57,461 nucleotides of DNA. Origin: Ralstonia sp. ASV6. Lineage in GTDB: Bacteria; Pseudomonadota; Gammaproteobacteria; Burkholderiales; Burkholderiaceae. The stretch lies in contig NZ_JAELUI010000010.1 in assembly GCF_016429285.1 (NCBI RefSeq), forward strand, positions 1-57,461. The letters run 5' to 3'. Position numbers and translations under genes: made by a program. Under the pieces are notes generated by a model. It saw only the letters and a program-made list of their open reading frames with translations, did no database searches and had not been told where the DNA came from. Shown here piece after piece: positions 1 through 57,461 of this stretch. Positions within the stretch are counted from its first letter, which is position 1, and each line of letters starts with the position of its first letter.

Positions 1-222
1 GCCGGTCTCGCCATCAGGGATGTAGCGCACGGCATCCGCCGGCTTGCAGAAGAAGAACGGCGGCTCACGGTCGGGGTCGGAACCCATCTCGCGAGCGTGG
101 GCGGCGTAGTTGCGGCCGACGCAGTACACACGGCGCACCGGAAACTGGCCTTGCCCGCCACGCACGGGAATGCCGTTGACGGCGGGCGGGGTGACGACGA
201 ATTCGGTCACATGAGCGGTCAT
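1..222 (-). CDS. Fumarylacetoacetate hydrolase family protein, N-terminal part (runs off the left edge)
   Basis: Only the first 74 codons lie in the window. The start is an ATG at 220-222 with an AGGAG-type ribosome site just upstream on the minus strand. The visible protein begins [10 protein letters not shown] and contains the signature [15 protein letters not shown] followed by [10 protein letters not shown], which is the substrate-site entry of FAH-family hydrolases. By family it would cleave a C-C bond in a beta-diketo acid using a divalent metal, or be an isomerase/decarboxylase of aromatic catabolism; the exact substrate cannot be told. Metal-binding residues of the fold lie outside the window. 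Confidence 0.85.
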
Positions 223-339
223 GCAGGTCTCCTCGGACTAAGCTGGAACGAAACAGAAACTAACGGGGACACGGCCACCGCCCCCCGGCGACCGAGCTGC
301 GAGCATACACCCGCACCGCCCCGGCGCGGTTCTTGCATA

Positions 340-607
340 GAGCGTGCGATGCCCCTTTTTCGGGAGTGCGAAGCCCATCAAAAGGTCGCAGGGCAAGACG
401 TGGCGAGCGCGGTGTGGCCTGCCACATAAGCGAGTCACAACGCCGCCATGCGGCCTTTTGATGGGCTTCCCGGAGGGTTCGCCGCAAAACGGCCCGCGTG
501 GGGTGTTGCAGCCCTTGCCCTTAGTTGACTAAGGGCGGCGGTCTGCGCCTACCACGCGAACCGTTTTGCGGCGAACGCATCTCCCGAAAAAGGGGCATCG
601 CACGCTC
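340..607. repeat. Nested inverted repeats upstream of nasT
   Basis: This 410-base gene-free stretch (223-632) is built from three pairs of inverted arms plus a hairpin. Arm 340-370 matches the complement of 576-607, arm 371-384 that of 455-468, and arm 477-492 that of 561-576. At 518-535 a perfect 7-bp stem (CCCTTAG/CTAAGGG) carries a TTGA loop. Short open frames here are low-complexity shadows of the repeat. Whether it is a mobile palindromic element or a structured leader for nasT is unknown. I see no clear promoter. Confidence 0.7.
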
Positions 608-632
608 CGTGCACACTGCCCCACATTGCGCC

Positions 633-1271
633 ATGCAAGCGAAACCGCCCACCCCATCTGCTCTGCCCGCCGCCGCCCACCCGGGCGCACCGATGCGCGT
701 GCTGCTGGTGCGTGATCCGCTGGATACCGAACCGGTCAACCTGGAGCTGATCCGCGCCGGGCTGGCCGAGGCCGGCTTCGTGGACGTGGGCCTGGCCGAC
801 GCCGACCTCACCCTGCCCGATCGCATCGCCCAGACACAGCCCGACATGGTGATCGTTGCGTCGGAATCTGCCGCGCGGGACACCATCGAGCACGTCTGCG
901 TGGCCACGCAGCATGCACCGCGCCCCATCGTGCTGTTCACCGACAACGACGATGCGGCGCGCATCAAATCGGCATTCGCGGCGGGCATCACCGCCTACAT
1001 CGTCGACGGGCTCAAGCCCACGCGCGTCAAGGCCGTGCTGGACGTGGCCTACGCTCGCTTCGAGCACGAACGCGAACTGCGTGCCGAGCTGGACACCGCC
1101 AAGACCCAACTGGCCGAGCGCAAGGTGCTGGAGCGCGCCAAGGGCCTGCTGATGAAGCAAATGAACCTGTCGGAAGACGACGCCTTCAAGCGCCTGCGCA
1201 AAATGGCGATGGACCGCAACATCAAGCTGGTGGAAGCCGCCCAGCGGGTGATCGACGTGATGGCGACGTAG
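633..1271 (+). CDS. nasT: NasT-type ANTAR-domain response regulator (transcription antiterminator)
   Basis: The protein has an N-terminal receiver-like domain beginning MRVLLVRDPLD and a C-terminal ANTAR helical bundle containing ERAKGLLMKQMNLSEDDAF, the RNA-binding module of NasT, AmiR, EutV and NasR. NasT proteins relieve transcription termination in the leaders of nitrate/nitrite assimilation operons. This fits the downstream nrtABC genes and the hexaloop leader at 1651-1755. The start is uncertain: ATG 633 or ATG 693, neither with a strong ribosome site; 693 would start exactly at the receiver fold. A NasS nitrate sensor, the usual partner, is not an extra gene here, but NrtA downstream belongs to the same superfamily and might serve. 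Confidence 0.88.
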   Translation: MQAKPPTPSALPAAAHPGAPMRVLLVRDPLDTEPVNLELIRAGLAEAGFVDVGLADADLTLPDRIAQTQPDMVIVASESAARDTIEHVCVATQHAPRPIVLFTDNDDAARIKSAFAAGITAYIVDGLKPTRVKAVLDVAYARFEHERELRAELDTAKTQLAERKVLERAKGLLMKQMNLSEDDAFKRLRKMAMDRNIKLVEAAQRVIDVMAT

Positions 1272-1393
1272 TGGCCGGTTGCGCCTCCGGCGCCGCCCAG
1301 TTCTGGTGCACCGCACAATTTCGGCACCACAAATGCACCAGCCACACGCCACATTCCGCTGTGGCACCCACGCAGATATCCAGACGGTTTGGT

Positions 1394-1600
1394 CGTTCCT
1401 GCCCTTGATGGCGCCTTGAATTTCTGTTGCGAGGAGGAAAAAGAAGGGAGGCTTGTCTGAGCGCAGCGAGTTTGCCTCCCTTCCCTCCCCGCGACATAAA
1501 TTCAAGGGGGAATCGCCATCTCGGGCGCGCCTTTCTTTGCTCACTTTCTTTGGCAAGACAAAGAAAGTGAGTCGGCCCCGGCAGGGGACGAAACAGGGTG
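1394..1600 (+). repeat. Intergenic repeat, copy A
   Basis: This begins with GTTCCTGCCCTTGATGGCG and ends near CGGCCCCGGCAGGGGACG. Its middle folds on itself: CCTTGAATTT near the start is complementary to AAATTCAAGG later, around a core GAGCGCAGCGAG. A second inverted pair, CACTTTCTTTG / CAAAGAAAGTG, lies near the right end. Closely similar copies are at 5411-5645 (inverted) and 5770-5970. The repeat ends about 20 bases before the nrtA promoter. It encodes nothing convincing. Confidence 0.8.
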
Positions 1601-1620
1601 ACAACCGATACGCCCTCCGT

Positions 1621-1635
1621 TGGCACACCCCTTGC
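1621..1635 (+). promoter_or_regulatory. Sigma-54 promoter of nrtABC
   Basis: TGGCACA-CCCC-TTGC fits the -24/-12 consensus TGGCAC-N5-TTGC with both invariant GG and GC pairs. Transcription should begin near 1647, just before the hexaloop leader. Sigma-54 control with NtrC is typical for nitrogen assimilation genes. No activator site was identified upstream, where repeat copy A lies. Confidence 0.82.
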
Positions 1636-1650
1636 AAGTGCTGCTGCGAA

Positions 1651-1693
1651 GCCGATACCAACGTGGGTATCGGCACGGGACAACGGCGTCTCG
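1651..1693 (+). ncRNA. ANTAR-binding dual hexaloop RNA leader of nrtABC
   Basis: Two hairpins with six-base loops follow the predicted start of transcription. P1 is a perfect 9-bp stem (1651-1659 with 1666-1674) with loop AACGUG. P2 is a 6-bp stem (1676-1681 with 1688-1693, one G-U pair) with loop AACGGC. Both loops carry A at position 1 and G at position 4, the known signature of ANTAR target RNAs. The 3' half of P2 is shared with the 5' arm of the terminator at 1686-1755, so the two structures exclude one another. This predicts NasT-dependent antitermination. Confidence 0.87.
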
Positions 1694-1755
1694 ATGCACG
1701 GCACATCACCTCTCTCCTTGCGGATAGGCGAGTGCCGCGCATCGGGGCGCTTTTT
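1686..1755 (+). terminator. Leader terminator controlled by NasT
   Basis: A 19-bp stem (1686-1704 with 1732-1750; one A-C mismatch, two G-U pairs) runs directly into TTTTT at 1751-1755. It is an intrinsic terminator ahead of the nrtA ribosome site at 1760. Formation requires bases that otherwise form the second hexaloop hairpin, which is the expected switch. Confidence 0.87.
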
Positions 1756-1769
1756 CTTTGGAGCCATGG

Positions 1770-3041
1770 ATGGCCGCGCCAGACAAGACCGACACCGTCA
1801 TCAACCCCAAGCGTCGCAGCGTCATGAAGGCTGCGGCAACCATCGCAGGAGGTAGTGCCGTGGCATTGATCGATCCGCTGGTACGTGCCGGTGCCTGGGC
1901 CGCTGGCTCCGATGCGCCCGAGAAGACCGAACTCAAGGTCGGCTTCATCCCGCTCACGGACTGCGCCTCGGTGGTGATGGCGTCCACGCTCGGCCTCGAC
2001 AAGAAGTACGGCATCAAGATCACGCCGTCCAAAGAGGCGTCGTGGGCCAGCGTGCGCGACAAGCTCGTGTCAGGCGATCTGGATGCAGCGCACGTGCTCT
2101 ATGGCTTGATCTACGGCGTGCAACTCGGTATTGGCGGCCCGAAGAAGGACATGGCCGTGCTGATGACGCTCAACAACAACGGCCAGGCGATCACGCTGTC
2201 ATCCAAGCTCAAGGAAGCCGGCGTGCGTGACGGCGCATCGCTCAAGGCGGTCATGGCGAAAGACAAGCGCGACTACGTCTTCGCGCAGACCTTCCCGACC
2301 GGCACGCACGCCATGTGGCTGTACTACTGGCTGGCCGCGCACGGCATTCACCCGCTGCAGGATGCGAAGGCGATTACCGTGCCGCCCCCGCAGATGGTCG
2401 CCAACATGCGCGTCGGCAACATGGATGGCTTTTGCGTGGGCGAGCCGTGGGGCGCCCGCGCGATTGCCGACAACATCGGCTTTACCGCCGAGACCACACA
2501 GGCCATCTGGAAAGACCACCCCGAAAAGGTGCTCGGCACCACGGCGGAGTTCGTGCAGAAGTATCCGAACACGGCACGCGCGCTCACCGCCGCAGTGCTG
2601 GAGGCATCCAAGTTCATTGATGCCTCCGCATCGAACCGCCGCAAGACGGCCGAGACCATTGCCGCCAAGTCCTACGTCAACACCGACATGGACATCATCC
2701 TTGACCGCATGCTGGGCCGCTACACGAACGGCATCGGCAAGACGTGGGACGACACCGACCCGATGCGCTTCTATCACGACGGCGCGGTCAACTTTCCGTA
2801 CCTGTCGGATGGCATGTGGTTCCTCACGCAGCACAAGCGCTGGGGCCTGCTGAAGGCGCATCCGGATTACGCAGCCGTGGCCCGGCAGGTCAACCGCATC
2901 GATACCTACAAGCAGGCCGCTGCCGCCACAGGCACGCCATTGCCCAAGAGCGACATGCGCACCGCCAAGCTGATCGACGGTGTGGTGTGGGATGCCAAGA
3001 ACCCCGCCGCGTACGCAGACGGTTTCAAGATCAAGGTCTGA
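1770..3041 (+). CDS. nrtA: Nitrate ABC transporter substrate-binding protein (NrtA/NasF type)
   Basis: This is a 423-residue member of the CmpA/NrtA family of periplasmic nitrate/nitrite/bicarbonate-binding proteins. The N terminus carries a Tat-like signal, with KRRSVMKAAATIAGGSAVAL at about residues 14-33, followed by the mature motif LKVGFIPLTDCASVVMA. The start at 1770 is preceded by GGAG at 1760. It heads an operon with the permease (49-base gap) and the ATPase. By homology it delivers nitrate to NrtB; nitrate versus taurine or bicarbonate is decided here by the NasT gene and ANTAR leader upstream. Confidence 0.9.
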   Translation: MAAPDKTDTVINPKRRSVMKAAATIAGGSAVALIDPLVRAGAWAAGSDAPEKTELKVGFIPLTDCASVVMASTLGLDKKYGIKITPSKEASWASVRDKLVSGDLDAAHVLYGLIYGVQLGIGGPKKDMAVLMTLNNNGQAITLSSKLKEAGVRDGASLKAVMAKDKRDYVFAQTFPTGTHAMWLYYWLAAHGIHPLQDAKAITVPPPQMVANMRVGNMDGFCVGEPWGARAIADNIGFTAETTQAIWKDHPEKVLGTTAEFVQKYPNTARALTAAVLEASKFIDASASNRRKTAETIAAKSYVNTDMDIILDRMLGRYTNGIGKTWDDTDPMRFYHDGAVNFPYLSDGMWFLTQHKRWGLLKAHPDYAAVARQVNRIDTYKQAAAATGTPLPKSDMRTAKLIDGVVWDAKNPAAYADGFKIKV

Positions 3042-3090
3042 CGCTTCCGGCCTTCTCTGATTGCGGTTCTTCCCGTCGATGGAGCCCGAC

Positions 3091-3942
3091 ATGAACACGC
3101 TCGTCAAAACGTTGTCCGGCGTGCAGTCCGACGCCGCTGTACCCACGCGCCGCATCGTTTGGCGTGACTGGTTTGTTGCTGCCGTGGTGAAAGGTTTTCC
3201 GCCCTTGCTGGGTCTGATGATGTTTGTGCTGGCGTGGCAGGGCATCGCCACGGCCATCCCCGCATTGCCCACACCGGCTGTGACGTGGAAGGCTGCCGTC
3301 GCGCTGTTTTCAGATCCGTTCTATCGCAACGGCCCGAATGACCAAGGGGTCGGCTGGAACGTGCTGGCCTCGCTCGCCCGCGTGGGTGCGGGCTTTGGGA
3401 TGGCGGCGGTCATTGGTATTCCTGCGGGCTTCCTGATCGGGCGCTTTGCGTTTCTGAACGCGATGGCCTCGCCCATCATCAGCCTGCTGCGGCCGGTGTC
3501 GCCGCTGGCGTGGCTGCCGATCGGGCTGCTGCTGTTCAAGTCCGCCAACCCGGCGGCCATCTGGGCGATCTTCATCTGCTCGATCTGGCCGATGGTGATC
3601 AACACCGCCGTGGGTGTGACGCGTGTGCCGCAGGACTACCTGAACGTCGCGCGCGTGCTGAACCTGTCGGAGTGGAAGGTGTTCACGCGCGTGCTGTTTC
3701 CGGCGGTGCTGCCGTACATGCTGACGGGCGTGCGGCTGTCCATCGGCACGGCGTGGCTGGTGATCGTGGCGGCGGAGATGCTCACTGGCGGTGTCGGCAT
3801 CGGCTTCTGGCTGTGGGATGAGTGGAACAACCTGAAGGTCGAGCACATCGTCATCGCCATCTTCGTGATTGGCGTGGTGGGGTTGCTGCTGGAGCACGCG
3901 CTGCTGGTCATTGCCCGCAGGTTCTCGTACGACGCGGTTTGA
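3091..3942 (+). CDS. nrtB: Nitrate ABC transporter permease
   Basis: This is a 283-residue inner-membrane permease of the BPD_transp_1 family. An N-terminal membrane helix ([19 protein letters not shown]) is followed by further helices and the EAA-like cytoplasmic loop around [20 protein letters not shown], which docks on the ATPase. The chosen ATG has GGAG at 3081; an ATG at 3079 is also possible. It lies between the binding protein and the ATPase, so the three form a complete importer. The NtrB/NrtB subfamily sequence [14 protein letters not shown] is visible. Confidence 0.9.
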
Positions 3943-3952
3943 GGGGGCGACC

Positions 3953-4756
3953 ATGAGCGATAAATTCCTGCGCATTGAAAACGTCGGGCAGACGTTCAAG
4001 ACCAAGAGCGGGCCGTTCGTTGCCCTGCGTGATATCGACCTGACGGCGGCGCGCGGCGAGTGCATCGCGCTGATCGGGCACTCCGGTTGCGGCAAATCCA
4101 CGTTGCTCAATCTGATTGCCGGGCTCACGCGGCCGACCACCGGTGCACTGATCCTGGCCGAGCGTGAGATTGCCGGTCCAGGGCCGGACCGGGCGGTGGT
4201 GTTTCAGAACCATTCGCTGCTGCCCTGGCTCACGTGCTTTGACAACGTGTACCTCGCGGTCGAGCGCGTCTTCAGCAAGAGCGAATCAAAGGCTGAACTG
4301 AAGGCGCGAACGCATGCGGCGCTGGCGCTGGTGGGCTTGTCGCATGCCGAGCACAAGCATCCGCATGAGATTTCCGGTGGGATGAAGCAGCGCGTGGGCA
4401 TTGCGCGAGCGCTGTCGATGGAGCCCAAGGTGCTGCTGATGGATGAGCCCTTTGGCGCGCTGGATGCGCTCACGCGGGCGCATCTGCAGGATGAGCTGCT
4501 AAAGATCATTGCCACTACAGGCAGCACTGTTGTGATGGTCACCCATGATGTGGATGAGGCCGTGCTACTGGCGGATCGCATCGTCATGATGACGAATGGG
4601 CCGGCGGCCACTATCGGGGAAGTGTTGAAGGTGGAACTTGCGCGGACTCGGGATCGTGTTGCGCTGGCAGATGACCCGACGTATCACGCTTGCCGGACGG
4701 CGGTGTTGGATTTCTTGTATCGGAAGCAGCGGCATCCGGTGGCGGAAGCGGCGTGA
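3953..4756 (+). CDS. nrtC: Nitrate ABC transporter ATP-binding protein
   Basis: This is a 267-residue ABC ATPase. The Walker A motif [10 protein letters not shown]-loop [13 protein letters not shown], signature [14 protein letters not shown], Walker [15 protein letters not shown] and H-loop VTHDVDEAV are all intact. The length matches NrtD/NasD rather than cyanobacterial NrtC, which has an extra solute-binding domain. The gene begins 10 bases after nrtB with GAGGGGG as ribosome site. It powers uptake by NrtAB. Confidence 0.9.
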
Positions 4757-4826
4757 TATTTTGGAGTTGGGCTTTTGATTGTTTGTTGGTGGGAGCCTGT
4801 CAGCCATTTCGTCTTCAAGGCACAAC

Positions 4827-5333
4827 ATGCTCGCTCGCAACATCGCACTGCTCTGCGCCATGGCGTCTCTCGCTGGGTGCATGACCTATCAGGACCCGCG
4901 CACGCCCGAGCAGCAGAAGATTGCGCTGCGCCGGGCCGCCAACGCGCTGATGGGCACCTACGAAGTCACGGACAGCCGCAACGACGATGGCCGCGGCTAT
5001 ACGCAGGCCATCGTCAGCAAGCAAGACGGCTCAGACCAGCTCAGCCTGTTGATGATGGGCCCGACAATCGGCGCCACGACGTTAAGCGGGTCGGACTGCC
5101 GAGGGTGGTATACCGAGAACCGTCGTTACACGGCCATGCAGTGCGATGCGTTGACCGGCGAGGTCAACTTCTTTTCCCTGCAGAGACAGACCAGCCCGGA
5201 CCCCGTGAACTCCGGCACCATGCCACCCTCGTTTGCAACGATGACGATTCCGGAGGGAAGCTACCTCTTCGACATTGCAGACCGCAGCGGGAGGCATCAC
5301 TACTACGTGCTGACCAAGACGGCGCAACATTAG
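4827..5333 (+). CDS. Hypothetical lipoprotein
   Basis: This is a 168-residue protein with a lipoprotein signal peptide: MLARN, a hydrophobic stretch, then the lipobox LAGC at about residues 13-16. The mature part has no motif I recognise; it contains two further cysteines (SDCRGW and MQCDAL) that could form a disulfide, and a C-terminal region rich in aromatic and charged residues. ATG 4827 is chosen because it places the signal peptide at the N terminus. It is 70 bases past nrtC and may be independent of that operon. Function is unknown. Confidence 0.75.
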   Translation: MLARNIALLCAMASLAGCMTYQDPRTPEQQKIALRRAANALMGTYEVTDSRNDDGRGYTQAIVSKQDGSDQLSLLMMGPTIGATTLSGSDCRGWYTENRRYTAMQCDALTGEVNFFSLQRQTSPDPVNSGTMPPSFATMTIPEGSYLFDIADRSGRHHYYVLTKTAQH

Positions 5334-5410
5334 ATGCGCGAGGCGCCTGGGGCGGACGCGGCTTGATGATTGGGCGTTGGGCTTTTGGTTCTTTTGTTGG
5401 TGGGGCATCC

Positions 5411-5645
5411 CTTGTTTCATCCCCTGCCGGGGCGAGCTTTGGTGGTCCATCCCTTGTTTCATCCCCGGCCGGGGCTGACTCACTTTTCTTTGTCTTGCCA
5501 AAGAAAGTAAGCAAAGAAAGGCGCGCCCGATGCGGCAACTTCCCCTTGAATTTATGTCGCAAGGAGGGCGGGGAGGCAAACTCGCTGCGCTCAGACAAGC
5601 CTCCCCTCTTTTTCCTCCTTGCAACAGAAATTCAAGGCGCCGCAT
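5411..5645 (-). repeat. Intergenic repeat, copy B (inverted)
   Basis: This is the reverse complement of the unit seen at 1394-1600 and 5770-5970. It contains CCTTGAATTTATGTCGC and GAAATTCAAGGCGCC as inverted arms around CTCGCTGCGCTCAGAC. Its outer flank has two tandem copies of CATCCCTTGTTTCATCCCC. Together with copy C it fills most of the gene-free stretch 5334-6067. Confidence 0.8.
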
Positions 5646-5769
5646 AGGGCAGCGGAAAAGCAAACAATCTCTTGCCAGCGCACGACTTCGTCTTGAGTCC
5701 CACTGCGCGCAGCTCACGATCAACGTGCTTTGGCGCTCGCCGTTGTATTCCGCCGGTTTGGCCTTTGAC

Positions 5770-5970
5770 GTTCCTGCCCTTGATGGCGCCTTGAATTTTC
5801 GTAAGCGGGCGGAAATAAGACGGGAAACTGTTTGAGCGCAGCGAGTTTTTCCCGTCTCCGCCCGGTTATGAAAATTCAAGGAGGGGGTCGCCATCTCGGG
5901 CGCGCCTTTCTTTTGCTTACTTTTCTTTGGCAAGACAAAGAAAAGTGAGTCGGCCCCGGCAGGGGACGAT
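5770..5970 (+). repeat. Intergenic repeat, copy C
   Basis: This has the same order as copy A: GTTCCTGCCCTTGATGGCG at the left, inverted arms CCTTGAATTTTC and GAAAATTCAAGG around TTTGAGCGCAGCGAG, and CGGCCCCGGCAGGGGACG at the right. The inner arm sequences differ from copy A but keep their pairing (GACGGGAAA with TTTCCCGTC), a sign that the fold matters. Confidence 0.8.
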
Positions 5971-6067
5971 ACCGGAGATGGACCAACAACAAAAAAACCG
6001 CCCCAGCGCCCGCGCCAAACCCAGAGCGCTATGATCAACCCCACGCCAATACCACCCACCCACAACA

Positions 6068-7078
6068 ATGCCCGCTCCCCCCATCCTCCCTGACAACGCC
6101 GCAGAAGAGGCCCTCAATAACGGCCCCTTCCCCGCCGCCCGCTTCATCAAGGAAATCGGCCGCGGCGCAGACGGCGCCCGCGCGCTCGTCAAGCACGACG
6201 CACGCGCCTTGTTCACCGCCATGCTGGAAGGCCGCGTGGCCGAGATCCAACTCGGCGCCATCCTCATGGCCTACCGCATCAAGGGCGAAACGCCGGAAGA
6301 GCTGGACGGCATGCTGGAAGCCACGCACGCGCACTGCCGGCCGCTATCCGCACCGGATACGCCAGAGCACACGCTTCCGGTCGTCATCCCGAGCTACAAC
6401 GGCGCCCGCCGCCAACCGAACCTGGTGCCGCTGCTAGCCAAGCTGCTGGCACGTGAAGGCGTGCCGGTGCTGGTGCATGGCATCCGCCGCTTCGATGGAC
6501 GCATCACCACGGCCACGCTGTTCGACGCACTCGGTTGGCCCATCTGCGACCACATGGACGAAGCGCGCGAGCGGTTGGAGAACGATCGACTGGCATATGT
6601 GCCGATCGACGTGCTCTCGCCCGAGCTGGCAACGCTGCTGGACAAGCGCGAGATCGTCGGCCTGCGCAATTCCGCGCACACGGTGGTGAAGATGCTGCAG
6701 CCGATCGGCAACCACGCGCCGCACGAAGCACTGCGTCTGGTCAGCTATACGCACCCCGAATACCGCGACACCCTCACCGATTACTTCCTGCGACACCCGG
6801 CCAATGTGCTGCTGGCACGCGGCACCGAGGGCGAGGCGGTGGCCGATGCGCGGCGCGGCAGCGCTGTGGAATGGCTGCGTGATGGAGCCCACGAAACGGT
6901 GATCGAAGCGGTGGAAGGGTCGAGCGATACGCCGCCCGAACTGCCCGCCGGCACAGATGCGGCGGCAACGGCGCGGTGGATTGAAGCGGTGCTCGACGGC
7001 AGGCAGCCCGTGCCCGAACCCATCGCCAAGCAGGTGCGCGCCATCGTGCGTTGCGCACGACCGGCGCAGCCTGCCTGA
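6068..7078 (+). CDS. ybiB: YbiB-family DNA-binding protein (anthranilate phosphoribosyltransferase fold)
   Basis: This is a 336-residue protein of the TrpD2/YbiB family. The N-terminal helical domain (FIKEIGRGADGAR; AILMAYRIKGETPEELDGML) is followed by the phosphoribosyltransferase-like body with VVIPSYNGARRQPNLVPLLA and RNSAHTVVKML. YbiB homologues bind nucleic acid without sequence preference and lack TrpD activity; E. coli ybiB belongs to the LexA regulon. The glycine-rich PRPP loop of true TrpD is replaced by SYNGARRQPN, which supports YbiB over an enzyme of tryptophan synthesis. It is a lone gene converging on pirin. Confidence 0.85.
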   Translation: MPAPPILPDNAAEEALNNGPFPAARFIKEIGRGADGARALVKHDARALFTAMLEGRVAEIQLGAILMAYRIKGETPEELDGMLEATHAHCRPLSAPDTPEHTLPVVIPSYNGARRQPNLVPLLAKLLAREGVPVLVHGIRRFDGRITTATLFDALGWPICDHMDEARERLENDRLAYVPIDVLSPELATLLDKREIVGLRNSAHTVVKMLQPIGNHAPHEALRLVSYTHPEYRDTLTDYFLRHPANVLLARGTEGEAVADARRGSAVEWLRDGAHETVIEAVEGSSDTPPELPAGTDAAATARWIEAVLDGRQPVPEPIAKQVRAIVRCARPAQPA

Positions 7079-7088
7079 TCGGCGCGTC

Positions 7089-7958
7089 TTACTTGGACGG
7101 CAGCGGAATGCGCTCCGTCTCGCCGGGCACGTGGGCGAAGGCGTCGCTCTCCCAGCGTTGCTTGGCGTCTTCGATGTCAGCCTTGTCGCTGGCAACGAAG
7201 TTCCAGTAGATGTGGCGGTGGCCATCGGTCGGCTCGCCGCCCAGCAGCATCACGCGTGACGACACCTGCGCGGTGAGCGTCACGTCGCCGCCGGGTTCGA
7301 GCACGGCCAGGTGCTGCGGATCGAGCGATTCGCCATCAATCGTGACGGCACCGTCGACGAGATACAGGCCGCGGTCTTCATGCTCGGGGGGGATCACCAA
7401 CGATGCCCCCGCTGCCAGTTCCAGCGCCACATACAGCGTGCGCGAATTCACCTTCACGGGCGACGTCAGCCCAAACGCATCCCCCGCGATGACCACGCCC
7501 TGCACGCCGGGGCAATCGAGCTTGGGCAGCGTGTCGGCGCCATGGTGCGCGAAGCTGGGGCCGACCTTTTCCTGATCCTTCGGTAGGGCGACCCAGGTCT
7601 GGATGCCGTGCAGGCGGGCGCCCTTCTGCCGCGCCTCGGGTGTCGAGCGCTCGGAATGCGCGATGCCGTTGCCGGCCGTCATCCAGTTCACATCCCCGGG
7701 GACGATGGTCTGCACGTGCCCCAAGCTGTCGCGGTGGACCATGCTGCCGTCAAACAGGTAGGTGACGGTGGCCAGGCCGATGTGCGGGTGCGGGCGCACG
7801 TCAATGCCCTCGCCCGGCGGGAAGTCCACCGGCCCCATGTGATCGAAGAAGATGAACGGGCCGACCGTCTGGCGCGCCGCCGAGGGCAGCACGCGCTTGA
7901 CAGAGAAGCCGCCCAGGTCGCGCACGTGCGGACCGATGATGTGCTGGATGGAAGTCAT
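7089..7958 (-). CDS. Pirin family protein
   Basis: This is a 289-residue bicupin. The metal-binding N-terminal cupin shows PHPHIGLATVTYLFDG and a later HSE (GIAHSERSTPE), matching the His-His-His-Glu set of pirins. Pirins bind iron; several act as quercetin 2,3-dioxygenases, others regulate enzymes of central metabolism. The C-terminal cupin (EHEDRGLYLVDGAV) is also present. The gene lies 18 bases downstream of the osmC-like gene on the same strand, so both are probably co-transcribed. The start ATG 7958 follows a GGGGAG ribosome site. Confidence 0.9.
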   Translation of the reverse strand: MTSIQHIIGPHVRDLGGFSVKRVLPSAARQTVGPFIFFDHMGPVDFPPGEGIDVRPHPHIGLATVTYLFDGSMVHRDSLGHVQTIVPGDVNWMTAGNGIAHSERSTPEARQKGARLHGIQTWVALPKDQEKVGPSFAHHGADTLPKLDCPGVQGVVIAGDAFGLTSPVKVNSRTLYVALELAAGASLVIPPEHEDRGLYLVDGAVTIDGESLDPQHLAVLEPGGDVTLTAQVSSRVMLLGGEPTDGHRHIYWNFVASDKADIEDAKQRWESDAFAHVPGETERIPLPSK

Positions 7959-7976
7959 GGTGGTGGTCTCCCCTGC

Positions 7977-8381
7977 TCAGGCGCGTTCGGCCAGTTCGGT
8001 GTCGACGCTGATCTCAACCTCGGTCATCAGCTTGTGGACCGGGCACTTGCCGGCCACGCGCAGCAAGTCGGCGCGCTGCTCGTCGGTCAGGTCACCGTGC
8101 AGGGTGAGGACGGTGCGCAGCTTGTAGCGCCCCTGGCGCTCTTGGCTGCCGTCATGCTCGACCGCCACGTCGATGGAGTCCAGCGGATATTTGCGCTGCC
8201 GGGCGTAGAGCGTAACGGTCAGCGCTTTGCAGCTCGCCAGTGCGGCGTCGAAGTAGGCGTGCGGGTCGGGCGCGCTGCCCTCGCCCGTGGGCTTGGGTAC
8301 ATCGGTGTAGGTCACGCCTTCGGGAAAGGTGACTTTGTGGCGGAACAGGCCTTCGGTGTCCTTGCTAACGACGATGGTCAT
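7977..8381 (-). CDS. OsmC-family protein (peroxiredoxin-like)
   Basis: This is a 134-residue OsmC/Ohr-superfamily protein. Two cysteines lie in the usual places: SCKALTVTLYARQRK about residue 51 and GKCPVHKLM about residue 112. OsmC proteins reduce organic hydroperoxides through this pair. The sequence is nearer to OsmC than Ohr, which usually has a VCP motif. It is upstream of pirin in a two-gene unit that may respond to oxidative stress (inference). A 229-base gap to the next gene holds no recognised signal. Confidence 0.88.
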   Translation of the reverse strand: MTIVVSKDTEGLFRHKVTFPEGVTYTDVPKPTGEGSAPDPHAYFDAALASCKALTVTLYARQRKYPLDSIDVAVEHDGSQERQGRYKLRTVLTLHGDLTDEQRADLLRVAGKCPVHKLMTEVEISVDTELAERA

Positions 8382-8610
8382 GGCGGCTCCAGGTGCGGTT
8401 CAAGGGTATCCGGGGAGTGTAGCGAAGTTACGTGACGCCACATGAGGTGCAGTACACATCGCATTTCCGGCAAACGACTCCCCCATCTCGTCGGGGGTAG
8501 GGCAATTTGCCCCTGCAAACGCTCAAGCAGCGCACGTTTGCGCCGATTTCCCGGTTAGGGCGCGTTCGTCCAAACCCACCCCTCTTCGGGCCCATCTACA
8601 GACCGACTGC

Positions 8611-11535
8611 ATGGTTTCTCGCCAGCCGCTTGTCGCCATCGCCGGCGGCATCGGTGCTCTTCTCACGCTAATTGGGCTGACCGTCATGGTCAGCTGGCTG
8701 CTGCATTGGCCGTGGGGCGTGAAAGTGGGCAACGACCATCTGGTGATCGTCTTTGCAACAGGGCTGAACCTTCTGCTGCTGGGTGGGGGGCTCGCCGCGC
8801 TGCTGGTTGGCACGCTACGGCCCAGCAACCGCTGGGCCGACCGGGCTGCACGCTTGGCCGGCGGCGCGGTGGCCGTGCTGTGCACGCTGCGTCTGGTGGA
8901 GGTGGTGACCGGCTGGCCCGTGGCGTTCGATTTTCCTGGCGTGCACGTCTGGCTGGAGCGCAACTGGCTGACGGGCTGGATCGGCGGCATGCACCCGAGC
9001 CACGCACTGGCGCTGGCCTCGGGCGCAGGCGCGCTGTGTCTTGTCCCGACGGCGCGACAGGCGCATCGCGTGCAGTGGCTGTTTGCGTTGCTGGTCGTGT
9101 CGGTCCTGCTCTGCGTCGGAGACCTGCTCGGCCGGGCGATGGCGCTGGAGTATCTGTACCCGGCCTGGCTGCAGTGGCGCGCCTCCGACGTGGCGGCCGG
9201 CTGCACACTGCTGGTGGTGGCGGGCGTGCTGTGCACGGCACTGGCCCGGTATCCGCGCCTGTTCCACATCCGATTGTCGCCAGAAGACACCATTGTCTGG
9301 ATCAGCGGCGGCTGTGTGGTGCTGGCGGGTCTGGGCGCCACCGTTACGGCCTTCATCATCCAGGTCGATAGCGCCAGCGTGGCGTTCGGCAACACGCGAA
9401 CGCGCACGCTGTCGAGCTACGCCGAAGAGTTCGACCAGGTGCTGGCCATGCGCGCGGAAAACCCGCGACTGGTGGCCGCCGCGCAGCGCATCCAGGAAGC
9501 GCTGCGCGATCCCGCCGACACCGCCGCCCGCCTGCATGGCGAGAGCGCACTGCAGGCCTATCGCGAGCAGGGCTATTCATACCTGCAACTGCGCACGCTG
9601 GCCGGCGAGGGCATCATCAGCCTCGGCACGGAGGTGTCGCACCCGGAACTGGCGATTGCGCTGCACGCAGGCCTGGCGCCTGAGCGCGTCACGCTGCAGT
9701 GGAACCACGGCTTTGCCATGCGCACCGAAACGCCGGTCCTGGTAGACGGCGTGCAGGTCGGCTGGCTCGTTGCCGAGCAGCCGCTGGCCCACATGACGGC
9801 CCGCTACACCAGCCTGCCCGAAGCGGGCACGACGGAAACGCTCGCCATGTCGGGGTTCGATGCGACTGGCCGTGCGATGTCGTTTCCGCAGCGCTTCGAT
9901 GCGTACATCTTTGAGTTGCCAAGGCAGACGGTCGAACAACGGACGCTGCCCTCGCGCTTGGCGCTGGCGGGCCAGTCGGGCTATGGCCAATGGCGCGACA
10001 TTCATGGCGTGCCGACCTCGCTCAGCTACATGCCCATCGGCCACACGGGCCTGGCGTTGATCAGCAAGATCTCCAGCGCCGAGCTGTACACACCCATGCG
10101 CGCACAGTTCGAGCGGCTGGCAGCGCTCATGCTGTGCGGGATCATCGGCAGCGTGGCGGCCATCCGGCTGACAGTGCGGCCATTTGCCAACCGTCTGGCG
10201 GCGTCTGAGCGCGCACTGCGTATCGCCAACGAAAGCTTGGAACGACGGCGCGACGCCCTGCGCGCCAGCCGCGAGCAACTGCGCCTGGTGGCCGACAACG
10301 TGCCCGCGCAACTCAGCTATGTCGATCCTGACGGCATCGTCCGCTTTGCCAGCCGCACGCTGCTGGAGGCGTTTGGCCGCACGCAGGACCAGATGATCGA
10401 CCACCACGTCAGCGAGATCTACACGCCCGAGGACTACCGCACGCTGCTGCCCTACATGACCGAGGTGCTGGCCGGCTACCCGGTGCAGTTCGACATCACC
10501 TCGCTGCGCACGGGCAAGCCGCGCTACCTGAGCGGCCACTACTACCCCGACTACGACGACCGCGGCACGCTGCGTGGCTACTTCTCGATGTTGCAGGATC
10601 TGACCGAGCGCACCACGGCCGAAATCGCCCTCGCCCGCAGCGAACGCGCGCTCACGCTGGTGCTCGACAACGCACCGCTGCTGGTCTCGCACATCAACGC
10701 CGACGGCATCTTCACCTTCTGCAATGTCACCCATGCACGCTGGCTGCAGCGCACGCCCGAGGAGGTCTGCGGCCAGCCGGCGCAGGACGTCTTCACGCCG
10801 GGCACCTATGCGCTGCTGGCGCCGTATCTGACCCGCGCGGTGCGGGGCGAGACGGTCGAATTCGAGATCAACGCGCCGTGGTACGAAAAGACGCACGCCG
10901 GCAGCCCGCGCCACCGCACGCGCTACCTGCGCGGCCAGTTGGTGCCGGATGCCACCGATACCGACGCCGGCGCCGAGCGCTGCGGCTTCTACGCCTTCGT
11001 CCAGGACGTGACCGAGGCCAAGCGCAGCGAGATGGAACTCTCGCGCATGGCGCGCTTCGATGCGCTCACCGGCCTGGCCAACCGCTATGAACTCTACGAG
11101 CGCCTGCGCACGGCCCTGGAGCGCCGCCAGCGCCAGCCTGCCCCGATGGGCGTGCTGTACCTGGACGTGGATCACTTCAAACACATCAACGACACCTACG
11201 GCCACGCCGCGGGGGACGCGGTGCTGGTGGAAGTCGCCCGCCGCCTGCAGCAGGCCGTCCGCCGCACGGACACCGTCGCCCGCCTCGCAGGTGACGAATT
11301 CGTCATCCTCCTGGACCCGATTGACGCCCCGGATGATGCGCTGCACACCGCACACAAGGTGGTGAGCGCGATCCGCCCGCCAATTCCCCTGCGCGGCGAT
11401 GTATCGCTGCATGTGACAGCCAGCATCGGGGTAGCCTGCCCAGCGCCCGATATCAGTGATCCTGACGTGGTTTTGCGCGAGGCGGACCGTGCACTTTATT
11501 GGGCCAAGTCGCGCGGACGTAACACTGCGGCATAA
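8611..11535 (+). CDS. Membrane-bound PAS-PAS-GGDEF diguanylate cyclase
   Basis: This is a 974-residue protein. About six hydrophobic helices fill residues 1-210, followed by another helix near 235-255, a periplasmic-type sensor stretch, a helix near 505-520, two PAS domains (about 550-675 and 680-810) and a GGDEF domain (about 820-974). The active-site loop reads AGDEF (893-897) instead of GGDEF, a variant known to be active in some enzymes. An RxxD inhibitory site (RRTD) sits five residues upstream. It would make cyclic di-GMP from two GTP in response to an unknown signal. No EAL domain follows. The gene stands alone. Confidence 0.9.
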   Translation: MVSRQPLVAIAGGIGALLTLIGLTVMVSWLLHWPWGVKVGNDHLVIVFATGLNLLLLGGGLAALLVGTLRPSNRWADRAARLAGGAVAVLCTLRLVEVVTGWPVAFDFPGVHVWLERNWLTGWIGGMHPSHALALASGAGALCLVPTARQAHRVQWLFALLVVSVLLCVGDLLGRAMALEYLYPAWLQWRASDVAAGCTLLVVAGVLCTALARYPRLFHIRLSPEDTIVWISGGCVVLAGLGATVTAFIIQVDSASVAFGNTRTRTLSSYAEEFDQVLAMRAENPRLVAAAQRIQEALRDPADTAARLHGESALQAYREQGYSYLQLRTLAGEGIISLGTEVSHPELAIALHAGLAPERVTLQWNHGFAMRTETPVLVDGVQVGWLVAEQPLAHMTARYTSLPEAGTTETLAMSGFDATGRAMSFPQRFDAYIFELPRQTVEQRTLPSRLALAGQSGYGQWRDIHGVPTSLSYMPIGHTGLALISKISSAELYTPMRAQFERLAALMLCGIIGSVAAIRLTVRPFANRLAASERALRIANESLERRRDALRASREQLRLVADNVPAQLSYVDPDGIVRFASRTLLEAFGRTQDQMIDHHVSEIYTPEDYRTLLPYMTEVLAGYPVQFDITSLRTGKPRYLSGHYYPDYDDRGTLRGYFSMLQDLTERTTAEIALARSERALTLVLDNAPLLVSHINADGIFTFCNVTHARWLQRTPEEVCGQPAQDVFTPGTYALLAPYLTRAVRGETVEFEINAPWYEKTHAGSPRHRTRYLRGQLVPDATDTDAGAERCGFYAFVQDVTEAKRSEMELSRMARFDALTGLANRYELYERLRTALERRQRQPAPMGVLYLDVDHFKHINDTYGHAAGDAVLVEVARRLQQAVRRTDTVARLAGDEFVILLDPIDAPDDALHTAHKVVSAIRPPIPLRGDVSLHVTASIGVACPAPDISDPDVVLREADRALYWAKSRGRNTAA

Positions 11536-11664
11536 CTGAGAACCGACGCCGCCGGCGGCTGTCTATGACTGGGTGCGCGGCCATGTCTGTTGCGGCGCAA
11601 TCATCATACTATTGAGGTTCATCATCTGATTTACGGGAACTATCAACCGGCACAAAATGTCCTA

Positions 11665-11691
11665 TTAGCACTCTTCCGGTTGGAGTGCTAA
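11665..11691. promoter_or_regulatory. CIRCE operator (HrcA site) upstream of rpoH
   Basis: The two halves TTAGCACTC and GAGTGCTAA are separated by exactly nine bases, an exact match to the CIRCE consensus bound by the heat-shock repressor HrcA. It lies 43 bases ahead of the rpoH start. HrcA control of rpoH is known among betaproteobacteria. It implies that HrcA release raises sigma-32 levels. Confidence 0.95.
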
Positions 11692-11734
11692 GATGCCTTT
11701 CCAAACTTCCACTGGATTTCGACAGGAGTCCTGA

Positions 11735-12658
11735 GTGAACGCAGTCATTCCCGTGAATACCGTCTCCCCCATTGCCACGCAGCAGTCTTCGGGCAACGCG
11801 TGGGCGCTGGCCTTCCCCGGCAACCTCGGCAACATTGACGCCTATATCCAGAGCGTCAACCGGGTGCCGATGCTGTCGGCTGAAGAAGAACAACGTCTGG
11901 CCCGCGAGTACCGCGACAACGACGATCTCGATTCGGCGCGCCGTCTGGTGCTCTCGCACCTGCGCCTGGTCGTGTCCATCGCCCGTCAGTACCTCGGCTA
12001 CGGCCTGCCGCATGCGGACCTGATCCAAGAAGGCAACATCGGCCTGATGAAGGCCGTCAAGCGCTTCGACCCGGATCAAGGTGTGCGTCTCGTCTCGTAC
12101 GCGATGCACTGGATCAAGGCCGAGATGCACGAGTACATCCTGAAGAACTGGCGCATGGTCAAGGTGGCCACCACCAAGGCCCAGCGCAAGCTGTTCTTCA
12201 ACCTGCGCAGCCACAAGCAGGATGCACAGGCCACCTTCTCGCCCGGTGAGATCGACGCCGTAGCGGCCGAACTCAACGTCAAGGGCGCCGAGGTGCGCGA
12301 GATGGAAACGCGCCTCTCGGGTGGCGACATCGCGCTGGAAGGCCAGATGGACGACGGCGAAGAGGCGTACGCCCCGATCGCCTACCTGGCCGATACGCAC
12401 AACGAGCCGACCCGCGTGATCGAGTCGCGCGGCCACGACCGCATGCAAAGCGAAGGCATCGAGTCCGCCCTCGCCAAGCTGGACGACCGTAGCCGCCGCA
12501 TCATCGAAGCCCGCTGGCTGAACGTGAACGACGACGGATCGGGCGGCGCCACGCTGCACGAGTTGGCTGACGAGTTTGGCGTGTCGGCCGAACGCATCCG
12601 CCAAATCGAAGTGGCCGCGATGAAGAAGATGAAGGGTGCGCTGCAGGCGTTTGCCTAA
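11735..12658 (+). CDS. rpoH: RNA polymerase sigma factor RpoH (sigma-32)
   Basis: This is a 307-residue heat-shock sigma factor. Region 2 shows SARRLVLSHLRLVVSIARQY and the DLIQEGNIGLMKAVKRFDP core-binding segment. The RpoH box (QRKLFFNLRS) sits between regions 2 and 4. Region 4 ends in the helix-turn-helix LADEFGVSAERIRQIEVAA. The start is GTG 11735, with AGGAG at 11724. It directs transcription of chaperone and protease genes. A CIRCE operator lies upstream and an intrinsic terminator downstream, so it is a single-gene unit. Confidence 0.97.
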   Translation: MNAVIPVNTVSPIATQQSSGNAWALAFPGNLGNIDAYIQSVNRVPMLSAEEEQRLAREYRDNDDLDSARRLVLSHLRLVVSIARQYLGYGLPHADLIQEGNIGLMKAVKRFDPDQGVRLVSYAMHWIKAEMHEYILKNWRMVKVATTKAQRKLFFNLRSHKQDAQATFSPGEIDAVAAELNVKGAEVREMETRLSGGDIALEGQMDDGEEAYAPIAYLADTHNEPTRVIESRGHDRMQSEGIESALAKLDDRSRRIIEARWLNVNDDGSGGATLHELADEFGVSAERIRQIEVAAMKKMKGALQAFA

Positions 12659-12674
12659 GCGGTTTCCCCAGCAG

Positions 12675-12718
12675 TAAAAAAGCCCGCCGGGTTGTGCAAA
12701 CCACCTGGCGGGCTTTTT
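12675..12718. terminator. Bidirectional terminator between rpoH and sco1
   Basis: AAAAAGCCCGCC and GGCGGGCTTTTT form a long stem with flanking A and T tracts, so it works on either strand. It separates the convergent rpoH and sco1 genes. Confidence 0.92.
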
Positions 12719-12741
12719 GTTTGGGTGCGTGCTGCGCGCGG

Positions 12742-13353
12742 TTACTCGTTCAGCAGCAGTTTGACGTCGTGCGCGATCGGCTCGGGGCCTTGACCATGCT
12801 TGATGAACAGTCGCAGGTTGCCCTTCGTGTCGAACATATAGCTGCCAGCGGTGTGATCCATCGTGTAGTTGTCGGGCTTGCTGCCTGGCACCTTGCTGTA
12901 GAACACCTTGAAGTCGGACGTGACCTTCTTCAGCTCTGCCTCGTCGGCCGGGCGCAGGCCGATGAAGCGCGGATCGAACGCGGGCACGTACTTGCCCAGC
13001 AGGTCTTGCGTATCGCGCTCAGGATCGACGGTCACGAACAGCACCTGCACGCGGTCGGCGTCCTTGCCGAGGGTGTCCATCACGCCACGCAGTTCGGCCA
13101 GCGTGGTCGGGCAAACATCGGGGCAATGCGTGTAGCCGAAGAACATCACGACGACCTTGCCGCGGAAATCCTCCAACGTGCGGCGCTTTCCGGTGTGGTC
13201 GGTCAGCGAGAAGTCTTTGCCGAAACTCTTGGCACCGGTGATGTCGAGGTTCGTGAAAGCCGGCTTGTCGCTGCAGGCCGTCAGCGCCAGCACGGTGGCA
13301 GCCAGAGCGGCAAACAGAACGCCGCGGAAGTATCGGAAAGAGAGCATGGTCAT
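12742..13353 (-). CDS. SCO1/SenC copper chaperone for cytochrome oxidase
   Basis: This is a 203-residue lipoprotein-like thioredoxin-fold protein. The signal peptide ends LALTACS, suggesting lipid anchoring. The copper site is present: CPDVC around residue 78 and a distal His in DHTAGSY near 165. SCO proteins load copper into the CuA centre of subunit II. It is the last gene of the cytochrome oxidase cluster, downstream of ctaB. An ATG two codons later (MLSFRYF) is an equally good start. Confidence 0.93.
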   Translation of the reverse strand: MTMLSFRYFRGVLFAALAATVLALTACSDKPAFTNLDITGAKSFGKDFSLTDHTGKRRTLEDFRGKVVVMFFGYTHCPDVCPTTLAELRGVMDTLGKDADRVQVLFVTVDPERDTQDLLGKYVPAFDPRFIGLRPADEAELKKVTSDFKVFYSKVPGSKPDNYTMDHTAGSYMFDTKGNLRLFIKHGQGPEPIAHDVKLLLNE

Positions 13354-13416
13354 CGTGTTGAAGAGGGGCGGTCTAGCGTAGCGCCAATTGCACGCACTCG
13401 GCCGCAGCCCCGTGCG

Positions 13417-14358
13417 TCACAGCGCCGCGCCTTGGGTCAGCGTGGGCCCGAACTTGAAGTAGTGATCCACCAGCAGCGCCGCGAACAGGATCGACAGATA
13501 GATGATCGAGTAGCGGAAGGTCTTCTGCGCCAGCGCATCGGAATACTTGCGGTACATGCGCCATGCATAGGCGAAGAAACCGCCGCCCAGCAACAGCGCC
13601 GTCGCAAGGTAAATGTAGCCGCTCATGCCGTACACAAACGGCAGGATGGTCGCGGCAATCATGATGAGCGTGTACAGCAAGATGTGCAGCAGCGTGTATT
13701 TCTCGCCGTGGGTGATCGGCAGCATCGGCAGGCCAGACTTGGCGTAGTCAGCACGGCGATATAGGGCCAGCGCCCAGAAATGCGGCGGCGTCCAGGTGAA
13801 GATGATCAGCACGAGGATCCACGCCTCGGCCGGCACGCTGTTGGCGACAGCTGCCCAGCCCAGCGCCGGCGGCATCGCGCCCGACAGGCCACCGATGACG
13901 ATGTTCTGCGGCGTGGCCGGCTTGAGCAGCAGCGTGTAGATGATGGCGTAGCCGATGAAGGTGGCGAAGGTCAGCCACATCGTCAGGTCGTTGGCGAACA
14001 CGTGCAGCGTCCACATGCCCGCGCCGCCCAGCACCAATGAGAACAGCAGGATCTGCCGTGTGCCCAGCTCGCCGCTGGCCGAGGGGCGCCACGCCGTGCG
14101 CCGCATCATGGCGTCGATCTTGCGCTCGACCAGGCAGTTGATGGCGAAGGCCGCGCCGGCAAACAGCCAGATGCCGACCGCGCCGCCAATCAGCACCAGC
14201 CACGGCACCATGCCCGGGGTGGCCAGGAACATGCCGATCACGGCGCAGAATACGGCGAGCTGCGTGACGCGCGGCTTGGTCAGCGCCGCATACTGCGATG
14301 CGGTATGCCGCCAGCCAGGGAGTTGAGTGGAAGTCGTTGGGGTTGCCACGGTATTCAT
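13417..14358 (-). CDS. ctaB: Protoheme IX farnesyltransferase (heme O synthase)
   Basis: This is a 313-residue integral membrane prenyltransferase of the UbiA/CyoE family with about nine helices. The aspartate-rich motif appears as [15 protein letters not shown], and the second conserved loop as [14 protein letters not shown]. It converts heme B to heme O by adding a farnesyl group. It lies 10 bases downstream of ctaA, which continues to heme A. The MNTVATP start is chosen; an ATG two codons earlier is possible. Confidence 0.93.
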
Positions 14359-14368
14359 AAACAATCAA

Positions 14369-15460
14369 TCAAACGGCGGCCACTGCCGCAGGCATCGGCG
14401 CGCGCACTTGCGCCAAGCCGATCAGGTAATGCAGACGCACCATCAGCAACAGCAGCACCGCCGCGCCACCGTTGTGCGCCACCGCCGCCAGCAACGGCCA
14501 GCCGAGCACGATATTCGACAGGCCGGTCGCCAGTTGCACGGCCAGCACAATGAGCAGTACGGTCGCCACACGGCCGATGCCGGCCACACGCCGCGCGCGT
14601 ATGCCAAGCCATGCCAGGTAGCTCAGCACGAGCACCGCAAAGACGCGGTGCGTCCAGTGGATCGCGACCAGCGCGTCATGCGAGATGAAATCGCCCCCGG
14701 CGGTACGACCCAGCTGACGCCAGAAGGTGAAGCCATGCGCGAAATCCATCGCGGGCACCCACTGGCCATTGCATAGCGGAAAGTCAGTACAGGCGAGCAC
14801 CGCGTAGTTGGTACTGACCCAGCCACCCAGCGCGATCTGTACGACGAGCAACACCAGCCCGATCGCCGCCGGCACACGCAGCGATGCGCCCTGACCGTCG
14901 ACCAGGCGCGGCGTGTCGTTCTTGCAGCCAAGCCAGATCAACGATGCGAGCAACGACATGCCGAGTAGCAGGTGCGTCACCACGATGGCCGGCTGCAGCT
15001 TGAGCGTGACCGTCCAGGCGCCAAACGCGCCCTGCACGCACACCAGCGCCAGCACAGCCGTGGCGTACCAGGGCGATTGCTTGAGTTCCTTGCGTTTGAC
15101 CCACGCCAGCACCACCAGCGTGATGATCAGCACGCCCAGCGCGAGCGCGAAATAGCGGTGCGTCATCTCGATCCACGCCTTCATCCACGTGACCGGGCCA
15201 CTCGGCATGGCGGTTTGCGCGGCGTGAATGTCGTCACGCGCGTGGAAGGGGTTGGACGTGCCGTAACAGCCGGGCCAGTCCGGGCAGCCCAGGCCCGAGT
15301 CGGTCAGGCGCGTAAAGCTGCCGAACATGATGAGGTCCAGCGTCAGGAATGCCGTGATCCACACCAGCTTGCGGTACTTGTTGCGGTCCCCCTTGACCAG
15401 CACGTAGCACAGCGGGATCAGCGCGATCAGGATGCCAATGGATGCAAGTTGCAGCAGCAT
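14369..15460 (-). CDS. ctaA: Heme A synthase (COX15/CtaA)
   Basis: This is a 363-residue, eight-helix membrane protein. The family signature GSFTRLTDSGLGCPDWPGCYG lies near residues 48-68; conserved histidines appear in EMTHRYFAL, VTHLLLG, AIHWTHR and VAHNGGA and would ligate hemes. It oxidises heme O to heme A for the aa3 oxidase. It is followed by ctaB and preceded by the SCO-like gene with a 3-base gap, so translation is probably coupled. Confidence 0.93.
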   Translation of the reverse strand: MLLQLASIGILIALIPLCYVLVKGDRNKYRKLVWITAFLTLDLIMFGSFTRLTDSGLGCPDWPGCYGTSNPFHARDDIHAAQTAMPSGPVTWMKAWIEMTHRYFALALGVLIITLVVLAWVKRKELKQSPWYATAVLALVCVQGAFGAWTVTLKLQPAIVVTHLLLGMSLLASLIWLGCKNDTPRLVDGQGASLRVPAAIGLVLLVVQIALGGWVSTNYAVLACTDFPLCNGQWVPAMDFAHGFTFWRQLGRTAGGDFISHDALVAIHWTHRVFAVLVLSYLAWLGIRARRVAGIGRVATVLLIVLAVQLATGLSNIVLGWPLLAAVAHNGGAAVLLLLMVRLHYLIGLAQVRAPMPAAVAAV

Positions 15461-15463
15461 GGC

Positions 15464-16120
15464 TTATCCGATGCGCGAGTACTTGAGCAGCCGCGTCAGG
15501 TCACCGCGCACCTTCTTCGGGTCCGGGTCCTTCGGGAACGACATCATCAGGTTGCCGAGCGGGTCGATCAGGAAGATGTGGTCCGTTGCCGGCGTCTTGC
15601 CGTCGGTCAGCCAGTCCTTGGGCAACTCGGGCGCACGCAGGAAACGCGCGGCGGCGTAGTCGTCGTTATAGGCCTTCATCAGGCGTGGGTCGATCGCACC
15701 GCGATCCGTGACCAGCCACACGGGGACGATACGGTCACGGTCCGGGCCCTGCCCGATGCGCAACTGGCGCATGGTGAAGAGCTTGCGCGCGCAGTTGTCG
15801 TCGCAGGCGCTGTTGTCCACCGAGACCATCAGCCACTTGCCCTTGAGGCTGGCGAACGGCACTTCTGCGCCGTGCTCGTCCTGCACCATCAGGCCGGTCG
15901 GGATCGGGCGCTGCGGGTCGACCAGCGCGCCATACGCGGCCTTGCCGCCGGCCGGCGTGAAGACGTAGTACGCGAGGTACGACGCAATCACCGGCGATGC
16001 GCATACCAGCAGCAGGAACAGCATCATCAGGCGGCCCCGGCGCGTGCGCGCGTCGATACGCGGGTCAGCGGGCGCCGCGAGTGTGCCGGGCGTGCCCGGT
16101 GCAGATTCCTGGTTCACCAT
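15464..16120 (-). CDS. Membrane-anchored SCO-like thioredoxin-fold protein of the oxidase cluster
   Basis: This is a 218-residue protein with a short cytoplasmic N terminus, one membrane helix (LMMLFLLLVCASPVIASYLAY) and a periplasmic thioredoxin-like domain. A cysteine pair, SACDDNCARK, sits where SCO proteins have CxxxC. I see no clear distal histidine equivalent to that of SCO1, so it may be a redox rather than a copper carrier. The ATG at 16120 (MVNQESAP) is chosen; the open frame extends upstream without a plausible start. It sits between SURF1 and ctaA, a conserved place in betaproteobacteria for an assembly factor of unproven role. Confidence 0.82.
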   Translation of the reverse strand: MVNQESAPGTPGTLAAPADPRIDARTRRGRLMMLFLLLVCASPVIASYLAYYVFTPAGGKAAYGALVDPQRPIPTGLMVQDEHGAEVPFASLKGKWLMVSVDNSACDDNCARKLFTMRQLRIGQGPDRDRIVPVWLVTDRGAIDPRLMKAYNDDYAAARFLRAPELPKDWLTDGKTPATDHIFLIDPLGNLMMSFPKDPDPKKVRGDLTRLLKYSRIG

Positions 16121-16172
16121 GTGATTCCTAATACATTCAACTGCGGCACTAAGCCGCAACACGTGTTCGTAT

Positions 16173-16943
16173 TCAGACGGGCTCAGAAGGGCCCGCCAAG
16201 CGACGATAGCGTCGCACGCTGTAGACAACCATCAAGGTCAGCACCGCCGCCGCCATCGCAAACCACTGGAACGCGTAACCGTAATTGCGGTCGGCGCCCA
16301 AGTCTGCACGCGGCCAATCGCGCGCCAGACCGTCTTGCGCGTCGGATTGCTGCTCCACCACAAAGGGCTGCAACGGCACACCGATTTCGCGCGAAAAAGC
16401 GTCGAGGTCGATATTCTGCCTAAGTCGCTGGCCGACTTCATCCGCGCCGTCCTTGCGCCCCAGGCTGAAGACGCGGCTGGCATGTGGCACAGCAACCCCT
16501 TCGACCTGCACTTCGCCCGCCGGTGTGGTGTACGGCGCGATGCGCGTGCGGTCTGCCGGATCACGCGGCAGCCAGCCACGGTTGACCAGCACCGCACGTC
16601 CACCCGCCCCTTCCAGCACGAATGGGATCAACACCTCGAAACCGGCGCGCGACACGCCATTGTTCGTATGCGGGCGATTGTCGAGCAGCACCGTATGCGC
16701 CACGTCAAACGTGCCACGCAGCAGCACCGGCCGGTACAGCACCGCATCGGCCGCGACAGGTTGCGCCGTGATGCGCTGCACGGGCGCATTCTGCAGCGCC
16801 TCGATGCGCGCCTGCTTGTCGATGCGCTCCTGCGCGCGCGACAACTGCCACCGCCCCAGCGCGCACGTGAGCGCAATCAACAGCACGCCCGCCAACATCG
16901 GCACCGGCGCAAACCACTGGCGCAGTGGCACGCGCGCGGTCAT
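16173..16943 (-). CDS. SURF1-family cytochrome oxidase assembly protein
   Basis: This is a 256-residue protein with two membrane helices, one near the N terminus (MLAGVLLIALTCALGRWQLSR) and one near the C terminus (FQWFAMAAAVLTLMVVYSVRR). The SURF1 hallmarks GRWQ, LLDNRPH and NRGWLPRD are visible, plus GYAFQWF. SURF1 binds heme A and passes it to subunit I. The ATG at 16943 is preceded by a GGGTGG ribosome-like site; a GTG nine bases earlier is an alternative. Confidence 0.92.
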   Translation of the reverse strand: MTARVPLRQWFAPVPMLAGVLLIALTCALGRWQLSRAQERIDKQARIEALQNAPVQRITAQPVAADAVLYRPVLLRGTFDVAHTVLLDNRPHTNNGVSRAGFEVLIPFVLEGAGGRAVLVNRGWLPRDPADRTRIAPYTTPAGEVQVEGVAVPHASRVFSLGRKDGADEVGQRLRQNIDLDAFSREIGVPLQPFVVEQQSDAQDGLARDWPRADLGADRNYGYAFQWFAMAAAVLTLMVVYSVRRYRRLAGPSEPV

Positions 16944-16998
16944 CGCGTCCACCCGGTGAGATAATGCACGGCAACCATTTCCAAGCTCTCAACCTTCC

Positions 16999-17208
16999 AT
17001 GCGCATCGTCGTTGCCATCGCGTTCCTGCTGATCCTCGGCAGCCTTGCCTCCGCGCTGTTCTTCCTGATGCGCGACAAGGGCAACAGCAACCGCACCGTC
17101 CGCTCACTGATGTTCCGTGTCGGGTTCTCGATCGCGCTGTTCATCTTCATTCTGGTTGCGAACCGGTTAGGCTGGATCCACAGCACCGGCATCCAGTTCG
17201 GCCAGTAA
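16999..17208 (+). CDS. Twin-transmembrane small protein (DUF2909-like)
   Basis: This is a 69-residue protein with two membrane helices, IVVAIAFLLILGSLASALFFL and VGFSIALFIFILVANRLG, joined by a charged loop (MRDKGNSNRTVRS). Such small proteins recur inside oxidase clusters of betaproteobacteria. It is read on the plus strand while all its neighbours are on the minus strand, so it needs its own promoter, which would lie in the short gap beside SURF1. Its role is unknown; a part in oxidase assembly is only suggested by position. Confidence 0.8.
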   Translation: MRIVVAIAFLLILGSLASALFFLMRDKGNSNRTVRSLMFRVGFSIALFIFILVANRLGWIHSTGIQFGQ

Positions 17209-17312
17209 TCCACCGACGCCAGAAAAACGAAAACGCCGCAGCGGTGTCCCGTCTGCGGCATTCATCGGCCAAGCAATAGGGCGACAAGCGCGTCGCCCCG
17301 ATCCATTCTGCC

Positions 17313-18173
17313 TTACAGCCAGTACACGACAACGTACAGGCCCAGCCAGACCACGTCCACAAAGTGCCAGTACCACGCAGCGCCCTCGAACGCGAAGTGG
17401 TGCTCCGGCGTGAAGTGACCCTTGATCACGCGGCCCAGCACCACGGACAGCATGATCGCACCCATCGTCACGTGGAAACCGTGGAAACCCGTCAGCAGGA
17501 AGAACGTCGAGCCGTAGATACCGGACGTCAGCTTCAGGTTCAACTCGTGATACGCGTGGATGTACTCGAACGCCTGGAAGCCCATGAACGTGAAGCCCAG
17601 GAGAATCGTCAGCAGCAGGCCCTGGATCACCTGGGCACGCTTGCCTTCACGCAGGGCGTGATGGGCCCACGTGAGCGTCACGCCCGAGGTCAGCAGCAGC
17701 GCCGTGTTGATGGTCGGGATCGGCCACGGGCCCATCGTCGTGAACGGCTTGACCGTACCGGCCGGGCCGGCATTCGGCCATAGCGCGTTGAAATCGGGCC
17801 ACAGCAGCTTGTTGTTCAGATCGCCCAACCAGGGCATGGCGATCTCGCGGGCGTAGAACAGCGCACCGAAGAACGCCGCAAAGAACATCACTTCCGAGAA
17901 GATGAACCAGCTCATCGACCAACGGAACGAGGCATCAACGCGATCACCGTATTTGCCGCCTTCGGATTCGGAGATGGCATCGGCAAACCACGCACGCAGC
18001 ACGAACAGGAACCACAGCAGGCCGATCAGGAAAGTCCACGGCGCCCACGGCTGCGCGTTCACCCACGCCGCAGAACTCAGCAGCACGATCAGCAAGCCGA
18101 TACTGGCCGTTATCGGATGCCGCGACGGCCCGGGTACGAAGTAGTACGGAGCGTTCGCTCGGTTCGCACTCAT
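17313..18173 (-). CDS. ctaE: Cytochrome c oxidase subunit III
   Basis: This is a 286-residue, seven-helix subunit III. It starts MSANRANAPYYFVPGPSRHP and contains WSMSWFIFSEVMFFAAFFGA (with the conserved Glu in the membrane) and the C-terminal HFVDVVWLGLYVVVYWL. Subunit III stabilises proton uptake by subunit I. It follows the DUF2970 gene in the oxidase operon. An AT-rich gap of about 80 bases before it contains GGAGAAAAAGAG as ribosome site. Confidence 0.95.
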   Translation of the reverse strand: MSANRANAPYYFVPGPSRHPITASIGLLIVLLSSAAWVNAQPWAPWTFLIGLLWFLFVLRAWFADAISESEGGKYGDRVDASFRWSMSWFIFSEVMFFAAFFGALFYAREIAMPWLGDLNNKLLWPDFNALWPNAGPAGTVKPFTTMGPWPIPTINTALLLTSGVTLTWAHHALREGKRAQVIQGLLLTILLGFTFMGFQAFEYIHAYHELNLKLTSGIYGSTFFLLTGFHGFHVTMGAIMLSVVLGRVIKGHFTPEHHFAFEGAAWYWHFVDVVWLGLYVVVYWL

Positions 18174-18253
18174 CTCTTTTTCTCCAGCTCTATTTTTTTA
18201 AGAATTCACTCGATGTTGCCCGGCCCCTGCTGCTCAGGCCGCCTCCTCAACCT

Positions 18254-18466
18254 TCAACTGACGACTGCACGCACAATCATCAGCAGTACAAAGATGAACA
18301 ACGCCGTTGCAAGCAGACCCGCGATGATCACGTGCACAGGATTGAGCTGTGCCATGTCACGATCATGATCGCGCCCCTTGCGCACCCCGAAGAAGGACCA
18401 GAACACCGCCTTCATCGTCTGTGCGAATGACGCGCGTCGTTTGGTCGCTTCCTTCAGGTCGTCCAT
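18254..18466 (-). CDS. DUF2970 small membrane protein
   Basis: This is a 70-residue protein with one C-terminal membrane helix (VHVIIAGLLATALFIFVLLM) and an N-terminal amphipathic part containing MKAVFWSFFGVRKGRD. The family is found between ctaG and ctaE in betaproteobacterial oxidase clusters. The start at 18466 (MDDLKEATK) is chosen because the family begins there; the frame is open further upstream. It is 16 bases from ctaG. Its function is not established. Confidence 0.85.
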   Translation of the reverse strand: MDDLKEATKRRASFAQTMKAVFWSFFGVRKGRDHDRDMAQLNPVHVIIAGLLATALFIFVLLMIVRAVVS

Positions 18467-18482
18467 GGTTTGCCTTGTGCCC

Positions 18483-19085
18483 TCACGTTCCCTTGCCTGG
18501 CATCGCCGGCGCAATGGCTGACGGTGCGTGGATTTCAAAGAAAGTGTAGGACAAGGTGATCGTCTTCACGTCTTTCGGCAGCTCCGGATCGATCACAAAT
18601 ACCACCGGCATTTCGCGCGACTCGTTGGCCGTCAGCTTCTGCTGCTTGAAGCAGAAGCACTCGATCTTCTTGAAGAACTCGGTTGCCTGCTTGGGCGCGT
18701 AACTCGGGATGGCCTGCGCCTCCACCGTACGCCCTTCCTTGTTCACCACCTCGTAGACGATCTGGCTGATCTCGCCCGGGTGGACTTCCATGCTGTTCTT
18801 GACCGGGCGGAAGCGGAACGGCCCCTGGCTGTTCGAATCGAATTCCACCGTGATCGTGCGCGAAGTGTCGACCTGCGAGTTGCGCAGTGCGCCGCCATCC
18901 TCTTCGCGCGTGTTCAGCACGTTGATGTTGGTGACTTCGCAGATCTTCTTGTACAGCGGCACCATCGCATAACCGAAGCCGAACATCATGACCACCACGA
19001 CGGCCAGCTTGCCGAGCATGGAGCGGTTCAGGCCACGTTCGATGGCCCGATCGTCTTGATTGTCTTGGACCGGCGGCTGGCTCAT
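18483..19085 (-). CDS. ctaG: Cytochrome c oxidase assembly protein CtaG/Cox11
   Basis: This is a 200-residue protein with one N-terminal membrane helix (KLAVVVVMMFGFGYAMVPLY) and a periplasmic immunoglobulin-like domain. The copper-binding motif CFCFKQQ follows KKIE, as in all Cox11 proteins. It delivers copper to the CuB centre of subunit I. It lies between the small assembly protein and the DUF2970 gene. It is distinct from the unrelated Bacillus CtaG. Confidence 0.95.
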   Translation of the reverse strand: MSQPPVQDNQDDRAIERGLNRSMLGKLAVVVVMMFGFGYAMVPLYKKICEVTNINVLNTREEDGGALRNSQVDTSRTITVEFDSNSQGPFRFRPVKNSMEVHPGEISQIVYEVVNKEGRTVEAQAIPSYAPKQATEFFKKIECFCFKQQKLTANESREMPVVFVIDPELPKDVKTITLSYTFFEIHAPSAIAPAMPGKGT

Positions 19086-19145
19086 ATGCGGTCTTACGAA
19101 GTTTGATTCAGCGATGGATAGATCGCGTATTCGTCATGTCTTCGG

Positions 19146-19277
19146 CTAACCGCCGAACACCACGCGCTTGAAAATCACACCCAGAAAGAAAACCAACGCG
19201 ATGGTGCCAAGGATGAACCCCAGGCGACGGTTGTTGGCGCGCTGCTCGGGCGTTGGGCTTTTTTCTGGATTCGACAT
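19146..19277 (-). CDS. Cytochrome oxidase small assembly protein (43 residues)
   Basis: This short frame encodes MSNPEKSPTPEQRANNRRLG, then one membrane helix (FILGTIALVFFLGVIF) and a basic end KRVVFGG. ATG is at 19275-19277 and stop at 19146-19148. Tiny proteins with this pattern (PEQ-x-NNRRLG plus helix) occur between ctaD and ctaG in betaproteobacteria and are annotated as oxidase small assembly proteins. It is 52 bases after ctaD and 60 before ctaG on the same strand. The molecular role is unproven. Confidence 0.85.
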   Translation of the reverse strand: MSNPEKSPTPEQRANNRRLGFILGTIALVFFLGVIFKRVVFGG

Positions 19278-19329
19278 CGTTGCCTTGCGGATCGCGAGGC
19301 CGGAAGCGGCCGGCCTCGCGATACCTGAA

Positions 19330-20934
19330 TTACTTCACGTGCGGCGGTTCTTCAAAGGTGTGGAACGGCGCCGGCGACGGCACGGTCCACTCAAGGCCTT
19401 CTGCGCCATCCCACGGCTTATCAGCAGCCTTCTCGCCACCGCGATACGACGGCAGCACCACGAAGAAGAAGAAATACACCTGCATCAGGCCGAAGCCCAG
19501 TGCACCGATCGACGCGACAGCGTTGAAATCGGCGAACTGCTGCGGGTAGTCCGCATAGCGGCGCGGCATGCCGGCCAGGCCCAAGAAGTGCATCGGGAAG
19601 AACGTGAGGTTGAAGGTGATCATCGAACCCCAGAAATGGATCTTGCCGCGCGTTTCGCTATACATGTAGCCCGACCACTTCGGACCCCAGTAATAGAAGC
19701 CCGCGAACAGCGCGAACAGCGAACCGGCCACCAGCACGTAGTGGAAATGCGCCACCACGTAGTACGTGTCCTGCAGCTGGATGTCGATCGGGGCCACGGC
19801 CAGGATCAGGCCCGTGAAGCCGCCCACCGTGAACACGAAGATGAAGCCGATCGCAAACAACATCGGTGTCTCGAACGTCATCGAGCCGCGCCACATCGTG
19901 GCCACCCAGTTGAAGATCTTCACGCCAGTCGGCACGGCGATCAGCATCGTCGCGTACATGAAGAACAGCTGGCCGGTCACGGGCATGCCGGTCGTGAACA
20001 TGTGGTGCGCCCACACGATGAACGACAGGATGGCGATCGAGGCCGTGGCGTACACCATCGAGCTGTAACCGAACAGCGGCTTGCGCGCGAAGGCCGGCAC
20101 GATCTGGCTGATGATGCCGAACGCCGGCAAGATCATGATGTACACCTCGGGGTGCCCGAAGAACCAGAAGATGTGCTGGTACATCACCGGGTCACCGCCG
20201 CCGGCAGCCGAGAAGAAGCTCGTGCCGAAGTGACGGTCGGTCAGCACCATGGTGATCGCGCCCGCCAGCACCGGCATCACGGCGATCAGCAGGTACGCCG
20301 TGATCAGCCACGTCCAGCAGAACATCGGCATCTTCATCAGCGTCATGCCGGGCGCGCGCATGTTCAGGATGGTCACGATGATATTGATCGCGCCCATGAT
20401 CGACGAGGCACCCATGATGTGCACCGCGAAGATCGCCATGTCCATGCCCGGGCCCATCTGTACCGACAGAGGCGCATAGAGCGTCCAGCCGGCAGCTGTC
20501 GCACCGCCCGGCGCGAAGAACGAGCCCACCAGCAGGAGGGCGGCCGGCGGCAGCAGCCAGAAGCTGAAGTTGTTCATCCGGGCGAACGCCATGTCAGAGG
20601 CGCCCACCTGCAGCGGGATCATCCAGTTAGCGAAGCCCACGAAGGCCGGCATGATTGCGCCGAACACCATGATCAGGCCGTGCAGCGTGGTGAACTGGTT
20701 GAACAGCTCCGGATGGAAGAACTGCAGGCCCGGCTGGAACAACTCAAGACGGATCAGCAGTGCCAGCGTGCCGCCCGAGAGCAGCATCATGAACGAGAAC
20801 AACAGGTACAGCGTACCGATGTCCTTGTGGTTGGTCGCGAACAGCCAACGGCGCCAGCCGTGTGGATGGTCGTGCGCGTGGTCGTCTCCATGACCGTGCG
20901 CGTGATCTTGCGGGTGCGTAACAGCGGTGCTCAT
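19330..20934 (-). CDS. ctaD: Cytochrome c oxidase subunit I
   Basis: This is a 534-residue, twelve-helix heme-copper oxidase subunit. Characteristic segments include [36 protein letters not shown] (CuB ligand His and the cross-linked Tyr) and [19 protein letters not shown] (heme ligands). It carries heme a and the heme a3-CuB centre and pumps protons. It follows ctaC by 41 bases. The N terminus is extended and histidine-rich ([17 protein letters not shown]), which may bind metal; this is seen in relatives. Confidence 0.96.
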
Positions 20935-20975
20935 CGCAAAACTCCTTGGATTCGTTTCGTCACGCAGACGATCAA

Positions 20976-22232
20976 TCAGCTAGCGCTGCGGTCTTGCGCC
21001 GCATTCGCTTGTTGGGTGGCCACCTGGCCGGGGGCTTGCGCAGCGGCAGTCTTGGCGCCGCCGCCTTCGGGCATCTTGCCGCCGCGCGCGTCCTTCACTT
21101 GCGACGGTTGCAGCAGGTCACCTGTATGGTTGCCCCAGTTGTTTCGCTCGTACGTGATGACGGAGGCGATCTCCACATCGTTGAGCGCCGAAGCCCAGGG
21201 CGGCATTGCAGCCTTGCCGTGCAGCACGATGTCCACGTGGCCAGCCAGCGGGCCGTTGGCGATCTTCGAGCCGTCCAGCGCCGGGAACGGGCCACCGCCC
21301 TTGCCGTTCGGCTGATGGCAGACCGCGCAATTGGCGGTGTAGACCTTCTCGCCACGCGTCTTCAGTTCGTCCAGCGTGTAGACCTTGCTGGGGTCATCCG
21401 CCTTGGCGGCCATTTCCTTCTTCTTGCCGTCGACCCACGCTGTGTAGTCGGCGTCGGACACGACGCGCACGACGATCGGCATGAAGGCGTGTTCCTTGCC
21501 GCACAGCTCGGCGCACTGGCCGCGGTACACGCCAACCTTCTCGGCCTTGAACCACGTGTCGCGCACGAAGCCCGGAATCGCATCCTGCTTCACGCCGAAT
21601 GCCGGAATCATCCACGAGTGGATCACGTCGTTGGCGGTGGTGACGATGCGCACCTTGCGGTTGACCGGCACGACCAGCTCGTTATCGACTTCGATCAGGT
21701 ACGTGGTGCTCTTGGGCGCCTCGTTGTTGATCTGCTCGCGCGGCGTGGTGAGCGTTGAGAGGAACGAAATGCCCTCGCCTTCGCCCTTCAGGTAGTCGTA
21801 ACCCCACTTCCACTGGTAACCGGTGGCCTTGATGGTGAGGTCAGAATTGGTGGTGTCCTTCATCGCGACCACGGCCTTGGTAGCCGGTAGCGCCATCCCG
21901 ATCACGATCAGGAACGGCACGATGGTCCAGATGATTTCGACGGTAGTGCTTTCGTGGAACGTCGCCGGCTTGTGGCCCAGCGATTTGCGGTGCTTGAAAA
22001 TGGAGTAGAACATCACCCCGAACACACCGATGAAGATCACGATACAGATGATCAGCATCATGTAGTGCAGCCAGTGGATCTCGGCGGCGATCTTGGTGAC
22101 CGGGGGCGCGAGATTGAGCTGCATCACTGCGGGGCCGCCTGGCATGTCTTCCACTGCCAGAGCCGTTTGACCGAAGGCGAGGAGTGAGCCTGCCGCCAGC
22201 AAACTTGCCAATGTCTTATTCAACATTTTCAT
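20976..22232 (-). CDS. ctaC: Cytochrome c oxidase subunit II with fused cytochrome c domain
   Basis: This is a 418-residue caa3-type subunit II. After a signal peptide and two membrane helices, the cupredoxin domain holds the CuA site ([18 protein letters not shown]). A C-terminal cytochrome c domain follows, with heme motif CAVCH near residue 305. A low-complexity tail rich in Ala and Gln ends the protein. It receives electrons from soluble cytochrome c or directly from the bc1 complex. It is the first structural subunit gene of the operon and lies 47 bases after the DUF2244 gene. Confidence 0.95.
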
Positions 22233-22279
22233 TTTTTATCTACCCAATTTACAGATTCCACTCTGCCCCGGTGCGCGGC

Positions 22280-22822
22280 TCATGAGACCTGGGTTGGTTG
22301 CCCCTGTCCCAAACACCGGGAAAGCTCGTTCGCAAGCCTGCTCCGCCCGACCGGATCGAGAAATCGGCCGACCCGCACGACGCGTCCACCGGAATGCAGC
22401 GCAACCAGCTCCCGGAGGGGCTCATTTCGCGGCTCGCCGAGTTCGACGCGCACCCACTGCGGATTGAACACATGGCGCACCCGCTGGCCGGCGCTCACCT
22501 GTTCGATCACCAGCGCGCCGTCCTCCAGCCAGACGTGCTCGTAATCGGAGGCGTGGCGGGCATGGTACAGCAACGCCCATCCGAGAATCGCGACCTCCAG
22601 CCCCGAGAAAGGCAACACCAACCACGCACCTTGCCACGCAAAGAACGAAGCGATCACGAACGAGAGGATGACAATCGAGAGGTAGAACCAGCCGACCTGG
22701 CGAGGTGAAAGCGAGCAGTTTCGCTTCATGAGCCAGTTCTTGCGCGGCGATTCCGGAACGGTGGAGGCGCCACATGCTGGCTGGAGCGCCGTATCAACGC
22801 ATACATTTGCAATGTCGTGCAT
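22280..22822 (-). CDS. DUF2244 membrane protein
   Basis: This is a 180-residue protein with two membrane helices (FYLSIVILSFVIASFFAW and WLVLPFSGLEVAILGWALLY) in the DUF2244 pattern, followed by a soluble domain with YEHVWLEDGALVIEQ and WVRVELGEP. ATG 22822 has AGGAG eight bases upstream; an internal ATG at 22729 (MKRNCSL) would give the usual family length. It is the first gene of the cytochrome oxidase run. Its function is unknown. Confidence 0.82.
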   Translation of the reverse strand: MHDIANVCVDTALQPACGASTVPESPRKNWLMKRNCSLSPRQVGWFYLSIVILSFVIASFFAWQGAWLVLPFSGLEVAILGWALLYHARHASDYEHVWLEDGALVIEQVSAGQRVRHVFNPQWVRVELGEPRNEPLRELVALHSGGRVVRVGRFLDPVGRSRLANELSRCLGQGQPTQVS

Positions 22823-23016
22823 TGAACCACTCCTGCCTCGGATGCATACCCGATCGGTTCGCCCGTGGCAACAAACGGGATAGGCCTTAGGGGGGACTGC
22901 TGCGACAAACCGGCACAGTATATGGTCCTAATTGACCCCAAACAAGGTAAAGCGCCTTTATGCAAGTCCCGGCTTGACAAGGGGCTATCAATGCCGTTCC
23001 TGCATCAAGAACCGCC

Positions 23017-23958
23017 TCAGGCGCGCGGTTTGCGGCCGATCTGATCAACTGGGATCATCGCCCGCCCTTCATCATCCAGCGCCTGCCGGCGGGTGGGCGC
23101 CAGCTTCCAGGCATGACCGTAGACGACCTCGAAGGTCAGCGGGATCAGGCCCTCGGGATTGCGCTGCGCGTCGAGCGCGTCAAACAGCCGTTGGCGCCAG
23201 CGCGGCGTGTGTAGCCCTGCGCCGGCCAGGTTGCGGCCGCTTTCATCCATGAGGCCCGCCATGCCGCCCAGCAGATGCACGTCGGCCAGCAGCGCCTGCG
23301 GGGTCTCGTAGGTGATGGTGATCTGCTCCATGTCCATCACGGGCGTGGACCAGCGGCTATGCACCAGCATATCGCCAATGTCGTGCATATCGACAAAGCG
23401 CAAGGTGTGGACACCCGCATCGATACCGGCCAGCGCGCTGCGCAGCTCGCGCAGGGTGTCCGGGCCGAACAGGCTGAACATCAGCAGACCGCCTTCCTTG
23501 GTGATGCGGTGCCACTCCGGAAAAATCGCGTGCGGAGATGGGTCCCAGTGCAGCGCCAGGTTGGACCACAGCAGGTCAAACGACGCATCAGCAAATGGCA
23601 GCGCGCGAAAGTCTGCCTGGGCGAAATCGAAGACCGGGCGCTTCTTCAGCAGCCGACCGAGCCAGCCCGTGTCCGTGCGCTGCGGATCAAGCTGTATTGC
23701 CCGCGCCAGCATGGCGGATGACCAGTCCACGCCGCAGATCTGCGCATCCGGATACTGGGCGCGCAGCACCGCCAGCCCTTGTCCGAGGCCACAGCCCAGG
23801 TCCAGCGCACGCGACGGCGTCAGCTTGATGTACGACAACCGGTCCTGCATCCGGGCTCCGACCTCGCGCAGCAGGAAGTCCATGTCGGCAAGACGCGCGG
23901 CGCGGCGATCGAAAGCGCGCCGCAAGGCGGCGGGACGGGCGAGAACGGGATCGGACAT
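23017..23958 (-). CDS. SAM-dependent methyltransferase (BioC-like)
   Basis: This is a 313-residue class I methyltransferase. Motif I is ALDLGCGLGQGLAVLRAQYP, then CGVDWSSAMLARA, and the post-motif LLWSNLALHWDPSP typical of BioC and of NDUFAF5-type enzymes. BioC methylates malonyl-ACP to start biotin synthesis, but no bio gene is near. The family in Ralstonia is often annotated as malonyl-ACP O-methyltransferase. The start MSDPVLARP is chosen; the frame is open upstream. It is divergent from comF, 109 bases away. Confidence 0.75.
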   Translation of the reverse strand: MSDPVLARPAALRRAFDRRAARLADMDFLLREVGARMQDRLSYIKLTPSRALDLGCGLGQGLAVLRAQYPDAQICGVDWSSAMLARAIQLDPQRTDTGWLGRLLKKRPVFDFAQADFRALPFADASFDLLWSNLALHWDPSPHAIFPEWHRITKEGGLLMFSLFGPDTLRELRSALAGIDAGVHTLRFVDMHDIGDMLVHSRWSTPVMDMEQITITYETPQALLADVHLLGGMAGLMDESGRNLAGAGLHTPRWRQRLFDALDAQRNPEGLIPLTFEVVYGHAWKLAPTRRQALDDEGRAMIPVDQIGRKPRA

Positions 23959-24067
23959 CGACAAATCGAGGCAGGAACTGCGGTCAGCAAGTATACCGGC
24001 GAGATGTTTCAGGCGCCGTCTGATGGCGTATCGGCCGCAAATCGGCTGGGATGGCGGCTTTTTGACC

Positions 24068-24790
24068 ATGCCCCCAACCCTATTGCACCAATGGTTTCAT
24101 GCCGGCCTGCGGCATCTGCTGCCGTGCGCCTGCGCGCTGTGCGGCGCAGTCCAGCGTGAGCTGGTCTGCACCGGCTGCATGGGCGATCTGGCGCCGCAAC
24201 TGCACCGGCGGCGCTGCTTCCAATGCGCCATCGCACTGGAAGCCCGGCACATCGCCCGGCATTGCTCCGCCTGCCTGGCCGGCATGCCCGACTTTGACGC
24301 CACCATCGTCATTGCGGACTACGGCTGGCCGCTCGATCACCTCGTCACCGGATTGAAGTTTCGGGCGCAGTTGCCGCTCGCGGCATGGCTGGCCGACCGT
24401 TTGAGGGACGCGCTGGTCGCCGCGCCGGGCGGCCTGCCCGACCTGTTATTGCCGGTGCCGCTGTCGGCAACCCGTCTGCGCTCGCGCGGCTACAACCAAG
24501 CCTGGGAGATCACCCGGCGACTGGGCAGGCAACTCGCCATACCGGCCAAGGCAGATGGGCTGCGCCGCGTGCGCGACAATCCCGCCCAGGCCTCGCTCGA
24601 TCGCGCCGAGCGCCTGACCAACCTGCACGGCGCCTTCGAGGTGACGCACGCGGGCAGCATCGCGGGGCGTCACATCGGCATCATTGATGATGTGATGACC
24701 ACCGGCGCCACCCTCGGCGAGATCGCCACCCGACTCAAGCGCGCAGGCGCCGCGCGTGTCACCAATGTGGTTGCCTTGCGCACGCCCTAG
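24068..24790 (+). CDS. comF: ComF family phosphoribosyltransferase-like protein
   Basis: This is a 240-residue ComF/GntX family protein. Two zinc-ribbon cysteine pairs lie near the N terminus (CACALCG; CTGCMGDL; RRCFQCAI; HCSACLAG). The phosphoribosyltransferase domain has RSRGYNQAWEI and the PRPP loop GIIDDVMTTGATLGE. ComF is needed for DNA uptake during competence in naturally transformable bacteria, and Ralstonia species are transformable. The window also holds the competence gene comM, which is broken. The start at 24068 is chosen because it puts the zinc ribbon at the N terminus. Confidence 0.88.
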   Translation: MPPTLLHQWFHAGLRHLLPCACALCGAVQRELVCTGCMGDLAPQLHRRRCFQCAIALEARHIARHCSACLAGMPDFDATIVIADYGWPLDHLVTGLKFRAQLPLAAWLADRLRDALVAAPGGLPDLLLPVPLSATRLRSRGYNQAWEITRRLGRQLAIPAKADGLRRVRDNPAQASLDRAERLTNLHGAFEVTHAGSIAGRHIGIIDDVMTTGATLGEIATRLKRAGAARVTNVVALRTP

Positions 24791-24900
24791 TTACATGCTT
24801 ATGCGACATAGTGTCGCGGCCCGAGTTTGGCACTGTGGCGGGGTGACAACCCTCGTCAATCTAGATAAGCTCGCCGCCGAAATTTCCTTGGCCAGCCATC

Positions 24901-25371
24901 ATGTTCAACGTCGTCCTCGTCGAGCCCGAAATCCCGCCCAACACGGGCAATGTGATCCGCCTGTGCGCCAACACGGGCGCGCAGCTGCATCTGATCGAGC
25001 CGCTGGGGTTTCCGCTCGAAGACGCCCGCATGCGCCGCGCCGGCCTCGACTATCACGAGTACGCAACGATGCGCGTGCATGCCGATTGGGAAGCCTTCCT
25101 ACGGGATGCGCAGCCTGATCCGGCGCGCATGTTCGCGCTCACCACGCGTGGTTCCACACCCTTTGCCAGCATGACCTTCCAGCCGGGCGACTGGTTCGTG
25201 TTCGGATCGGAAACGCGCGGGTTGTCTGAAGAACGCCGCGAATGGTTTCCCACGTCGCAGCGCATCCGTCTGCCGATGCGGCCCGACAACCGCAGCTTGA
25301 ATCTGTCGAACACCGTGGCGGTGGTGGTGTTCGAAGCGTGGCGGCAGAACGGTTTCGAAGGCGGCGCCTGA
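24901..25371 (+). CDS. trmL: tRNA (cytidine(34)-2'-O)-methyltransferase
   Basis: This is a 156-residue SPOUT-class methyltransferase. It begins MFNVVLVEPEIPPNTGNVIR, has VFGSETRGLSEE as the knot loop, and ends with the family motif SLNLSNTVAVVVFEA. TrmL methylates the ribose of the wobble base in tRNA-Leu. The length matches E. coli TrmL. It is a single gene converging with gpsA, which ends 21 bases downstream. Confidence 0.95.
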   Translation: MFNVVLVEPEIPPNTGNVIRLCANTGAQLHLIEPLGFPLEDARMRRAGLDYHEYATMRVHADWEAFLRDAQPDPARMFALTTRGSTPFASMTFQPGDWFVFGSETRGLSEERREWFPTSQRIRLPMRPDNRSLNLSNTVAVVVFEAWRQNGFEGGA

Positions 25372-25391
25372 GCGCCAGCCCCGCACCAGAA

Positions 25392-26408
25392 TCAGCGCGC
25401 CGATTCGGATTTCGCGTCGCGCTGTAGCAGACGATCCACTGCGCTTGCAGGCGCAAGACCCTCGAACAGGACTTCGCACACCGTAAAGGTAATCGGCATG
25501 TCGACGCCTTTTGCTCGCGCCAGTGCGGCGACAGCGCGCGCGCAACGCACGCCCTCGGCGACATGGCCAAGGCTGTGCAGGATGTCGTCAAGCGTGCGGC
25601 CCTGCGCGAGCTGCATGCCGACGGTGCGATTGCGCGAGAGATCGCCCGTGGCGGTGAGCAGCAGATCGCCCATGCCGGTCAGGCCCATGAAGGTTTCCGG
25701 CCGACCACCCAGTGCGATGCCCAGACGCGTCATCTCGGCCAAGCCGCGCGTCACCAGCGCAGCGCGCGCATTCAAGCCCAGGCCCAGACCATCCGCCGTG
25801 CCGGTCGCTATGGCCAGCACGTTCTTGACTGCACCACCCACCTCCACACCGATGAGGTCATCGCTCGCATACACGCGCATCGCGTGATGGTGGAAACCGC
25901 GTTGCGTGAGCTTGCCCAGCGCGGCGCTGGTGGATGCCACCGTCATCGCGCACGGCAAACCCTGCGCGACCTCCTTGGCAAAGCTCGGGCCGGACAGCAC
26001 ACCCGTCGCCAGATCCGGGTGGCTGGTCTGCGTCAGCACGTCGGCAACGATGGCGTGGGGCAACGCACCGGTCTGTGGGTCGAACCCCTTGCACAGCCAG
26101 ATCACGTTGCGCACACCACCGTGCGCGGCAACCGCCCGAGTCAGGTCGGCCAGACCCGCAACGGGCGAGGCAATCACAGCCAATGCGTCGTCGCCGGCTG
26201 CGTGATCGAGCGCGGCGTGCAGGTCAGCCTCGAAACGCAGCGACGCCTGCAGCGCGATGCCCGGCAGGTAAGCCTCGTTGATGTGCGTGGCGGCCATCTG
26301 CGTGACGAGGCTGGCGTCACGCCCCCACAGCACGACATCGTGCGATTGCGCGGCATGGCTGGCCAGGGCAGTCCCCCAGGCGCCGGCACCCAGAACGGAA
26401 ATTCGCAT
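25392..26408 (-). CDS. gpsA: Glycerol-3-phosphate dehydrogenase [NAD(P)+]
   Basis: This is a 338-residue enzyme. The nucleotide-binding motif [10 protein letters not shown] is at the N terminus; [16 protein letters not shown] and [17 protein letters not shown] contain the catalytic lysines. It makes sn-glycerol 3-phosphate for phospholipid synthesis. It is in the same orientation as secB upstream but separated by a terminator. ATG 26408 (MRISVLGAG) is chosen; in-frame ATGs at 26426 and 26420 would add 4-6 residues. Confidence 0.95.
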
Positions 26409-26466
26409 GCGCGTGTGCATGTTCAAAACTCGGATCGGTCAGGCAAAAAGGTCAAGCAAAAGAAAA

Positions 26467-26497
26467 AGCCCGCGCGAGCGTATGGCCGGCGCGGGCT
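26467..26497 (-). terminator. Intrinsic terminator after secB
   Basis: AGCCCGCGC pairs with GCGCGGGCT (9 bp), followed on the minus strand by TTTTTCT. It lies 22 bases after the secB stop. Confidence 0.85.
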
Positions 26498-26519
26498 TCT
26501 GGCGCAGGGCGCCTCGTAC

Positions 26520-27041
26520 TTAGTGGGTGGCCTTCGAGCCGTCCGGCATCACCAGACCACTGTTGCCACCGGCAGCTTGGGCTTGCTCCATGGCGGCAGC
26601 CAGGCGCTGCTCGTACAGTGCCTGGAAGTTGATCTCCGCCAAGTGGATTGGCTGGAAGCCCGCGCGGCCGATGGTGTCGGCGATGTTCGAGCGCAGGTAC
26701 GGGTACACGATGGTCGGGCAGGCGATGCCCAGCAGCGGGTCCATTTGCTCGTCCGGCACGTTGCGGATGTCGAAGATGCCGGCTTGCTTGGCTTCCACCA
26801 GGAAGGCCACCTTCTCTTGCACCTTGGTCGTGACCGTGCCGATCACCACCACTTCAAACACACCCTCGGCCAGTTGCGAGGCGGACACGTCCACCTGCAC
26901 TTCCACGGACGGCTGTTCCTGTTCCAGGAAAATGTGCGGCGAGTTCGGCTGTTCCAGCGACAGGTCCTTCAGGTAGACGCGCTGAATGTTGAAGAACGGC
27001 TGGCCATCCTGGCCCGGTTGCTGCTGTTGCTGGTCGCTCAT
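26520..27041 (-). CDS. secB: Protein-export chaperone SecB
   Basis: This is a 173-residue SecB. The start [20 protein letters not shown] is followed by [17 protein letters not shown] and the conserved [32 protein letters not shown]. SecB keeps preproteins unfolded and hands them to SecA. The order rhodanese-grxC-secB-gpsA is common in proteobacteria. A terminator separates it from grxC upstream, and another follows it. Confidence 0.97.
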
Positions 27042-27154
27042 GACTCGCCTTCAGATAGATGTATGGTCAGTGCGCGGCGGGATCTGTTCCGCGCGCAAGA
27101 CGCGTATGGTACATGAGGCAATGGTGCCCACCATGAGAGCTGGCCTAAAAGTGC

Positions 27155-27178
27155 AACGCCCGGTCAAAGCCGGGCGTT
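27155..27178 (-). terminator. Probable terminator after grxC
   Basis: A perfect 9-bp stem (AACGCCCGG / CCGGGCGTT) lies 13 bases after grxC. The T-run on the minus strand is interrupted (TTGCACTTTT), so strength is uncertain. Confidence 0.65.
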
Positions 27179-27190
27179 TTGGCATGGCGA

Positions 27191-27448
27191 TCAGGCCGCC
27201 AACAGTGGCACCAGCCCGCCTTCGCGGTCCAGCGCAGAGAGGTCATCGAAGCCGCCGATGTGGCGATCGTCGATGTAGATCTGCGGCACGGTGCGGCGAT
27301 TGGTGCGCGTCATCATCTCTTCACGCTTGCCGGGTTCACGGTCGATCAGGATCTTCTCGATCTGCTCGACACCTCGCTGCTTCAGGAGTTTTTCCGCTGC
27401 CACGCAATAGGGGCAGACGGTGGTGCTGTACATAACCACGTGCGCCAT
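27191..27448 (-). CDS. grxC: Glutaredoxin 3
   Basis: This is an 85-residue glutaredoxin with active site CPYC in MYSTTVCPYCVAAEKLL, the cis-proline segment TVPQIYIDDRHIGG, and GFDDLSALD at the end. It reduces disulfides and protein-glutathione adducts with glutathione as donor, which the gshA/gshB genes in this window help to supply. It is 19 bases downstream of the rhodanese gene, so they are probably one unit. Confidence 0.95.
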   Translation of the reverse strand: MAHVVMYSTTVCPYCVAAEKLLKQRGVEQIEKILIDREPGKREEMMTRTNRRTVPQIYIDDRHIGGFDDLSALDREGGLVPLLAA

Positions 27449-27467
27449 ACTTCAAACCTCGTTGTCT

Positions 27468-27890
27468 TTATTTGACGACCGGAAGACCAGCCTGCTGCCA
27501 GGCGGCCAATCCGCCCTCGAGCGAATAGACCTCACTGTAACCGGCCTGCTTCAAGACTGCTTGCGCCTTCCCGGCGCGCTGGCCGGTCTGGCATACGAGG
27601 ATGATGGGGGTCTCTTTATTCTTTGCAAGGCCGGCGGCCTTGCCTTCCAGCTCGCCGAGCGGCGCATGCTTGGCTTGCGGCAGGTGGCCTGCGGCGTATT
27701 CAGCACTCTCACGCACATCCACCACCACAGCATTGCGGCGATTGATGAGCTGGGTGGCAACCGAAGCGCCTACCTGGGCACCACCGCCACCAGCAAGGCG
27801 GCGCTGGATGGGGCCCCAGATCAGCAGCAGACCCGAAACGATGGCGACAGCAAGCAGGGCAAGGTTGTTGTAATCGGCGAAGAACTTCAC
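27468..27890 (-). CDS. Membrane-anchored rhodanese-like protein
   Basis: This is a 140-residue protein. One N-terminal helix (LALLAVAIVSGLLLIWGPI) anchors a single rhodanese domain with VVDVRESAEYAAGHLPQAKH and the active-site loop CQTGQRAGKA, whose cysteine would carry the persulfide. It resembles YibN, found beside grxC and secB in many proteobacteria. The substrate is unknown; a sulfur relay or disulfide role is likely. Confidence 0.9.
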   Translation of the reverse strand: MKFFADYNNLALLAVAIVSGLLLIWGPIQRRLAGGGGAQVGASVATQLINRRNAVVVDVRESAEYAAGHLPQAKHAPLGELEGKAAGLAKNKETPIILVCQTGQRAGKAQAVLKQAGYSEVYSLEGGLAAWQQAGLPVVK

Positions 27891-28076
27891 GGTATGGGTT
27901 TCCTGGATGGATCGGGCGGGCCGAATTGGCGAACATCAGCCGAACGGCTCGGGCGCGCGCGGGGACATGATGCGGGCGGCATTATAAAATAGCTGGTTTC
28001 GGCGGCCGCACGATGACGCCACGACGCATCGCCGCAGGCCCGCGCGCAGGTTTTCTCACTTCTCATCATGGCAGTC

Positions 28077-28823
28077 ATGCATAAGCTCGTCCTCATCCGC
28101 CACGGCGAATCAACGTGGAATCTGGAGAACCGCTTCACCGGCTGGGTCGACGTCGACCTGACCGACACGGGCGTTGCCCAGGCCCGCCAAGGCGGCCGCC
28201 TGCTGCGCGAAGCCGGCTTCACCTTCGACCTGGCCTACACCTCGGTGCTCAAGCGTGCAATTCGCACGCTCTGGCACGTGCAGGATGAAATGGACCTGAT
28301 GTGGATCCCGACCCGCAACGAGTGGCGCCTCAATGAACGCCACTATGGCGCACTGTCGGGTCTGAACAAAGCCGAGACCGCCGCCAAGTTCGGCGATGAG
28401 CAAGTCCTCGTCTGGCGCCGCAGCTACGACACGCCGCCGCCCGCCCTTGAGCCCGGCGCCGAAAACGACGCGTTCGGCAACCCGCGCTACGCGGGCCTGT
28501 CGCGCGAGCAAGTGCCCCTGACCGAGTGCCTGAAGGACACCGTCGCACGCGTACTGCCGCTGTGGGAAGAATCGATCGCCCCGGCCATCAAGAGCGGCCA
28601 GCGCGTAGTGATCGCCGCGCACGGCAACAGCATCCGCGCACTGGTGAAGTACCTGGACGGCATTTCGGACGCTGACATCGTCGGCCTGAACATCCCCAAT
28701 GGCACACCACTTGTGTATGAGCTGGACGCCAACCTCAAGCCGATCCGCCACTATTACCTGGGCGATCAGCAAGCGATTGCCGCGTCCCTCGCGGCGGTAG
28801 CCAGCCAGGGTAAGTCGAAATAA
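28077..28823 (+). CDS. gpmA: 2,3-bisphosphoglycerate-dependent phosphoglycerate mutase
   Basis: This is a 248-residue enzyme. The phosphohistidine motif [10 protein letters not shown] lies at the N terminus, followed by [13 protein letters not shown] and the second catalytic His in [17 protein letters not shown]. It interconverts 3- and 2-phosphoglycerate in glycolysis. ATG 28077 gives the usual family start ([12 protein letters not shown]); ATG 28068 would add three residues. A single gene, divergent from the rhodanese gene. Confidence 0.96.
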
Positions 28824-28941
28824 ACCGTAACGAGGCGTTTGGCACTCCAACGCCTTTATACTGTCGAAGCCTGTAGCCCGGGATATGCGCGAGCCATCCC
28901 GGGTCATGTTTATCTACTGTTCCCACGTCCACGCTCGACAC

Positions 28942-30531
28942 ATGCGAACTTCGCTCAAGAACATCAGCTTGATCGCCATTGGCCTCGTCACCGGGGTTCT
29001 GGCGACGCTCCAGCTCTCCGCCACCGCGCAAAACGCGACGGTTGGGCCGCTCCCGCTGGAAAAGCTCCGCCTGATGGCCGACATCTTTGGCCAGATCAAG
29101 CGCGAATACGTCGAGCCCGTGGACGACGACAAACTGCTGACCGAAGCCATCAAGGGCATGGTCTCCAGCCTTGACCCGCATTCGGCGTATCTCGACAAGA
29201 AAGACTTCCAGGAACTGCAGGAAGGCACTCAGGGCCGTTTTGCCGGCTTGGGCATCGAGATTTCGCAGGAAGAAGGCCTGGTCAAGGTCATCAACCCGAT
29301 TGAAGACACCCCCGCCTTCCGCGCCGGCGTGCAACCGGGTGATCTGATCACCCGCATCGACGACAAGCCCGTGCGCGGCATGCCGCTGGAGCAAGCCGTC
29401 AAGCGCATGCGCGGTGCGCCGGGCACCAAGGTCACGCTGACCATCTATCGCAAGAAGGAAGAGCGCACCTTCCCGCTCACGATCACCCGCGCTGAAATCC
29501 AGGTGCAGTCGGTCAAAGCCAAGCTGCTGGATAACGGTATCGCCTGGGTGCGTATCACCAGCTTCCAGGAACGCACCGTGCCGGACCTGGCCAAGAAGCT
29601 GAATGACCTGGCCAAACAAGACGGCCACCTCAAGGGCCTGATCCTGGATCTGCGCAACAACGGCGGCGGCGTGCTGCAAGCCGCTGTGGGCGTGTCGGCC
29701 GCGTTCCTGCCGCCGGACGTGACGGTGGTGTCGACCAACGGCCAGGTGCCCGATGCCAAGCGCACGTACAAGGCAAACTTTGCCAACTACCGCTTGAGCA
29801 ACTTCGATTCCGATCCGTTGGCCGGCCTGGACCCCGAGTTCAAGACCGTGCCGATCATTGTGCTGACCAACGCTTACACGGCATCGGCATCGGAAATCGT
29901 GGCGGGTGCGCTGCAGGATCACCACCGTGCCAAGACGATGGGCAAGACGACCTTCGGCAAGGGCTCAGTGCAGACGGTGCGTCCGCTGTCCAACGACACC
30001 GGCATCAAGCTGACCATCGCGTACTACTACACGCCGTCGGGCAAGTCGATCCAGGCCTGGGGCGTGCGCCCGGACATCCCGGTTGACCAGAACCCGGACG
30101 GCGACCCGGACGACGCGCTGATCACCCGTGAAATCGACACCGAGCGCCACCTGCACAACAAGCAGGAATCGGAAGAAACCGAGATGACCGAGCGCGAAAA
30201 GCGCCGCGTTGAAGAGCTGCGTCGCCTGGAAGAAGAGAACGCCAAGAAGACACCTGAGCAGCGCGAGAAGGAGCGCAACAAGAAGCCGATCGAGTTCGGT
30301 TCGGCTGACGACTTCATGCTGCAGCAGGCGATCAATGAGTTGCGCGGCCAGCCGGTCAAGCGCTCGAAGTCGGTGCTGGAAGCCGCCGTGGCGACGTCGG
30401 ACAAGCCCGCCAAGTCGCCGGCCGCCAAGGACGGCAGCGATGCCAAGCCCAAGGCCAAGCCGGCAGCACAGAAGCCCAACGTTCCGGCCAGCGGTGTCAT
30501 CCCGGCACCGGAGCCGAGCGGCGCCCGTTAA
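28942..30531 (+). CDS. C-terminal processing protease (S41 family, CtpA)
   Basis: This is a 529-residue protein with an N-terminal signal or anchor helix (SLIAIGLVTGVLATLQLSATA). A PDZ domain (about residues 95-170; GLGIEISQEEGLVKVI) precedes the S41 catalytic core with LILDLRNNGGGVLQAAV, the serine motif NAYTASASEIVAGAL and the lysine in KTTFGKGSVQT. The tail is charged and then Ala/Pro/Lys-rich. It cleaves periplasmic proteins near their C termini. It may be co-transcribed with the ThiF-like gene 69 bases downstream. ATG 28942 is chosen so that the signal helix is N-terminal. Confidence 0.93.
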   Translation: MRTSLKNISLIAIGLVTGVLATLQLSATAQNATVGPLPLEKLRLMADIFGQIKREYVEPVDDDKLLTEAIKGMVSSLDPHSAYLDKKDFQELQEGTQGRFAGLGIEISQEEGLVKVINPIEDTPAFRAGVQPGDLITRIDDKPVRGMPLEQAVKRMRGAPGTKVTLTIYRKKEERTFPLTITRAEIQVQSVKAKLLDNGIAWVRITSFQERTVPDLAKKLNDLAKQDGHLKGLILDLRNNGGGVLQAAVGVSAAFLPPDVTVVSTNGQVPDAKRTYKANFANYRLSNFDSDPLAGLDPEFKTVPIIVLTNAYTASASEIVAGALQDHHRAKTMGKTTFGKGSVQTVRPLSNDTGIKLTIAYYYTPSGKSIQAWGVRPDIPVDQNPDGDPDDALITREIDTERHLHNKQESEETEMTEREKRRVEELRRLEEENAKKTPEQREKERNKKPIEFGSADDFMLQQAINELRGQPVKRSKSVLEAAVATSDKPAKSPAAKDGSDAKPKAKPAAQKPNVPASGVIPAPEPSGAR

Positions 30532-30600
30532 GACACCCGCCGGCAAACACTGGCAAACTTGCGAGGCCGTGCACTGCACGGCCTTTTTCATTGCACCGCC

Positions 30601-31350
30601 ATGAACGACGACCAACTGCTGCGCTATTCCCGCCACATCCTGCTCGACGAGATCGGCATCGAGGGGCAGACGCGTCTACTTGAAGCGCATGCGCTCGTCA
30701 TTGGCGCGGGTGGCCTGGGCGCAGCAGCCCTGCCCTATCTGGCAGCCGCAGGCGTAGGCACGCTCACCATCGTCGATGACGACACAGTCGACTTGACCAA
30801 CCTACAGCGCCAGATCCTTCACACCACCGAGTCGGTTGGACAGCCGAAAGTGGCATCGGCACAGGCCGCCATCGCCCGCCTGAACCCGGGCGTGCAGGTC
30901 AACACCGTGCAGCGCCGATTGGATGCGGACAGCATCGGTGCGCTACTCGGCGGCGTGAATGTGGTGCTCGATTGTTCCGACAATTTCGCCACGCGCCAGG
31001 CAGCCAACCTCGCCTGCGTGCATGCGGGCGTGCCGCTGGTGTCGGGGGCGGCGATCCGCTTTGACGGGCAGATCAGCGTATTTGACAGCCGCGCTGGCGG
31101 CCCCTGCTACGCCTGCCTGTTCCCTCCCGACGAGCCCGCGCCGGACGTGGCCTGCGCAACGATGGGGGTGTTCTCGCCACTGGTCGGCATGGTGGGCACC
31201 GTGCAGGCCGCCGAGGCGCTCAAGCTGATCGCTGGCATCGGCCGCTCGCTTGCCGGGCGCCTGCTGATGCTCGACGGCCTGTCGATGGAATGGACGACGA
31301 TGCGTGTGGCGCGTCAGGCGTCGTGCCCGGTCTGTGGTGGCGCACACTAG
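30601..31350 (+). CDS. moeB: HesA/MoeB/ThiF-family adenylyltransferase
   Basis: This is a 249-residue E1-like enzyme. The ATP site is ALVIGAGGLGAAALPYL with VDDDTVDLTNLQRQ. The zinc cysteines are CYACLFP and CPVCGG. DCSDNFATRQAAN is conserved. It adenylates the C terminus of MoaD or ThiS for molybdopterin or thiamin synthesis. MoeB and ThiF cannot be told apart with certainty; the lack of the ThiF cysteine persulfide segment is not clear-cut. A bidirectional terminator follows. Confidence 0.88.
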   Translation: MNDDQLLRYSRHILLDEIGIEGQTRLLEAHALVIGAGGLGAAALPYLAAAGVGTLTIVDDDTVDLTNLQRQILHTTESVGQPKVASAQAAIARLNPGVQVNTVQRRLDADSIGALLGGVNVVLDCSDNFATRQAANLACVHAGVPLVSGAAIRFDGQISVFDSRAGGPCYACLFPPDEPAPDVACATMGVFSPLVGMVGTVQAAEALKLIAGIGRSLAGRLLMLDGLSMEWTTMRVARQASCPVCGGAH

Positions 31351-31388
31351 TCCTAAGTCCTGGCTCACTGAACGCGGACAACAAAAAA

Positions 31389-31409
31389 GGAGGCCCAGGC
31401 CTCCTTTTT
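31389..31409. terminator. Bidirectional terminator between moeB and bfr
   Basis: GGAGGCC and GGCCTCC form a 7-bp stem with a 2-base nominal loop, flanked by A6 on one side and T5 on the other. Confidence 0.9.
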
Positions 31410-31428
31410 CCTTGCCGATCGACGAGGC

Positions 31429-31908
31429 TTACTCGCTGTCGGCTTCCATCTGCGACTGCAGGAAGTTCTGGATGCCGATCTTATCAATCAGCTCCAGCTG
31501 CGTCTCCAGCCAGTCGATGTGCTCTTCGGTGTCGTCCAGGATGTCGACGAAAATCTCGCGGCTGACGTAGTCCTTGACGGACTCGCAGTACGCAATGGCT
31601 TCCACCACCGTGGTGTGTGCGGCCTTCTCCAGCTTCAGGTCGCACTCGAGCATTTCCGGGGTGTTCTCGCCGATCATCAGCTTGCCGAGGTCCTGCAGGT
31701 TCGGCAGGCCTTCGAGCATCAGGATGCGTTCGATCAGGCGATCGGCGTGCTTCATCTCGCCGATGGACTCTTTGTATTCGTGGTCCCCGATGCGCTTGAG
31801 CCCCCAATGGCCATACATGCGCGCGTGGAGGAAGTACTGGTTGATGGCGGTCAGCTCATTCTTGAGCTGGGCGTTCAGATATTGGATAACTTTCTTATCG
31901 CCTTTCAT
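31429..31908 (-). CDS. bfr: Bacterioferritin
   Basis: This is a 159-residue four-helix iron-storage protein. It begins [20 protein letters not shown]. The ferroxidase residues are visible in [25 protein letters not shown] and [12 protein letters not shown]. The heme ligand Met appears near residue 52 ([12 protein letters not shown]). Bfr stores iron as ferric mineral in a 24-mer. It lies downstream of bfd, whose product releases the iron, with a 143-base gap. Confidence 0.95.
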
Positions 31909-32051
31909 TCTTGGGGCTCCTGCGGGTGATGGACGCACGCACGCGTCCGTTCAAGGCGAGCCCTGTGCCTGACCCAAGCAACAAACGCCACCTAGGCTAT
32001 TCAGCCCGGGCGGCAGGTCGCGGCGAAAAAAGAAACGGAAAAGCGGGGGTA

Positions 32052-32327
32052 TCAGGCAGCCAACGCACTAGCCGAAATGGCTTGATCGTTGGCAACGGGC
32101 TCGTCGCGACGCTCGATTATGGCATGCGTGCTTGCACGCCCCAACACCTGATCGACGGGAATACAGCTCACCGCTTCGGCGAGCACCTGCTTGGCGCAGT
32201 CCCGGCATTGTCCACAGCAGGTGCCGACGCCCAGCGTCTCGGCGAGTTCGTCCATTGTCGACACGCCCAGACGGGCAGCGCCATGGATTTCGCGATCGGT
32301 CACTTGGTTGCAGATGCAGACGTACAC
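32052..32327 (-). CDS. bfd: Bacterioferritin-associated ferredoxin
   Basis: This is a 91-residue [2Fe-2S] protein. Cluster ligands are CIC at the N terminus (VYVCICNQVTDREI) and CCGQCRDC about 30 residues later. Bfd reduces ferric iron in bacterioferritin so it can leave. I choose the GTG start at 32327 because GGAGG lies six bases upstream. It is longer than E. coli Bfd (64 residues) through a C-terminal tail. Iron-dependent control is suggested by the palindrome at 32388. Confidence 0.9.
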   Translation of the reverse strand: MYVCICNQVTDREIHGAARLGVSTMDELAETLGVGTCCGQCRDCAKQVLAEAVSCIPVDQVLGRASTHAIIERRDEPVANDQAISASALAA

Positions 32328-32387
32328 GGGTTTCCTCCGCAGCACTCAAAACGCGCTGTGAAACCAGAATAACAGAGAATGGTAATG

Positions 32388-32404
32388 AGAACAATTCTTG
32401 TTCT
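32388..32404 (-). promoter_or_regulatory. Candidate Fur-type operator upstream of bfd
   Basis: AGAACAA-TTC-TTGTTCT is a perfect 7-3-7 inverted repeat, 60 bases upstream of the bfd start, within an AT-rich patch that also reads AATGGTAATGAGAAC. It resembles, but does not exactly match, the Fur consensus. The Fur assignment is inference from the gene it precedes. Confidence 0.5.
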
Positions 32405-32557
32405 ACCCCATTCGATCGGCAGGGACAAACAGGTGCACGCAAGCCGCCTTTTCGCGAAAAGACGTGCAATTTCAGTCACTTAACGGGAAGCGCCCATGAG
32501 ACAGGCGATGCGCCGGTACGACAGTCGTGTGGGCCCGGTGCTTAAAAACTCAGCAGG

Positions 32558-34309
32558 TCAAGCGCGAGCCAGCGCGCCCAGTGCGTCCTGGATTTCAGCG
32601 GGTTCACAGGCGTGCAGCAGGCGGTCGGCCTCACGCATCAGACGCGGGCGGTCCGAGCGCAGGATCTGCTGCTTCACGCTGAGCAACTGCGATGGATGCA
32701 TCGAGAACTCGGTGAGCCCCATGCCGAGCAGCAGGCGCGTCATCGTCGAATCGCCCGCCATCTCGCCACACACTGATACCGGCTTGCCCGCCAGATGCCC
32801 TTCGCGGATGGTACGCGCAATCAACTGCAGCACCGCCGGATGCAGTGGGTCATACAGATGCGCGACCGCGTTGTCGGCGCGGTCGATGGCCAGCGTGTAC
32901 TGGATCAGGTCGTTCGTGCCGATGGAGAAGAAATCCATGCGGCGCAGGAATACCGGCAGGATCAGTACAGCAGCCGGAATCTCGATCATGGCGCCAACCT
33001 TGACGGTCGGGTCATAGGCGATGCCGTCGGCGTCAAGCGAGGCCTTGGCACGCGCGAGCAGATCCAGCGTCTGGTCGATCTCGCGGGCGTGCGCGAGCAT
33101 CGGCACGAGAATCTTCACCGGCCCGAAGGCCGACGCCCGCAGCAGCGCGCGCAATTGCGTCAGGAACATCGCTGGCTCCGACAACGACCAGCGAATCGCA
33201 CGCAGCCCCAGCGCCGGGTTGGGCGCGGTCTCGAACACGTCGTCGCGGATGTCGAGCGGCTTGTCGGCGCCGATGTCGATCGTGCGGATCGTCACCGGCA
33301 AGCCCTGCATCGACTCGACCGCCGTGCGGTACGCGTGGAACTGCTCTTCCTCGTCGGGCAGCGCGCCACGCCGGTTCATGAAGAGGAATTCTGAGCGGAA
33401 CAGCCCGACGCCCACAGCGCCAGCCTTCACGGCGGCGGCTGCATCTTCCGGCATCTCAATGTTGGCCAGCAGATCGATCTGCGTGCCGTCGAGTGTGACA
33501 GTGGGTGTGTGGCGCAAACGCTCGAGGCGCTTCTTCTGCAGCTCGCCCTCGCTGCGGCGGTGGCGGTATTCCTCAAGGATGGCCACGCTCGGATCAACGA
33601 TGACGATGCCGTTGTCGCCATCGATGACGATGACGTCGTCCTGGCGGATCAGCGCGCTGGCATTGTGCACGCCCACCGCAGCCGGAATATCCAGGCTGCG
33701 CGCAACGATGGCAGTGTGTGAGGTGCGCCCGCCGAGGTCGGTGACAAAGCCAGCGAACGTTTGACCGCGAAACTGCAACATGTCCGCCGGGGCGATGTCA
33801 TGTGCGACGACGATCATGCCGGCGTCCGGATCGCAGCCGACCGCCACCGGTGCGGGCGCCAGCGCGGGCGCACCGGCCAGCACCTTCAGGATGCGCTCGA
33901 CCACCTGCTCGATGTCGGCCTTGCGCTCGCGTAGGTACTCGTCTTCGATCTCGCCGAACTGGCGGATCAGCTCTTCGAGCTGCGTGGTCAGCGCCCACTC
34001 GGCGTTGTAGCGACGCTCGCGAATCAGCTTCTCCGCCTCCTGCGACAGATGCGGATCATCCACGAACATCGCATGGACGGCCAAGAAGGCGCTCAGCTCC
34101 TCAGGCGCATCGGCGGGCAACTCATGCTTGAGCGTGACCAGCTCGCCGCGCACAGCGGCTCGAGCGCTGCGCAGGCGCTCGACCTCGGCGTCCAACTTAT
34201 CTTCGTCGACGAGGTAGTGCGACACATCCAGTGCCGCGCGCGCCAGCATATGGGCTCGACCAATGGCGATGCCGCGCGAGACCGGGATGCCGTGCAAAGT
34301 GAATGGCAT
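32558..34309 (-). CDS. ptsI: Phosphoenolpyruvate-protein phosphotransferase (enzyme I)
   Basis: This is a 583-residue enzyme I. The phosphorylated histidine is in GGRTSHTAIVARSL; the PEP-binding barrel includes LFRSEFLFMNR, VMIE-like GAMIEIPAAVL and SIGTNDLIQYTLAIDRAD; a cysteine lies in KPVSVCGEMAG. It passes phosphate from PEP to HPr. With HPr and one EIIA, and no sugar permease here, it likely forms a regulatory phosphorelay, as in other betaproteobacteria. It is 45 bases downstream of ptsH. Confidence 0.95.
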   Translation of the reverse strand: MPFTLHGIPVSRGIAIGRAHMLARAALDVSHYLVDEDKLDAEVERLRSARAAVRGELVTLKHELPADAPEELSAFLAVHAMFVDDPHLSQEAEKLIRERRYNAEWALTTQLEELIRQFGEIEDEYLRERKADIEQVVERILKVLAGAPALAPAPVAVGCDPDAGMIVVAHDIAPADMLQFRGQTFAGFVTDLGGRTSHTAIVARSLDIPAAVGVHNASALIRQDDVIVIDGDNGIVIVDPSVAILEEYRHRRSEGELQKKRLERLRHTPTVTLDGTQIDLLANIEMPEDAAAAVKAGAVGVGLFRSEFLFMNRRGALPDEEEQFHAYRTAVESMQGLPVTIRTIDIGADKPLDIRDDVFETAPNPALGLRAIRWSLSEPAMFLTQLRALLRASAFGPVKILVPMLAHAREIDQTLDLLARAKASLDADGIAYDPTVKVGAMIEIPAAVLILPVFLRRMDFFSIGTNDLIQYTLAIDRADNAVAHLYDPLHPAVLQLIARTIREGHLAGKPVSVCGEMAGDSTMTRLLLGMGLTEFSMHPSQLLSVKQQILRSDRPRLMREADRLLHACEPAEIQDALGALARA

Positions 34310-34354
34310 AGAGACGCTGGCCGAGAGCTGCTGCGTTGTCTGACAGGTTGTGGG

Positions 34355-34624
34355 TTACTCGCCTTCGCCGAAGCGGTCGTTGATGAGTCCGACCAGCCCG
34401 TCCATGGCAGCCTGCTCGTCAGGGCCTTCGATCTCCAGCGTGACGGTGGAGCCGATGCCTGCCGCCAGCATCATCACGCCCATGATGCTCTTGGCGTCGA
34501 CCTGACGGCCGTTGCGCGACATCTTGATCTGGCTGTCGAACTTGCTGGCGAGCTGCGTGAGTTTGGCGGAAGCACGGGCATGCAGCCCGAGCTTATTGAT
34601 GATGGTGATATCCCTCTGCAGCAT
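34355..34624 (-). CDS. ptsH: Phosphocarrier protein HPr
   Basis: This is an 89-residue HPr. The active histidine is in KLGLHARASAKL (His15-type) and the regulatory serine in AKSIMGVMMLAA (Ser46-type), which could be a target of HPr kinase. It accepts phosphate from enzyme I. Its start overlaps the end of the EIIA gene by 32 bases, implying translational coupling. Confidence 0.95.
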   Translation of the reverse strand: MLQRDITIINKLGLHARASAKLTQLASKFDSQIKMSRNGRQVDAKSIMGVMMLAAGIGSTVTLEIEGPDEQAAMDGLVGLINDRFGEGE

Positions 34625-35048
34625 ATTTGTCCGGATGGTTGGCAACCTGGTTCTGAACGGCTGTCGAGCCGACCTGCAGTACGCCTTGCGCGCCGCCGGC
34701 CAAGGCCTTGGCAGCAAGTTGTTCGAGTTTTTCGGTGCGATAGCAGATGGCGCGCACCAGCATCGGCAGGTTAACGCCGGCCAGCACACGCACACGACCT
34801 GGATCCGCCAGGCGGGAGGCGATGTTGGCAGGCGTGGCTCCGAAGATGTCGGTCAGCACCAGCGCGCCGTTGTCCTCGACCAGCTCTGCGAGTTTGGCGC
34901 GTGCCTGGGCCAGCACGGCGGCCGGCTCGGCATCGGGCAGGACGTCGATTGCACCCAGCCGTTCGGGCTGGCCGCAATACACGTGTGCAGCGCAATCGCG
35001 CAGTGCGCTGGCCAGCGGCGCATGAGCGATGATCAGAATCCCTGCCAT
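34593..35048 (-). CDS. PTS system fructose/mannose-type IIA component
   Basis: This is a 151-residue EIIA-Man domain. The phosphorylation histidine is in MAGILIIAHAPLASAL (His9), with the second family motif LVLTDIFGATPANIA. It is a stand-alone IIA without IIB or IIC, as in the betaproteobacterial EIIA-HPr-EI operon, where it is thought to be regulatory (for polyhydroxyalkanoate, for example, in Ralstonia eutropha). It is the first gene of the three. Confidence 0.92.
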   Translation of the reverse strand: MAGILIIAHAPLASALRDCAAHVYCGQPERLGAIDVLPDAEPAAVLAQARAKLAELVEDNGALVLTDIFGATPANIASRLADPGRVRVLAGVNLPMLVRAICYRTEKLEQLAAKALAGGAQGVLQVGSTAVQNQVANHPDKYAAEGYHHHQ

Positions 35049-35166
35049 GATCGAAAAGCGAATCGGTATGACTCTGATTGTATCAGGGCCATTTGGGGCG
35101 ATTGCGCACAGTGTGACGGAACTCCCCCGAGCGGAGGACACCCGCCAGAGGGGCTATGCCGCCTTC

Positions 35167-36162
35167 CTAGGCCAACTTCCGGCCAGTCCCACCTAACCCC
35201 GCGCCCGGCGACTTGCCCGCGGCCCGCTCGAGCGCGTCGATGAACATGCCAGCCACGTTAAAGCCGGTCTGCTGGGTGATCTCCTGGAAGCACGTCGGGC
35301 TGGTGACGTTGACCTCGGTCAGGTAGTCACCGATGACATCCAGGCCGACCAGTAGCAGGCCGCGCTGCCATAGCACCGGCGCGAGTGCATGCGCAATCAC
35401 TTGATCGCGCTCGGACAAGGGCTGGGCACGACCCGTACCGCCGGCGGCCAGGTTGCCGCGCACTTCGCCAGCCATCGGGATGCGTGCCAGCGAATGCGGC
35501 ACCGGCGAGCCACCGATCAGCAAGATGCGCTTGTCGCCCTCGCGGATGGCGGGAATGTACTGCTGCGCCATGATCGTGCGCGCGCCGTTGTCGGTGAGCG
35601 TTTCGATCACAGCGCCGAGGTTCATGCCGTCCGGCCCGACGCGGAAAATACCCGTACCGCCCATGCCGTCGAGCGGCTTGAAGATGACGTCGCCCTGCTC
35701 GGCGTGGAAATCGCGCAGGCGCTTGGCATCGCGCGAGACGATCGTCGGTACGGTGAACTCGCGAAACTGCGCAATCGCCAGCTTCTCGGAGTGGTCACGA
35801 ATCGCCTGCGGCTTGTTGAACACACGTGCGCCCTGGCGCTCGGCAATCTCCAGCAGCCAGGTGCTGGTGACGTACTCCATATCGAACGGCGGGTCCTTGC
35901 GCATCAGCACGGCGTCAAAGCCCGTGAGCGGTAACAGGCGCGCATCGCCAGCGCGATACCACTCTTGCCCATCCTCCTCATTGCCGGTCAGGGCGATGGG
36001 CGTGGCAACGGTTTCGACCACGTTGCCCGACAGCGTGAGGTGCGACTGCAGGCACGTGTAGATGGCGTAGCCGCGTGCCGTCGCCTCGCGCATCATCGCG
36101 AAGGTGGAATCCTTGTAGATCTTGAACGTCGACAGTGGATCGACGATGAACAGGATGCGCAT
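35167..36162 (-). CDS. gshB: Glutathione synthetase
   Basis: This is a 331-residue ATP-grasp enzyme. It begins [37 protein letters not shown] is the ATP-binding loop; the C-terminal motif is [20 protein letters not shown]. It joins gamma-glutamylcysteine to glycine. It lies 24 bases downstream of gshA, giving a complete glutathione pathway in one operon. Confidence 0.97.
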
Positions 36163-36186
36163 AGCGATTCCCTCAACAGCTTGTAC

Positions 36187-37482
36187 TTAGATCAGCGGGT
36201 TCGGGTCGGTCTTCTCGAGCTCGAGCGACGCGGCCAGCAAAGCGAGACGGGCCACTACGCCATACATGTAGAAGCGGTTCGGCTCGCCGGCGCCCGGCTT
36301 GGCGTGGCTGTCCGGCAGCGAGTTCGACGCAAACGGCAGCGGCACGAAATGCATGCCCGGCGCGTTCAGATTCTCGTCCACGCCGCGGCCCGTGTGAACC
36401 CGGTAGAAGCCGCCAACCACGTAGCGGTCGATCATGTAGACCACAGGCTCAGCCACGGCCTCGTTGATTTTCTCGAAGGTGTGCACGCCTTCCTGCACGA
36501 TCACCTCGGAGACCTCCAGGCCTTCCTTGACCACGCTCATCTTGTTGCGCTCCTTCCGGTTGAGGCCCTTGACCTCGGAAGGATCACGCACGGTCATCAC
36601 GCCCATGCCGTAGGTGCCGGCATCCGCCTTGACCACCACGTACGGGGTCTCGGTCACGCCGTATTCCTTGTACTTCTTGGCGGTCTTCTTGAGCACGGTC
36701 TCAACCGCGTGGGCGAGTTCTTCCTCGCCGGCGCGCTCGTGGAAGTCAAGGCCGCTGCACTTGGTGAAGTACGGGTTGACCATCCACGGGTCAATGTCGA
36801 TCAACTTGGCGAACTTCTTGGCCACTTCATCATAGGCGGCGAAGTGGTTGGTCTTGCGGCGCTGCGACCAGCCCGCGTGCAGCGGCGGCAGCAGGTACTG
36901 CTCGTGAATGTTCTCGAGGATCGGCGGTACGCCGGCCGACAGATCGTTATTCAGCAGGATCGAGCACGGATCGAAATCTTCCATGCCCACGCGGCGGCCC
37001 TTGGTGCCGATGCGCGAGATCGGCTCGACCACCAGGCGCTGACCATCGGGCAGGTCGATCGGCGTCGGTTCCTTGATGTCTTCGGACAGCGAACCCAGGC
37101 GCACGTTGAGCCCTGCCTGGCGCATGATCTGCGACAGGCGTGCCACGTTCTGCAGATAGAACATGTTGCGCGTATGGCGCTCGGGGATCAGCAGCAGGTT
37201 CTTGGCGTCCGGGCAGATCTTCTCGATCGCGGCCATGGCGGCCTGCACGGCCAGCGGCAGCATCTCTGGCGCCAAGTTGTTGAAGCCGCCCGGGAACAGG
37301 TTTGTGTCGACCGGCGCCAGCTTGAAGCCGGCGTTGCGCAAATCGACCGAACAGTAGAACGGCGGCGTGTGTTCCTGCCATTCCAGGCGGAACCAGCGTT
37401 CGATGGCGGGCGTGGCGTCAAGAATCTTCTGCTCGAGCTCCAGCAGCGGCCCGTTCAGCGCGGTGATCAGGTGCGGAACCAT
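36187..37482 (-). CDS. gshA: Glutamate-cysteine ligase (betaproteobacterial type)
   Basis: This is a 431-residue enzyme of the TIGR02049-like GshA family. It starts MVPHLITALNGPLLELEQKI and contains FPGGFNNLAPEMLPLA, VVVKADAGTYGMGVMTV and YMIDRYVVGGFYRVHTG. This family is unrelated in length to E. coli GshA (518 residues). It catalyses the first step of glutathione synthesis. The start at 37482 has GGAAGGG directly upstream. It heads the gshA-gshB pair. Confidence 0.92.
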   Translation of the reverse strand: MVPHLITALNGPLLELEQKILDATPAIERWFRLEWQEHTPPFYCSVDLRNAGFKLAPVDTNLFPGGFNNLAPEMLPLAVQAAMAAIEKICPDAKNLLLIPERHTRNMFYLQNVARLSQIMRQAGLNVRLGSLSEDIKEPTPIDLPDGQRLVVEPISRIGTKGRRVGMEDFDPCSILLNNDLSAGVPPILENIHEQYLLPPLHAGWSQRRKTNHFAAYDEVAKKFAKLIDIDPWMVNPYFTKCSGLDFHERAGEEELAHAVETVLKKTAKKYKEYGVTETPYVVVKADAGTYGMGVMTVRDPSEVKGLNRKERNKMSVVKEGLEVSEVIVQEGVHTFEKINEAVAEPVVYMIDRYVVGGFYRVHTGRGVDENLNAPGMHFVPLPFASNSLPDSHAKPGAGEPNRFYMYGVVARLALLAASLELEKTDPNPLI

Positions 37483-37641
37483 ACCCTTCCTATTGATGTA
37501 ATTTATCGCCCGCTCCGATTGTAGAGGAACAGGCAATAGCTTGCAGACGACAGTGGGCTATCGATATGCGGTCAGCGGAGGGTTTCGCAAGGGGCGGTGT
37601 GTGGCAAGGCACAAAACCACACAAAAAACGCGGGCAAAAAA

Positions 37642-37662
37642 AAGCGCGGGGCTGCCGCGCTT
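37642..37662 (-). terminator. Second intrinsic terminator downstream of amtB
   Basis: AAGCGCGG pairs with CCGCGCTT (8 bp, loop GGCTG), with a run of eight A on the left that reads as T on the minus strand. It lies in the gene-free stretch 37483-37849, which also holds the gshA promoter region; I see no other feature there. Confidence 0.7.
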
Positions 37663-37807
37663 GGGGAATAGCCTGACAGATACGGGGAGCGTTCTGCAGG
37701 TGGAGGAAACCACATCTGCAATGTAAGCGTCCGCATAACGAGAGGCAATTGAAGGTTTTTTACATCGGAATTAAGGCTACGCGGCTTGGGGCGGGCGCCA
37801 ACAAAAA

Positions 37808-37826
37808 ACCCGGCACGTGGCCGGGT
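37808..37826 (-). terminator. Intrinsic terminator of amtB
   Basis: ACCCGGC pairs with GCCGGGT (7 bp, loop ACGTG), followed on the minus strand by T6. It begins 24 bases after the amtB stop. Confidence 0.88.
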
Positions 37827-37849
37827 CTTTTGCTCCATCAGGTTGCGGA

Positions 37850-39385
37850 TCAGTCTTCGTAGGCAGTTTCGCCGTGGGACGTGATATCCAGACCTTCGCG
37901 CTCCTCTTCCTCCGGTACACGCAGGCCGACGACCGCGTCGACGATCTTGTACGAGATGAAGGCCACCACGCCAGACCAGATCACGGTGGTCAGCACGCCC
38001 TGGAACTGGATCCACAGTTGACCGCCGATCGAGTAGCCGTCGGCCACCTTGTTGGCGACATAGTCGTAGATGCCAGTGCCGCCCAGACTCGGCGAGGCAA
38101 ACACGCCGGTCAGCAGTGCGCCGAGGATACCGCCCACGCCGTGCACGCCGAACACGTCCAGCGTGTCGTCCATGCCCAGCATGCGCTTGAGGCCAGTCAC
38201 ACCCCACAGGCACAGCAGGCCGGCGATGATGCCCAGCGCGATCGAGCCCATCGGGCCGACAAAGCCGGCTGCCGGGGTGATGGCCACAAGGCCCGCCACA
38301 GCACCCGATGCAGCACCCAGCATCGACGGCTTGCTCTTGCCGATCCACTCACCGAAGCTCCACGACAGCACAGCAGCGGCGGTGGCCAGCAGCGTGTTGA
38401 CGAAGGCCAGCGCGGCGCTGCCGTTGGCTTCCAGGGCCGAACCGGCGTTGAAGCCGAACCAGCCGAACCACAGCAGCGAGGCACCGACCATCGTCAGCGT
38501 CAGGCTGTGCGGCTTGAGCGCTTCACGGCCGAAGCCGATGCGCTTGCCAAACAGGAAGGCCCCCACCAAGCCCGCGACAGCGGCGTTGATGTGCACCACG
38601 GTACCGCCGGCAAAGTCCAGCGCGCCCTTTTGGAACAGCCAGCCCGACTTGGACGTCATGAGTTCAGCGGCCTTGGCATCGGTAAAGCCATCCGGACCCG
38701 GCCAGAACCAGACCATGTGGGCGATCGGCAGGTAGCTGAAGGTGAACCACAGCACCACGAACAGCAGCACGGCCGAGAACTTTGCACGTTCGGCGAAGGC
38801 ACCGATGATCAGCGCGCAGGTGATCGCAGCAAACGCGCCCTGGAACGCGAAGTACGCGTACTCCGGCACCACCACGCCCTTGCTGAAAGTGGCGGCCACC
38901 GAATCTGGCGTCAGGCCCTTCAGGAACAGTCGGTCCATCCCGCCGAAGAACGCATTGCCTTCGGTGAACGCGAAGCTGTAACCGTAGACGGCCCACAGGA
39001 TGATGATGAGCGAGAAGATGCCCATGCACTGCATCAGCACGGACAGCATGTTCTTCTTGCGCACCAGGCCGCCGTAGAACAGCGCCAGACCCGGCAGCGT
39101 CATCAGGATGACGAACGCGGTGGAGATCAGCAGCCAGGCCGTATCGCCCTTGTTGGGCACGGGCGTGGCAGCCGCAGGGGCAGCAGCGGCAGCGGGCGCA
39201 GCAGCGGCTGGCGCGGCGGCCGGTTCCGACGCAGCAGCAGCGGCTGCCGGCGCGGCGCTGGCTTCAGCGGCAGGCGCAGATGCGGCCGGCTTGTCCTGCG
39301 CCATAGCCGGCGCGGACAGTACGGCGCCTGCAAGCACCGCAGCGACGGCCCCCGCCGTCAGGAATCGTGTGAACCAGGTTTTCAT
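37850..39385 (-). CDS. amtB: Ammonium transporter AmtB
   Basis: This is a 511-residue transporter. A signal peptide (ending LSAPAMA) and a low-complexity Ala/Pro/Glu linker of about 45 residues precede eleven membrane helices. Family motifs include LALFYGGLVRKKNMLSVLMQC, DFAGGTVVHINAAVAGLVGA (pore His) and FGVHGVGGILGALLTGVF (second pore His). AmtB takes up ammonium and is blocked by GlnK. It is 30 bases downstream of glnK. The C-terminal tail is the usual GlnK-binding segment. Confidence 0.96.
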   Translation of the reverse strand: MKTWFTRFLTAGAVAAVLAGAVLSAPAMAQDKPAASAPAAEASAAPAAAAAASEPAAAPAAAAPAAAAAPAAATPVPNKGDTAWLLISTAFVILMTLPGLALFYGGLVRKKNMLSVLMQCMGIFSLIIILWAVYGYSFAFTEGNAFFGGMDRLFLKGLTPDSVAATFSKGVVVPEYAYFAFQGAFAAITCALIIGAFAERAKFSAVLLFVVLWFTFSYLPIAHMVWFWPGPDGFTDAKAAELMTSKSGWLFQKGALDFAGGTVVHINAAVAGLVGAFLFGKRIGFGREALKPHSLTLTMVGASLLWFGWFGFNAGSALEANGSAALAFVNTLLATAAAVLSWSFGEWIGKSKPSMLGAASGAVAGLVAITPAAGFVGPMGSIALGIIAGLLCLWGVTGLKRMLGMDDTLDVFGVHGVGGILGALLTGVFASPSLGGTGIYDYVANKVADGYSIGGQLWIQFQGVLTTVIWSGVVAFISYKIVDAVVGLRVPEEEEREGLDITSHGETAYED

Positions 39386-39415
39386 GTCTTGACCTCTTCC
39401 TTGGCTGGTTGGCGC

Positions 39416-40638
<1,223 letters not shown>

Positions 40639-40712
40639 AACGGCTCTCCCCCTTTAGAAAGTCGCAACAACAGAACGGAACGTGGAAACGTGAAAAAAGT
40701 CGCACTGGTTCT

Positions 40713-40727
40713 GCAACTGTCATGCCA
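40713..40727 (-). promoter_or_regulatory. Sigma-54 promoter of the porin-glnK-amtB operon
   Basis: On the minus strand the sequence reads TGGCATG-ACAG-TTGC, with the GG and GC pairs at the right spacing. Transcription would start near 40702, leaving a leader of about 60 bases before the porin gene. The gene-free stretch 40639-41183 also holds the NtrC-like site at 41141; nothing else is recognised there. Confidence 0.85.
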
Positions 40728-41140
40728 TGTCGAGGTAGTGAAGTTGGAGGATTCCCTCGACCGATACGCCACACACGGCGTGGAGCATGAAACAGGAGAA
40801 ATTGGGGACGGATCGCTCAAGTGATGCACGCCACCCGCCAACAGTTGCCGCAGGCTGATCTGCCCAATGCAGCCTCAGCCCGTCATGGCACGCAAAAAGC
40901 CATGTGATAGAGTGATTTCAACAACGTGTCATGGCCCCGCCTGATATTCCGGGGCAGCGGACGCTGAATCTGTCCCCGTTTGGCTGGCGTCGGCAATGCC
41001 GCATCGCAGCGAGACTTGCTGGGATTTGTGGAGTTGGAAGCGCTCAACAGGTAGCATCCTCGCCTGCAGCACCGAAACCACGCGCCTTGTGCCGCCCAGC
41101 GCACCATGACACGGCAACTCCAGCGCACAAAAGCGGTGCA

Positions 41141-41157
41141 TGCACCGGCTTGGCGCA
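41141..41157. promoter_or_regulatory. Candidate NtrC enhancer site
   Basis: TGCACCGGCTTGGCGCA matches the NtrC dyad TGCAC-N5-TGG-N-GCA in length and both half-sites. It lies about 430 bases upstream of the sigma-54 promoter at 40713, within the range for enhancer action, but also only 26 bases before ubiK. It could be a chance match. Confidence 0.4.
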
Positions 41158-41183
41158 GGCAGCCTGACCCTCGGAGAACCTCA

Positions 41184-41447
41184 ATGAAACCCACCGATCT
41201 CTTTACCGACTTTCAGAACCGCGTGACCGAGGCACTGCGCAACTCGCCGGCCGCCGACATCGAAAAGAACGTGCGCGCGATGATGACCCAGGGCTTTTCC
41301 AAGCTCGATCTGGTCACACGCGAAGAATTTGATGTGCAGTCGCAGGTGCTGGCCCGTACCCGCGCTCGCCTGGAAGAGCTGGAGACGCGCGTGGCTGCGC
41401 TCGAAGCGCAGCTCAAGACCACCGCCCCGGCAAGCACCGGCCAGTAA
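41184..41447 (+). CDS. ubiK: Accessory factor UbiK family protein
   Basis: This is an 87-residue protein. The N-terminal half is an amphipathic helix (MKPTDLFTDFQNRVTEAL) and the C-terminal half a coiled coil (RTRARLEELETRVAALEAQL), the BMFP/YqiC pattern. UbiK helps ubiquinone synthesis in the membrane-associated Ubi complex, apparently as a scaffold with UbiJ. The start at 41184 has CGGAGAA upstream. A single gene. Confidence 0.9.
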   Translation: MKPTDLFTDFQNRVTEALRNSPAADIEKNVRAMMTQGFSKLDLVTREEFDVQSQVLARTRARLEELETRVAALEAQLKTTAPASTGQ

Positions 41448-41619
41448 CGCGCGAGCGCCCAACATCACGCAGGGAGTGGGTACCGCCCCCTGCTGTGCCC
41501 GCCGCCGCACCCGTGCTGCGGCGCACAGCGAAAAGTTCGAAGCGCCGCCTTGTTGCAACTGGTGAACTGATCTAGAACGTCCTTAAGACGCACGCGCAGC
41601 AGCGCTTGAGGAGAAGATC

Positions 41620-42132
41620 ATGCAGCATCGTCTCTACTTTCTCTTGCCGGACGTCGCCAGCGCCCGGCGTGTCATGAATGACCTCCTGTTGGCGCGCATC
41701 ACCGAGCGCCACATCCACTTCGTCGCCAAGGAAGGCGCCGACCTCACCGGCCTGCACGAGGCCAACCTGCTCCAGACTTCCGACATCGTCCACGCCACCC
41801 AGAACGGGCTGGTGATCGGCGGAGGTGCGGGCGTGGCAGCGGGCGTGGTGGCCGCGCTGTTTCCGATCATTGGCGAAGGTCCGCAGTGGGGGATGGTCGG
41901 CATCACAACCGTGGTCGGCGCGCTGTTTGGTGCGTGGGCTTCCAGCATGATCGGCAGTTCCGTGCCGAACAGCCGCCTCAAACCGTTCAAGCAGGCGGTG
42001 GAGGATGGGCAGATCCTGTTGATGGTGGACATACCGCGCTCGCGCGTGCCGGAAGTGCGCGCCCTGCTGCAGAACACGCATCCCGAAGGCCGCTTCAGCG
42101 GTGAGGATTCGGCGATGCCTGCGTTCCCCTGA
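41620..42132 (+). CDS. DUF1269-type membrane protein
   Basis: This is a 170-residue protein. A soluble ferredoxin-like N terminus (YFLLPDVASARRVMNDLLLA) is followed by a glycine-rich hydrophobic region (VIGGGAGVAAGVVAALFPII and WGMVGITTVVGALFGAWASS) and a soluble end (ILLMVDIPRSRVPEVRALL). It fits DUF1269/magnesium-transporter-accessory-like proteins. The function is unknown. The start follows GAGGAGA. A terminator follows. Confidence 0.78.
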   Translation: MQHRLYFLLPDVASARRVMNDLLLARITERHIHFVAKEGADLTGLHEANLLQTSDIVHATQNGLVIGGGAGVAAGVVAALFPIIGEGPQWGMVGITTVVGALFGAWASSMIGSSVPNSRLKPFKQAVEDGQILLMVDIPRSRVPEVRALLQNTHPEGRFSGEDSAMPAFP

Positions 42133-42152
42133 TCTGATCTGCCGACAACAAC

Positions 42153-42179
42153 ACCGGAGCCACGTGCTCCGGTTTTTTT
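42153..42179 (+). terminator. Intrinsic terminator after the DUF1269 gene
   Basis: ACCGGAGC pairs with GCTCCGGT (8 bp, loop CACGT), followed by T7. Confidence 0.92.
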
Positions 42180-42334
42180 GCATTCAGACAGCGCGTCAAA
42201 TTTGGATGCAGGCAGAGATCACGGCGTGGCGTGGCTGGCACAGTGGCAGGTTCCTCTTACGCCGCGCACTGACACGCCATGCATCCCTGCCCCGCTCTCT
42301 GTTCCGCCAGTCATGTCAATCGGAGGACGCCGCG

Positions 42335-43213
42335 ATGAGCCTCGCCGTCCTGCGTTCACGCGCGCTTTCCGGCATCGATGCGCCAGCGGTGTCAGTGGAG
42401 GTGCATCTGGCCAACGGGTTGCCGTCGTTCACCATCGTCGGGCTGCCCGACACCGAGGTGAAGGAGAGCAAGGACCGCGTGCGCGCCGCCATCCAGAACA
42501 GCCGCTTCGAGTTTCCGGCGCGGCGCATCACCGTCAATCTGGCACCGGCGGATCTACCAAAAGAGTCCGGGCGATTTGATTTGGCGATTGCGCTGGGCAT
42601 CCTCGCCGCGAGCCGGCAGATTCCGCACACGCATCTGGACGCGCACGAGTTTGCGGGCGAGTTGTCGCTCTCGGGTGACTTGCGGCCGATTCGCGGAGCG
42701 CTGGCGATGGCGTATGCACTGTCGCGCAACCCCACATCCGCAGACGGCGAAGCGCCGCTGACCCGCGCGTTCGTGCTACCCACCGAAAACGCCGCAGAAG
42801 CCGCACTTGTCAGCGGCACCAAGGTGCTGCCCGCGCGGTCGCTCATCGAGGTATGCGACCACCTCAGTGCGCCCGACCGCAAGCTCGCGCCCGCGCTGCC
42901 CGCACCGGTCGATGCTGATATCCGCTATCCCGATCTGTCAGACGTGCGCGGCCAGCCGCAAGCGCGGCGCGCATTGGAAGTGGCCGCGGCGGGCGGCCAT
43001 TCGATGCTGATGATCGGCCCGCCCGGCACCGGCAAATCGATGCTCGCGCAACGCTTCCCCGGCTTGCTGCCGGACATGAGCGACGACGAAGCGCTCTCTG
43101 CCGCCGCTGTGATGAGCCTGACCACGCGCGGTTTCGATGCCAAGCGCTGGAAGGTGCGGCCGTTCCGGGCGCCACATCACACCGCATCGGCGGTGGCGAT
43201 GGTCGGCGGCGGC
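42335..43213 (+). pseudogene. comM: comM, 5' part, interrupted by an accessory element
   Basis: The first 293 codons of a Mg-chelatase-like AAA+ helicase of the ComM/YifB family are intact. They start MSLAVLRSRALSGIDAPAVS with GGAGG upstream and include the Lon-like domain (GLPSFTIVGLPDTEVKESKD) and Walker A (GPPGTGKSML). The match ends at HHTASAVAMVGGG; where relatives continue into PGEISLAH and the Walker B motif, the frame instead reads 25 foreign residues to a stop at 43291. ComM promotes branch migration in natural transformation, so this function should be lost. The 3' part is not in the window. Confidence 0.93.
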
Positions 43214-43291
43214 TGTAAGAACCAAAAATGGTTGCAAGGCTCCACATTTCCATGCAGATTTACATGGATAAATGCAAGGAGATTGCCATAG
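43214..43291 (+). mobile_element. Left end of an element inserted in comM, probably Tn7-like
   Basis: The element begins TGTAAGAACC directly after the third GGC codon of comM; Tn7-like elements start with TGT. Within 78 bases there are repeated short motifs (GGTTGCAAGG and AAATGCAAGG; CCATGCAG and ACATGG) that could be transposase sites, and a small inverted repeat AACCA/TGGTT. A five-base target duplication would be GCGGC at 43209-43213. The other end is outside the window, so the element is not bounded. Confidence 0.6.
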
Positions 43292-45094
43292 ATGGCCACA
43301 GGGTTCCGAATCAGTGAGTTCCCCAACGATGACCAATATTGGCGCGTCGACTGGATCGGAAAGGTTGCCCACAACCCTCATGTTGATAGCGAGCCCAAGG
43401 TCCACATATTGCTGAGTGCGCTTCACGATAACTATCGAGACCCGCTCAAGAACACTAGCCGTACAGGCAAGTGCTATGACGAGGCGTGGATCGGTGTCGG
43501 GCAGTTGCCGCTGGTCAGCGTAGGGTCAGTCTGGCATAGGCGAAAATTGCACTCCGTCATCAACGACGGCAACGCGGGCGGGCGCCTTGAAACACTCACG
43601 ATTAAGCCGACCAACCGCTTGCGAAACACGTTTGCAGGAAACGTGGAAGCCAATGGGCGATTGGTGAAGTGCATGCCTAAGGCCTACTACGAGGTCGGAG
43701 GCAATTTCAAGCATTTGGCCAACACCCCTCTCTGGGTGTATCCGGTGGAGCGGCAGTCATTCAAATTTGTGCTCATCCCCCCGGCGGAACTTCTACGGAC
43801 CTACTATCTGTGCTCAAGCGACGTAGCCCGAGCAGTCTTTTCCAATGATATTGGGGCGCTCATTGATCTCGATGAATCGGCCCCGTTGGAGGACGGCAGT
43901 CTTTTCCTGATGCTTTGGAAGAATATTGCGGACGGCGATGCTTGGTTCATCGGCCGATGGTACGCAAGTAAGGAGACGCACCGGGAGATCGACCATCTCC
44001 ATCGCGCGATGATGGCTGCAAGCGTCAATGCTCCCATCAACGGCAAGGGTAGCTCCCATGCCGTCCCTATCGAAATTGGCTTTCCGTTCGATGACGAGAC
44101 AACGCTGACCGCCTATGGGAAACGCCTGAGAATCGCCACGGCAACACCAGGCACAAATGAAAAGGACGTCTGGGCGTTTCTCGTACTCGGAATTCGCACT
44201 TGCTCGCACCCACTCCCCTACACAGACCTTGCGGTAGACCGCAAGAACAACTCGGCAAAGGGTGCGAACAGCGAGGATCCGGACCTGCCTGCAACTGCGT
44301 TCCCACCAGCCACCACGCAGCCCCAACAAGTTCCGCCAGAAGACGAGTTGAACTTGATCAGCAACGAGGAACCGCAAAAGGACGTTCGACCGTTACTGCT
44401 GCAGTTGTTCAAGGACCGTTTTGTTGACCTCTTGGGTCGAGCCCTTATCCAGGACGAGAAGAGTCTCCAGAAGTACAAGTCCGCAAAAGGCAAGTTGAAG
44501 GAAGCACAGCAGTTCGAAACCCACGGAACGGGAGAGGGTGAAGGCGCAAGCGGCGATGCCGGAAAGGTCGATATCCAGCAACAAACGAACCCATTTAAGA
44601 CCCGACTTCCGGCGGACCTCAAGACTTTTCTTGATGTCGTAAAAACAATTCGCTCGTCTAAACGTGCCGATGGGTGGGAGGTGACCACACTCACCGTCAG
44701 CGATCGCGGTTGGCCAATGGACGCGGACGATGTGCTGGCGTGCTTTCCGGCGCGAATCAAGGGTTGTCGATCGTGGCACCTGATGTCCAACTCCCCGGAG
44801 AGACCTCGGGCTGTTGTCATCGCACGCATCGATGAACCGCGTGGCACCTCGTACGTCATGGAACTTGAGCGAAAAACTGACAAGCATTGCGTTCTCGTGT
44901 TGCGAGCAGACGATGGCTTGCCTCTGGTCGATGCGACGCTAGAAAGGTTTCTGGTGATGACCGCAAGAAAGAATGGATGGCCCCCATCAGAGCTTCTGCC
45001 CAGACTGCTGCGCGCGAAGGTACCGCACCATGAAAGCAGGACGATACAGTCCTTTGCGAACGCGGTCCTCGCGAAGGTAGCCGAGCTGTGGTGA
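43292..45094 (+). CDS. tnsE: TnsE-like protein of a Tn7-like element
   Basis: This is a 600-residue protein. From memory of Tn7 TnsE I see shared order: an N-terminal beta-rich start (YWRVDWIGKVAHNPH), an ELLRTYYLCSSDVARAVF segment like ELARSLFLINSYF, a long polar linker (about 330-430), a C-terminal DNA-binding part with SYVMELERKTDKHCVLVL and GWPPSELLPRLLRAKVPHHE resembling LNWPNSLFDQL...GVNHP. TnsE directs Tn7 to replicating DNA and mobile plasmids. AAGGAG lies 10 bases before the ATG, which follows the comM-frame stop directly. It stands alone at the left end, reading inward; tnsABC are not in the window. GC is lower than in the core. Confidence 0.62.
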   Translation: MATGFRISEFPNDDQYWRVDWIGKVAHNPHVDSEPKVHILLSALHDNYRDPLKNTSRTGKCYDEAWIGVGQLPLVSVGSVWHRRKLHSVINDGNAGGRLETLTIKPTNRLRNTFAGNVEANGRLVKCMPKAYYEVGGNFKHLANTPLWVYPVERQSFKFVLIPPAELLRTYYLCSSDVARAVFSNDIGALIDLDESAPLEDGSLFLMLWKNIADGDAWFIGRWYASKETHREIDHLHRAMMAASVNAPINGKGSSHAVPIEIGFPFDDETTLTAYGKRLRIATATPGTNEKDVWAFLVLGIRTCSHPLPYTDLAVDRKNNSAKGANSEDPDLPATAFPPATTQPQQVPPEDELNLISNEEPQKDVRPLLLQLFKDRFVDLLGRALIQDEKSLQKYKSAKGKLKEAQQFETHGTGEGEGASGDAGKVDIQQQTNPFKTRLPADLKTFLDVVKTIRSSKRADGWEVTTLTVSDRGWPMDADDVLACFPARIKGCRSWHLMSNSPERPRAVVIARIDEPRGTSYVMELERKTDKHCVLVLRADDGLPLVDATLERFLVMTARKNGWPPSELLPRLLRAKVPHHESRTIQSFANAVLAKVAELW

Positions 45095-45110
45095 TCAGGG
45101 CCCTCGCTGC

Positions 45111-48100
45111 TTATTGACCGATGTGTTCCTGGACTGCTGCAGATAGCCCGCGAGCGCCCCTCCCAATGATTCGCTCCAAGTTCTCAATAGGCGTGTCGGC
45201 AATCTGCGCGAAAGAGTGCAACCCGGCTCGCCAAAGTCCTAGAAGTTCTCCTCGCGACAGCGCGATCGGAAGCTCCGTCAGCTCTAGCACCTCTACAGGG
45301 ACACCAAGATCCAGACGCTTTAAAAGCGTTGCCACTGAATTTGGATCTTCTGCGCGCTCAAGCACGATGGCGGAAATCCTCAAGATCGACTCAAGCAAGA
45401 AACGGCTACCGTCTGCGTAGCCTCGAATATCCCCGTGCCCAACACGCACGAAAGTATTCGGCGAATACCGACCCTCGATATCACCGACTGCAACACCGTC
45501 CAGCCAGTCAGCAACGATGAGTGCTCGCTTGCACCTAGCGTAGAACTGGCGGTCACTCGTTGCGCGATGGCGCAGCATGCGCGTCACGTCCCAACCGAAA
45601 CGGTGCCCTGCGTCCTGTTGTCGACCTGGCTCCCCCTGCCTGCTCTGTGGCGTGTAGTCCTGATCGCGTTCGGGTAGAGCTTCCACCAGCACAAGCAGAC
45701 TCTCCAGTGTCACGGCTTGGGGATCGAGGCGACGTATGAGCTCCACGGCCTGCAGGGCAGACTCAAGGGTTAGTGGAGATTCCCCGCAGGCACGGCCCAA
45801 TATTGTCAAGCTCACAAAACCGCCGCGCTCTTCGATTAGACCGTCTACGATCATGCGGCCAAGCAGATCTTCAAGGCGCGCAGTCATTTGCGGACGCCAA
45901 AGCGGATCACGCAGCGTAGCTAGATAGCCACCATATGTGTTGGCAACCAAATCAACTACAGCCTCGCGAGGAACCTCTCTCACCTGGGCCAGTAGCCTTA
46001 CCACCCATGTCCCTGGATCGTGCGGATCGAAAGAAGAAGTGATGGGTTCCGGCCGGCCCTGAACATAACGCCGAAACAATGCATTTTGCTCGAATCTAGT
46101 ACTCGCAAGGAGCACAGCTTTGCCTTCGTTTTCATACCCTAACCTCCCAGCGCGACCGGCCATGTTCTTGTACTGACCGACAGAGTAGGGTTCCTCGGCT
46201 CCCGCACCGGGGAAAGATGTTTCGACTATCACTACGGTCGAGGCGGGCGTATTCACTCCAGCCGCGACGGTGCTGGTAGCCACAAGAACGTGTATCCCCC
46301 CGTCGGGGTCACGAAAACCACGCTCTATGGCCACTCGTTCCTCGCGATTGAGGTCGCTGTTGTGAAATGCGACGCCCCCGACAAGAGAAATCCTAAGCCG
46401 CCGAGACATCATAGACAGATCACGCTCTGGCAGAGCGTCCAGAACCGCATGAGATGCTGGCAGCCCCAAGTTGGCTGCAAGATACTCCGCGCACCCGGCT
46501 GCAGCCCCTCGGCTGTTACGGAAGACAATGATCTTTTCGCCCCTCGCTACCAAGTCACGTACTAACGGGACTATCACGTCTTGGGACGACGGTTTCTGGC
46601 CGCGCTGCTGAATCAATGCGCCGTCCAACATTTGCTCTATACGAGCGTCCCCCGCCGCAGCCAAAAACTGCCAACTCCCATCGCGGTCGAGCACTCCTTC
46701 CGTCAGGGGCACCGGTCGCTCGGTCGTCAGCAAGAGTCCACAGTCGAGCCAGCGATCGAAAGCGTTAGCATCTCCAATCACGGCACTCAGAGTTAGAAGC
46801 TGAGGGGTAACTCCTCGCTGCCTAGCGCTGATGAGATTTGTTAGAAGTAGCTCGACCACCATCCCACGACCAGGTTCGGTGATGAACTGCGCCTCGTCCA
46901 AAACAACCAAGCCGATTTGGTTGAGGATGTGAGGAGCAGAAACCGACAGGCTCAGGAATTTCTCGTACGTGAAGAACGCAATGTCGTACTTACCGCGCAG
47001 GATGTCGCCGACTTGGTCTTGCCAGTCACCGCTACAGCGGGCGACTCTGAGATCTAAGCGTTCACCGTACAGTGCTGAGAAGTCCTCATACTTCTCATTC
47101 ACAAGCGCCTTATACGGCAGTAAGAAAACCGCCTTTCTTCCTTCAGAAATGGCTTTAAGCGCAGCCATTTCGCCGATGAATGTTTTACCAGCGCTGGTTG
47201 GAGCGACCACGAGCAGTGAACTTCCGTCGAGGACCCCATGCTCGTTTACAGCAGCAATTTGCAGGGCATTTAGCCCTCCAGGGAACCTCTCTCGCCACGC
47301 TGCAAGTACGTTATCGGAGAAGCCATAAGGCACCAGATCGCCAAAATCCCCCCTTGCCATAACCTTGGCACGAGCTGGGAAGAGAGCGAGGTAATTTTCG
47401 CCTCTTCGGCCGGCAGGAATGACAAGCTCACCCTCAACATGGCCGAACATGACAGGCGTCTGCTCGTACCCAAAGCGATTTGCGTCTGCTCGAACGAGTT
47501 GGACCACACGATCAACCAATCCAATCACGCTCACCGGTTCGTTGGCCGACAGGAGGCACTCAAGAATCGCTTTTGTGAAAAGCCCATGACGCGATCGGGG
47601 ATCCTCCAATGCTGGCTCGTCCTGTGCCGATGCCGCGAACAGGACTCGGCCACGACCAGCTACGTCAGCCAGCGGTAAGCCAATGTTGCGAGACACCAAT
47701 CCAAGATCAAGGACCCGAGCGGGGGCACCCCCGCTGAAACAGCAATCAAGGAGTAGTACCACGGCCCGGGCAGCCGTAGTTCTGAACCGCTCTGCTAGGT
47801 GAGCCATGTCTAGCGTAGTCGCGAGCAGATCGTCAGCTCGCGTGTCCGCCACAACTAGACGATGATCGGGAGTCCCATGCCCGGCGAAGCTCAGAAGGAC
47901 CACATCATCCTCTGTGGCGCCTCCGAGCGTGTGGTCAAGCGCGGCCGTGATTGCCTGCAGGCTCGCATGCTCGTCGGTGATTAGAGCGGCCTCAAGACCA
48001 GCAATGGAGTCCGAAAATACTGCCCACAACGCTGAGGCATCACGTGCCGCACCGCTCAAATCCCGAATAAGTGGGTCTTGGTATCGGTTAATACCAATAA

Positions 48101-48116
48101 AGGCCGCTCTTATCAA
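45111..48116 (-). CDS. Caspase-like protease fused to a Hel308-like helicase
   Basis: This is a 1001-residue protein. Residues 1-230 form a caspase (C14) domain: His80 in LLSFAGHGTPDH and catalytic Cys126 in LLLDCCFSGG. Residues 265-760 form an SF2 Ski2/Hel308-type helicase: APTSAGKT (305-312), DEAQ (407-410), VATSTVAAGVNTP (612-624) and QYKNMAGRAGRLG (648-660). A winged-helix part and a helix-hairpin-helix-like end (ENLERIIGRGARGLSAAVQ) follow. The start is TTG 48116, two bases after the YodC-like stop, so translation is coupled. It probably detects abnormal nucleic acid and activates its protease to stop growth (inference). The protease substrate is unknown. Confidence 0.85.
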   Translation of the reverse strand: MIRAAFIGINRYQDPLIRDLSGAARDASALWAVFSDSIAGLEAALITDEHASLQAITAALDHTLGGATEDDVVLLSFAGHGTPDHRLVVADTRADDLLATTLDMAHLAERFRTTAARAVVLLLDCCFSGGAPARVLDLGLVSRNIGLPLADVAGRGRVLFAASAQDEPALEDPRSRHGLFTKAILECLLSANEPVSVIGLVDRVVQLVRADANRFGYEQTPVMFGHVEGELVIPAGRRGENYLALFPARAKVMARGDFGDLVPYGFSDNVLAAWRERFPGGLNALQIAAVNEHGVLDGSSLLVVAPTSAGKTFIGEMAALKAISEGRKAVFLLPYKALVNEKYEDFSALYGERLDLRVARCSGDWQDQVGDILRGKYDIAFFTYEKFLSLSVSAPHILNQIGLVVLDEAQFITEPGRGMVVELLLTNLISARQRGVTPQLLTLSAVIGDANAFDRWLDCGLLLTTERPVPLTEGVLDRDGSWQFLAAAGDARIEQMLDGALIQQRGQKPSSQDVIVPLVRDLVARGEKIIVFRNSRGAAAGCAEYLAANLGLPASHAVLDALPERDLSMMSRRLRISLVGGVAFHNSDLNREERVAIERGFRDPDGGIHVLVATSTVAAGVNTPASTVVIVETSFPGAGAEEPYSVGQYKNMAGRAGRLGYENEGKAVLLASTRFEQNALFRRYVQGRPEPITSSFDPHDPGTWVVRLLAQVREVPREAVVDLVANTYGGYLATLRDPLWRPQMTARLEDLLGRMIVDGLIEERGGFVSLTILGRACGESPLTLESALQAVELIRRLDPQAVTLESLLVLVEALPERDQDYTPQSRQGEPGRQQDAGHRFGWDVTRMLRHRATSDRQFYARCKRALIVADWLDGVAVGDIEGRYSPNTFVRVGHGDIRGYADGSRFLLESILRISAIVLERAEDPNSVATLLKRLDLGVPVEVLELTELPIALSRGELLGLWRAGLHSFAQIADTPIENLERIIGRGARGLSAAVQEHIGQ

Positions 48117-48118
48117 CG

Positions 48119-48343
48119 CTAACCTCGGTGGATTCCAATGGCACCGAGGCCCGGGGCTCCCGCCTTGTCCAGCGTGGCAGGCGGAAATGTGTCACGTTGC
48201 ACAGTCTGCCTGCTACCGACTTTTTCAAACCACGTGCACCAGACAGCTTCGACGCCCGTCATGGCGTCATTCCCGACCTTCTCGACCGTCATTCTCGGCC
48301 CTCCGGATTTCAATTGAACAACATCACCGGGTTGAAAGCTCAT
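48119..48343 (-). CDS. YodC family (DUF2158) small protein
   Basis: This is a 74-residue protein starting MSFQPGDVVQLKSGGPRMTV, with WCTWFEK in the centre, the pattern of YodC/DUF2158. The family is a small SH3-like beta barrel of unknown function. The ATG at 48343 has CTGGAG upstream. The C-terminal 20 residues (APGLGAIGIHRG) extend beyond the usual domain. It is two bases upstream of the caspase-helicase, so the two are probably made together; it may be a cofactor or regulator of it. Confidence 0.8.
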   Translation of the reverse strand: MSFQPGDVVQLKSGGPRMTVEKVGNDAMTGVEAVWCTWFEKVGSRQTVQRDTFPPATLDKAGAPGLGAIGIHRG

Positions 48344-48476
48344 AAATTTCTCCAGAGTGTTCAATGCTGCAATTCGACGGCATACGCGCCGAACATCCAA
48401 GGCCGGTTACGCAATAGGCCGATTGGGGGAAGCGCGATGCCGAGACAACATGTGCTGTAGCACTAGGATGCTTCGG

Positions 48477-48611
48477 CTACTTGCTTGGCTTCGCCGGTTT
48501 CACCGCGGGCATCGGAGGTGGGGAATGCTTCACCGGGGGAAGGTTGGCGCCCCTCTCAATCCTTCTCACTGGTTGCGACGTGGGTGCTGGTGGCTTCTGG
48601 TTATTCGTCAT
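48477..48611 (-). CDS. Small proline-rich peptide, copy 2
   Basis: A 44-residue frame starts MTNNQKPPAPTSQPVRR and ends in NLPPVKHSPPPMPAVKPAKP plus SK. Its ATG lies inside the last codons of the SLATT-like gene (11-base overlap, GCGATGACGAATAA). The C-terminal half is closely like the peptide at 49131-49274: both have LPPV-x3-PPPMPAVKP and end in KPSK or KPSKPTK. The DNA is also similar over this half. The conservation of the frame between copies argues that it is translated. Function is unknown. Confidence 0.65.
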   Translation of the reverse strand: MTNNQKPPAPTSQPVRRIERGANLPPVKHSPPPMPAVKPAKPSK

Positions 48612-49110
48612 CGCCTTCACTGTAGTGATGTGTCAAATATTGAGCGGCACGCTGCTCCGCCTTCTCAAGCAAAACCGGGTTGTCCGGCAGGCCACTCAAG
48701 GGAAAATGCGTTTTCAAAGTCTTCGCAATCTTCGCCTGCAAATCTGCCCGGGCCTTGCTAATTTCCGACTCGGTCAACAATCCATCAGCAATCTCACACC
48801 ACCTCGCCTCCGCCCAATTCTGATGCAGTCGGTACTCGTGGGCACAGGCCGACGCAGCACGCACGCGCGACGAGAACGGAAGAAATTTGCTCGTCGTACT
48901 TACGATATGCGTGAGAACAATGATGCCACTCCACACCAACGGGAACTGTTTGAATACAGCCCAAATCCCGAGGCTGCTGGTTGACGTGACCGCTAGGGCC
49001 ACGTTGGCCCGACGCTCCAACAGTGCTGAGCGCTGAGAATATGCTTCAAGAAAGTACCCGTGCGATACGAGCTCGTAGAGAGCCCGCCAGAATCGTTGCT
49101 GCGGATTCAT
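48601..49110 (-). CDS. SLATT-like two-helix membrane protein
   Basis: This is a 169-residue protein. Two membrane helices lie at about residues 36-54 (ANVALAVTSTSSLGIWAVF) and 57-77 (PLVWSGIIVLTHIVSTTSKF), followed by a helical cytoplasmic part with RVRAASACAHEYRLHQNWAE and SKARADLQAKIAKTL. This is the layout of SLATT domains, which are predicted pore-forming effectors in antiphage systems, often under nucleotide or protease control. It is flanked on both sides by related proline-rich peptides. I cannot assign the SLATT subfamily. The start MNPQQRFWRAL is the only good one. Confidence 0.72.
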   Translation of the reverse strand: MNPQQRFWRALYELVSHGYFLEAYSQRSALLERRANVALAVTSTSSLGIWAVFKQFPLVWSGIIVLTHIVSTTSKFLPFSSRVRAASACAHEYRLHQNWAEARWCEIADGLLTESEISKARADLQAKIAKTLKTHFPLSGLPDNPVLLEKAEQRAAQYLTHHYSEGDDE

Positions 49111-49130
49111 ATCGTTTGACTCCGCTCAGC

Positions 49131-49274
49131 TCATTTTGTCGGCTTCGACGGCTTTACAGCAGGCGCTGGCGGCTTGACGGCAGGCATCGGCGGCGGGCGT
49201 CGCAACACCGGGGGCAAGGAATCTCCGACGACCTGTCGCACACCAGTCGGTTTGGGGGTCTTAATTGAGCTCAT
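49131..49274 (-). CDS. Small proline-rich peptide, copy 1
   Basis: A 47-residue frame starts MSSIKTPKPTGVRQVVGDS and continues LPPVLRRPPPMPAVKPPAPA to the end VKPSKPTK. The ATG at 49274 has GGAGGAG at eight bases, the strongest ribosome site in the region, so it is almost certainly expressed. It lies 20 bases upstream of the SLATT-like gene and is a paralogue of the peptide downstream of it. No family is recognised. PxxP repeats could bind SH3-like folds such as that predicted for the YodC-like neighbour (speculation). Confidence 0.72.
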   Translation of the reverse strand: MSSIKTPKPTGVRQVVGDSLPPVLRRPPPMPAVKPPAPAVKPSKPTK

Positions 49275-49356
49275 CTCACATACTCCTCCCTGCGCTATTT
49301 CACGTTCGATATTGTGGATGCTGCATAGTCTTTGCAGATACTGCCGCATGATCGCT

Positions 49357-51573
49357 CTAGACACGAATCGGTAGCGACACCTGCGGCTGGATCGGTACTA
49401 GAGTCTTCGCGTATGCACGCAATATGTCGTTGTAGAGTTCAGCGTGCTTTGGTGCTTCAACCGTTATGATTAGTGCGTACCGAATCTTCTCTGGGCCGGT
49501 TGCACGTCCGCCACCTTCACGCGCGTTGTAGTGGATATCGAATACCGGACTATCGAGACTACTGCCAAGCATGCCCTTACTGCCATGCAGAACTGTTTCC
49601 CACTTTCCTAGGTCGGAGCGCCGTTCCGCTTCAGTGGCAAACTTCTTCATATCGAAGAAGCCGGCCGTCTCAGCGTTGGCTTTGCCATCTTTGATCTTCT
49701 TGTCGCTAGGACGAAAAACGATGTCCAGACCCGCCCGAGTGTAGGCGGCTGCATCCTGTGGATCAGTCGGCGACGCATAACAGAAGGTCGCTTTCAGCTT
49801 GATTTTGCCGGTCAAACCGCCAACAGGAAGAGGTAGCGCAGCTCGCAAGTACTTTCCGGGCTTCAACTCACCTTGGTAGACCACACGCGCCACACCTGGA
49901 GGACAAGTAATGACCGCCATAAGGTCTTCGGGCACTTTCCCCCAGCCCACTTCAAGTTTGTCGTGCAAAGCTGGATCTGCTGCGTGAATTAGCAGAGCTT
50001 TGATCGCCAATGGGGTCAAATCTGAGCCGAGAATTGCTCGAACGCCGACCGCGCTCCTCAGCAGATAGGGCGAAGCGAAGCTGGTGCCTAGCTGCGGCGA
50101 CAACGCCGGCTTCTTTCCGGATGACAGAACGTGAAAGTACTTTGTCGCCTCCCCACCAAAAGCGAGCAAGTCTGGCTTAACCACGCCTGGGCTACGCCCT
50201 GGCCCGATCGCACTATAGGCAGCGCGAGCCCAACCGTCCTCAGTATCATCAGCCGCCCCAACCGCCAGAGCGTTGACACAATCCGAAGGCACTTGCACGC
50301 GAGCGTTGCCCACGGAGCGATCCAGTTTCCCATTGTTACCTACCGCGACGGTCATCAAGGTATCGCCATCGCTAAGCAGATCATCGATGACCGAAGTCCA
50401 AGCGTGAACGTCCGTGTCCTCGATAGGCAGATCCGGGCCAAAGCTGAGGTTCACAAATTGGTACTGCCGAGAGAGTAAAACTTCCTCGACAAAACCGAGC
50501 GTTCGATAGAGCTCCAGGGGATCCTCGATCTTCGTATCTTTATCGAGCACGCGCAGGTGATCTACGTATGAGAATGGTCGCGAGGCCGTGCCGTTGGGCT
50601 GAATTGGACCGAATAGGAAGGCCGATGTCACACCCAACCCGTGCTCGGGACCTTCAGGATCGTCCTCGGCATCCTCGTCCATCAAGCGATATGAACGTAG
50701 CCACGGTGTAATCGTGTGCTGCTTCGGCAGACCGCCGTCCAAAATAGCGACTTTGGGTTCAGACGATAAAGGCTGCTCGACGGGGAGACTGCACCCAACG
50801 GAGACCTCGCCCGACCGATGAACCGGCCACATACCGCGCAACTTCGGCATCGGCCGAATGACTCGCACGAATGCAAATTGGGCAAGACGCTCAATGTCGT
50901 CGGCTTGACCTTGCGCTGGCACAAACCACAGGTTACCTGCAGTGAAGCCGAGGTCTACGTAGACCTTAACGTCTACGTGCTTTGCAAAGCGACCAAACGC
51001 GCGCTGCACAAACAAATGGCTTTCATTGGGTAGCAGATGAAGGCCGACTTCAAAGAAGCGGTCCTTCTTTCCTCCCAGCGATACGATGCGCTCTTCGGGT
51101 TCGAAGGCCGAGAACTGCTCGATGTGCGCCAGATCCAGCGCCTCCTCTGTTTCCGGCTCAACTTCATGCGCCCAATTCTGGAGGGCATGAAACACCTGGC
51201 GCTTGCCCGCGACAAATAACTCCGTCGTGGTGCACTCGCGCGGCTCACCCTTCTTTGTCCAACCGTCGGGGGTAACTTTAACCGTCCGACTGCCAACTGA
51301 CTCCAATCCAACTGAACGTAGCAGCGCGACAGGAAAGAACGACCTCGCGATGTAGCTAGGGTTCATCATCAGCCGAGCCACACCAAAATCACCAGGACAC
51401 GCCTCGTCCGGCAACGCGTCCAACGCTTCCGACGCCGTAGCAAATTGAGGGATCAAGCGCTCCTGGGCCTGCGTCAAGGTATACACCTCCGCCTTGCCCG
51501 GCTTGCGCTTGGGCCCTTTGATCTCGTGTGTCAGCAGCTCGCCACGGCCGATCAGGAAATTGGTTTGGCTCAT
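49357..51573 (-). CDS. ietS: Subtilisin-like serine protease, IetS type
   Basis: This is a 738-residue S8 peptidase without a signal peptide. The triad is Asp279 in KVAILDGGLP, His311 in PEHGLGVTSA and Ser498 in LGTSFASPY; the oxyanion Asn is in VAVGNNG. The 270-residue N-terminal part is family-specific. Together with the adjacent AAA+ ATPase (11-base gap) it matches the IetAS antiphage system, in which both proteins are required. How the ATPase triggers proteolysis is not settled. It is the second gene of the seven-gene minus-strand run. Confidence 0.85.
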   Translation of the reverse strand: MSQTNFLIGRGELLTHEIKGPKRKPGKAEVYTLTQAQERLIPQFATASEALDALPDEACPGDFGVARLMMNPSYIARSFFPVALLRSVGLESVGSRTVKVTPDGWTKKGEPRECTTTELFVAGKRQVFHALQNWAHEVEPETEEALDLAHIEQFSAFEPEERIVSLGGKKDRFFEVGLHLLPNESHLFVQRAFGRFAKHVDVKVYVDLGFTAGNLWFVPAQGQADDIERLAQFAFVRVIRPMPKLRGMWPVHRSGEVSVGCSLPVEQPLSSEPKVAILDGGLPKQHTITPWLRSYRLMDEDAEDDPEGPEHGLGVTSAFLFGPIQPNGTASRPFSYVDHLRVLDKDTKIEDPLELYRTLGFVEEVLLSRQYQFVNLSFGPDLPIEDTDVHAWTSVIDDLLSDGDTLMTVAVGNNGKLDRSVGNARVQVPSDCVNALAVGAADDTEDGWARAAYSAIGPGRSPGVVKPDLLAFGGEATKYFHVLSSGKKPALSPQLGTSFASPYLLRSAVGVRAILGSDLTPLAIKALLIHAADPALHDKLEVGWGKVPEDLMAVITCPPGVARVVYQGELKPGKYLRAALPLPVGGLTGKIKLKATFCYASPTDPQDAAAYTRAGLDIVFRPSDKKIKDGKANAETAGFFDMKKFATEAERRSDLGKWETVLHGSKGMLGSSLDSPVFDIHYNAREGGGRATGPEKIRYALIITVEAPKHAELYNDILRAYAKTLVPIQPQVSLPIRV

Positions 51574-51584
51574 GCGTCAGGTTC

Positions 51585-52742
51585 CTATCTTGAAGTCTTC
51601 CTTGCAGCGGTTGAGGGCTGATTCGCGTACTTTCGGATAGTGTCGCGACTCACTCCGGTGAGCTCTCTAATCGTGTGCTGCGACAACCGGGTCTGATTGG
51701 CCAACAGCACTGACAACTCGATACGTTCATGCCGATCAAGCGTCAACACACGCGACTTGATGAACTCTTCAATGAGATCGGCATCGGCCGTCACACCTAA
51801 GGCCAATGCACGCCGGAAGCGCTGAATCTCTCGCTCGATATCGCTAAAGGACTCGCCACGAAAAGCGAAAGCCAAGATGTCAATCCAACGACCGAACAAC
51901 GCAAAATCGGGCCCCAAGAAGCGCTTGATAGCTGCTTTTACGGCGGGCATCTCCGGCAAACCGAACTCGACGACCAAATCAAACCGACGCCACAATGCAG
52001 GATCAATCAACTCAGGGTGATTGGTAGCCGCTAGCAGCAAACCTGTGGCCGGCCACTCATCAACTTCCTGCAGTATCACGGTCACCAGACGCTTCAGTTC
52101 ACCAATATCGGCATCGTCACTCCGACGTTTGGCGATTGCGTCGATCTCATCTAGCAGCAATACACAAGGACGCTGCTTAGCAAAATCCAACGCAGCCCGA
52201 AGATTGCTTCCGCTACGGCCGAGCAGACTGCTCATGACAGCGGTCAGATCGAGCACATACAACGGCACGCCAAGTTGCGCTGCAAGCCAGCGCGCTGTCA
52301 GCGTTTTACCCACCCCCGGCTTTCCGACAAAAATGGCCGAGCGCGTTGGAGTGAGGCCCAGGTCCGTTAGGCGTTTTACCTGCCGACGCTCCTGAATGAG
52401 CTGCGTCAAGCCCTCTTCAATTGGTCCCGAGAGCAGCGGCTGCTCCCGCTCCGGCGAGTCCTGAAACACTTTCAATAGCGAGAGCCGCGACTCATCGTCT
52501 ACCGGAAGCGCCTGCTCAGGTGCCGCAGGTCGCATAACTTTCCGCATAGGCGCAGAGGACCGAGAGGCCTTGGTCTTCAAGTAGAGATCCATCTGCTCGG
52601 AGAGATCCGGGGCGCTACTTCGATACTTCCGCACCAGCCGAGCCACAAACAACCGAACATCGTCCGACTGTTCAGACAAGGCCAGCCTCACAACCTGGGC
52701 TAGATCAGATTGAACTTCATTCATTTCGCCCACATCACCCAT
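51585..52742 (-). CDS. ietA: AAA+ ATPase, IetA type
   Basis: This is a 385-residue protein. Walker A is GKPGVGKT (140-147), Walker B VLLLDEIDA (194-202), sensor 1 AATNHPELID and arginine finger WRRFD. A helix-turn-helix-like end (LSQHTIRELTGVSRDTIRKY) suggests DNA binding. It pairs with the downstream subtilase as in IetAS. It is the first gene of the run. ATG 52742 is used; ATG 52724 is an alternative, and neither has a strong ribosome site. Confidence 0.85.
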   Translation of the reverse strand: MGDVGEMNEVQSDLAQVVRLALSEQSDDVRLFVARLVRKYRSSAPDLSEQMDLYLKTKASRSSAPMRKVMRPAAPEQALPVDDESRLSLLKVFQDSPEREQPLLSGPIEEGLTQLIQERRQVKRLTDLGLTPTRSAIFVGKPGVGKTLTARWLAAQLGVPLYVLDLTAVMSSLLGRSGSNLRAALDFAKQRPCVLLLDEIDAIAKRRSDDADIGELKRLVTVILQEVDEWPATGLLLAATNHPELIDPALWRRFDLVVEFGLPEMPAVKAAIKRFLGPDFALFGRWIDILAFAFRGESFSDIEREIQRFRRALALGVTADADLIEEFIKSRVLTLDRHERIELSVLLANQTRLSQHTIRELTGVSRDTIRKYANQPSTAARKTSR

Positions 52743-53209
52743 AAGTAATTGATTTATATAGTATTTTTATTTATTCCAACTGGACTAGTATAAGTATAGC
52801 GCACCACAAACCTCGTGGAAAGGACAAATCTAGGCGCGGAAGGGTCTTGGCCGCTCGAGAGCAGCCGACACTCGTGCCCCACGCCCCATCTACGTTTCCT
52901 CCATCGCTTCGTTTGCGCGAGCGCACCTCAGCGAGCAACGTGGAGATCGCGCTCACTGCCACGAAGTTGTCGCTGGTTGGGGCCGGTGCAGCAATCACCT
53001 CAACTTGGTGACCTATGAGATCTAGATTGATCTCGGTAGCGTCGAATCATCGTCAGGACTAGTATTTGAACTGCAATGACACGACGACGGTCGTCACAAG
53101 AATTGTGAGTACGCCGAGAGGGAGCATGCCGCTGGCCCAGTCTGGAGTCGGTTCTGGTAACCAATGAGATAACGAAGTGACGCGACCGAACGTCACGAAG
53201 GGGCAAACT
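52743..53209. other. Divergent intergenic region between ietA and the HAD gene
   Basis: Bases 52741-52800 are strikingly AT-rich in a GC-rich genome and contain TATACTTATACTAG on the minus strand, a probable promoter for the ietA operon. The rest has no convincing gene. A minus-strand frame near 53059-53180 ends in a hydrophobic stretch (MLPLGVLTILVTTVVVSLQF) but lacks a clear start and ribosome site. Nothing else is recognised. Confidence 0.5.
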
Positions 53210-53821
53210 ATGGACGTACGCGCAGTCGTGTTTGACGCTTTCGGCACTCTTGTGCGGATCGGCGACAAGCGGTCGCCATACCGAAGGCTGATGCAATGGA
53301 TGCACGAGAATGGAAGAAAGCCAACGCGTGAAGACGCCGCACGCATCATGTCTCACCCCGGCGGACTGGCAGACGCGGCAGCAATGTTTGGCATCACTCC
53401 TTCGAGTGAGACACTGGCTACGTTGGAAGAAGACCTGCACACCGAATTGGGAGCGATTCAACTTTTTCCCGACACAGCGTCGACCTTACTGCAGCTACGT
53501 GGCGCAGGCTATCGCATCGGCCTTTGCTCTAATCTGGCAGCACCCTACGGGCCGCCCCTCCGGAGCCTGCTACCGTCAATGGACGCTTATGTTCTGAGCT
53601 ACGAAGTTGGCGCCATAAAGCCTGACCCCCGCATTTATCAGCATCTCGTCAACGCACTCGACTGCCGCCCTGCCGACATTCTTTTCATTGGCGACACCCC
53701 CAGCGCGGACCTTGAGGGGCCACGGGCTTTCGGCATGACAGCGACACTGATAGACCGAACGGCGGGCCAAACTTTAGAAGACGTTCTAGCCATCGCGCGG
53801 CTGTGCAAGTGGCTGCAATGA
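53210..53821 (+). CDS. HAD-superfamily hydrolase
   Basis: This is a 203-residue protein. Motif I is VVFDAFGTLV (nucleophile Asp9), motif II is in GLCSNLAAPY, motif III lysine in GAIKPDPRIY and motif IV in LFIGDTPSADLEG. It is a haloacid dehalogenase-like phosphatase with a helical cap. ATG 53210 has AAGGGG upstream. It lies 49 bases ahead of the retron RNA on the same strand. HAD proteins are not a known core part of retrons, so it may be independent cargo; the substrate is unknown. Confidence 0.85.
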   Translation: MDVRAVVFDAFGTLVRIGDKRSPYRRLMQWMHENGRKPTREDAARIMSHPGGLADAAAMFGITPSSETLATLEEDLHTELGAIQLFPDTASTLLQLRGAGYRIGLCSNLAAPYGPPLRSLLPSMDAYVLSYEVGAIKPDPRIYQHLVNALDCRPADILFIGDTPSADLEGPRAFGMTATLIDRTAGQTLEDVLAIARLCKWLQ

Positions 53822-53870
53822 AAGCAAGGAGACCTCATTGCAGTGCAGTCGCGTCACACCGTACAATCGA

Positions 53871-54003
53871 TTGCCGCCCCAGGTAGGACTTAATTTTGTC
53901 TGCGTTAACGCGGACATTGCAGCATAGTTACCCCGTTCCTCTGGGTCTTCCTGGACTTACTGGGCTATCCCTATATACAGGTAAAAGATGCCTGGGGCGG
54001 CAA
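53871..54003 (+). ncRNA. Retron msr-msd RNA
   Basis: The bases TTGCCGCCCCAGG (53871-53883) are perfectly complementary to CCTGGGGCGGCAA (53991-54003), the a1/a2 pair that bounds retron RNAs; two more pairs (one G-U) extend it inward. Inside, a 7-8 bp hairpin with loop TTAA (53898-53915) would be an msr stem, and ATAG/CTAT around 53924-53968 could close the msd stem. It lies 10 bases before the reverse transcriptase start. The branching G and the exact msd ends cannot be fixed by eye. Confidence 0.85.
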
Positions 54004-54013
54004 CCCAACGAAT

Positions 54014-55894
54014 ATGAGTGCACCCTCCACCCGGGCCCTTACGCCCGAACTCCTTGAAGCAATGAGACAGTTGCTTCAGAAAACCCAAGTCAATTCGTTT
54101 TCGTCGGCAGTATTGGGCGCCCCATATGCGGCGGTTCAAGGGATCTTGTACCCGCGACCGCCATACCGTTCATTTGAACTCGCCAAGCGTAGTGGTGGCA
54201 TTCGCGTGATACGAGAGCCGCGCAAGCGGCTCAAGCTTCTGCAACTGAAAGCGCTGGAGGACCTGGAACGAAGGGCGGGGCGCCCGAAGCCCTGTGCGCA
54301 CGGGTTCGTGAAAGAACGCAGCATCGTCACCAACGCTCGCAAGCACCTAGAACGCAAGCCGCACTTCCTGCTGAACCTGGATCTGGAAAAATTCTTCCCA
54401 TCGATCAACTTCTTCAGAGTGCGGGGCGTTCTAAAGAAGCCACCCTTTGGCTTCTCCCATGAGGTCGCCACTGTCCTTGCACAGATGTGTGTCTTGGACA
54501 ATGAATTACCTCAAGGAGCACCGACGTCGCCCTTCTTGTCCAACGAGATCTGCCGAGGTCTCGACAGAGACCTGATGGCGCTTGCACGGCGGCACCGAGC
54601 AACGTATACGCGCTACGCTGACGACATCACGTTCAGCTTCTCGACCCCGAATGCCACCTCATTGCCTGCAAACATCTGCACTTTCGATGGGGGCTTGGTC
54701 ACTCTGGGGCAGGAGCTGATCTCAATCATTGCTTCGCACAGCTTCCAAATCCATCCAACGAAGACGCGAATGTCTACGCGCCGACGCCGGATGGAGGTCA
54801 CAGGTGTGGTGATTAACGAGTTCCCGAATGTAAAGCGCATTTTCATCGACCGGATTCGCGGAGCCTTGCACGCCTGGGATCGGTACGGCTATGACCTAGC
54901 CCAGAAAGCGTGGGCAAATCGAGTTCAAACCGGCGCGTCGACCGCGTATGAAAAACGCCCCTGGAAGAGGCAAACTCGCTCGGGCAACCCGCCTGAACTG
55001 AAAAACGTCCTGTGGGGGAAACTACTATTCGTGCGAATGGTGCGCGGTGCCGATGATGCGATCTACACTCGCCTCGCCGAGAAGTACAACCACCTGATAC
55101 AGCGAGAACGCGGAGCGAAACCCGATTTCGCAGCGTCAAGTTTGCCTGTGGAGGCGATCGTTCGTAACGCCGAAGATGCGGAACGCGCGGTCTTTGTTGT
55201 CGAATGGAGTGGCGACTATCTGCCGACCGGGACCACGGAAGCCACTATGGCCTATGGTCAAGGAACAGCCTTCGCGTACAAAAAGAAGGATCGTCTCATT
55301 ACTTGCGATCACGTGTTCACAGCCCGCTGCGAGATCGCGGGCGCTTCCGTCGATGTGGACATTCAATCGAAGGACCTTCGTGAGGTGTCGCTTGAGGCGC
55401 ACGACCCTGCCACGGGTAATCGATGGCCGTTGCGCATCGTTCACCGTGACGCGCCGCGCGATTTAGCAATCCTACAGTTCGAAGGCGAGCCGGCCGCCCA
55501 ACGGTTTTTCTCAGGAATGGACGCCCCCATCAATCGTCATGCTCCGGGGCACCTCATTGGCTTCCCTAACTGGAGTCCGGGCCGGCGAGCCAATGTCGAA
55601 CCAGCGATAGTCACAAACCGGTTCCGCCGGTCCGCACTGCAGCGTGTCGAGATAAACCAGTTGATCCGCAAGGGCAACTCCGGGGGCCCCTACGTGGACG
55701 AGTTGTTTCGCGTCGCTGGCGTCGCCCAAAAAGGTGCAACTCAAGACGACGGCAACAACGAATGCCTGTGCGTAGCGGAGCTAGATGCTTGGATCCACGC
55801 TTGCGAGGAAGCACCGGCCCCCGCCGCGTCGGCAGCCACGGTAGCGCCGGCAGTGGCAGTACCGCCCGGAACGCCCGCGGCCCCATTCACGTAG
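54014..55894 (+). CDS. Retron reverse transcriptase fused to a trypsin-like protease
   Basis: This is a 626-residue protein. The reverse transcriptase (about 1-345) has the retron NAxxH motif (NARKH, 107-111), catalytic NLDLEKFF (Asp123), QGAPTSP (167-173), TRYADDITF (199-207) and the retron VTG motif (262-264). The C-terminal part (about 390-600) is a trypsin-like protease: His433 in LITCDHV, Asp483 in APRDLAIL, Ser556 in KGNSGGP. It ends in a low-complexity Ala/Pro tail. The reverse transcriptase would make cDNA from the upstream RNA; the protease is the probable effector, released when phage factors disturb the complex (inference from other retrons). Confidence 0.92.
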   Translation: MSAPSTRALTPELLEAMRQLLQKTQVNSFSSAVLGAPYAAVQGILYPRPPYRSFELAKRSGGIRVIREPRKRLKLLQLKALEDLERRAGRPKPCAHGFVKERSIVTNARKHLERKPHFLLNLDLEKFFPSINFFRVRGVLKKPPFGFSHEVATVLAQMCVLDNELPQGAPTSPFLSNEICRGLDRDLMALARRHRATYTRYADDITFSFSTPNATSLPANICTFDGGLVTLGQELISIIASHSFQIHPTKTRMSTRRRRMEVTGVVINEFPNVKRIFIDRIRGALHAWDRYGYDLAQKAWANRVQTGASTAYEKRPWKRQTRSGNPPELKNVLWGKLLFVRMVRGADDAIYTRLAEKYNHLIQRERGAKPDFAASSLPVEAIVRNAEDAERAVFVVEWSGDYLPTGTTEATMAYGQGTAFAYKKKDRLITCDHVFTARCEIAGASVDVDIQSKDLREVSLEAHDPATGNRWPLRIVHRDAPRDLAILQFEGEPAAQRFFSGMDAPINRHAPGHLIGFPNWSPGRRANVEPAIVTNRFRRSALQRVEINQLIRKGNSGGPYVDELFRVAGVAQKGATQDDGNNECLCVAELDAWIHACEEAPAPAASAATVAPAVAVPPGTPAAPFT

Positions 55895-55898
55895 GTCC

Positions 55899-56256
55899 TC
55901 AAGCTAGTGCGAGTTGATACAGATAGGGAACCGTCTGCATGTCGCGTCGCAAAATGCTGGCCGGTTCCCCCGCTACGGAGCTGTACCAACGGAACGTATG
56001 AGGCCAATCGAGTAGAAGACAAGCCGCAGCGACGAGCAAGTGATGTCGCTGAGCTATACGGTGGCGCTCAAGCGGTATCACCCTCTCCACCGAACATCGC
56101 GGCAACTTGAAATCTCGCTCGATCTGCGTGAGAGGCAATTTGTGCTTCGAAGTAACAGCAGCCAACATGCGGCATATTTGATGGACCGCATCGAATACTA
56201 GATGGGAATACATAGACGGTGGCAGAGGTGCAGCAGACCATCCGACTGAGCATAGC
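55899..56256 (-). pseudogene. Truncated gene fragment, possibly TniQ/TnsD-like
   Basis: A minus-strand frame is open from the IS66 junction at 56256 down to a stop at 55899, about 118 codons. It contains LPPSMYSHLVFDAVHQICRM and LLVAAACLLLDWPHTFRWYS. The open start at the junction shows that the gene was cut by the insertion. The DWPxxF helix and the preceding HLVFDAVHQICR pattern recall TniQ-family proteins of Tn7-like elements, but this is recognition by eye. It would fit a Tn7-like island. Confidence 0.35.
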
Positions 56257-56314
56257 GTAAGCGTCCTGGCGCCCCATCTTGAATCGGCAGATGCAAACGA
56301 GCATCGTCCCCACG

Positions 56315-56734
56315 ATGGACAATCGTGGAGACGATGAATCGATGACGACGATAGAACGCCGGCCGCGGCGGCGAGAGTACAGCCCCGAGTTCAAGGCGCT
56401 GGTGCTGGAGCAAATCCGCCAGCAAGGATCAGTCAGTGGGGTGGCGCTTAGCCATGGACTGCACCCGAACATGGTGCATCGCTGGATGCACGAGGAACGC
56501 GAACGACAAAAGCTGGCGGCGCAGCGCGCAGGCAATGCGTTTGTTCCACTGCTTGTGCAGTCTGCGGCGGCGGTACAGCAGACGAACGAGGACATTCTTT
56601 GCGAGCCGCCGACGCGGGCGGCACCCGAAGAGATTCGCATCGAGATCCAACGCGCGGGCGGTACGCTGATTGTGCATTGGCCGCTGTCGGCAGCGCAGCA
56701 GTGCGGGCAACTGCTCAGGGATTGGCTGCGATGA
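56315..56734 (+). CDS. tnpA: IS66 TnpA
   Basis: This is a 139-residue protein with a helix-turn-helix of the transposase_8 type (YSPEFKALVLEQIRQQGSVS; HGLHPNMVHRWMHEER) and an acidic C-terminal part. It is the first of the three IS66 genes and needed for transposition. The start is ambiguous: ATG at 56291, 56315 or 56342. The stop overlaps the tnpB start (ATGA). Confidence 0.9.
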   Translation: MDNRGDDESMTTIERRPRRREYSPEFKALVLEQIRQQGSVSGVALSHGLHPNMVHRWMHEERERQKLAAQRAGNAFVPLLVQSAAAVQQTNEDILCEPPTRAAPEEIRIEIQRAGGTLIVHWPLSAAQQCGQLLRDWLR

Positions 56735-57063
56735 TACGTATCGATGCTCTGTGGCTGGCCGTTGATCCGATCGACATGCGTGTTGGCGCCGATCGGCTAC
56801 TGGCGCGCGTGGTCCAGGTGTTTGGCGCGGCCCAATCCCATCACGGGTACTTGTTTGCCAACGCTCGATGCACGCGTGTGAAGCTGTTGGTGCACGACGG
56901 ATTCGGCGTATGGTGTGCGGCACGCCGCCTGAACCAAGGGCGTTTCCTGTGGCCGCAGGCCGGCGCCAGTGTGCCGCGGCTGAGCCAGGAGCAGTTCGAT
57001 GCCTTGGTGGTCGGCCTGCCCTGGCAGCAGTTGGAGAGCTTGCGCGCTATCACGCGGGTGTGA
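56731..57063 (+). CDS. tnpB: IS66 TnpB (Orf2)
   Basis: This is a 110-residue protein of the IS66 Orf2 family, beginning MIRIDALWLAVDPIDMRVGA and containing YLFANARCTRVKLLVHDGFG and CAARRLNQGRF. The usual family form is VDMRKGxDGL and FCNRRxxRLKxLxxDGxG. It is essential for IS66 transposition, with unclear role. Its start overlaps tnpA by four bases. Confidence 0.93.
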   Translation: MIRIDALWLAVDPIDMRVGADRLLARVVQVFGAAQSHHGYLFANARCTRVKLLVHDGFGVWCAARRLNQGRFLWPQAGASVPRLSQEQFDALVVGLPWQQLESLRAITRV

Positions 57064-57132
57064 CCGTCGTCATGGCGTTGACATCGCAAATCCTGATGGC
57101 GGTAGTGGTGCACGTCATGACAGCATGGGTCC

Positions 57133-57461
57133 ATGCTGAACCTACGCCAACTGCAAAGTCAGGACCTACAAGGCCTCGCGCCCGAGGAGGTCGTGGCATT
57201 GGCGCAGCAGATGCTCAAGCACATCCAGCACCAGGACCACGAGATCAAGGTCCGCGACATCAAGATCGAGAAGATCACCTTTGAGCTGGCGCGCCTCAAA
57301 GCTTGGAAGTTCAGTGCCAAGACCGAGGCGATGAGCGCCGAGCAGCGCCGGCTGTTCGATGAGACGTTGACCGAAGACGAAGCCGCGCTGCAAGCGCAGT
57401 TGCGGCAAGCCAAGGGGGAGCCCGCGGTCAACAACGACACATCATCCAAGCGCAGACCCAA
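57133..57461 (+). CDS. tnpC: IS66 TnpC transposase, N-terminal part (runs off the right edge)
   Basis: The first 109 codons are present, starting MLNLRQLQSQDLQGLAPEEV. A leucine-zipper-like coiled coil (HDHEIKVRDIKIEKITFELA-type heptads) leads into LKAWKFSAKTEAMSAEQRRL, as in IS66 transposases. The DDE catalytic domain is beyond the window. Confidence 0.92.
   Translation, partial: MLNLRQLQSQDLQGLAPEEVVALAQQMLKHIQHQDHEIKVRDIKIEKITFELARLKAWKFSAKTEAMSAEQRRLFDETLTEDEAALQAQLRQAKGEPAVNNDTSSKRRP

Follow-up and report, generated by a model that had tools for sequence, protein, structure and literature searches.

Three separable defence modules probably carried by a Tn7-like transposon within comM of Ralstonia sp. 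ASV6

Seven consecutive genes on one strand of a 57,461-nucleotide stretch of Ralstonia sp. ASV6 (contig NZ_JAELUI010000010.1; the whole stretch is referred to here as the window) raise the question of whether they work as one anti-phage system or are independent systems lying side by side. The first-pass annotation had proposed a seven-gene composite or at least a five-gene unit, naming two adjacent systems as the alternative. All seven genes are indeed on the minus strand, and the six gaps were recomputed as 11, 82, 20, -11, 133, and 2 bases, as had been claimed. The genes, in their order along that strand, are the following:

51585-52742, minus strand: ietA, AAA ATPase (PADLOC IetA PDLC02196, 6.2e-78)
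49357-51573, minus strand: ietS, subtilisin-like S8 peptidase (PADLOC IetS PDLC02197, 1.5e-39; Pfam Peptidase_S8, 3.2e-15)
49131-49274, minus strand: micro1, 47-aa proline-rich micropeptide (PMPAVKP motif; GGAGG before the ATG)
48601-49110, minus strand: gene for a SLATT-like, putatively two-TM membrane protein (NCBIfam SLATT_4, 26.2 bits, cut-off 55)
48477-48611, minus strand: micro2, 44-aa proline-rich micropeptide (PMPAVKP motif; overlaps the SLATT-like gene by 11 bases)
48119-48343, minus strand: DUF2158/YodC-like small protein (Pfam, 55.2 bits, cut-off 22.3)
45111-48116, minus strand, TTG start: caspase fused to a Hel308/Ski2-like helicase (Peptidase_C14, 4.8e-14; DEAD, 2.1e-21)

The identities assigned earlier were upheld overall by profile matches, with only the SLATT label remaining weak because of its low SLATT_4 score, and relatives of each of the five larger genes were found elsewhere. 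In a consensus scan, the 82- and 133-base gaps were both free of terminator-like sites on the minus strand, and a single transcript may therefore be possible; promoter-like sites in the block numbered two against a shuffle mean of 3.4, indicating no excess, and an Rfam search over 41000-57461 gave nothing above the gathering scores. By the distribution of relatives described below, the block is probably made up of three separable defence modules, namely IetAS, the SLATT-like gene with its micropeptides, and DUF2158 with the caspase-helicase, all on one strand, and a Tn7-like transposon that interrupts comM carries them as cargo. Sequence comparison shows where the modules divide, the presence of the element, and the conserved link between the SLATT-like gene and the micropeptides.

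The element was traced through the gene that it interrupts and the sequence read at its junction:

42356-43213, plus strand: N-terminal part of comM/yifB, interrupted by the element (TIGR00368 positions 3-284; match 42356-43216)
43214-43216, no strand: probable left end of the Tn7-like element (TGT...)

The remaining part of comM (TIGR00368 positions 282-499) was found on a different contig of the same genome, and the other junction has the sequence ...ACA. Genes for TnsA (Pfam N and C), a TnsB-like protein (Mu-transpos_C), and TniB (1.3e-69) are present on contig C82. The comM gene is a target of such Tn7-like elements.

The first module looks like an ordinary, if divergent, IetAS, for which an anti-phage role is predicted. 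The scores of 223.7 bits for the ietA product (NCBIfam IteA, cut-off 510) and 110.4 bits for the ietS product (NCBIfam IteS, cut-off 900) are both below the equivalog cut-offs, which suggests a divergent IetAS subtype, and the catalytic motifs of IetS with Asp (ILDGG), His (EHGLG), and Ser (GTSFASP) were recognised by eye in the translation. Within the sequence available, ietA and ietS occurred without the remaining genes of the block in 14 of the 15 other loci that have both, the exception being L094.

The third module was identified as a caspase-helicase and its small neighbour. Its caspase part scored 53 bits with the Pfam C14 model (cut-off 21.4), with His80 conserved in all 38 aligned members and Cys126 in all but one of them, and the DEAD and Helicase_C domains were also above the cut-off. 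Solved structures of Hel308/Ski2 helicases match at profile positions ~264-998 of 1007, including the C-terminal region, and the protein is under the NCBIfam Hel308 equivalog cut-offs; its AlphaFold2 model is predicted with a pLDDT of 86.5. The DUF2158 gene lies directly upstream in all 15 relatives of the caspase-helicase at an identity of at least 65%, a pair of this kind being present in Mesorhizobium ciceri (L017), and was found by tblastn in none of the 76 loci at 35-54% identity (69 of them with at least 300 bp upstream). The DUF2158 protein had no match at E 1 among solved structures, and a viral scan with the caspase-helicase of the window gave no relative. As a mechanism for this module, the Hel308-like motor might engage aberrant or replicating phage DNA and thereby turn on the fused caspase, which would cleave a cell or partner protein, with DUF2158 acting as a clade-specific partner; we consider the chance of this to be somewhat short of even.

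The membrane protein of the second module has relatives whose SLATT_4 scores are likewise below the cut-off (27.7 for L148 and 16.7 for L094), the proteins of L068 and L095 had no SLATT_4 match, and the Pfam SLATT model matched neither the protein of the window nor the relatives tested. Two hydrophobic 19-residue segments are present in each of the seven aligned members, the second one of the window being weak (0.58), and AlphaFold2 predicts an all-helical protein (pLDDT 81.8). As no SMODS/SLOG or other nucleotide-signal Pfam match was found among the 10 proteins scanned, we named the protein SLATT-like and did not class it as SLATT. Viral scans with the protein of the window or that of L153 gave no relative, that with the L148 protein gave only itself, and a class-level genome search yielded no new loci.

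The micropeptides accompany this gene consistently. One to three short proline-rich ORFs follow the SLATT-like gene in all ten loci with downstream sequence (the window, L094 on a Methylotuvimicrobium plasmid, L095 with three, L068 with two, L148, L150, L153 with three, and L169-L171, the last three being relatives of L150 at 93, 70, and 68% and hence not independent of it), and the first of them starts between 35 nt inside the SLATT-like gene and 6 nt past its end. Tandem diverged micropeptides, in two or three copies, are present in four of the ten (L095, L153, L068, and the window). The resemblance of micro1 to micro2 (score 94) and to the last of the three micropeptides in L095, pMOC4 (score 86), was reached by none of 300 shuffles in either case, and tblastn gave the latter pair 59% in a 22-aa alignment (E 2e-4). 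Among 40,758 short ORFs, seven have the motif P[MT]PxVKP, which was derived from these same peptides, and every one of the seven is SLATT-linked; the L153 micropeptides have PMP and lack PMPxVKP, as is partly so for those of L095. Among four prophage-like copies, synonymous change is saturated, and the C-terminal part from LPP on has few changes (pS 0.69-1.05, pN 0.04-0.14), with the N-terminal part before it changing faster (pN 0.23-0.44). A profile trained on the copies themselves is not proof; leave-one-locus-out profiles ranked the peptides of L094 and L150 first, those of L068 first and second, and micro2 first, yet with an E of 0.039; micro1, L148, and L095 ranked poorly (32, 36, and 4), and a profile from nine copies missed the L153 peptides. 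No protein is annotated over the micropeptide ORFs of L094 and L095 in their gene tables, although the PLSDB table is incomplete and, for both loci, passes over a locus-tag number in that stretch. A search of open-licence PMC papers, by words and not by sequences, found no description of the micropeptides among the matches listed. L095 1769-2800 and L153 9143-10177, which are similar in size, were compared and proved unrelated.

The occurrence of each part with the others bears on the choice between a composite and neighbouring modules. Among 91 caspase-helicase loci (66 with flanks of at least 5 kb on both sides), the SLATT-like gene was present in one (L068) and IetS in none, with partial IetA-like matches in two (L021 and L091; 28-31% identity). 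All 15 close relatives have DUF2158 and the caspase-helicase without the SLATT-like cassette, and the nine other cassette loci with downstream sequence have DUF2158 in no case and, within the sequence available, the caspase-helicase in L068 alone; L170 contains a 142-aa caspase match. A joint action of two proteases, membrane effector, micropeptides, and helicase, in seven or five genes, would be in keeping with the common strand, the small gaps, and the larger gaps free of a terminator-like site, and also with the IetAS that adjoins the cassette in L094 and the island of L068 that is shared by cassette and caspase-helicase. However, the modules are apart in nearly all relatives examined, the cassette of L094 is divergent from IetAS, and that of L068, placed behind a DRT8-like RT and in a different order, is ~3.8 kb away from a caspase-helicase that belongs to a different clade, and a composite of this kind is thus very improbable and was rejected on distribution. 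The first-pass annotation had named different contexts for the second half as evidence against its proposal, and such contexts are what the relatives have; the five-gene unit falls with the composite, its split lying at the 133-base gap inside that unit, and the idea of adjacent systems holds, with three modules in place of two. A caspase neighbour of IetAS does recur, as the plasmid loci L155 and L156 have close by a divergent gene annotated as 'caspase family protein' that is not a caspase-helicase, and this was counted against the modular reading. There is also the narrower alternative that IetAS and the cassette make an accessory pair at a minority of loci, where IetS would cut the micropeptides and release the membrane effector. 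Two of the ten cassette loci with downstream sequence adjoin IetAS, namely the window at an 82-base gap and L094 at ~200 bases, and disordered proline-rich peptides would be plausible protease substrates; however, the cassette is absent from 14 of 15 other IetAS loci, IetA or IetS occurs in just L094 among the nine other cassette loci, and both travel in defence islands, where neighbours gather anyway, which makes the pairing unlikely.

Within the modular reading, the second module could be one in which translational coupling to the SLATT-like gene yields a micropeptide that docks on the membrane effector and gates it, a tentative proposal that is possible rather than probable. The conserved C-terminal part (LPP...PMPxVKP) would dock on the membrane protein and hold it closed or set its threshold, the faster-changing N-terminal part would meet phage products, and loss or binding of the peptide would open the effector, so that the infected cell is stopped. 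Alternatively, the micropeptides could be co-subunits or small toxins rather than regulators, with the SLATT-like protein as an anchor or immunity partner. The coupled start sites, the purifying selection on the micropeptides, and their repetition at the four multi-copy loci named above would suit this, but by eye the peptides look hydrophilic and proline-rich with no evident membrane segment, in contrast to typical small membrane toxins, and we regard it as somewhat unlikely. More speculatively, and with a rather low likelihood, gating by a docked micropeptide may be the working principle of a widespread immune cassette of two parts. A disordered micropeptide would control the two-TM membrane effector through a conserved C-terminal dock and would present a fast-evolving N-terminal 'bait', tandem diverged copies would widen the range of phage triggers, and the cassette would be fitted into IetAS, DRT8-like RT, prophage-like, and Tn7-like contexts. 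The micropeptides are short enough to escape notice, and a conserved, co-translated one would be a directly testable SLATT regulator. The separation of the modules is also a warning against reading the cargo of one transposon as a single system.

The element resembles the Tn7-like transposons with defence cargo described in PMC8649781 in its TnsA, TnsB-like, and TniB genes and its defence cargo; comM and yifB are not mentioned in the portion of that paper available. The first module resembles the known IetAS, an AAA ATPase with an S8 peptidase, in having both genes adjacent and matching the PADLOC profiles, and differs in that both proteins are under the equivalog cut-offs and the SLATT-like cassette comes next. 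The caspase part matches the EACC1-associated caspase model (NF047832; PMC7159879, available in part) with 106.4 bits, which is below the cut-off of 140, and a DUF2158 gene is found upstream in place of EACC1. HamMAB, consisting of a protease-fused HamA, the HamB helicase, and a pro-nuclease, and Canu, a caspase-nuclease, are described in the accessible part of PMC12799240; a protease is likewise tied to a helicase system there, and the solved HamB structure was matched at 3.3e-32, whereas a direct fusion joins caspase and Hel308-like helicase in the present protein, with DUF2158 as putative partner, and neither HamA nor a pro-nuclease was recognised among the 10 proteins scanned. Hachiman was ruled out, as the resemblance to HamB concerns the helicase part alone and HamA is missing from that set. 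DRT10 (UG17 RT, ncRNA, and SLATT) was also ruled out, the block being without an RT; a nearby RT gene lies on the opposite strand, with a retron XI RT-protease model as its best match. SLATT effectors are part of DRT10, DRT9, and GAP1-N systems (PMC12632851, PMC12483538, and PMC7159879, each as far as available); DRT10 defence needs its SLATT gene, and the control of the SLATT product is left open in the accessible text of PMC12632851. 'Small protein' and 'proline-rich' have no occurrence in the available parts of PMC12632851 and PMC12483538. The protein described here resembles these effectors, which are predicted pores, in its small size, its setting in defence loci, and a putative two-TM form, and differs in that no RT-ncRNA partner or nucleotide-signal gene is directly attached and proline-rich micropeptides are coupled to it instead.

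The seven minus-strand genes at 45111..52742, their coordinates and the six gaps between them were confirmed on the sequence as given in the first-pass annotation (the DNA of 47900-49450 was read), and profile searches supported the labels IetA, IetS, DUF2158, caspase and helicase. The SLATT label fell short, its basis being a single NCBIfam match of 26.2 bits against a cut-off of 55. Hydropathy fits a two-transmembrane hairpin followed by soluble helices, the second segment being weak in the protein of the window itself. An AlphaFold2 model built from five sequences, all helical with a pLDDT of 81.8, is compatible with the same arrangement, and the name SLATT-like is used accordingly. Pfam (E up to 1), PADLOC, NCBIfam and PHROGs (E up to 0.1) were searched with the two micropeptides of the window, micro1 (47 aa) and micro2 (44 aa), and matched neither. 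The proposal that the seven genes form one composite defence system was not borne out: the block is best read as three modules within one probable transposon, namely IetAS, the SLATT-like gene with its micropeptides, and DUF2158 with the caspase-helicase.

A Tn7-like element inserted in comM most probably carries the block as cargo, because comM is split into two halves on separate contigs, genes for TnsA, a TnsB-like transposase and TniB adjoin the second half, that is, the far junction, and the element junctions read from the sequence are TGT at one and ACA at the other. A GC drop from about 61-65% to about 56% coincides with the comM break point. The features concerned are as follows.

42356-43216: first half of comM/yifB, breaking off after profile position 284
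G000:C82:4277-4915 (L166): second half of comM/yifB (positions 282-499), on a different contig of this genome
43292-45094, plus strand: 600-aa protein just inside the probable left end of the element
54014-55894, plus strand: retron type XI RT-protease fusion (PADLOC 5.1e-164), in the same cargo stretch
56279-57063, plus strand: IS66-type transposase genes near the right end of the window

The 600-aa protein had no Pfam, PADLOC or NCBIfam match at the limits used. A HAD-like hydrolase gene is also present between comM and the window end.

Besides the window, 31 IetA-type loci were examined, comprising 20 loci taken from 29 further matches in 300 genomes of the order, 10 plasmid loci picked from among 60 of 586 matching plasmid records, and L094. 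IetA and IetS were both present in 15 of the 31 by phmmer, with the ietS of L154 counted though IS-split, and phmmer gave no IetS match in the remaining 16, among them L163, which has an S8 peptidase annotated in its record. The SLATT-like gene was nearby in one of these 15 loci (L094), and DUF2158 or the caspase-helicase in none. Genes annotated "caspase family protein" lie divergently near IetAS in two plasmids (L155, 3649-4803; L156, 3641-4801), and these neighbors count against a clean separation of IetAS from caspases. In the Enterobacter hormaechei record L154 (7148-10626), ISEc52 interrupts ietS. ThiF and multiubiquitin-domain genes adjoin IetAS in four plasmids (L157, L158, L159, and L161).

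For the caspase-helicase, we assembled 91 loci: 10 of the 12 plasmid loci that matched with at least 80% query coverage among 72,556 records, the best 80 of 349 relatives found in 445 candidate genome stretches, and one locus found by searching 200 genomes listed for the family to which the window belongs, where the only other match was the window's own genome. Fifteen of the loci had 65-68% identity (two of them, L002 and L012, from Agrobacterium pusense) and 76 had 35-54%. DUF2158 was immediately upstream in all 15 close loci, with a spacing from match end to match start of 5-9 bases in 13 and of 47 (L014) and 51 (L015) bases in the others, where the DUF2158 matches are shorter; tblastn with the window's protein found it in none of the 76, of which 69 have at least 300 upstream bases. 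Among 38 aligned caspase-helicases, His80 and Walker Lys311 were conserved in all and Cys126 in 37. By profile, the helicase half of the protein matched Hel308/Ski2 structures across nearly the full length and HamB of Hachiman more weakly. The predicted structure (pLDDT 86.5) has a low-confidence loop at 129-146, right behind the DCCFSG motif. Ten loci without DUF2158 (L031, L034, L036, L043, L047, L050, L051, L065, L072, and L077) share another upstream ORF of about 300 aa, which by eye looks like a nucleotidyltransferase. Related proteins of about 200 aa immediately precede more distant caspase-helicases in L009 (8382-8987) and L011 (8384-8989), with genes annotated TIR and caspase nearby.

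The SLATT-like gene was scarce within the collections searched. Among 72,556 plasmid records, two were retrieved with each of four queries and one with the L095 query, the same two records throughout, and the L148 and L150 queries had no match in 50,697 phage records. Genome searches returned the window's own genome only (300 genomes), the window's own and G744 (398), G744 and G899 (297), and G744 (190). One or more short proline-rich ORFs lay directly 3' of the gene in all 10 loci with downstream DNA: the window, L094, L095 (three), L068 (two), L148, L150, L153 (three), L169, L170, and L171. G744 was left out, since its contig ends within the SLATT-like gene. The description of the family predates the retrieval of L169-L171, all relatives of L150, with the L150 SLATT-like protein; the peptide was present in all three. 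The first micropeptide starts from 35 nt inside the SLATT-like gene (L068) to 6 nt past it (L148), and the window has an additional copy upstream of the gene. The neighbors of the pair are varied.

Window and L094: IetAS, divergent in L094
L068: DRT8-like RT (PADLOC 8.4e-74), on an island also carrying a caspase-helicase
L095: AbiU2-HEPN-like gene
L148: DUF2971/PDC-S31 gene
L153: YaaC-like gene
L170, 6535-8412, plus strand: caspase-like ORF downstream of the pair, matching the caspase of the window at 25% over 142 aa

A small neighbor is common to four of the five IMG/VR contigs (L148, 5986-6300; L150, 5664-6017; L169, 5664-5978; L171, 5630-5959); it is a phrog_5439 member in both tested (L150 and L169) and possibly marks a prophage cargo site with the pair. 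Because no defence neighbor was seen by eye in L150, the pair may be complete by itself.

The motif P[MT]PxVKP was derived from these same micropeptides, its informative part being its specificity: it occurred in 7 of 40,758 short ORFs (window copies excluded), every one SLATT-linked, from five loci (two peptides each in the window and L068, one each in L094, L148, and L150). The L095 and L153 peptides, without the VKP part, join the family through pairwise scores of 86 for micro1 with L095c and 52 for L095c with L153a (single peptides of the tandem sets; 0/300 shuffles for each), and many other pairs score no higher than shuffles. By tblastn, micro1 matched L095 (E 2e-4), and nothing beyond this was found with the micropeptides in nine loci. 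In leave-one-locus-out profile searches, L094, L150 and micro2 (E 0.039) ranked first and the L068 peptides first and second; the ranks were 32 for micro1, 36 for L148 and 4 for L095. Across four L150-type copies, with only 13-17 synonymous sites per part, pS was near saturation (0.69-1.05 from the LPP residues on, 0.68-1.03 before), while pN fell from 0.23-0.44 ahead of LPP to 0.04-0.14 over the rest of the peptide. These values indicate, at the level of sequence, that the L150-type micropeptide is coding and that its C-terminus is under more constraint than its N-terminus. The SLATT-linked micropeptide family counts as new: neither the profile libraries nor the open-licence PMC papers searched by words yielded it.

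Conserved pairing, coupled start sites and the selection pattern are shown for the SLATT-like gene and its micropeptide. A peptide made together with the SLATT-like membrane protein and carrying a conserved motif in its C-terminal part would most simply bind that protein, and its less constrained N-terminal part could encounter factors of the phage. As for the caspase-helicase module, the HamMAB report describes DNA sensing by a helicase that triggers a fused protease, which activates a nuclease (PMC12799240). A caspase fused to a Hel308-like motor, as in the window, could by analogy put HamMAB-type logic into one chain.
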